Assembly (NCBI GenBank): GCA_026996855.1 | Contig: JALWJZ010000096.1 | Span: forward strand, 1 to 36,823 | Reading direction: 5' to 3' | DNA: 36,823 bases | DNA from: Anaerolineales bacterium | GTDB lineage: Bacteria; Chloroflexota; Anaerolineae; Anaerolineales; DRMV01 | In this document: piece by piece, positions 1 through 36,823 of the stretch | Numbering within the stretch: the first letter of the stretch is position 1 | How the letters are laid out: the number at the start of each line of letters is the position of its first letter | Notes under the pieces: generated by a model | Told to the model about the DNA's origin: nothing | What the model saw: the letters and a program-made list of their open reading frames with translations, nothing else | Databases searched by the model: none | Program-made: the position numbers and the translations under genes

Positions 1-1738
1 CCACCGGGAGGAGGGTGACCTGCCCCGGCGCCTGGTGGGCGACCCGTTCCAGCGCGGGGGTCACCCGCCGCACGATGACCGCGTCGGCCCAGGGAGCCAG
101 GGCCGCAGCCAGGGCCTTTTCGTGCTCGGGGGGAAGGAAAAACCGCGCGGCCACCAGCCCGACGAGCACCCCTTCCCGTTCTGCGGCCCGGGCCACGTGA
201 CGGGCGGCCTGAGCGTAGCCCGCCTGGCGGGCCTCGGCCTGCTCCAGCACCTCCAGCCGTGCTTCCAGTTCTTTCATCCGGGCCTGAAGGCGGTGCAGGG
301 CTTCCTGGGCCTGGCGGTAGGCCCTTTCCAGGTTTTCCACCCGTTTTCGTGCCCGGGTTTCGTTTTCCTGGGCCTGGCTCAGTTCCTGCCGGGCCTGTTG
401 CAGGCGCCCTTCGGCCGCTTCCAGGTTTTTCTGGGCCGTTTCCACCTGCCGCTCCAGGTCGTTCAGGAGGCGTTGCAAACCCTGAATATCTTCTCGGATT
501 TGTGCAGCGCGACGTTCCAGCGCCCTGGCCTGGGCCTCCAGTTCGGTTTTGCGTTGCTGCAAACGTTCCAGCGTTGCCTGGGCCTGGCGTAAGCGTCTCC
601 GGGCTTCTTCTTGAAGCCGCTTTTTCTCCTGCCAGGCCAAGCGGGCTTCTTGGTAGCGGGTGCGGGCTTCTTCCCGTTCTTCGTGCAGGCGCTGGACCTC
701 CTCCTGGGCCTCCTGGTAGCGGGCCTGGGCCAGCGCGGCCCGGGTGCGCAGGGCGTGCTCCTCCCGCTCCAGTTGCAGAAGGCGGTCTCGTTGTTGTTGC
801 AATATCTCTTGCAGGCGGGTTTGTTCCTGAAGGGCCTGTTGCCAGGCGGCTTCGGCTTCGCGCAGTTGGGCCAGCACGGACTGTTGGGTACACCGCAGTT
901 CTGCCATCCGTTGCTCGTGGGCGGCCCGAACACGGCGCAGATGGAGTTCGTGCTGGCGGAGCCGGACCAGTTCCTCCCGCGACCGGGCCAGGCGCAAGCG
1001 GGTTTCTTGTACTTTTTCCCCAATGTGCCGGGCTTGTTGCGTGTAGTACAACGTCAACAGGCCACGGAGTTCTTCCTGAACCCGTTGGGCTTCTTCCATG
1101 CGGGCGACCCGCCGCTTCAGCCGCTCGAACCGGGGTTCCAACTCGGCCAGCAGGTCCTCCACCCGGCCCAGGTTTTGGCGGGTGATGTCCAGGCGGCGTA
1201 GGGCTTCTTCCCGCCGTTGGCGGTGCAGGCCGATGCCCGCGGCCTCTTCGAAGAGGCGTAGTCGCTCCTCCGGGCGCAGTTGGAGGATGCGGTCTACCAT
1301 GCCCTGGCCGATGAAGGTATATCCGCCTTCGGCCAGGCCGGCCTGGGCCAGGAGTTCCTTCACGTCCCGCAGGCGCACCCGGCGACCGTTGAGGAAGAGG
1401 TCGCTGCGGCCTTCCCGATCCACTCGGCGGGTGAGGGCCACCTCGGTGAAGTCCACGGGCAGCCAGCCGTCCTCATTGTCGAAGACCACGGTGACCGAGG
1501 CCATGCCGGCCCGGGGGCGGCGATCGGTGCCGGCGAAAATCAGGTCTTCCACCCGTCGGGCCCGGAGCAGGCGCAGGGAAGGTTCGCCCAGCACCCATCG
1601 CAGCGCGTCCACGATGTTGGACTTTCCCGCGCCGTTGGGCCCCACGATGGCGGTGAGCCGGTCACCGAAGACCAGGGTGGTGGGCCGGGCGAAACTCTTG
1701 AAGCCGTGCAGTTCCAGGGATTTCAAGCGGGTGGGCAT
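1..1738 (-). CDS. smc: Chromosome segregation protein SMC, N-terminal part (truncated by the left window edge)
   Basis: Reverse-strand translation from ATG at 1738: MPTRLKSLELHGFKSFARPTTLVFGDRLTAIVGPNGAGKSNIVDALRWVLGE, then a long Q/E/R/L-rich coiled coil, then hinge-like GVLVGLVAARFFLPPEHEKALAAALGPWADAVIVR. Not in the ORF track because it has no stop inside the window. Confidence 0.95.
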   Translation of the reverse strand, partial: MPTRLKSLELHGFKSFARPTTLVFGDRLTAIVGPNGAGKSNIVDALRWVLGEPSLRLLRARRVEDLIFAGTDRRPRAGMASVTVVFDNEDGWLPVDFTEVALTRRVDREGRSDLFLNGRRVRLRDVKELLAQAGLAEGGYTFIGQGMVDRILQLRPEERLRLFEEAAGIGLHRQRREEALRRLDITRQNLGRVEDLLAELEPRFERLKRRVARMEEAQRVQEELRGLLTLYYTQQARHIGEKVQETRLRLARSREELVRLRQHELHLRRVRAAHEQRMAELRCTQQSVLAQLREAEAAWQQALQEQTRLQEILQQQRDRLLQLEREEHALRTRAALAQARYQEAQEEVQRLHEEREEARTRYQEARLAWQEKKRLQEEARRRLRQAQATLERLQQRKTELEAQARALERRAAQIREDIQGLQRLLNDLERQVETAQKNLEAAEGRLQQARQELSQAQENETRARKRVENLERAYRQAQEALHRLQARMKELEARLEVLEQAEARQAGYAQAARHVARAAEREGVLVGLVAARFFLPPEHEKALAAALAPWADAVIVRRVTPALERVAHQAPGQVTLLPV

Positions 1739-1874
1739 GGGTCATCCTGTGCACGCTTCCCCAAATCCAATATCCCGGGGCCTTTTGCGGCCGTGTTCCA
1801 GGGGCTTTCGACCACGGGGGGGGAAGGCCGACTTGGGAAAGGTCGAAGGCGTTGGGCCTGGCGGAAACGACAAA

Positions 1875-1907
1875 CCCCCGGCAGGATGACCACGCCCTGC
1901 CGGAGGT
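1875..1907 (-). terminator. Putative intrinsic terminator downstream of rpmB
   Basis: Minus strand CCTCCGGCAGG-N-CCTGCCGGGGGTTTGTCGTTT: stem plus weak T-rich tail. Confidence 0.45.
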
Positions 1908-2059
1908 TGCGTTTCCGGGTTTGAGCAACTGAAAGATTCCTGCGGTCCGTTTCGGGGGTGTCGCAAGCCCTTGAAACAGACTTGGACGCCCCTCGCGTCC
2001 CGAAAGAGATGCATAAATCGCTTTGAAAAACCGGATATCCACCCTTTCCTACACCCTTT

Positions 2060-2245
2060 TTAGACCTTGGCTTTCATCAGGGTGCGAAGACAGCGGGTGC
2101 ACACCTTTTTGCGCACACGACGACCGTTTTCCCACAAGGTAACCTTTTGGATATTGGGCTTGAACATGCGCTTGGTGGCCTTGCGGGACCAGGGGCGGTT
2201 CAGCCCGAACCCCGGCTTCTTGCCACAAATTTCGCACTTGGCCAT
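2060..2245 (-). CDS. rpmB: 50S ribosomal protein L28
   Basis: 61 aa [61 protein letters not shown]; internal ATG of ORF 2060..2380. Confidence 0.95.
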
Positions 2246-2370
2246 GACAGCCTCCCCAACTGGTTTTTTTCTTGGAGTGCGGGGAAGGACGTGCTCCTCC
2301 CGTGATTTGGAACGTGCCCTTTCAAGCACGAAAAAGCCCCGGCCGACGTTTCCAGGGCCGTGCCCGGTGC

Positions 2371-2399
2371 ATCTTACCATAAACCCGGGCCAGATGCAA
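2371..2399 (-). promoter_or_regulatory. Putative sigma-70-type promoter for rpmB
   Basis: Minus strand TTGCAT-N17-TAAGAT upstream of rpmB. Confidence 0.55.
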
Positions 2400-2419
2400 T
2401 GACCCCGGGGGCCGAAACC

Positions 2420-2448
2420 TTGTCAAAACAGCGGGAGAGGCCTATAAT
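2420..2448 (+). promoter_or_regulatory. Putative sigma-70-type promoter for the amino-acid ABC operon
   Basis: TTGTCA-N17-TATAAT about 45 nt upstream of the binding-protein start. Confidence 0.65.
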
Positions 2449-2494
2449 TGCGCCCATCCTTTTTGACCATCTCCGTTTTGTAAGGAGGAGAAGT

Positions 2495-3635
2495 GATGCG
2501 AAGGAAAGGGCTTTGGTTCCTCTTTGTTGGCCTGATGGCCCTGCTCCTATTGGCCGCGTGCCAGCAACAGGCCGGTGGACAGGAGGGAGCCGTCAAAGAA
2601 ATCGTCAAGACGGTGGTGGTGACCGTGGAAGTGCCGGCCGAAGGCGCGGGCGAAGCCGGTCCTGCCGTACCCCAGGGTTACGGAGCGACCCTCAAGGCCG
2701 TGCAGGAGCGGGGCTACCTCATCTGCGGTGTGAACGCCAAGGTGCCCGGTTTCGGTTTCCTCAACGAGCAGGGTGAATATCAGGGCTTCGACATCGACTT
2801 CTGCCGGGCGGTGGCTGCAGCCATCTTCGGCGACCCCACCAAGGTGGAATTCCGTCCCTTGAGCGCTAAGGAGCGCTTCACTGCTTTGCAGACGGGCGAA
2901 ATCGACGTGCTCATCCGCAACACCACCTGGACCCTGACCCGGGACACCGAGGTGGGTGCCAATTTTGTGCACACCACTTTCTACGACGGCCAGGGCTTCA
3001 TCGTGCGCAAGGACAGCGGCATCGAGACCCTGGAAGACCTGGAAGGCGCGGCCATTTGTGTGCAGACCGGCACCACCACTGAGACCAACCTGCGGGATGT
3101 GCTGGACGCCCACGGCATTGAGGCCGAAGTGGTGGTGTACGACGACGTGGAAGCCGGTTGGGCCGCGTACGAAGAGGGCCGCTGCGATGCCTACACCACG
3201 GACAAGTCCGGCCTGGTGGCCCGCCGCACCCTGCTCAAGAACCCCGAAGAGCACGTCATCCTGGATGTGACCGTGTCCAAGGAGCCTCTGGGCCCCGTGG
3301 TGCGCCACGGTGACGACCAGTGGTTCGACATCGTGCAATGGACCGTGTTCGCCACCTTCTACGCGGAAGAGGCCGGGGTCACTTCCCAGAACGTGGACCA
3401 GGTGAAGGCCGAAACCAAGAACCCGCGGGTGCGTTCCATGCTGGGCCTGGAAGGCGACCTGGGCAAGAAACTGGGCCTGAGCAACGATTGGGCCTACAAC
3501 ATCATCAAGCACGTGGGCAACTACGAGGAAATCTACAACCGCAACCTGGGCCCCGACACCCCCACCTACATCCCGCGTGGCCTGAACAAACTCTACACCG
3601 AAGGCGGCTTGCTGTACTCGCCTCCCTTCAAGTGA
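2495..3635 (+). CDS. Polar amino-acid ABC transporter substrate-binding lipoprotein (AapJ-like)
   Basis: Lipobox LLLAACQQ; SBP_bac_3-like motifs (GYLICGVNAKVPGFGFLNEQGEYQGFDIDFCRAVAAAIFG); first gene of an ABC operon; GGAGGAG upstream of the ATG. Confidence 0.93.
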
Positions 3636-3655
3636 ACTTCGCCGAGGGCAGATAA

Positions 3656-3688
3656 GGGCCGGGTCGGTGAAGGCCCGGCCCCTTTTTT
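3656..3688 (+). terminator. Rho-independent-type hairpin between binding-protein and permease genes
   Basis: GGGCCGGG-N10-CCCGGCCC followed by CTTTTTT. Confidence 0.7.
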
Positions 3689-3797
3689 CGAGCAAGTCGC
3701 GCGGTTTTCGCATTGAACAGGCGGTTTGCTTCCTTCCACTTTTTGTGCCTTCCAAGAGCGATTGCCATGCGCCGCGATTTCAAAAGGAGTGGTCCAC

Positions 3798-5018
3798 ATG
3801 GAACATTGGGACTGGCGCTCCTTCTGGCGTGACGAACGTTTCCTGCGGGTTTTCGGACAAATTCTTTTCCTTCTCGTAGTGTTTCTGGTGGGGCGTTTCC
3901 TGTTCCTCAACATGTACAGCGCCCTGGAGCAGCGGGGCTTGCTGCCCGATTTTTCCTTTTTGAACACCGCGGCCGGTTTCCACATCGGCGAGGTGCCTTC
4001 TTTCATCGAGTATTCGGGGGATTCGCCCAATAAAATGGCCTTTTTGGTGGGGTTGTGGAACACGTTGCGGGTGAGTTTCATCGGCATTCTTCTGGCCACC
4101 CTTGTGGGCGTCATTGTGGGCACCGCGCGGGTGCTCCCCAACCCCCTTACCCGGCTTTTGGCCACAGGGTACGTGGAATTTCTGCGTAACGTTCCCCTCT
4201 TGGTGCTGTTGGTCTTCTGGTATCGGGGTGTGTTCATCGTGCTTCCCAAGTTAAAGGAAACGCCCCTGGTGATGGGAAAAACCATGCTGCCCGACGGCCA
4301 ATGGCAGGCCTGGTTCATCCTGAGCAATCGGGGCATGGCCATGGCCTGGGCGGTACCTACGGAAGCCTGGCCCCTGTACAAAACCTGGTTATGGGCCGCT
4401 TTGGCCGTGGCGGTGGCGGTGTACCTGGCCGTCCGCTACTATGGCCGCAAGACCGGGCGCATGTACCTGGCCTTTCCGTGGGCGTTGTTGGCCTTCGTTT
4501 TGGTGGCGGTGGTGGGATGGTTCGTGGTGCAGTCTGCCGCCGGTCAGGCGCCCCTGGCCCTTACCGTTCCCCGCCTCAAAAAGCGGCTCATCAAGGGCGG
4601 CATTAAACTCACGCCCGAGTTTCTGGCGCTGCTCTCGGGGTTGGTGCTCTATACGGGCGCCTACATCGCGGAGGTGGTTCGGGCGGGTTTGCAATCCGTG
4701 ACCAAGGGGCAAATCGAGGCGGCTCGCGCCCTGGGGCTGACCACCTACCAGATGTTACGGCTGGTGGTGTTTCCCCAGGCCTTGCGGGTCATCGTGCCGC
4801 CCCTTACCAGCCAGTACCTGAACCTGACCAAGAACTCCACCCTGGCCGTGGCCATCGGTTACCCGGACCTGTTCAACGTGGCCGGGACCATCTTCAACCA
4901 AACGGGTCGCTCCATCGAAGTCATCCTCATCATCATGGGCGTGTACCTGAGTTTCAGCCTGCTCACTTCGCTGTTCATGAACTGGTACAACCGCCGGATT
5001 CAATTCGTGGAGCGATGA
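3798..5018 (+). CDS. Amino-acid ABC transporter permease (AapQ/HisQ-like)
   Basis: MEHWDWRSFWRDERF... with the permease motif YIAEVVRAGLQSVTKGQIEAARALGLTTYQMLRLVVFPQALRVIVPPL; AAAGGAGT RBS; ORF track extends further upstream. Confidence 0.92.
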   Translation: MEHWDWRSFWRDERFLRVFGQILFLLVVFLVGRFLFLNMYSALEQRGLLPDFSFLNTAAGFHIGEVPSFIEYSGDSPNKMAFLVGLWNTLRVSFIGILLATLVGVIVGTARVLPNPLTRLLATGYVEFLRNVPLLVLLVFWYRGVFIVLPKLKETPLVMGKTMLPDGQWQAWFILSNRGMAMAWAVPTEAWPLYKTWLWAALAVAVAVYLAVRYYGRKTGRMYLAFPWALLAFVLVAVVGWFVVQSAAGQAPLALTVPRLKKRLIKGGIKLTPEFLALLSGLVLYTGAYIAEVVRAGLQSVTKGQIEAARALGLTTYQMLRLVVFPQALRVIVPPLTSQYLNLTKNSTLAVAIGYPDLFNVAGTIFNQTGRSIEVILIIMGVYLSFSLLTSLFMNWYNRRIQFVER

Positions 5019-5088
5019 GCGCGCTCCCTGCGAGGTCGCGCGCTTTGCTGGACGCAGGCAACCTTTCGCCAGGCAAACGGAGACGACC

Positions 5089-6609
5089 ATGAGCACGGTG
5101 AGGACCACCACCTCTTCCGAAACCCTGCCGCCGCCTACCGAGCGGTTTTCCCTCTTGGGCTGGGTGTACAAGAATTTGCTCACGCCGTGGTACAACCTGG
5201 TTTTGACCCTCATCAGCGGGTGGATTTTGTACGTAATTGTGCGAGGGACCCTCACCTGGGCTTTGGGTGCCCGCTGGGAGGTCATTCCCGCCAACTTGCG
5301 CATTTTGATGGTGGGTTCGTATCCCGGGGAATTCTTGTGGCGCATTGGCGCGGCCATTTTGTTGCTGGGCTGGACCGTGGGTTTTTCCTGGGGCGTGTGG
5401 GTTCGCCAAAGGGAGCGGGTGGTCTGGGTGTTGGTGGCCCTTCCCGTGGGGCTGGCCCTGGTGACTGCGGGCCCGGTGCGCTGGATGTGGGCGGGTACGC
5501 TGGCCCTGGCCCTGGCCGGATGGGCGGTGAGCCGGCGTTTGCCCGAACGCATGGGGACGGTGCTGGGTCTGTTGCTCTGGGCCCTTTACTTCCCCGCTTT
5601 CGTGCTTCTGGTACGGGGATGGGGCGTACCCGAAACGCCCAACTGGAAGTATCTGGCCGCATGGCAGGTCACCGTGGTGACCTTTTCCTTCGTGGTGGGG
5701 GTGTGGTGGTCGCGCGTTCCCTGGGTGGCCGCGGTGCACGCGGGTATGTTGGTCGCGTCCTTTTTGGCGCCCCCGGGCTGGCGCGGGGCCTTGTTGCTTT
5801 CCGCGGTACTGGGCTTTCTGGCCTGGCAGGTGGCCCGGCGTTACGCCCACCTGGAAGGCATCAAGCGGTTCAGCCTGCAAGTGGGCATGGCCTACATTCC
5901 CCTCTTGGTGTTCATCTTCTTCGCCTACGAGCCTTTGAGCCAAACCTGGATGGCCAAGGTGGAATCGGCCCATTGGGGCGGGATGTTGCTGAACCTGCTC
6001 ATCACCGTGTTCGGCATTATGTTCAGTTTCCCCCTGGGGGTGCTGTTCGCCTTGGGTCGGCGTTCCTCCCTCCCCGTCATCCGGTTGTTCAGCATTTTGT
6101 ACATCGAGTTCATCCGGGGCGTGCCCTTCGTGACCATCCTTTTCATGGCCCAGGTCATGTTCCCCATTTTGTTGCCCCCGGAGATGTCCGTGGACCGGGT
6201 GGTGCGGGCCATTCTGGGCGTGGTGCTGTTTGCGGCCGCGTACATGGCGGAGAACGTGCGCGGTGGCTTGCAGGCCATTCCCAAGGGCCAGTACGAGGCC
6301 GCTTATGCCCTGGGCCTGACCACCAGCCAGACCCTGTTGCTCATCATTCTGCCTCAGGCCCTGCGCAACGTCATCCCTGTGTTGGTGGGGCAGTTCATCG
6401 GTCTGTTGAAGGACACCACGTTGGTGACCATCGTGGGCCTGTTGGACATCTTGGGCGTGGCCCAGAGCGTACTTTCCAATCCCGAGTGGATTGGGACGCA
6501 GCGGGAAGTATACTTGTTCGTGGCCCTGCTCTTCTGGGTCATTAGTTATGGCATGTCCTACGCCAGCCGGCGTTTAGAGAAGGCGTTGGGCATTGGTGAA
6601 ACCCGCTGA
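5089..6609 (+). CDS. Amino-acid ABC transporter permease (AapM-like)
   Basis: Multi-[54 protein letters not shown]. Confidence 0.92.
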
Positions 6610-6655
6610 GGGGTTGTCCCTTTCCCATCATTTTGTGGACCAGGAGGATTGGACC

Positions 6656-7468
6656 ATGACGGAATCAGTCGGTACGGCCCTGAACAAGCAATATCAGCCC
6701 ACCACCACCCGGCAGAGCCACGCCCGTTACGACGAGCCGCCCATCATCGTGGCCAAGGACGTGCACAAGTGGTTCGGCCACTTCCATGCCCTGCGGGGTA
6801 TCAGCATGGAGGTGTACCCGGGCGAGGTGGTGGTCATCTTCGGGCCTTCGGGTTCGGGGAAATCCACCTTCATCCGGTGCATCAACCGCCTGGAGGAGCA
6901 CCAGAAGGGCACCATCATCGTGGACGGGGTGGAGTTGACCCACAATCTGAAGAACATCGAACAGGTGCGCCGCAAAGTGGGCATGGTCTTCCAGCAATTC
7001 AATTTGTTCCCCCATCTTACGGTCCTGGAAAACGTGACCCTCGCGCCCATTCACGTGTTGAAGTGGCCCAAGGAAAAGGCCGAGAAGGTGGCCATGGAGT
7101 TGCTGGAACGCATGGGCATTCCCGACCAGGCGCACAAGTATCCCGGTCAACTCTCCGGTGGGCAGCAGCAACGGGTGGCCATTGCCCGCGCCCTGGCCAT
7201 GCAGCCCAAAATCATGCTCTTCGACGAGCCGACTTCGGCTCTGGACCCGGAGATGATCAAGGAAGTGCTGGACGTGATGGTGGAACTGGCTCGCTCGGGT
7301 ATGACCATGGTCGTGGTCACCCACGAGATGGGCTTCGCCCGCGCAGTGGCTGACCGTATGTTCTTCTTCGACCAGGGCAAGATTGTGGAAAGCGGTACTC
7401 CGGAAGAAATCTTTACCAACCCCAAAGAAGAACGGACCAAGCAGTTCCTGGCGCAGATTTTGCATTGA
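6656..7468 (+). CDS. Amino-acid ABC transporter ATP-binding protein (GlnQ/AapP-like)
   Basis: Walker [10 protein letters not shown], signature [15 protein letters not shown], Walker [18 protein letters not shown] at 6656 preceded by CAGGAGG. Confidence 0.95.
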
Positions 7469-7520
7469 GCGGCCGCATTTCCGGTCGGCGCCTGGATGGG
7501 GTTCCCGTTCCCCCTGGATT

Positions 7521-7553
7521 CACCGCGAGAGCGAAACCTCGCGGTGCCTTTTT
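7521..7553 (+). terminator. Intrinsic terminator of the amino-acid ABC operon
   Basis: CACCGCGAG-N8-CTCGCGGTG followed by CCTTTTT. Confidence 0.75.
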
Positions 7554-7636
7554 CTTCGGGCGGCTTTGGAAACCCGAGCGCTTTTCGACATCGAACGAAA
7601 ACAGCAAAAGTTTTCGCATTTTCCCACAGGGGTATA

Positions 7637-7686
7637 GAGCACACAGAGGGAATTTTGACCTTCCCCGGGGAACACTCTGTGTGCTC
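7637..7686. repeat. Intergenic inverted repeat (12-bp perfect arms)
   Basis: GAGCACACAGAG ... CTCTGTGTGCTC; loop contains the palindrome TTCCCCGGGGAA; followed by a second CTCTGTGTATG copy. Confidence 0.7.
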
Positions 7687-7848
7687 CGTGGCTCTGTGTA
7701 TGTTCCAACATAAGGAACGTCTGTTTGAAAACTCGGGCGCGCCTCCCCAAAAAAGGGAAAATGATGTAAAATTTCCTCGCGTTTCCCCGGAGGAAATTGG
7801 CGCCGTTCGTCTCGACCGGCATGCCGATTCACCAATCGACGGGAGGGA

Positions 7849-9282
7849 ATGGATATGCGTTTGCGTTTTGTCTTGCTTGGCCTTGGCATGGTGTGGGTCC
7901 TGGCTGCCTGTCAGATGATGAAGCCAGGGTCGGGCCAACAACCCGTTTCGCCGCCGCCACCTCAAGAGGTGTACCTCAGCCCTGAAGCGACGGTTACGAT
8001 GCCCACGGTCGTCGGCACCGAGGCGCCCCACCTGACCCTGACCGTGACCGAGGCCGCCGCATCCGAAGGTACCGTGGCTCCTCCTACCGCGACAGCGGAA
8101 GCCACACCCACGGCGGCGCCTACGATTATGCCCACGTTGACCTCCATACCGCCCACGGCTACGGCAGCGGCCCCCTTACCTACCTCCGTGCCCCCTACGG
8201 CAACCACGGGCATCATCCAGGGTCGGGTGTGGGAAGACGCATGCACCCTGACCGAGGAAGGCCGGCCCGGTCCCAATTGCTGGGCTTACGAAGACCAGAC
8301 CTATGTGGGCAACGGCCTGTACGACGAAGGGGAGCGCCGGGTGGCCGGGGTGGTGGTGAGTCTGGCCCGGGGGGCCTGCCCGGGTGAGGCGGCCTCCACC
8401 ACCATCATGGTCACCGACGCGGAGGGCCGTTTTGCCTTTACCGGGCTTGAGCCGGGGACGTATTGCGTGTTCATCACGCCGGATACCACCAACCCCCTGT
8501 TCCGGGATGCCGTCTGGACCCAACCGGAACTCACGGAGCAGAACCCGGCGTTTACCGTGAACCTGGCGGCCGGGCAGACCTATAGCGTGGATTTCGCCTT
8601 CAGCAAGAAGGTGGGCCTGGGCACACCCACGCCGGAGCCTTCGCCTTCCCCCACCGTGACCCCGACGCCCACGCCGCAGATGGCCACCAACCCTCACCAG
8701 TTGGGTGAACCGGACTTCCGCGATGACATGCACGTACCCGGCAAGTACTGGTACCTGTGGAAGAACAACTACGCCGAATTCACAGGGCAGTACGACTACC
8801 TGATCATGCGCATCATCAAGCAGTCGGCCTCCAGTTATTGGGTGCGCAACACCCTGCCGCCGCTGAAGGACGCCTATGTCGAGGCTGCGTTCATCACCGG
8901 GGCCAATTGCCTCCATAAGGACCGGTACGGCCTGGTAGTGCGGGCGCCCAACCGGTACGAAGGTGTGTGGTTCATGGTTTCCTGCGATGGCATGTTCAAG
9001 ATTTTCCAGTGGAACGGCGGCCTCAAGGTGTTGAAGGAGTGGGAGTACGCCTATCCCATCCACACCGGCCCGCGACAGGTGAACCGGGTGGGGGTGTGGA
9101 TGGAGGGGGACACCCTGACCCTGTACATCAACCGTTCCAAGGTGGCCGAGGTGAAGGTGGACGAACCTTTCACGAAAGCGGGTCTGTTTGGGCTGGCCAT
9201 CGGTGCGGAAGGGGAGGAACCGTTGGAAATCAAGGTGGATTGGTTCCAGTATTGGATGCTTCCCAAGGAGGCCCAACCCTGA
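7849..9282 (+). CDS. Predicted lipoprotein with Thr/Pro-rich linkers, SdrD-B/Cna-B-like domain and C-terminal LamG/DUF1080-like region
   Basis: Lipobox VLAACQ; TPTPEPSPSPTVTPTPTP linker; GLYDEGERRVAGVVVSLARG...DAEGRFAFTGLEPGTYCVFI; C-term GLFGLAIGAEGEEPLEIKVDWFQYW. Domain names by pattern recognition. Confidence 0.65.
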   Translation: MDMRLRFVLLGLGMVWVLAACQMMKPGSGQQPVSPPPPQEVYLSPEATVTMPTVVGTEAPHLTLTVTEAAASEGTVAPPTATAEATPTAAPTIMPTLTSIPPTATAAAPLPTSVPPTATTGIIQGRVWEDACTLTEEGRPGPNCWAYEDQTYVGNGLYDEGERRVAGVVVSLARGACPGEAASTTIMVTDAEGRFAFTGLEPGTYCVFITPDTTNPLFRDAVWTQPELTEQNPAFTVNLAAGQTYSVDFAFSKKVGLGTPTPEPSPSPTVTPTPTPQMATNPHQLGEPDFRDDMHVPGKYWYLWKNNYAEFTGQYDYLIMRIIKQSASSYWVRNTLPPLKDAYVEAAFITGANCLHKDRYGLVVRAPNRYEGVWFMVSCDGMFKIFQWNGGLKVLKEWEYAYPIHTGPRQVNRVGVWMEGDTLTLYINRSKVAEVKVDEPFTKAGLFGLAIGAEGEEPLEIKVDWFQYWMLPKEAQP

Positions 9283-9301
9283 AGGGCGAAAGTGCGAAAA
9301 G

Positions 9302-9338
9302 AAAAAAGCCGAGCGGTGCATGACCGCTCGGCTTTTTT
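9302..9338. terminator. Bidirectional intrinsic terminator between the lipoprotein gene and dnaK
   Basis: AAAAAAGCCGAGCGG-TGCATGA-CCGCTCGGCTTTTTT between convergent genes. Confidence 0.85.
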
Positions 9339-9359
9339 CGTGCGAGGAGGGGAGGAGGC

Positions 9360-11279
<1,920 letters not shown>

Positions 11280-11409
11280 GTTTTCACCTCCTAAGACAAT
11301 AGCTTCCGGGTGGGTTCGGGGAACGCTTCGGGTTTCCCCAATTTTCTGGCCTTTAGCATAACAGGCCTTTGCAAGAAGCACGTTAACATTTGCCCATCTT
11401 TTGGAAACG

Positions 11410-11442
11410 AAAAACACCCGGGCTTTCCATCCCCGGGTGTTT
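11410..11442 (-). terminator. Intrinsic terminator immediately 3' of tRNA-Lys
   Basis: AAACACCCGGG ... CCCGGGTGTTT abutting the encoded CCA; T-run follows on the minus strand (GTTTTTCG). Confidence 0.75.
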
Positions 11443-11519
11443 TGGTGGGCCGTGCAGGACTCGAACCTGCAACCCGCGGATTAAGAGTCCGCTGCTCTGC
11501 CAAATTGAGCTAACGGCCC
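11443..11519 (-). tRNA. tRNA-Lys (anticodon CTT), CCA encoded
   Basis: Minus strand GGGCCGTTAGCTCAATTTGGCAGAGCAGCGGACTCTTAATCCGCGGGTTGCAGGTTCGAGTCCTGCACGGCCCACCA: 7-bp acceptor GGGCCGT/ACGGCCC, anticodon arm GCGGA-CTCTTAA-TCCGC, TTCGA T-loop. Confidence 0.96.
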
Positions 11520-11591
11520 ACAGGGCACTTGCCATTATATGCGTTCCTGCGGGTTTGTCAACGTTTTTGATGTGCGGCGGAAAAAAACAAA

Positions 11592-11627
11592 AACCCGTTG
11601 GCAACGGCATCGCCCGGCCAACGGGTT
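11592..11627 (-). terminator. Intrinsic terminator downstream of livF
   Basis: Minus strand AACCCGTTGG...CCAACGGGTT followed by TTTGTTTTTTT. Confidence 0.75.
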
Positions 11628-11653
11628 CCTTTCCGGCAAAGGTAGGAGGGCCG

Positions 11654-12364
11654 TCAGATGCCCAGGTAGGCCTCCCGCACGTGGGGGTTTCGGGCCACCT
11701 CTTTGGAGGGGCCTTCCAGTTCTACCCGGCCCTCGGCCAGCACGTAGGCGTAGTCCGCGATGGAGAGGGCCATGTGCACGTTTTGCTCCACCAGCAACAC
11801 GGTGATGCCGGCTTCCCGCAGTTTGCGCAGGCTTTCGTACAGTTCCAGCACCAACACGGGGGCCAGGCCCAGGGACATCTCGTCAATCATGAGCACCTTG
11901 GGCGCGCCCATGAGGCCCCGGGCCACCGCGAGCATCTGGCGTTCGCCGCCGCTCATGGTGCCGGCCTTTTGGTGGAGCCGCTCCTTGAGGCGGGGGAACA
12001 TGTCGAAGACCAGTTCCAGGTTTTCCTGGAATTTCTCCCGGGCGCGCGGGGGCGTGGCGCCCATTTCCAGGTTCTCCAGCACCGTCATGTGGGTGAAGAG
12101 TTGCCGGCCTTCGGGCACCAGAATCAAGCCCATGTTGGCCTTCCGGTGCGGGGGAAGGCGGGTGACGTCCTCGCCCTCGAAGAAAATCTTGCCCTGCCAG
12201 GGTTTGAGCAGCCCCACGATGGTGCGGAGCAGGGTGGTCTTGCCCGCGCCGTTGGCGCCCACCAGCGCGGTCACCTGGCCGGGTTCCAGGCGCAGGCTGA
12301 CATCCCACAGTACCTGCACCTCGCCGTAACCCGTGGAGACGTTTTGCACTTCCAGAATGGCCAT
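11654..12364 (-). CDS. livF: Branched-chain amino-acid ABC transporter ATP-binding protein LivF
   Basis: MAILEVQNVSTGYGEVQVLWDVSL..., Walker A GANGAGKTT, MSGGERQMLAVARGLM. Confidence 0.93.
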   Translation of the reverse strand: MAILEVQNVSTGYGEVQVLWDVSLRLEPGQVTALVGANGAGKTTLLRTIVGLLKPWQGKIFFEGEDVTRLPPHRKANMGLILVPEGRQLFTHMTVLENLEMGATPPRAREKFQENLELVFDMFPRLKERLHQKAGTMSGGERQMLAVARGLMGAPKVLMIDEMSLGLAPVLVLELYESLRKLREAGITVLLVEQNVHMALSIADYAYVLAEGRVELEGPSKEVARNPHVREAYLGI

Positions 12365-12365
12365 G

Positions 12366-13118
12366 TCACTCCTCCAGGGCAAAGCGCTGGGCCAGTTTGG
12401 GGTCGCCCAGATAGGCCCGGATGACCTCTTCGTTTTGGGCGATTTCTTCGGGCGTGCCCTCGGCGATGAGTTCGCCGAAGTTGAGGACCAGAATGCGGTC
12501 CGAAAGGTTCATGATGGCCCGCATCACGTGCTCGATCATCAAAATGGTGATGCCCCGCTCCCGAATGCGGCGGATGGTCTCCACCATTTCGTCCACTTCC
12601 GTGGGGTTGAGGCCGGCCAGCACCTCGTCCAACAGGAGCAATCGGGGCTGGGCAGCCAGCGCGCGGGCCAGTTCCAGCCGCTTTTTCTGGGCCACGTTCA
12701 GGCTCCCGGCCAGTTGGTCGGCCCGTGGGGCCAGCCCGAGGAATTCCAGCACCTCGTCCGCAATTTTCGCGGCCTGGCGCAGGGGCATTTGCTTTTCGCC
12801 GAAGGCCGCGCCCACCATCACGTTCTCCCGCACGGTGAGTTCGGCCAGGGGCCGCACAATCTGAAAGGTGCGGGCCATGCCCATGTGAGCCAGGCGCCAG
12901 GGCCGCCAGCCGGTGATGTCGGTATCCCGGAAGAAGATGCGGCCCTCCTCCGGCCGGTAGATGCCGTTGATGCAGTTGAACAGGGTGGTTTTGCCCGCGC
13001 CGTTGGGGCCGATGAGGCCCAGGATTTCCCCTTCGTACAGTTCAAAGGAGACCTGGTTGACGGCCACCAGGCCGCCGAAGCGTTTCACCACGTTTTCGGT
13101 GCGCAGGAGCACGTTCAT
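12366..13118 (-). CDS. livG: Branched-chain amino-acid ABC transporter ATP-binding protein LivG
   Basis: MNVLLRTENVVKRFGGLVAVNQVSFELYEGEILGLIGPNGAGKTTLFNCINGIYRPEEGRIFF; internal ATG of ORF 12366..13271. Confidence 0.93.
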   Translation of the reverse strand: MNVLLRTENVVKRFGGLVAVNQVSFELYEGEILGLIGPNGAGKTTLFNCINGIYRPEEGRIFFRDTDITGWRPWRLAHMGMARTFQIVRPLAELTVRENVMVGAAFGEKQMPLRQAAKIADEVLEFLGLAPRADQLAGSLNVAQKKRLELARALAAQPRLLLLDEVLAGLNPTEVDEMVETIRRIRERGITILMIEHVMRAIMNLSDRILVLNFGELIAEGTPEEIAQNEEVIRAYLGDPKLAQRFALEE

Positions 13119-14080
13119 AACAGGAACCTCCGGGTCGCGGGGAACCGGCGACGCAGCCAGCCCACCAACCCCGCGGGGATGAACAGCACGATGAGCAACA
13201 ACAGCGCGCCGGCCACGGCCAACTGGATGTTCTTCAGAAGGGGATTGGTCAGCAAGAAAACCCGCATCCACTGGTAGCCGATGCCTCCCACCAGGGGACC
13301 GATGACCGTACCCTGTCCGCCCAGCATCACCATGACGATGGACTCGATGGACACGTGTAGGGGAAAGGCGTCGTGGGGTTCGATGGAGGCGTTGCGGAAG
13401 AAGAAAATCGCGCCCACCAGGCCGGGGAAGAACGCGGACAGGGTGAAGGCCCAGGTTTTGAAGCGGGCGGTGCGCACGCCCATGACCTCGGCCGCGTCTT
13501 CATCTTCCCGAATGGAGAGCAGGCCCAGGCCGAACTTGGAGGTGCGAATCCAGTAAGTGACCAGCACCAACAAAATGGCAATGGCGAAGAGCCAGTAGTA
13601 CGTCATCCATAGCACGGCTTTGGGTCCGCCGTAGGCTTTGTACACCGCGAAGTTCATGGTCAACCCGGTGGGGCCGCCGAAGGGCTGGAAATTGTAAATG
13701 AAAGCCTTCATGGCTTCGTTCACACCGATGGTCACCAGCGCGAAGTACGCGCCCCGCAGGCGCAGGATGCCCGCGCCGATGAGGTAGGCCAGCAAGGCCG
13801 CGGCCACGCCACCCATGAGCATGGCCGCCCAGAAGGGCCAGCCCTTCACCGCCACCAGGTAAAAGGCCACGTATCCGCCCAGGCCGTAGAAGACCACATG
13901 ACCGAAACTGACGTACCCGGTGAAGCCGAGGATGATGTTCAAACTCGCGGCCAGGGCCACGGCCCGGAGCAAGGTAAACGCGGTTTCCCGGTGCAGGTCC
14001 TTTTGGGTGACCAGGGGGAACAACCCCACGGCCAGCACCACCAAAAGGGGCAATAGGAAAGACCACACGGAACGTTTCAT
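13115..14080 (-). CDS. livM: Branched-chain amino-acid ABC transporter permease LivM
   Basis: Multi-TM; LNIILGFTGYVSFGHVVFYGLGGYVAFYL; MLGGQGTVIGPLVGG. Confidence 0.92.
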   Translation of the reverse strand: MKRSVWSFLLPLLVVLAVGLFPLVTQKDLHRETAFTLLRAVALAASLNIILGFTGYVSFGHVVFYGLGGYVAFYLVAVKGWPFWAAMLMGGVAAALLAYLIGAGILRLRGAYFALVTIGVNEAMKAFIYNFQPFGGPTGLTMNFAVYKAYGGPKAVLWMTYYWLFAIAILLVLVTYWIRTSKFGLGLLSIREDEDAAEVMGVRTARFKTWAFTLSAFFPGLVGAIFFFRNASIEPHDAFPLHVSIESIVMVMLGGQGTVIGPLVGGIGYQWMRVFLLTNPLLKNIQLAVAGALLLLIVLFIPAGLVGWLRRRFPATRRFLL

Positions 14081-14101
14081 AGCGCCTTCTCCACCGTGAA
14101 A

Positions 14102-14968
14102 TCACGAAGCCCGTCCGCCGAAGAGGCCCGTGGGCCGAACGAGCAGAATCAAAACGAAGAGCACGAACTCCACCACCAGCACCCAGGTGGTGGGCAGAAA
14201 CACGGGCACCAGGCCCTCGATGAGCCCGATGATGATGCCACCTACCAGGGCGCCCATGGGGTTGCCCAGCCCACCCAGTACGCTGATGACGAAACTCTTG
14301 AGTTCGTACTTGCCCCCTTCCAGGATGGTGAAGGGGAAGAGGGTGGCAATCAGCCCGCCGGAGAACATGGCCAGCATGGTGCCCAGGCCGAAACTGAAGG
14401 CCAGCACCTTGTTGGAAGGAATGCCCACCAGTTCGGCCGCGTCCCGGTTGTCCGTGACCGCGCGAATGAATTTGCCCCAGCGGGTGTACTGCATGAAGAA
14501 ATACAACGCCACCGCGGCCAGCAAAGCGGCCACCGCGGCCACGATGCGGGCCACGGGTATGGTGGCCGGGCCCAGGGTGATGCTCCCCAGGCTGAACTCG
14601 ATGTTGCGGGGCGACGCGGTGAACACCGCGGTGCCGATGCCGATGATCATCATGTTGACGGAATAGGTGGCCAGCAGGCTGGAGAGGTGGGGCTGGCCGA
14701 TGACCCGTTGCACCGCGATGGCGTAAATGAGGATGCCCAGCAGCAATCCCGTCACCGCGGAAAGGCCCACGCCCGCGTAGGGATGCAGGCCCAGCAGGGT
14801 GGCTGCAAAGTACACCGTGAACATACCCAGGGCAATGACCGGCCCGTGGGCCAGGTTGATGACCTCCATGACGCCGAAAATCAAGGTCAGGCCAATGGCG
14901 GCGATGCCAAAGACGAAGCCCAGGAGCAGGCCGTCGATTAACGATGCCATGAGGAAACCCATGTCCAT
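14102..14968 (-). CDS. livH: Branched-chain amino-acid ABC transporter permease LivH
   Basis: LLLGFVFGIAAIGLTLIFGVMEVINLAHG; VLGGLGNPMGALVGGIIIGLIE. Confidence 0.93.
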   Translation of the reverse strand: MDMGFLMASLIDGLLLGFVFGIAAIGLTLIFGVMEVINLAHGPVIALGMFTVYFAATLLGLHPYAGVGLSAVTGLLLGILIYAIAVQRVIGQPHLSSLLATYSVNMMIIGIGTAVFTASPRNIEFSLGSITLGPATIPVARIVAAVAALLAAVALYFFMQYTRWGKFIRAVTDNRDAAELVGIPSNKVLAFSFGLGTMLAMFSGGLIATLFPFTILEGGKYELKSFVISVLGGLGNPMGALVGGIIIGLIEGLVPVFLPTTWVLVVEFVLFVLILLVRPTGLFGGRAS

Positions 14969-14993
14969 ACGGGGAAACCTCCTCGGGTAGGCT

Positions 14994-15017
14994 CCGAAAA
15001 GGCCCGGGCCTTTTCGG
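14994..15017. repeat. 24-bp perfect palindrome upstream of livH
   Basis: CCGAAAAGGCCC/GGGCCTTTTCGG. Confidence 0.8.
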
Positions 15018-15123
15018 TGTTCGAGTTTGGTGCGTTATGTGCTTTTCCAAAGCCGACGATTCGGCCGGGATTGAACCATCAAGCAGGCGTTTGCGGAGTT
15101 CGGATGCCTTTTCGAGGGCAGAA

Positions 15124-15158
15124 AAGGGGGATGGAACCCATGCGGTTCCATCCCCCTT
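15124..15158 (-). terminator. Strong hairpin / partial terminator between livK and livH
   Basis: 15-bp perfect arms AAGGGGGATGGAACC/GGTTCCATCCCCCTT with a 5-nt loop, followed by TTC on the minus strand. Confidence 0.75.
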
Positions 15159-15165
15159 GGGCTCA

Positions 15166-16479
15166 TTAGCGGGGCAGCGGGTAAATCAGTTCCGCGGTGG
15201 CGCCTTCTTTCGGCCATACCACCTCTTTCACCAGTTGGCCGTCCTTCTTCTGCCACTGGATGTACACCATCTCGTGGCCGATTTGCAAGCCGTGGGCCTC
15301 TTCGCTGGTGTCGAACTTGATGTGGCCGAAGAAGGTGAGCACGTCGGTGGCCTCCAGCGCAGCCTTCACCTTCTTGGGATCCACGGAATCGGCCTTCTTG
15401 ATGGCGTATTCCAGGATGACGCCCGCGGCGTAGCCGCCCGCGGAGTGGTAGGAGGGTTCTTCGTTGTACGCCGCCTCATAGGCCTTGATGAATTCCTCGT
15501 TGGAAGGCCCGTACCATTCGATGCCCAGTTCCTTGGCGGCTTCGGGGGTGAATTTAACCTGGGGTTCCCACTGGCTGGGCCCGATGATGCCGTAGGCCGC
15601 GTCGCCCAGTTCCGCGAAATCCGGCTCCGGCGGTGCCACCAGCAGCACCACGGCCTTCACCGGGGCCTTCTTCTCGTACAACTGGCGGGCAAAGGTGGAG
15701 CCATCCTGGAAGTGGCCGCCACCCAGCACGGCTTCGGCACCGGATTCCACGATCTTGTTGATGAAGGGGCCGAAGTCGGTGGTGTCCGCGGGGTAGCCCT
15801 CGAAGAGCACCACCTCATAGCCCTGCTCTTCCGCGTAGGCCTTGGCGGCTTTCACCACCGCAGTGGCGAACTTGGCCTGCTCGTACACGAAGGCCACCTT
15901 CTTCAGGTTGGGGTCGGCCTCCTTGAGCATGTCGATGGCGCCCGTCAGGTAGCGGCTGGCCGGGGTGTAAATCTGGAAAACGTGCATGTACCCCTGCTTG
16001 TAGATGGAGTCCGACGCGGCGCCGGTGGTAATCATCACCTTTTCGTACTGCTCGGCGATGACGGCGGAAGCCGCGGTCAGGCCGCTGGAGTAGGGGCTGA
16101 TGAGGAAGTCCGCATTGTCTTCGGTGATGAGTTTGGTGTAGAGTTCCTGCACCCGGTCCTTGCTGGATTCGTCGTCATAGGAGGCTTCCTTGAACTTGAC
16201 CACGGTGCCGTCGCTCAGTTTGATGCCGCCCGCTTCGTTGACCTGCTTCATCCACAGGCGCAGGCCTTTGGCCTGGCGGCCCGAGGACACGTTCAGTTTG
16301 CCCGTCTTGGATTCGGTGAAGCCGATGGTGAGCACGATTTCCTGGGCCTCGGCCTGGGCTTGGGTTTCTCCGGCCGGGGCTTCTTCGGCAGCCGGCGCGG
16401 TGGGTTCGGCCTTCTTGCAACCCACCAGCAATCCCAGCGCCAAAGCCAACACCAGGGCCATCCAGAACAGTCGTTTCAT
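15166..16479 (-). CDS. livK: Branched-chain amino-acid ABC transporter substrate-binding lipoprotein (LivK-like)
   Basis: MKRLFWMALVLALALGLLVGCKKAEP lipobox; periplasmic-binding-protein-like sequence; adjacent to livHMGF. Confidence 0.88.
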   Translation of the reverse strand: MKRLFWMALVLALALGLLVGCKKAEPTAPAAEEAPAGETQAQAEAQEIVLTIGFTESKTGKLNVSSGRQAKGLRLWMKQVNEAGGIKLSDGTVVKFKEASYDDESSKDRVQELYTKLITEDNADFLISPYSSGLTAASAVIAEQYEKVMITTGAASDSIYKQGYMHVFQIYTPASRYLTGAIDMLKEADPNLKKVAFVYEQAKFATAVVKAAKAYAEEQGYEVVLFEGYPADTTDFGPFINKIVESGAEAVLGGGHFQDGSTFARQLYEKKAPVKAVVLLVAPPEPDFAELGDAAYGIIGPSQWEPQVKFTPEAAKELGIEWYGPSNEEFIKAYEAAYNEEPSYHSAGGYAAGVILEYAIKKADSVDPKKVKAALEATDVLTFFGHIKFDTSEEAHGLQIGHEMVYIQWQKKDGQLVKEVVWPKEGATAELIYPLPR

Positions 16480-16850
16480 AGCGCACCTCCACAGAGCTGT
16501 TTTGCTCTTATTAACTGGAACACAGCGGGCAAGAAAAAGTTGCTCGATTGGCAGCATAGCGGTACGAAATGGAAGGCCTTTGACTTCATTATAAAAGCGA
16601 ATATGCGCGCTGGCTCACAGTGCGAGGGCGAACAACGTAATTTCGTGACTTTCGTCCTATTACTTTTATCGTAAAGTTTTCGGCGCTTGGAAAACGGCCT
16701 GCGTCGTTTGGAAGGTGGTGGCGTTGCCGACCAAGGTGGGCGTACGCGGGATTGAGGCCAAAGCAGCGCCCAGGCCCCACACGCCAACGTTCGCCCATTC
16801 GATTCGATTATACTTTCCCATACATGCCACATGCTTGAGGAGGAAGTCTC

Positions 16851-18239
16851 ATGGACACCAGGGCTTTGGATGCGTACATTCGCGACCATTTGGACGAGGC
16901 TATTGCCCAATTGCAGGATTATGCCCGCATTCCCAGTGTGTTCCACGACGTGGACGCATTGCACCGCACCGCGGATTGGGTGGCCGAGGCCTTTCGCCGT
17001 CGTGGTTTCGACGTGGTGGTGTATTCGCATCCTTCGGGCATCACGCCCGTGGTGTGGGCCGAGCGGCAGGGCCGACGCAGCGACCGGGTACTGTTGATTT
17101 ACAACCACTACGACGTGCAACCCCCCGACCCGCTGGACGAGTGGGAGACCCCGCCCTTCGAGCCTACCCGTCGGGGCAATTTCCTCTACGGACGCGGGGT
17201 GAGCGACGACAAGGGCCACCTCATCAGCCGGTTGCTCGCGGTGGATGCCTGGCTGGCCGTTCACGGGGAACTGCCCTGCACCGTGCGTTTCGTGGTGGAG
17301 GGCGAAGAAGAAGGCCGTAAGAGCGAGACCCTGCAGGCCATGATGGACGAGCACCCTGAGCGTTTCCAGGCGGATGGGTGCATTTGGGAGTTCGGCGGCG
17401 TGGGCAAGGACGACGTCCCCCTGCAACATTTGGGGATGCGGGGGATTGCGTATTTCGAACTGGAAGTGAAAGCCCTGAAGCGAGACGTGCATTCGGGTAT
17501 TGGCGGTTCCTTCCTCCCCAACGCGGCCTGGCGCCTGGTGTGGGCGTTGAACAGCATCAAGACCCCCGACGAGCGGGTGCACATCCCCGGTTTTTACGAC
17601 GACGTGCAGCCGCCCACGGAACGCGACCTGGAACTTTTGAGCCAGATGCTCGACCGCTTGCAGGATTTCGAGGAACTGTTGGAGCCGGGCCAGACTTTCT
17701 TGAAAGGGGAAACCGACCCTCTGACCCTGTACCGCATGGCCGTGTTCGAGCCTTCCTGCACCATCACCGGGCTGACCGCGGGCTACCAAGGGCCCGGGGC
17801 CAAAACCGTGCTCCCGGCCCGGGCCCGGGCCAAACTGGAGTTTCGCCTGGTCCCCTGGCAAAAACCCGAGGACATCGCGGCGAAACTGGTCCGCCACTTG
17901 CAGGCCCAGGGCTTTGGCGACGTGCAGGTCCGCTTCCTGGGTGGCCTGCACCCTATGAAGATGGACCCGGACCATCCCTTCGTGGACCTGGTAGTGGAGA
18001 CGGCCCGGGACGTGTATGGCCGGCCCATGGTCAAAGTGCCCATGGTGGGGCCCTCGGGCCCGGCCTATATGTTCGTGCATAAGTTGGGCCTGCCCACGGC
18101 CACCGCGGGCATCGCCTACCCCGGTTCCCGCATCCACGCGCCCAACGAGAACATCCGCATCGATCTTTTCGAGAAGGGTGCGCGCCACATGGCCCGCATC
18201 TTCCACGCGATGACCGAATACACGCCGCCGGTAGGATGA
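16851..18239 (+). CDS. M20/ArgE/DapE-family peptidase (dipeptidase)
   Basis: VLLIYNHYDVQPPDPLDEWETPPFEPTRRGNFLYGRGVSDDKGHLISRL; VEGEEEGRKSE; M20 metal-site motifs. Confidence 0.93.
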   Translation: MDTRALDAYIRDHLDEAIAQLQDYARIPSVFHDVDALHRTADWVAEAFRRRGFDVVVYSHPSGITPVVWAERQGRRSDRVLLIYNHYDVQPPDPLDEWETPPFEPTRRGNFLYGRGVSDDKGHLISRLLAVDAWLAVHGELPCTVRFVVEGEEEGRKSETLQAMMDEHPERFQADGCIWEFGGVGKDDVPLQHLGMRGIAYFELEVKALKRDVHSGIGGSFLPNAAWRLVWALNSIKTPDERVHIPGFYDDVQPPTERDLELLSQMLDRLQDFEELLEPGQTFLKGETDPLTLYRMAVFEPSCTITGLTAGYQGPGAKTVLPARARAKLEFRLVPWQKPEDIAAKLVRHLQAQGFGDVQVRFLGGLHPMKMDPDHPFVDLVVETARDVYGRPMVKVPMVGPSGPAYMFVHKLGLPTATAGIAYPGSRIHAPNENIRIDLFEKGARHMARIFHAMTEYTPPVG

Positions 18240-18246
18240 CGCGTTT

Positions 18247-19125
18247 TCACGAATTGGGGAAAGGAGGAGGCACGTCGTCGAACAGGGGTTTCAGGTCGGG
18301 CAGGGTGTGGTCGGGGGGCGGTTCGGCCCTGGTGGGGGGTTCCATGTGCTGGAACGCGTCCCGCAGCGCGGAGAGGGCCTCGGGGAGGAGGCGATGGGGA
18401 AACGGGGTGGCGCCCCAGGCCGCGAGCCAGGTTTCCTGGAACACCGGTAACGCGTAGAACCAGTAGGACCCCAGGTCGTCGTCCCACCAGGCGTAGCGGG
18501 CCAGCGGGGCTTCCCCGGGGCTGGGCGGATGGGGGCGGAAGGTCTCCGGCCACAGGTCGCCCATCCACATCAGGGGGCCGACCCGGAAGTCGTACCAGCC
18601 CATGCCGCGCAGGGCCAGGCGGCTTTTCACCTCCACCAAGCGCTCCCGTACCACGTCGGCGTCCAGCCATTCCGGTCGGGGTGGAAGGGCTGTGGAGAGG
18701 GCCAGCGCGGCCTGCACTTCCGCATGGGGCAGCAACAATTCTTTGAGCACCTGGGCCAGGGTTTCGGGCGTCCAGGGTGGCGTGAGGGTGCGATGAAAGC
18801 GCAACCAGCGGGGAAGCAGGTGCAGTTTGGTCATGGTGGAGCCGCAGGCCACCCATTTGGTCCGGGGGTAACGGCGGAACAAACGGCGCAAGACCGGGGA
18901 CCAGGTTTCGACTTCTTCCCGGTGCAACAGAGCCATATCCAGGAAAATCACGGCCCAGGGAGTGGGTGCATCCAGCACACCGGGATGCACCAACGATGGG
19001 TAGCGGAATATCCGTACCGGCCGGTTCATCAGGCCCGGTACCCGGCGAAAAGCGGTGTGCAATTCTTCGTTTTCGGTGACGACCAACACGTCCGCCCGTT
19101 TGAACCTGGAGGTCATGGTCTTCAA
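18247..19125 (-). CDS. Hypothetical protein (about 290 aa)
   Basis: Long ORF MKTMTSRFKRADVLVVTENEELHTAFRRVPGLMNRPVRIF...; no confident family. Confidence 0.65.
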   Translation of the reverse strand: MKTMTSRFKRADVLVVTENEELHTAFRRVPGLMNRPVRIFRYPSLVHPGVLDAPTPWAVIFLDMALLHREEVETWSPVLRRLFRRYPRTKWVACGSTMTKLHLLPRWLRFHRTLTPPWTPETLAQVLKELLLPHAEVQAALALSTALPPRPEWLDADVVRERLVEVKSRLALRGMGWYDFRVGPLMWMGDLWPETFRPHPPSPGEAPLARYAWWDDDLGSYWFYALPVFQETWLAAWGATPFPHRLLPEALSALRDAFQHMEPPTRAEPPPDHTLPDLKPLFDDVPPPFPNS

Positions 19126-19200
19126 TCCTGTTCGGTTCTGCTTCGAAGGCCTTTCAGGGAAGGGGCCCGTCCCTTCCCCGGTTGTGGGCCTTGCGCTTCG

Positions 19201-19386
19201 TCATTTCGAGGGCACCTCCAAAATCTTGCCGATGAGTTGCAAAAATTCATCCCACTCTTCCTGGAAGAAATGCAGGGTCACGTTTCCCAGTTCGATGTGG
19301 TAGGTGGTTTCGCCGTCGGGCTCTTCCGCGGCCCAGGCGATGAAATTGGGCGTTTCCGCCATGATCATGGTTCGGGGTTCCTGCAT
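19201..19386 (-). CDS. Small hypothetical protein (61 aa)
   Basis: MQEPRTMIMAETPNFIAWAAEEPDGETTYHIELGNVTLHFFQEEWDEFLQLIGKILEVPSK; immediately downstream of the AI-2E gene. Confidence 0.6.
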   Translation of the reverse strand: MQEPRTMIMAETPNFIAWAAEEPDGETTYHIELGNVTLHFFQEEWDEFLQLIGKILEVPSK

Positions 19387-19389
19387 GGT

Positions 19390-20670
19390 TTATCGCCTCC
19401 TTTTGGGGTCTTTGGACGGGGACGAGGCTTCGGTGGAAGGCGCGGTCCACTCGCGACGCAGGCGTTCCGCTTCCCGGCGGACATGACGCCAGGCCCGGTG
19501 CCACCAGGGTTTGGGCGGCTCCGGTTTGGCCGGCAGGCCTTCGGGATGCCAGGGGTCCATGTCGAAGAGTTTGTAAATCACGTAGCGCAGCAGCACCTTG
19601 GCCGAAGCCACCACAGGCGCGGCCAGCATGAACCCGATGATGCCGATGAGCCGGGTGAGCATGATGGCCGCCAGCAACACCATGGCCGGATGCACCCCCA
19701 GGATGCGGCCGAAGAAACGGGGCATCACCAGATTGTCGTAGACCTGGTCCAGCACCATGAGCAGGCCGATGCTAAGGCTCGCGTGTTTCCAGGGTTCCAG
19801 GCCCCAGAAGTTGCCCGGCTGGAGCATGACCACCAGGCCGATGACGATGTACACCACCAGAGGCCCGATGTAAGGCAGGAAGCGGGCCGTACCCACCAGC
19901 AGGGCCAGGCCCAGGCTGTAGCGCACACCCAGCCCGGTGAGCACCACCGCGGCCAGCACGGACATCACCAGAAACGCGGTGAACTGCCCCCGCAGGAAGG
20001 TATGCCAGATGCGCCCCAGTTCTTCCTGCAGGCGGCGCAGGTCATAACCGTAGTGGGGTAGGTTCAGGGGCAGCCAGGTCATGGCCGCCTGGTCGGATTC
20101 CGCCAGCAGGAAGTAGGCAATGAGCAAAACGAAAGCTAGCCAGCCCAGCAGCGCCAGGGTGCGGGTGGCGATGACGCTGACCAGCACGCCCACCTGGCCC
20201 AAAAGGGGCTGTACGCCGGTGAGCACCTGTTGCGCGATGGCATCCCAGTCGTAGCGGGTCAGATCCAGGCGGAAGGGCCCGATGAGATACACCGATTGGG
20301 AAAGTTCCCGGGCCAGTTGGGGTACTTCGTCCAGGAAGAAAGCCAGCAGCACCTGGTACAGGCTTTGGATTTGTTGCACCAGCACGAAGCCCAAAAGCAC
20401 CAGTACACCCATGAGCAGCACGATGAATAAAAGGAAGACCATGCTCACCGCGAGGCGCCAGGAAAGCCGCAATCGCCGGTGGACCCACTGGCACACGGGA
20501 TAAAGCAGATAGGCCAACACCAGCGCGATGGTCAGCGGCGCAATGTACTGCCGAAAGGTGATGATGATGCCCGCGACCAGTGCCACCAGGGTCAACCCCA
20601 CCACCAGTTTGGTGGTAGGGTTCCAGTGGGGCGAGTATTCGGGCGCGGAAGAGGGGCGAGGCGTGAACAT
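19390..20670 (-). CDS. AI-2E family transporter / PerM-like permease
   Basis: Multi-TM; YSLGLALLVGTARFLPYIGPLVVYIVIGLVVML; DQVYDNLVMPRFFGRILGVHPAMVLLAAIM. Confidence 0.92.
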   Translation of the reverse strand: MFTPRPSSAPEYSPHWNPTTKLVVGLTLVALVAGIIITFRQYIAPLTIALVLAYLLYPVCQWVHRRLRLSWRLAVSMVFLLFIVLLMGVLVLLGFVLVQQIQSLYQVLLAFFLDEVPQLARELSQSVYLIGPFRLDLTRYDWDAIAQQVLTGVQPLLGQVGVLVSVIATRTLALLGWLAFVLLIAYFLLAESDQAAMTWLPLNLPHYGYDLRRLQEELGRIWHTFLRGQFTAFLVMSVLAAVVLTGLGVRYSLGLALLVGTARFLPYIGPLVVYIVIGLVVMLQPGNFWGLEPWKHASLSIGLLMVLDQVYDNLVMPRFFGRILGVHPAMVLLAAIMLTRLIGIIGFMLAAPVVASAKVLLRYVIYKLFDMDPWHPEGLPAKPEPPKPWWHRAWRHVRREAERLRREWTAPSTEASSPSKDPKRRR

Positions 20671-20737
20671 GGTGTGAGTATTTTACCAGGAAGCCGCGAA
20701 CTGGGGGGGCCGGGAAAGTCGGGGTATAATGTGACTC

Positions 20738-23551
20738 ATGATGCGCTCTTTTGTGGCTCTGGACCTGGAAACCACCGGCCTGGACGCGCGGCAGCATGAA
20801 ATCATCGAGATTGCCGCGGTGCGCTTTGAAGCGGGCCGGATTGTGGCGCGATGGGCGGAACTGATCAAGCCGCGCCAGCCCATTCCTGCCCATATCACCC
20901 GCATCACGGGTATTGACAATGGCATGGTGGCCAATGCGCCCCGCATCCACCAGGTAGTGGATGCGCTGCAAGCCTTCGTGGGCGATTCCCTGCTGGTGGG
21001 GCACAACCTGCACAAATTCGACCTGCCCTTTTTGCACATGCAGGGCCTGTTCCGCCGGCATCCCATCGCGGATACCCTGCGGGCTGCAGAGGTGCTTTTG
21101 CCCCGGGCGCCGGATTTCTCCCTGGGGACCCTGGCCCACTACCTGCACCTGCCCCAAACCCCTGCCCATCGGGCGCTGCAAGACGCGGAGACCACGGGCT
21201 GGCTTTTCCTGGCCCTGTGCGAAAAGGCCGCGGAATTGCCCGAGAATTTGCTGCGTCTGCTGCTGCGCTGGGCGCAGCGGGTGCACTGGCCGGCCGCGGT
21301 GGTGCTCCAGGAGGGCCTGCGCCGCCACCGCGGACCCAAAACCCGCCCGCTGGGGTGGACGGGACGCGATGAGCCCATGACCTCTCCGCCACCGCCAGGG
21401 GAACGCCTTCCCCACCCCCTGGAAAGCGGGGCCTTGTTGGGCCCGGAGGGGCCGCTGGCCCGGGTGTTCCCCGGTTACGAAGTGCGGGAATCCCAGATGC
21501 ACATGGCCGAAGCCGTGGCCGAAGCCCTGTTGCGGGAAGAGCACCTCATGGTGGAGGCGGGCACGGGTACGGGTAAGTCCCTGGCGTACCTGGTTCCCGC
21601 CGCGTTGTGGGCCCTGCGTCACCAGCAGCCCGTGGTGGTTTCCACTTACACCAAAGTGCTCCAGGACCAGTTGCTGCACAAGGACATTCCCCTGGTGCAA
21701 AAGATGCTGGGGGATGTGGGCCTGCGGGCCGTAGTGCTCAAAGGCCGGGGAAATTACCTGTGCCCCCGGCGCCTGGAAGACCGATTACGAGAAGGCCCCC
21801 GGGACGAGAGCGAATTCCAGGTGTTGGGCCGCACCCTGGTGTGGTTGGTGGAAGGGGGCACCGGTGAGCAGGACGACCTGACCCTGCGGGGCCATGAAAT
21901 GTGGGTGTGGCGTCAAATCAACGCGGAAGACGAGGGGTGTACCGCCAAGACCTGTACCCAGCGCATGGGCGGGCAGTGTCCTTTCTACCGGGCCCGCCGC
22001 GCGGCCCACGAGGCCCACCTGGTCATCGTCAATCACGCGCTGCTCATGGCCGATGCCATTGGGGGCTTTCGCGTGCTGCCCGAGTTCTCCCGCCTGGTGC
22101 TGGACGAAGCCCACCACCTGGAGCGGGCCGCCACCGAGGCCCTTACCCAGGAGTTTTCCCCCGGCACCTGGCGCGGGTTTTTGCGGGAGTTGGGCCACCG
22201 GCAGAAGGGGTTGTTGGGACGCATCGCTTTCCTCTTCCAGCAGCACGCTTCCCCCGACTACCAGGTGCGGGTCCGGGGGTGGATTCAACACGCGGTGGAC
22301 GCGGCCTTTCAATTCCAGGAAGAACTCAAAATCCTGGAGGCCCTTTTCCAGGACTATCTCAATCAGACCCACCCCAACCGGGAGCGCTATCGGTACACCT
22401 TGCGCATCCGCATGACGCCTCATTTTTACCATCAGCCCTGGTGGAAGCAGGTGGAGCGGGAGTGGTTGCGGGTGCGCACGTACCTGGAAACCCTGCACGA
22501 CCGCTTGGAGCAATTGGCCCTGCTGGTGCACCGGTTGTACCAGCAACTCGAAGACCCCGAAGCCCAGGAGGCCCTGGAAGACGTCCACGGCCGGCTGCTG
22601 ACCCTGGACCAGCGGGCCCTGGAGGTGCGGGAGCACTTGCAGGCCTTCTTCCTGGAAGGGGAATTGCGCTGGGACGCGGAGGTCCACTGGCTGGAATGGG
22701 ACCCCAAGCGGAAACAGATGGCCTGGGTGCGGGCGCCTCGCCGGGTGGACCACCTGCTCCAGGAAAGCCTGTGGGAAAAGAAGCCCGCCGCGGTGCTCAC
22801 TTCCGCCACGTTGACCGTGGCTGGTTCCTTTGCCTTCATGCAGGAGCGGCTGGGGATGTTCCAGGCCCGCACGTTGCTGTTGCCTTCCCCCTTCGATTAC
22901 GAAAACCAGGCCCTGATGTACGTGGTGCGCAACGTGCCGCGTCCCAACGGGCCGGAGTACACCGAGGTACTTTCGGCCGCGCTGGTGGAACTGGCCCGCG
23001 CGACGCAAGGACGTATGTTGGTGCTGTTCACTTCCTACGCCCAGATGGACGCGGTGGCCCGGCGCATTCGTTCCGCGTTGGAGGCCGCGGGCATCCGGCT
23101 GCTCCTCCAGGAGGAAAAGCGCTCCGTGCAGTCTCTGGTGCGGGCTTTTCGGGCCGGGGGAGCGGCGGTGCTTTTGGGCACCCGCTCCCTGTGGGAGGGC
23201 ATCGACATCCCCGGCCAGGACCTTTCGGTGCTGGTGCTGACCAAACTGCCCTTTGGCGTGCCCGATGACCCTTTGCACGCGGCCCGGGCCGAGATGTACC
23301 CGGACCCTTTCACCCAGTACTCCCTGCCCGACGCGGTGCTGGCCTTTCGCCAGGGCTTCGGTCGGCTCATCCGCACCCGCACGGACCGGGGCCTGGTGGT
23401 GGTGTTCGATTCCCGGCTGATTCACCGCCGGTACGGGCAGGTATTTCTGCGGTCCCTGCCGGCCTGCCGGGTGTACCAGGGGCCGTGGGAGTCCCTGCCG
23501 GACCTGGCGGCCCAATGGCTGGACGCGGCGGCGGTGCCCGCAGAGGTGTGA
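20738..23551 (+). CDS. dinG: DinG-family helicase with N-terminal DEDDh (DnaQ-like) exonuclease domain
   Basis: FVALDLETTGLDARQHEIIEIAAVRFE...; Walker A VEAGTGTGKS; Fe-S-type Cys cluster (NYLCPRR...GCTAKTCTQRMGGQCPFY); DEAH box LVLDEAHHLE; C-term GFGRLIRTRTDRGLVVVFDSR. Confidence 0.93.
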   Translation: MMRSFVALDLETTGLDARQHEIIEIAAVRFEAGRIVARWAELIKPRQPIPAHITRITGIDNGMVANAPRIHQVVDALQAFVGDSLLVGHNLHKFDLPFLHMQGLFRRHPIADTLRAAEVLLPRAPDFSLGTLAHYLHLPQTPAHRALQDAETTGWLFLALCEKAAELPENLLRLLLRWAQRVHWPAAVVLQEGLRRHRGPKTRPLGWTGRDEPMTSPPPPGERLPHPLESGALLGPEGPLARVFPGYEVRESQMHMAEAVAEALLREEHLMVEAGTGTGKSLAYLVPAALWALRHQQPVVVSTYTKVLQDQLLHKDIPLVQKMLGDVGLRAVVLKGRGNYLCPRRLEDRLREGPRDESEFQVLGRTLVWLVEGGTGEQDDLTLRGHEMWVWRQINAEDEGCTAKTCTQRMGGQCPFYRARRAAHEAHLVIVNHALLMADAIGGFRVLPEFSRLVLDEAHHLERAATEALTQEFSPGTWRGFLRELGHRQKGLLGRIAFLFQQHASPDYQVRVRGWIQHAVDAAFQFQEELKILEALFQDYLNQTHPNRERYRYTLRIRMTPHFYHQPWWKQVEREWLRVRTYLETLHDRLEQLALLVHRLYQQLEDPEAQEALEDVHGRLLTLDQRALEVREHLQAFFLEGELRWDAEVHWLEWDPKRKQMAWVRAPRRVDHLLQESLWEKKPAAVLTSATLTVAGSFAFMQERLGMFQARTLLLPSPFDYENQALMYVVRNVPRPNGPEYTEVLSAALVELARATQGRMLVLFTSYAQMDAVARRIRSALEAAGIRLLLQEEKRSVQSLVRAFRAGGAAVLLGTRSLWEGIDIPGQDLSVLVLTKLPFGVPDDPLHAARAEMYPDPFTQYSLPDAVLAFRQGFGRLIRTRTDRGLVVVFDSRLIHRRYGQVFLRSLPACRVYQGPWESLPDLAAQWLDAAAVPAEV

Positions 23552-23590
23552 CCGAAGCCGAAAACGTGGCGTTGCTCAAGGAGGGGGCGC

Positions 23591-25516
23591 ATGGCGAGGA
23601 AAGGCGGAAAGCTCGGACAAATGCAATTTTGTCGCTGTAATGACGATAAATGGTCTTGTTGGGGTAAGTACGGGGCTATTATATCTATACTTTTGTTTTC
23701 TGCGCTTCTCGTCTTCAATGTTTATTTTCAAAGTTTAGCGCCTTCAGAGGAAGATTTTGAAATTTTATTAAAAGAAATATGGCTGGCGCGCTTTGCCCAT
23801 CACGTGTGGAAGTATGGTGGCGCGGGTATTACGATATTTGTGACTTTTTGGGGGAGTTGGTTGCTCCGGGAATGGCAATTGCAAACCGAAGCGCTACAGT
23901 TTCGCCAAGAAATGTACACCAAACTCGCTCAGTCTCCGGATTTACCTCATTTAAAATTGTGGTTATTCCATCCGAATGCTCACGTACGGTGTTATCCCCT
24001 ACCCAACATGGTCACGGAAGAAGAATGGCTGCAGACCCTTTCTTTGATTTGCCTGGAAGCCGACGACCTTTTGGATTCCACGCTGCATGATGTATTGGCG
24101 GAAGCCGTGCGCCTGGCCCGAAGACGCTTTCGTTCCCCTATTTGGGAGGATTTGGCGCGGCTGCTTTCCAAGGGATGGACGTGTCGTTCTGTTGGGGAAT
24201 GGGCGGAACGGATTGCCGCCTGGCCCTTTGCTCCTCACGCGAATCCCAAAGACTATGACAGGGCGGATTTGCCTTCGGTGCGTGGGTTGCAAATTTGGGC
24301 CTTGGCGCAGTTGTTGAAATTCGGGCAGATTGCAGATCGGCGCTTATCTCGCTCCTTTAAGGAAGCCGCTGTTTTACTGCGTGACCACCGGCTTTTGGAT
24401 CTGGCCCGGCAACTGGGTTACGAACCGCATATCGCCTGGCTTCGCGGCGACAGTCCCCGCTTTTTTGTCGAATCCGCAACCAAATCCCTTCCTTTTTTGG
24501 AATTACGAGGTGAAAAGGCGCCTTATAAGGGAAGGTCATCGCGCCCTTCTCCTTCCTTTTTCATCCAGGAAGATGGCACCTTGCGTTTTCCTCGACCGGT
24601 AAGCGATATCTGGGAACCTCCCAAAGCGTGGCCTGGAGATGACGAGGTTAGACGGCACTGGTGGATGATAGGCGCCTCCCCCTGGGATCTCCGTCTGGCC
24701 GCCGTCTACATGCTGGAAACCCTGGCAAGGCCACTTTCGAGCACTTTTCCTCTGGCATGGGAATTTGGTGATGCTCCATCGCCTCGCGAAGCGGGGCAGG
24801 GGTTGTTGTGGGTTTTGGCGGAAAATTGGCTTCGGCATCTGGCTTTTTGGCCTACGTTGTTCGTGGAACTGAGGCCGCATCAACGCCGCAGTTTTTTCCG
24901 GTTGTTGGAACTCGTATACGGGGATCGTGACATTATAAAAAGCCGGTTTGAGGATTTTTCAACGCAGGGGCAGTCGTTTGTTCAAAATTTGCCTTCTCGG
25001 ACGCGAAGGGAGTTTGACTTGGCCCGCACTTTGTTCCTCCGTTACTATTTGAAATTCATGCAACCCGAAGAATCGGGCATAAATGTGCCGCCCTCTTGGG
25101 AAGCCTTTTGGTTGAAATTGCGTCCTTTGGGATTCGAGCACTCTTTCTTTTTCATTCGGGTGCCTTCTGGAAGCGAAGAGGCTTTGCTGCAATGGTTGAA
25201 GCAAAACGCTTTGGCCTTGGACCAATGGGCTCGCTTGGGCGTCTTTCTGCGAGTGTTTGCCCAAAACGAACCCACCAACTCCACATCCTTCCGGGTAATT
25301 TCCCTTCGTTGGTCTCCCCAGGCCCTACGCAATATGTTGGAGCAATGGATTCATATCATTTTTGGGTTCCGAACGCCCTGGGAGGGTCTGTGGGAGCCTG
25401 AACAGCGGGCGGAGGCGGAGGCGGCGTGGCAGAATGCATTGCAGTACGCCGACGGTTCTTTCGGCCGGTTTCTCCAATCGCTGGCAAAAGCCCTTGAGCA
25501 CCAAGGTTTGCTTTGA
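23591..25516 (+). CDS. Hypothetical membrane-anchored protein (two predicted N-terminal TM helices, large soluble region); cluster gene A
   Basis: 641 aa; AAGGAGGGGG RBS 5' of the ATG; hydrophobic YGAIISILLFSALLVFNVYF and GGAGITIFVTFWGSWLL; no recognised family. Confidence 0.8.
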   Translation: MARKGGKLGQMQFCRCNDDKWSCWGKYGAIISILLFSALLVFNVYFQSLAPSEEDFEILLKEIWLARFAHHVWKYGGAGITIFVTFWGSWLLREWQLQTEALQFRQEMYTKLAQSPDLPHLKLWLFHPNAHVRCYPLPNMVTEEEWLQTLSLICLEADDLLDSTLHDVLAEAVRLARRRFRSPIWEDLARLLSKGWTCRSVGEWAERIAAWPFAPHANPKDYDRADLPSVRGLQIWALAQLLKFGQIADRRLSRSFKEAAVLLRDHRLLDLARQLGYEPHIAWLRGDSPRFFVESATKSLPFLELRGEKAPYKGRSSRPSPSFFIQEDGTLRFPRPVSDIWEPPKAWPGDDEVRRHWWMIGASPWDLRLAAVYMLETLARPLSSTFPLAWEFGDAPSPREAGQGLLWVLAENWLRHLAFWPTLFVELRPHQRRSFFRLLELVYGDRDIIKSRFEDFSTQGQSFVQNLPSRTRREFDLARTLFLRYYLKFMQPEESGINVPPSWEAFWLKLRPLGFEHSFFFIRVPSGSEEALLQWLKQNALALDQWARLGVFLRVFAQNEPTNSTSFRVISLRWSPQALRNMLEQWIHIIFGFRTPWEGLWEPEQRAEAEAAWQNALQYADGSFGRFLQSLAKALEHQGLL

Positions 25517-26922
25517 TGGGTGCGCGAATACGTGCTCGGCTGCTGCAAGTGTTCACCCGCCAAACGGCCGAGCAGGAGGAGGAATGGCTGGCCCAGGTCT
25601 TCCTTCCGCCGGCCCGTTGGCCCTACTGGCAGCGGGAGGACGAATCTCTGTTGGTGGTGGGGGAAAGCGGCAGCGGCCGGACCGCGCTGGCCCGCATGTT
25701 CCTGAGCGGGACCCCTTCCCAGGGCGCCCCTTCGCCTTTCAAAGTGCTCTGGGAACCCGCCCCTCCGGCCCGAACCGCATATGCCACGGCGTGGGAGGTG
25801 TTGGGTGCTCAGTTGTTGCGGGAAGGGGTGAAGGCGCTGTTGAGTTATCTGGCCCGGCATGGCCATTGGACGGCCACCCGCCCCCAATGGTTCGATACCG
25901 CGCTGTACCAGTTGGTCCACGGCGTGCTGCCCGAACCCGTGCAGATGCACCTCTGGCCCCTGGTGCGCCAGGGGGAGGGCGACGCTTCGGCCCTCCAGGA
26001 CATCCTCCTGGGGGAGCAGGAGGTGCCCGTCGAACACGTGACCTTTGCCGAGGGCGCGGCTTATTTGGTGACCCTGGTACAGGTTTTGGGCTTTTCCGCG
26101 GTGTGGGTGGTCATGGACATCCCGTCCGAGGAAACCGAGTTCGGCCTTGGCCTGCTGGAGGCCTGGGCCAATACCCTGCGCTTCATGGACGTGCCCGGCC
26201 TGGTGTTCAAGTGCCTGGTGCCGCGGCACATTTTCGAGCGGCTTTCGCACACCGTGGGGGTATTGCGTCGCCGTCTCCCGCCCGAGGCCCTGCGCTGGAC
26301 CGGGGAAGACATGCAAGCCCTGGTGGAAAAACGCCTGGCCTGGGCCACCGAGGGCCGTTGGACCCGCCTCCAGGACGTGGTGGCCGACGACGCCTTTTTG
26401 GAATGGCTGCGGGATTACGGTCGCGGCCATCCCCGAGCCTGGTTGGGGTTGATGGCGCCCTTCATCCAGGCCCGGGTGGAGCGGGAGCAGCCTTTGGGAC
26501 CGGAAGATTGGCTACGCTTGGCCCGGGCTTTTCCGCCTCCTCTCTACGTGGATGAAGCCCAACGCCGGGTGTACGCGGGCGCCCGGGAAATTTCCCTGGC
26601 GGGGGAGGAAACGTGGAAGTTGTTGCGCTATTTGTACCGCCGAGGCGGACAGATTTGCTCGCGCGAGGAAATCTATTTCCAAGGATTGCTGGGCATGGCC
26701 CGGGTACCCTCGCCCGACGACCCGGACTATGAAGCCCCGGCGTTGTGGCGCGCCCGGCTGGACACCCTGCTCTATCGCTTGCGCAAGGACATCGAGCCGG
26801 ACCCTCGGAAGCCGGTATACCTGGAAACGGTGCGGGGGCAGGGTATTCGCCTGCGCCACACGGCCACGGCGTTGGGGTTGCGCCGGCAGCCCCTGGACCT
26901 TGGCTTTGTGAGACGGGGGTAG
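25516..26922 (+). CDS. P-loop NTPase-like protein fused to C-terminal OmpR/PhoB-type winged helix; cluster gene B
   Basis: Walker-A-like VVGESGSGRTALA (K->R); C-term LYVDEAQRRVYAGAREISLAGEETWKLLRYLYRRGGQICSREEI...RLDTLLYRLRKDIEPDPRKPVYLETVRGQGIRL. ATG overlaps gene A stop (TGATG). Confidence 0.85.
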   Translation: MGARIRARLLQVFTRQTAEQEEEWLAQVFLPPARWPYWQREDESLLVVGESGSGRTALARMFLSGTPSQGAPSPFKVLWEPAPPARTAYATAWEVLGAQLLREGVKALLSYLARHGHWTATRPQWFDTALYQLVHGVLPEPVQMHLWPLVRQGEGDASALQDILLGEQEVPVEHVTFAEGAAYLVTLVQVLGFSAVWVVMDIPSEETEFGLGLLEAWANTLRFMDVPGLVFKCLVPRHIFERLSHTVGVLRRRLPPEALRWTGEDMQALVEKRLAWATEGRWTRLQDVVADDAFLEWLRDYGRGHPRAWLGLMAPFIQARVEREQPLGPEDWLRLARAFPPPLYVDEAQRRVYAGAREISLAGEETWKLLRYLYRRGGQICSREEIYFQGLLGMARVPSPDDPDYEAPALWRARLDTLLYRLRKDIEPDPRKPVYLETVRGQGIRLRHTATALGLRRQPLDLGFVRRG

Positions 26923-26934
26923 CCGCCTCAAAAG

Positions 26935-27114
26935 ATGGGCAATCATCTTGCTTTGGATACCGGGCCGCTGGCAAAGAGACAAATTGAGGGGCGACTTTTT
27001 TGCGGGCTACGATGCACTTGTCCTATTTTATCGGAGAATGGATGCAATTTATGCTTCATTTCTGAAGAGGTCGAACTTGAGGGGTTGTCTTGGCTGCCTT
27101 TGAGAGCCGGGTAA
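26935..27114 (+). CDS. Candidate 59-aa Cys-rich small protein (or readthrough tail of gene B)
   Basis: ATG-to-TAA ORF MGNHLALDTGPLAKRQIEGRLFCGLRCTCPILSENGCNLCFISEEVELEGLSWLPLRAG; just below the 60-aa ORF-track cutoff; in-frame with gene B after TAG. No strong RBS. Confidence 0.4.
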   Translation: MGNHLALDTGPLAKRQIEGRLFCGLRCTCPILSENGCNLCFISEEVELEGLSWLPLRAG

Positions 27115-27230
27115 ATGTAAGGGAGTTGTGAGACATTTGCAAGATGAATGTCAGTCAATTGAGGTTTTTAAGGTTAGAAAAAGATTATGGTAGAAAGCGC
27201 TCGGATGCAGGATCGTGTGAGGATTTTATC

Positions 27231-28349
27231 ATGCAATGGTATCGCCGTTATGGGTGGGTGTACAATCCCTTTGCCCATCTGGATGCGGCCAAAGACCCGC
27301 ATCTGCTGGAATATCTATACCTGCCTCCCGCCCTGTATGGCGTGAAGGACGAAACCTCCCTCCTGGTCTTTGCCCCGGCCGGGGGTGGCAAGACGGCTTT
27401 GCGTATCGGCCTGGAACGAGAGGCCCTGATGGAACAGGGGGTGACCATCGTGTTGCCCGTGGTGCCCGAAAGGCCCTGGGAAACCCTGGACCACTTTTAT
27501 GAGGATGCGCTGCGGGTGCTGGCCCGCCGCTTGTGGTTGCAGGCCCTGTGGGGTGGCGAGGCGACGTGGCGCGCGTTGACGGCCACGGACCTGGCCTTTT
27601 TAGGGGGACTCTGGCATGCCTACCTGCCCTTCCGCCCCTTGCTGGAAGCCTGGGTGCGGAACCGGCAATGGGAGACTTTGGAACGCCATTTGCAGTTGCT
27701 CATACCCTCTTGGATGCCGGTTCCGGAGCAACTGGAAGGGTTTCTATCCTGGTATCGAAAGGCCCTGGAAGGGGCTTCGGGGCGGATTCCGGCCATACGG
27801 CAGGCTTTGTGGGATGGATTGGCGTTGCTGCGGGCACGTATGGGCGCGCAGCGGTTTTTTGTGTACGTGGATGGCCTGGATGCCTTCCCGGAAACCCGTA
27901 CCCCCCAGGCCGCGTTGGCCCAGTTACGGCCGGTGTTGGAGCATCTGGGCGAGTGGGAAGCCCGGGGCGTGTATCTGAAGGCCTTTCTCCCCGGTCCTGT
28001 TCCGGAGGGCGCGCATCTTCCTCTGGATTTCGTCGAGTTGGCCTGGGGCGAGGAAGACCTGATACGCATCCTGCAATTGCGCGTGCGTGCCGCCAGTCGG
28101 GGGGTGATGACCTCGCTGGATGCCGTTGCGGTTCCGGGCTTTCGCGAGGTGGAACGGTATCTGGTGCAACGCCTGCCCCCGAAGCGCGCCTGGCCCCGGG
28201 AACTCATCTACCTGACCCGTTGCTTGCTGGAGCAGGCCCAGGGACGCCGGCTCCGTCCCGAGTATCTGAACCAGGTTATGAGGGAGATAATGTTTGCATG
28301 GATACCTGCTTATGGTCCTGAAGGTTTTGGCGTGCAGGCGACCCTTTGA
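27231..28349 (+). CDS. P-loop ATPase; cluster gene C
   Basis: MQWYRRYGWVYNPFAHLDAAKDPHLLEYLYLPPALYG...LLVFAPAGGGKTALR (Walker A); RFFVYVDGLDAF (Walker B). ORF track starts upstream at 27144. Confidence 0.82.
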   Translation: MQWYRRYGWVYNPFAHLDAAKDPHLLEYLYLPPALYGVKDETSLLVFAPAGGGKTALRIGLEREALMEQGVTIVLPVVPERPWETLDHFYEDALRVLARRLWLQALWGGEATWRALTATDLAFLGGLWHAYLPFRPLLEAWVRNRQWETLERHLQLLIPSWMPVPEQLEGFLSWYRKALEGASGRIPAIRQALWDGLALLRARMGAQRFFVYVDGLDAFPETRTPQAALAQLRPVLEHLGEWEARGVYLKAFLPGPVPEGAHLPLDFVELAWGEEDLIRILQLRVRAASRGVMTSLDAVAVPGFREVERYLVQRLPPKRAWPRELIYLTRCLLEQAQGRRLRPEYLNQVMREIMFAWIPAYGPEGFGVQATL

Positions 28350-28375
28350 AATGCAGATTCAAATCGACAGGCCGC

Positions 28376-29644
28376 ATGAGTGGGATCCAGAAAATGGTGG
28401 AGAAAGCGCCTCTGTCGTACCAAAATGGTGATTTGGAAATGAAGCAAGTAGTAGAATTTACACCATATCACCCACAGGTGTTCCGCTGGCATCGGGGAGC
28501 GGTGAAAGCATGCGATACGATACTGGTTTGGTTGCAAAATTTTAGTCGGCATTATGTCAGGATTCTGCGTACGCCTGTGGGCATGGGAAAGAGTTGGCTG
28601 CAATTGCATCTCTGGCACTTGTTTGTTGGGGAGATAGGCGTTCCGAACACCATTGACGAAGCGGATAACTTTCAATCGTACCTTGAAAAGGTCCGTTCCC
28701 GTTACGGTGCCTTTTGGTCAATCGTCGTTGCTCCCGTGCCCATAGAGGGAGATTTCGAGGAAAAGAAAAAATATGCTTTTCGGAAAAGGCCAAAAGGCGT
28801 GCTTTGGGTGAGTAAAGAACATCCGGAAAAAGACCCCAATTGGTTGGACGGTTTGACCCGTTTTCTGGCGAAGGAATTCGGCTTGTGGGTTTCTGGGGGC
28901 ACCGAAAACGAAGCCCTTTTCATTCAGAATTTGACCAAAGTGTTGCGGGAGCGGGAGAGGCCCCTGGTTTTGATGGTGGACGGTCTGGACGAGTTGTCCG
29001 ATGATACCCTCGCGCAATTTGAAAGACTGGTTTTGGTGCCTTTCTTGGCTACAAGAGTGCCCCTGCTGCTCAGCCTGCGGGAAGGCCGGGACCCCATCTG
29101 GCGACGGGACGAATTGCGCAGGGCCGGAGAAATCCCTTTGGGCAAACCCGGGGAAGAAGAAGTTCCTAAATTTATCGAGGGTCTCTCTGAGGAAGACAGA
29201 AAACGAATTATCACATATACCGCTCGCGTTCCTTTCCTTCTGGATGCAGCGGCTCAATGCAAGACAAAGTATTTCGGGCAGAAATTTTGGTCTCAAATTT
29301 GGCAGGATGATGAGGTGCTACAAGCATGGCGTAGGTGTTTGAAATGGTCCTGGTTGCGCAGGGCCTTTGGTCCTTTGTTGAAAGTAACCAACGGTGAAGA
29401 GGTTCTCGAATGGAAGACCTATTATAGAGAGCGTGAGCAGGTGCCTCTGTCCGCTTGGTTGAAGATTTTGGAAATGGTGGTCGAAAAAGTCGAGGCCCGT
29501 GCATTCGAGCCAGCGGAGATAACTTCCCCTGAGATTCGGGACCCCTGGAGCGTGGTGCACCTGCTCCAGAAGCGAGGACTGCTGCGGTGGACCCGCAGCC
29601 AGGCTTGGGTTTTGGATGAGGGTATGGTTGCCGTTCTTGGGTGA
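28376..29644 (+). CDS. NACHT/STAND-like P-loop NTPase; cluster gene D
   Basis: Walker A RTPVGMGKSWLQ; Walker B RPLVLMVDGLDELSDD; RVPLLLSLREGRD. ORF opens at 28346 (TTG), overlapping gene C stop; ATG at 28376. Confidence 0.8.
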   Translation: MSGIQKMVEKAPLSYQNGDLEMKQVVEFTPYHPQVFRWHRGAVKACDTILVWLQNFSRHYVRILRTPVGMGKSWLQLHLWHLFVGEIGVPNTIDEADNFQSYLEKVRSRYGAFWSIVVAPVPIEGDFEEKKKYAFRKRPKGVLWVSKEHPEKDPNWLDGLTRFLAKEFGLWVSGGTENEALFIQNLTKVLRERERPLVLMVDGLDELSDDTLAQFERLVLVPFLATRVPLLLSLREGRDPIWRRDELRRAGEIPLGKPGEEEVPKFIEGLSEEDRKRIITYTARVPFLLDAAAQCKTKYFGQKFWSQIWQDDEVLQAWRRCLKWSWLRRAFGPLLKVTNGEEVLEWKTYYREREQVPLSAWLKILEMVVEKVEARAFEPAEITSPEIRDPWSVVHLLQKRGLLRWTRSQAWVLDEGMVAVLG

Positions 29645-29837
29645 ACAAGGTCTCAGTTTGGGCAGCTTTTGCAGGCGGGCCTTTTTGGAATGCTTTGGTC
29701 GGACCGGCTCCGGGGCCAACATCGGCCTACGGTCGTCCGCCTTTGAAGTCTTCGGCGACTTTTGAGTGTCCCCTTATGAATCCCAGGATATATCTATGGT
29801 ATGATTGAAGCGAGACGTTTTTGAGGGAGGGGATTGG

Positions 29838-32800
29838 ATGCGGGTACCAGTTGGTTTTCGCCGTTTGACCGAAATGGTGGGCCGCCAAGACGTGGTACGG
29901 GACCTGGAACAGGCCCTGGAAACGGTCCAGGACCAGCGGGGGGTTCAGGTGGTCTTTCTCATGGGGAAAGGTGGTTATGGCAAGACCTATCTGCTGGAGC
30001 AGATGTTGCGGAAGTGGCGCGACAAATATGCTTATGTGTTGCTGCCGGACCGGGTGGTGGATTTGTACGATGTCGTGACCCACACGGTAGAAGGCTTCGT
30101 CGAGCAATTGATGGCGGCTTTTGATTCGGCATGGGAGGACCCCATGCTGGCCCCCCATTATCGCCGCTACCAGGACGTCCGCGCCCGCCTGGCCCGGGCT
30201 CGTTTGCAAGGCGACGCGGCCCGGATTCGGGACGCCCGACAGGCGTATCAGAACCAGGTGAAATCCATTTTTCGGGAAATCAGCCGCACCCTGCCCCTGG
30301 TCTGGATGCTGGACACCGCGGAGCGCTGGGTCTACCGTACCGGGCCGGGGGAGGATGACGTGACGCTGGCCGAGGCCTGGAACTGCCTCTGGAAATGGTT
30401 GCAAGACGAAACCCAGCGGCCCGAGTCCCTGCTTCTCATCATTGCCGGGCGGCCGCAACGCACCCGCGCCCTCCAGCGGGCCGTGCGCGAGAAGCGCGAT
30501 TTTTGCTGTGAACGGGACATTCTGCTCCGGCCCTTCACGGTGGAAGAAGTGGAAGCCTATTTACGCCAGGTGGAAATCGAACTGGAAGTGGAGGGTTTGG
30601 CCAGGGACGCGGCGCGCATCCACCGTTTGACCCAGGGTTCGCCCATCCGTTTGGGCGTTTTCGTGGACATGTATTTGCGCCGGCCACAAGAGGCGGAAGC
30701 CTTGCTGGAATCCGGGCGACCCGCGGACATGCTGGAATCTTTGTTCAACATGGCCCCCTGGTCCGAATTGTTGCGCTACCTGGGCGCGGCCGCGCGCGGG
30801 CTGTCGCCGGGCCTGTTGGCTTATTTGGAGAAACCGGGCACGGATTTGCCCTCCGAGGAGGAAATCCAGCGGGCCAGACGCAAATTGGAGGCCGCTCGAA
30901 ACATGGTGTTTATCAAAGTCCGGCCTTTGTACGGGGAAGACCATTTCTTCCTGCACGACGAAGTGTACGATTGGGTGCGGGAATTGCTGTTCCGTGAAGA
31001 AGTCCACCGAACCGAACGCGGGCCTGAAAGGAGCGAATCAACGCGTCTGGAACGCCTGTTGGCGGCGGCCGCGGACTTTGTGGTGAAGCATCGTTTGGAG
31101 CGGGAAATCTGGGGTAAGTTGCGGAACTTGTATGCCCGCATCGCCGAAGGCGGCCATGGCCACGGGGAAGAGGTTCAAAACGCTGCAGCACTGTGGGAAC
31201 AACAAACCCGCCTGGAGGCCTGGCGCCGGCAGGCCTACGCCGACGTGGTCTATTACCGCCTCCGCAGCAAACCGAGCGCCGGCATGCGGCGGGTTTTGCG
31301 CATGCTGTGGGAGGCCCGAAGTTTGAAGCGGGACGACATCGTGCGAGCCTTGTTCGTGGAACTCTCCGAATACTGGCACGATTTGATTGAAGAAGAAGGG
31401 AAGGACCGGCCCTGGTTCCCCCTGCCCACCGAGGAAAAACGTTATTACATCACGGGCTTGATGAAATTGCGACCTTTATGGGAAGCCGCGACGCTTCGTC
31501 GTCGTCTTGAAGGGGTGTTGGAACAAGTGCGGGGCGATTTGGAGCAATGGATGGAGACGGCTTTGCCCCGGTTGGAAGAAAAACACGCGCAAACGCTTCG
31601 CGTGATTTTGGAATCTTTGCTGGATTTGGCCGCGAGTGATGAGAAAATCCGCGATGGAAAGTTGGACGAAGTCTTGCAGACGTTGCGCAACGCGTTGAAC
31701 CGGGTGCATGCATTGCGAGGGTCTTCCGAAGACCCTTTTCTCCGTTGGTGGCGATATTTCCTGGAGGGCGTCATCAATCGGGTGATGGGCTATGCGTATG
31801 CCCGTGAAAAAGCCTGGTCTGTGGCTATCGAGCGGTATACCGAGGCTTTCAACCTGCTTCGGAACGCGGTCTTCTATCTGGAAGAAGCCATTGCCGCCAA
31901 CGACGGCGCCTTTGCCCTGGCCCATGTGGGGGCATTCGAACGGGCAGAGCGTTTCGTGCTCTATGCCTTGAGTTTACGCTTGAAAATGGGGCTGGGGTTG
32001 TTCTACGGATTGAGCCTGAACACCCGGGCGCGTATCAATCTTTTGCAGGGTTCCTTTTGGGACGCAGTACAGGATTCTACCGCGGCCTTGCGGGTCTTCC
32101 AGGCCGTAGAGTACCGTCGGGGCGAAGGGCTGGCTCATCTGGCCCTGGCCGAGGCCTACCGCCGATTGGGCAACCAGGAGTTCCGCTCTTTGGAGCAGCG
32201 TCGTGAATTCTTGCAAAACGCCCAGGAACACGCCCAAAAGGCCCTGGACATCTTTACCCATGAAGTGGACGAAGTGCTACGGCGCCTGGAGGCCTACGAC
32301 CAACTGGCCCGGGCCTTGCGCCAGTTGTACCGCTTGTCTCGAGATGCTGACCAACCCGATGAGCGCTTGAAACGCAAAGCCCTGCGCACCTTCCAGGTGG
32401 TGCGCCGTATGGCGCAGGAAATGAAACTACCCGTTTACGAAGTGCAGGCCCTGGTGGGCGAAATGTGGTTGCGCTTCCACACCGGCGAAGGGGTGGCCTC
32501 GTTGTTGAAAGAAATTCATCGAATTATCGTTGAACGCTGCCCTCAAGCCCAGGATGTGCCGGAATGGGTAAAAGCGCTTCAAGAGGGGCGGGTGTATGGT
32601 GGAATTTGTTCTTCCCTGGCGGGGGAATACGGCCGCGCCCTGGTCGTGGCGGCCTTGTATGCCTTGGATCACGGCCTCACAGCCGGCGCCGAAAAGAATA
32701 GCGAGTGGCTCCAAAAGGCCGCGCGGTCGGCTTTGTTGGGTCTGGAAATCCTTCAGCGAGCGCCGGGCCAGCATTACGTGCGCTGGCAGGCCGAAGAGCA

Positions 32801-32960
32801 CCTGGACAAACGCTTACGGCGCATGAATCCTGGGGAGTTGCGGGTTTTCATAACGGTTTTTTGCGAGGTGGCCCAGGAGCTGGGGCTCGCTTTTGAGGAG
32901 ACCCGCCTGTACAAACTTTTGGTAGAAGGCGGGTTGTGGGGTAATGGGCATTGTTGGTAG
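29838..32960 (+). CDS. Large STAND-type ATPase with C-terminal TPR-like helical repeats; cluster gene E
   Basis: MVGRQDVVRDLEQALE...VVFLMGKGGYGKTYLLEQML (Walker A); LPLVWMLDTAE (Walker B); LLLIIAGRPQR; GSPIRLGVF; C-terminal Leu/Ala/Tyr-patterned helical repeats. ATG 29838 preceded by GGGAGGGG. Confidence 0.85.
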   Translation: MRVPVGFRRLTEMVGRQDVVRDLEQALETVQDQRGVQVVFLMGKGGYGKTYLLEQMLRKWRDKYAYVLLPDRVVDLYDVVTHTVEGFVEQLMAAFDSAWEDPMLAPHYRRYQDVRARLARARLQGDAARIRDARQAYQNQVKSIFREISRTLPLVWMLDTAERWVYRTGPGEDDVTLAEAWNCLWKWLQDETQRPESLLLIIAGRPQRTRALQRAVREKRDFCCERDILLRPFTVEEVEAYLRQVEIELEVEGLARDAARIHRLTQGSPIRLGVFVDMYLRRPQEAEALLESGRPADMLESLFNMAPWSELLRYLGAAARGLSPGLLAYLEKPGTDLPSEEEIQRARRKLEAARNMVFIKVRPLYGEDHFFLHDEVYDWVRELLFREEVHRTERGPERSESTRLERLLAAAADFVVKHRLEREIWGKLRNLYARIAEGGHGHGEEVQNAAALWEQQTRLEAWRRQAYADVVYYRLRSKPSAGMRRVLRMLWEARSLKRDDIVRALFVELSEYWHDLIEEEGKDRPWFPLPTEEKRYYITGLMKLRPLWEAATLRRRLEGVLEQVRGDLEQWMETALPRLEEKHAQTLRVILESLLDLAASDEKIRDGKLDEVLQTLRNALNRVHALRGSSEDPFLRWWRYFLEGVINRVMGYAYAREKAWSVAIERYTEAFNLLRNAVFYLEEAIAANDGAFALAHVGAFERAERFVLYALSLRLKMGLGLFYGLSLNTRARINLLQGSFWDAVQDSTAALRVFQAVEYRRGEGLAHLALAEAYRRLGNQEFRSLEQRREFLQNAQEHAQKALDIFTHEVDEVLRRLEAYDQLARALRQLYRLSRDADQPDERLKRKALRTFQVVRRMAQEMKLPVYEVQALVGEMWLRFHTGEGVASLLKEIHRIIVERCPQAQDVPEWVKALQEGRVYGGICSSLAGEYGRALVVAALYALDHGLTAGAEKNSEWLQKAARSALLGLEILQRAPGQHYVRWQAEEHLDKRLRRMNPGELRVFITVFCEVAQELGLAFEETRLYKLLVEGGLWGNGHCW

Positions 32961-33067
32961 TTTATTTGCCGGACAATTGAGGTGTACACGTTGACAAACA
33001 TAAGTGGCGTGCTCATTTTGCAACAAAGATTGGAAATTAGTAAGGGGAAGGGAGGGGCGTTATCTCA

Positions 33068-34451
33068 ATGCGACTGCGCCCCGCCCAGCCCTTCCGCGCG
33101 GTGGCCCCAATGCGATTGCGCCTGCACCCCCGCGGGCGAAGGCGCTGTGCTGGCGCTGGATACCGCTACCCATGCCCTGCGCCGGGCCGAGCCTGTGGTC
33201 ACCGCCGGGCTGCCGGGGGGCTACACCGCGTTCCTCAGCCCCTATGAGCCCTTTGGCCGGGTAGCGGTGCTGGACCCTCGCGCGGTCCAGGTGTGGCACC
33301 GCCTCCCCCAGGGCACCTTTCGGCCCCAGGACCTGCCCGCGGCGCACCGGGACCTGTTGGAGCCCATGCGCATGGCCGGCCTGGTGGTGCCCGCGGAGGC
33401 CCGGCCCGCGCCCCTGTGGCAGGGGCCGCCTCCGGTGCGCACCTACTGGGTGGAACTCACCCCCGCGTGCAATCTGCGCTGCCCCTACTGCTACGTGGAC
33501 AAACAGGGCCCCGTGCTCTCGGTGGAGGTGGCCCGCGCCTTTTTGGCCTCCGTCTTCCAGCAGGCCCGGCAGGAGGGCGGCGAGGTCTACCTCAAATTTG
33601 CGGGCGGTGAGCCTACTTTGGTCTGGGAGCGCCTGGTGGAAATCCATCGCCTGGCCGCGGCCCTGGCCCGGGAGGCCAACGTGCCCTACCGCCCCGGCCT
33701 GCTCACCAACGCCACCCGCCTGACGCCGGAGCGTCTGGACTGGCTGGCCCGGGAAGGGTTTTCCCTGATGGTGTCCATCGACGGCGTGGGCGCCTTCCAC
33801 GACCACACCCGGGCGCTGCCCCTCCAGGGCCGGGGCACCTTCGAGCAGGTGGACGCGGCCATTCGCCAGGCCCGGGCGCGCGACCTGCCCTTGAGCCTGA
33901 GCCACACCGTGACCCGGCTCAACGTGGCCGGCCTGGTGGATTTCGTGGCGTACGCGGTGGAGGTGGGCGCGGCCTTCAACCTCAACTTCTACCGGCCGCC
34001 TCAATGGCCCCACCCCCTGGCTCCCGATTTGGAGGAACTCACCGAGCACCTCCACCGGGCCATGGACTGGCTGGAAGCCCACCTGCCGCCGTACCGCATC
34101 ATCGACGGCTTGCTGGACCGGGCCCGCTTCGACTATCCCCACCAGCATGCCTGTGCCGCGGGGCATACCTACTTTGCCCTGGGGGCCCGGGGCCAGGTGG
34201 CTTCCTGTCCCATGCTTCTGGGGCGGGAAGGGGCGTCCGTCGCGGCGCCGCGGGTGGAGGAGAAACCCGATTGTGCCTCGTGCCCCTGGCGGTACTGGTG
34301 CGGCGGAGGTTGTCCGGTGCTGGCCCAAGCGGCCGCGGGGGACATAGGCGCCGCCTCGCCCTACTGCCCGGTGTACCGCTCCCTGTACCCCCGCCTGGTG
34401 CGGCTGGAAGGCCTGCGGGTGCTGCAAACGGTGGGCGCAGCCGTTGCATAA
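33068..34451 (+). CDS. Radical SAM/SPASM-domain protein with apparent 1-nt frameshift near its 5' end
   Basis: VELTPACNLRCPYCYVDKQG (CX3CX2C); KFAGGEPTLVWERL; SPASM-type CASCPWRYWCGGGCPV. ORF 32982..34451 carries the domains; ATG 33068 with upstream GGGAGGGG is in another frame that joins it if one G is removed at 33134-33136. Confidence 0.85.
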
Positions 34452-34480
34452 GAGTTTCGTAAGAACCCCTCCGCCATACC

Positions 34481-34510
34481 TTGACACCTTTTCCGGCCCT
34501 CGGTTAACAT
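34481..34510 (+). promoter_or_regulatory. Putative sigma-70-type promoter of groESL
   Basis: TTGACA-N18-TAACAT directly upstream of CIRCE. Confidence 0.65.
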
Positions 34511-34528
34511 GAGGGCCGGATATTCGTT

Positions 34529-34555
34529 TTAGCACTCGAAGGGCGAGAGTGCTAA
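34529..34555. promoter_or_regulatory. CIRCE element (HrcA operator)
   Basis: TTAGCACTC-GAAGGGCGA-GAGTGCTAA: exact consensus inverted repeat with 9-nt spacer, upstream of groES. Confidence 0.97.
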
Positions 34556-34578
34556 ATCCCCCTTGAAGGAGGCAAGCC

Positions 34579-34884
34579 ATGGCCACCGAATTGCGCCCCT
34601 TAGGGAATCGCGTTGTGGTCAAACCCATCGAACAGGAAGAGCGCACGCCCAGCGGCTTGGTGCTTCCCGAGACCGCCAAGGAAAAGCCCCAAGAGGGTGA
34701 AGTGCTGGCCGTAGGCCCCGGCGAGTGGGCCGAGGACGGCAAGACCCGCATCCCCGTGGAAGTGAAGGTGGGTGACCGGGTCATTTTCGCCAAGTATGCC
34801 GGCACCGAGGTGAAAGTGGACGGCGAAAAACTGCTCATCCTGCGGGAGAGCGACATCCTGGCCATCGTGGAGCGCAAGGAATAG
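34579..34884 (+). CDS. groES: Co-chaperonin GroES (Hsp10)
   Basis: [71 protein letters not shown]. Confidence 0.98.
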
Positions 34885-34886
34885 CC

Positions 34887-35015
34887 GTCAGCAAGTCAGG
34901 AGTCAGCAGTCAGGCGTCAGCAGTTAGTCGTCAGCCGACAGCAGAACTGACCACTGTTCACTGACCACTGTTCACTGGCCACTCATCACTGACCACTGAC
35001 CACTCACCACTCCCC
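34887..35015. repeat. Degenerate short-period repeat tract between groES and groEL
   Basis: GTCAGCAAGTCAGGAGTCAGCAGTCAGGCGTCAGCAG... then ACTGACCACTGTTCACTGACCACTGTTCACTGGCCACTCATCACTGACCACTGACCACTCACCACT. Confidence 0.85.
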
Positions 35016-35029
35016 AAGGAGGTGAAACC

Positions 35030-36640
<1,611 letters not shown>

Positions 36641-36661
<21 letters not shown>

Positions 36662-36823
36662 GCCGTAAATTCGGCCTAAAGGTCCCCGCCCTTCCCGGCG
36701 GGGGTCTTGTTTTGATGGGGCGGTTTTGCCGCCCCATCTTTTCATCTTTACACCACTCCGCCGCCTGAGTTTTGAGCCGTAGCGTCGATGTGGCCTCCAA
36801 GGTCCCCGCCCTTCCCGGCGGGG
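36641..36823 (+). repeat. Imperfect direct duplication of groEL 3' end plus first terminator hairpin
   Basis: Copy 1 36641..36704 ACCCCGCCGCCTGAGTTCTAAGCCGTA...GGTCCCCGCCCTTCCCGGCGGGG; copy 2 36755..36823 ACTCCGCCGCCTGAGTTTTGAGCCGTA...AAGGTCCCCGCCCTTCCCGGCGGGG. Confidence 0.8.
36683..36745 (+). terminator. Tandem terminator hairpins downstream of groEL
   Basis: CCCCGCC-CTTCC-CGGCGGGG...TTGTTTT and GATGGGGCGG-TTTT-GCCGCCCCATCTTTT. Confidence 0.75.

Follow-up and report, generated by a model that had tools for sequence, protein, structure and literature searches.

We examined if five large genes, A to E, within a 36,823-nucleotide stretch of DNA from an Anaerolineales bacterium (contig JALWJZ010000096.1; hereafter the window) form a unit, and what such a unit might do. 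An earlier note on this DNA had described five large genes on the same strand and had held that its proposal would fall if the five never occurred together elsewhere. All were found as long open reading frames on the + strand within positions 23591-32960 (Table 1). The predicted genes are not chance open reading frames, because homologues of every one recur elsewhere in unchanged order; the order A-B-C-D-E was kept in 14 further Chloroflexota loci, representing several classes, and the proposal survived that check.

The unit did not end at 32960, where the earlier note had closed it. The radical SAM gene F, which runs to 34451 and had been taken for a mere flank, belongs to the unit and is its likeliest enzymatic output. 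F was found in 43 of 399 Chloroflexota genomes, and the 13 genomes with a strong profile match to B (E < 1e-80) all lay within these 43. An E-type STAND-TPR gene was located no more than 3 kb from F in 37 of 39 loci; one of the two exceptions was at a contig end, and in the other (G270) F was on a different contig from its A-E. The five predicted genes are thus a real and recurrent set, extended by F, and no description of A-F was found in the open-access literature. A search with C alone against genome contigs and plasmids gave no match. No clean empty site was found in the family relatives checked, where the DinG and GroEL genes were not neighbours.

Table 1. Positions of the predicted genes and features in the window.
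Feature	Position	Strand	Basis
Gene A: putative membrane-anchored pseudo-ATPase, 641 aa	23591..25516	+	TM scan; hhalign vs C family
TM1 of A	about 23672-23728	+	TM scan
TM2 of A	about 23813-23875	+	TM scan
C-terminal ATPase-like domain of A, without P-loop	about 24497-25513	+	hhalign of A vs C families
Gene B: predicted ATPase with OmpR-type winged helix, 469 aa	25513..26922	+	Pfam Trans_reg_C, NF053860
Walker A of B, GESGSGRT, Lys replaced by Arg	25660..25683	+	alignment
Winged-helix domain of B	26560..26853	+	Pfam; PDB profile matches to OmpR/PhoB-type domains
Gene C: predicted P-loop ATPase related to B, Sll1717/DS41_1-like, 401 aa	27144..28349	+	NF053860, NF047389, hhalign
Gene D: predicted STAND-like P-loop NTPase, start uncertain (28346 or 28439)	28346..29644	+	weak AAA_22/NACHT; hhalign to E
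Gene E: predicted STAND NTPase with C-terminal TPR repeats, 1051 aa	29805..32960	+	AAA_16, TPR profiles
Gene F: predicted radical SAM/SPASM, RiPP-maturase type, Asp-Cys tail; start uncertain (GTG 32982 or later)	32982..34451	+	PapB-family match, AlphaFold, CteB fold
First Asp-Cys pair of F tail (QCDCAPP)	33072..33077	+	sequence
DCAC motif of F, residues 45-48	33114..33125	+	invariant in 19 aligned F proteins
Small beta/helix domain of F, at position of CteB leader-binding (RRE) domain	33165..33392	+	AlphaFold model, CteB match
CX3CX2C cluster motif of F (C163, C167, C170)	33468..33491	+	alignment

As judged from profile comparisons, A, B and C are members of one predicted ATPase family, with A combining a membrane anchor and an ATPase domain that has no P-loop; hhalign gave 98.2% (E 5e-14) for the A against the C families and 99.8% (2e-30) for C against B. 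The two N-terminal membrane helices earlier ascribed to A were recovered in part, one being clear and the second weaker in the TM scan, and long helices span residues 21-48 and 62-113 in the AlphaFold model. The confidence of this model was low (pLDDT 57) and its fold matches were non-significant; among these the resemblance to BrxC (E 0.26) was set aside, the unit having no PglZ/BrxX partner of a BREX system. Most A homologues have two membrane segments flanking a domain of about 130-150 aa, and the variant A proteins of three loci (L033, L034 and L117) retain a P-loop-like motif. A P-loop had been proposed for each of B to E, and this held for C, D and E, whereas in the Walker A of B a Lys that is nearly invariant among 16 B proteins is Arg in the window, and the ATPase of B may therefore be inactive. 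The DNA-binding domain proposed for B was borne out as an OmpR-type winged helix (Pfam Trans_reg_C, 2.8e-9, above gathering), and transcriptional output through this predicted domain is plausible.

B and C are also distant relatives of DS41_1, the ATPase of the anti-phage system DS-41 (DefensePredictor, PMC13092281). B matched the NCBIfam profile of DS41_1, NF053860, at 4.8e-10 (39 bits) and C at 1.9e-10 (40 bits), but both, with their homologues, scored 39-64 bits against a cut-off of 370 bits, and DS-41 was compared by the DS41_1 profile alone. C matched the Sll1717-type P-loop ATPase profile NF047389 at 8.7e-10 (38 bits; homologues 33-47 bits), all of these falling under its curated cut-off of 75 bits.

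A second ATPase family is made up of D and E, both of which are STAND-like by prediction. E matched Pfam AAA_16 at 2e-10 and carries both Walker motifs (A and B), the GxP motif and the repeats at the C-terminus that mark a STAND NTPase, with G54/G57/G59/K60, D170-T-x-E173 and G278-x-P280 invariant in 17 E proteins; D is homologous to its NTPase domain (hhalign 98%, 1.5e-13). What had been called a helical-repeat region in E consists of TPR repeats, with profile matches to PINS, KLC, PH0952 and AfsR. The architecture is that of the AfsR/PH0952-type STAND-TPR sensors, but E has no DNA-binding domain of its own, the winged helix being on B.

F has the sequence marks of a radical SAM/SPASM enzyme (Pfam Radical_SAM, 3e-17), with CX3CX2C in 40 of 40 F proteins and the SPASM Cys pattern in 39 of 40. 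PapB and QhpD are among the named families nearest to F. Both join Cys to Asp/Glu (PMC9413430, PMC7876137), a chemistry that belongs to these relatives of F. F shares cluster motifs and fold with the maturases PapB, QhpD and CteB, but scores far below the family cut-offs; the match to the PapB ranthipeptide maturase family NF047865 (1e-28; 100-143 bits) did not reach the curated 340 bits. F could be modelled on the thioether-forming RiPP maturase CteB, with a fold match over 452-464 columns; the small N-terminal domain alone had no Pfam match. The relatives act on a separate CX3D precursor, whereas F carries DC/DCAC motifs in cis, in an N-terminal tail that is disordered in the AlphaFold model. 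DCAC was present in all 19 aligned tails, and 73 of 184 tail Cys were preceded by Asp, compared to 12.6 in shuffled sequences (never more than 24 in 2000 rounds) and to 23 of 438 Cys in the rest of F. The motifs were weak or absent in F of L160, L161 and L176. All intergenic gaps were translated, and no small open reading frame with repeated CX3D motifs, or other convincing candidate for a separate precursor, was found in them or at the DCAC sites read in six genomes; F therefore probably cross-links its own tail.

In relatives with the E-F core, genes for TIR, SIR2, SIR2-TIR, NTPase-CHAT, EAD7-CHAT and PNP_UDP proteins adjoined the core at about 10 loci, and such neighbours are typical of conflict systems. 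An NTPase core with interchangeable effector domains was thus seen in the E-F relatives, such effector domains being absent from the window itself; no enzymatic effector was recognised in A-E, in agreement with the earlier note. Its description of a membrane-linked multi-ATPase system also holds. Its proposal of a conflict system is favoured by the effector genes of the relatives and the distant DS41_1 kinship, and is weakened by PADLOC component models, which gave only noise (E > 0.003) on E and nothing on A-D, and by the flanks of the A-E loci. These held 47 genes, mostly housekeeping (by the 25 commonest of 73 Pfam families), and a defence-island reading was rejected on this basis; a rare effector match could hide among the families beyond these 25. 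Closest among known systems are the NTP-dependent conflict systems described by Kaur et al. 2020 (PMC7159879), which are alike in their NTPase core and swappable effectors, in the EAD7-CHAT of one relative, and, in their FtsH ternary systems above all, in a radical SAM effector thought to modify a peptide effector. The present unit differs in that no FtsH, MoxR or vWA component was among the Pfam matches of A-F, the candidate peptide is carried by the radical SAM protein itself, and up to five ATPase-like proteins are present.

The recurrence of A-E beside F, together with the TIR/SIR2/CHAT swaps in relatives, leads us to regard the set as probably an undescribed conflict type, immune or stress-responsive. 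The best explanation (probability about 0.5) is a STAND-controlled conflict or stress-response system that has its radical SAM substrate in cis and A-B-C as a sensor/output module. E and D would form a regulated NTPase core holding F, a CteB/PapB-like enzyme, which upon activation, perhaps by E, would probably join Cys to Asp by thioether (or similar) bonds within the disordered tail that it carries. Other lineages couple the same core to TIR, SIR2, CHAT or PNP effector genes; in the window A as membrane subunit, B with its winged helix, and C would take the effector place, probably connecting the envelope to DNA binding or membrane action, whichever way the signal may run. A sharper version, which we offer tentatively, is that stress or infection turns the multi-copy Asp-Cys tail into a cross-linked effector or signal peptide of a Chloroflexota system that has E and F as its constant core and in which the A-B-C trio and TIR/SIR2/CHAT are exchangeable. 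If true, STAND-type immunity would be joined with radical SAM peptide chemistry, a self-modifying RiPP-like enzyme would be a possible effector, an ATPase trio could stand where TIR, SIR2 or CHAT effectors do, and the E-F core with its modules would be a well-defined, expressible gene set. Counting against the best explanation are that the function is a prediction, the three poor tails, the housekeeping flanks, the lack of a recognised enzymatic effector in A-E, and the window's F, which forms a long branch and has a G+C content of about 70%, compared to 54-64% for A-E.

A dedicated anti-phage system, with A as the membrane effector of abortive infection, is a narrower form of the same explanation that overlaps it and is possible at best. 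Effector swapping, the DS41_1 kinship, patchy occurrence and restriction-modification genes adjoining two A-E loci agree with it, but PADLOC found no match, the flanks are not those of defence genes in the main, and the A homologues look receptor-like (membrane segment, outer domain, membrane segment).

The Asp-Cys tail could instead be a binding site for a metal or for an additional iron-sulphur cluster, or serve as a redox regulator, with another protein as the target of F. DCAC is a compact and near-invariant Cys pair, and the cross-linked product is itself predicted; but the motifs number from 1 to 5 at variable spacing and fall in disordered stretches, which in some cases flank the small N-terminal domain on either side, the pairs extend past CxC to DCR and DCG forms, and, among the part of the DCAC-coding sites that was read in six genomes, none was in a convincing small open reading frame. 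We consider this unlikely.

Less probable still is a RiPP cluster making an exported peptide, with the ATPases as AfsR/MalT-type pathway regulators. The FxsB/FxsT and HaaT cyclophane systems pair a STAND-TPR protein with a radical SAM maturase, as seen here; one E homologue matched HaaT at 1.1e-9, F resembles RiPP maturases, and B has a winged helix. However, those systems use separate precursor peptides and are without the A-B-C-D ATPases, and the present unit lacks conserved genes for an exporter, a leader protease or a precursor; five ATPases would be excessive for regulation, and the TIR/SIR2/CHAT genes of the relatives do not fit. That unrelated accessory genes came together by chance, as the varying flanks might suggest, can be dismissed, since five to six genes keep their order across divergent lineages and F accompanies B in 13 of 13 genomes.

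Genes A to F were found to be a real, recurrent gene system built from known families, and no description of this gene set was found among open-access papers. All five plus-strand genes proposed in the earlier note (A, membrane-anchored pseudo-ATPase; B, ATPase with winged helix; C, P-loop ATPase; D, STAND-like NTPase; E, STAND NTPase with TPR) were present at the coordinates given; the window is a contig (number 96) from a draft genome of 2.56 Mb. A shares 4 bases with B, and C reaches into D or stops just short of it. Between B and C lie 221 bases, between D and E 160, and between the end of E and the ORF of F, a radical SAM/SPASM enzyme, 21. When A and D were used as queries against 300 genomes of the phylum, weak matches fell at shared places, and reading these places showed the order A-B-C-D-E kept in five genomes (loci L018 to L022). 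Scanning genomes with an alignment of B proteins added L038, L039, L044 and L045, with L042 partial, and a phylum search added L111 and L113 to L116 (L112 repeats L038; L113 has frameshifts in A and F). In total, the co-occurrence that the earlier note named as a check in other Chloroflexota was seen in 14 separate loci outside the window, all complete or nearly so. The gene set is patchy, since a strong B profile match (E < 1e-80) occurred in 13 of 399 Chloroflexota genomes.

F (E-value up to 1e-60) was present in 43 of the 399 genomes, including all 13 with strong B, and lay immediately 3' of E in most loci; in the G222/Roseiflexus type it adjoins in divergent orientation. An E-type gene was within 3 kb for 37 of 39 F genes read, the exceptions being L163, at a contig end, and genome G270, where A-E (contig 13, L116) and F (contig 9, L166) are both present, unlinked. 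In several loci F is adjoined by a conserved protein, G, of about 210–240 aa, which has a coiled coil besides its two TM segments and matched no Pfam family. The E-F gap of G222 is packed with short repeats.

Profile comparison matched the C-terminal 330 residues of A with C (98.2%, 5e-14), B with C (99.8%, 2e-30), and the NTPase region of E with D (98%, 1.5e-13), whereas C and D gave no match; by these comparisons A, B and C are one ATPase family, and D and the E NTPase part another. A has lost its P-loop, which variant A proteins of L033, L034 and L117 retain as a P-loop-like motif, so A is a membrane-anchored pseudo-ATPase; a domain of about 130–150 residues between two TM segments in most A homologues is shortened in window A. 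Of the P-loops claimed for B to E, those of C, D and E (E being a STAND NTPase) were confirmed, and the Walker A of window B has Arg in place of Lys. The DNA-binding domain attributed to B proved to be a C-terminal OmpR-type winged helix, and the sensor-like repeats of E are TPRs. Matches of one E-type STAND-TPR protein (L168) include a Peripla_BP_4 domain (residues 68–318), possibly a sugar or ligand sensor.

The NCBIfam models closest to F were peptide maturases, PapB first, every score being far under cut-off, and its AlphaFold model (pLDDT 80) matched CteB, a thioether-forming maturase. All 40 F proteins compared have CX3CX2C, and 39 have the SPASM pattern. In the N-terminal tail (residues 17–58 of window F; pLDDT <50 except single residues) DCAC lies at residues 45–48 and is invariant in 19 aligned F proteins; tails have one to five motifs, and more distant proteins have DCDC, DCEC, NDCR or NDCG forms, or in some cases none. 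Across the 40 proteins, 73 of 184 tail Cys directly follow Asp, compared with 12.6 expected (maximum 24) from shuffling and 23 of 438 Cys in the remainder of F. In CX3D motifs PapB joins Cys to either Asp or Glu, and it tolerates CXnD, n = 0–6 (PMC9413430), and QhpD forms Cys-to-Asp/Glu thioethers (PMC7876137). No precursor ORF was found in gaps around the genes, and of the sites encoding DCAC that were read in other parts of six genomes, none lay within a convincing small gene. From the tail enrichment, this chemistry and the absence of a precursor gene from the places read, we infer that F carries its own substrate in cis.

The loci marked "near E-F" in the table have E and F, lack A-B-C and carry effector-type neighbour genes, on the same strand in most cases, and L122 is ordered CHAT-NTPase, B, D-like NTPase, E, F. 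The 47 genes flanking A-E loci were mostly housekeeping among the Pfam families listed (25 of 73); restriction-modification genes lay beside two A-E loci. A constant NTPase core with exchanged effectors is a conflict-system signature according to Kaur et al. (PMC7159879), who also noted FtsH ternary systems in which a radical SAM enzyme is the effector, and the E-F relatives show a like exchange. Genes A to F are probably one form of the NTPase-centred conflict systems, set apart by their radical SAM enzyme. Going beyond what was observed (which genes make up the set, their domains, the tail motif and the exchange of modules), we infer that E, through its TPRs, would sense a ligand or invader, as would membrane subunit A in the A-E version; the ATPases would assemble, driven by nucleotide, and F would be activated and then cross-link its own Asp-Cys tail, with output through the modified tail, the winged helix of B, or A acting on the membrane.

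Positions of features in the window and in other loci (L-numbers)
Feature	Locus	Position	Strand	Remark
DnaK (Hsp70) gene	window	9360-11417	-	
tRNA-Lys(CTT)	window	11443-11519	-	beside DnaK gene
GroES	window	34579-34884		
GroEL	window	35030-36661		
Variant locus	L033	G000:C49:1-14000		window genome
Protein G	L018	14173-14868		
Protein G	L039	18557-19276		
Protein G	L034	8836-9462		
E-F gap repeats (G222)	L020 / L035	1-1840 / 9480-11340		RLSAIDY-like translations
SIR2	L158-L160			near E-F; domain scan of L158-L160, L161 counterpart alike by sequence look
SIR2-TIR	L157 (weak), L158, L176			near E-F
Tandem SIR2-domain genes (three)	L158	15135-19312		5' of D-E-F; C-terminal TIR on two
TIR-NTPase	L165			near E-F
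NTPase-CHAT	L164			near E-F
NTPase-EAD7-CHAT	L169			near E-F
PNP_UDP phosphorylase	L159, L160			near E-F
E-type STAND-TPR protein	L168	5334-9200		
Repeat stretch	L197 (G007:C41)	about 3300-8700		beside apparent Cas genes

On a tree of 40 F proteins the A-E label needs at least 3 changes, so A-B-C was gained or lost more than once or twice. Window F forms a long branch of uncertain placement, and G+C is 54–64% over A-E versus 70% over F (window 23001–34000); together these suggest separate histories for A-E and window F. No A-E block was found beside DinG in the same-genus relatives G001 and G002, or beside GroEL in G002. A second, variant locus in the window genome (L033) contains a DCAC-bearing F together with E, D and a membrane ATPase whose P-loop-like motif reads GERGSGRT, and no clear B or C. 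The stretch in L197 with repeated FQSTLPARGSD / FNPRSPRGGAT translations is, judged by its sequence, probably a CRISPR array.
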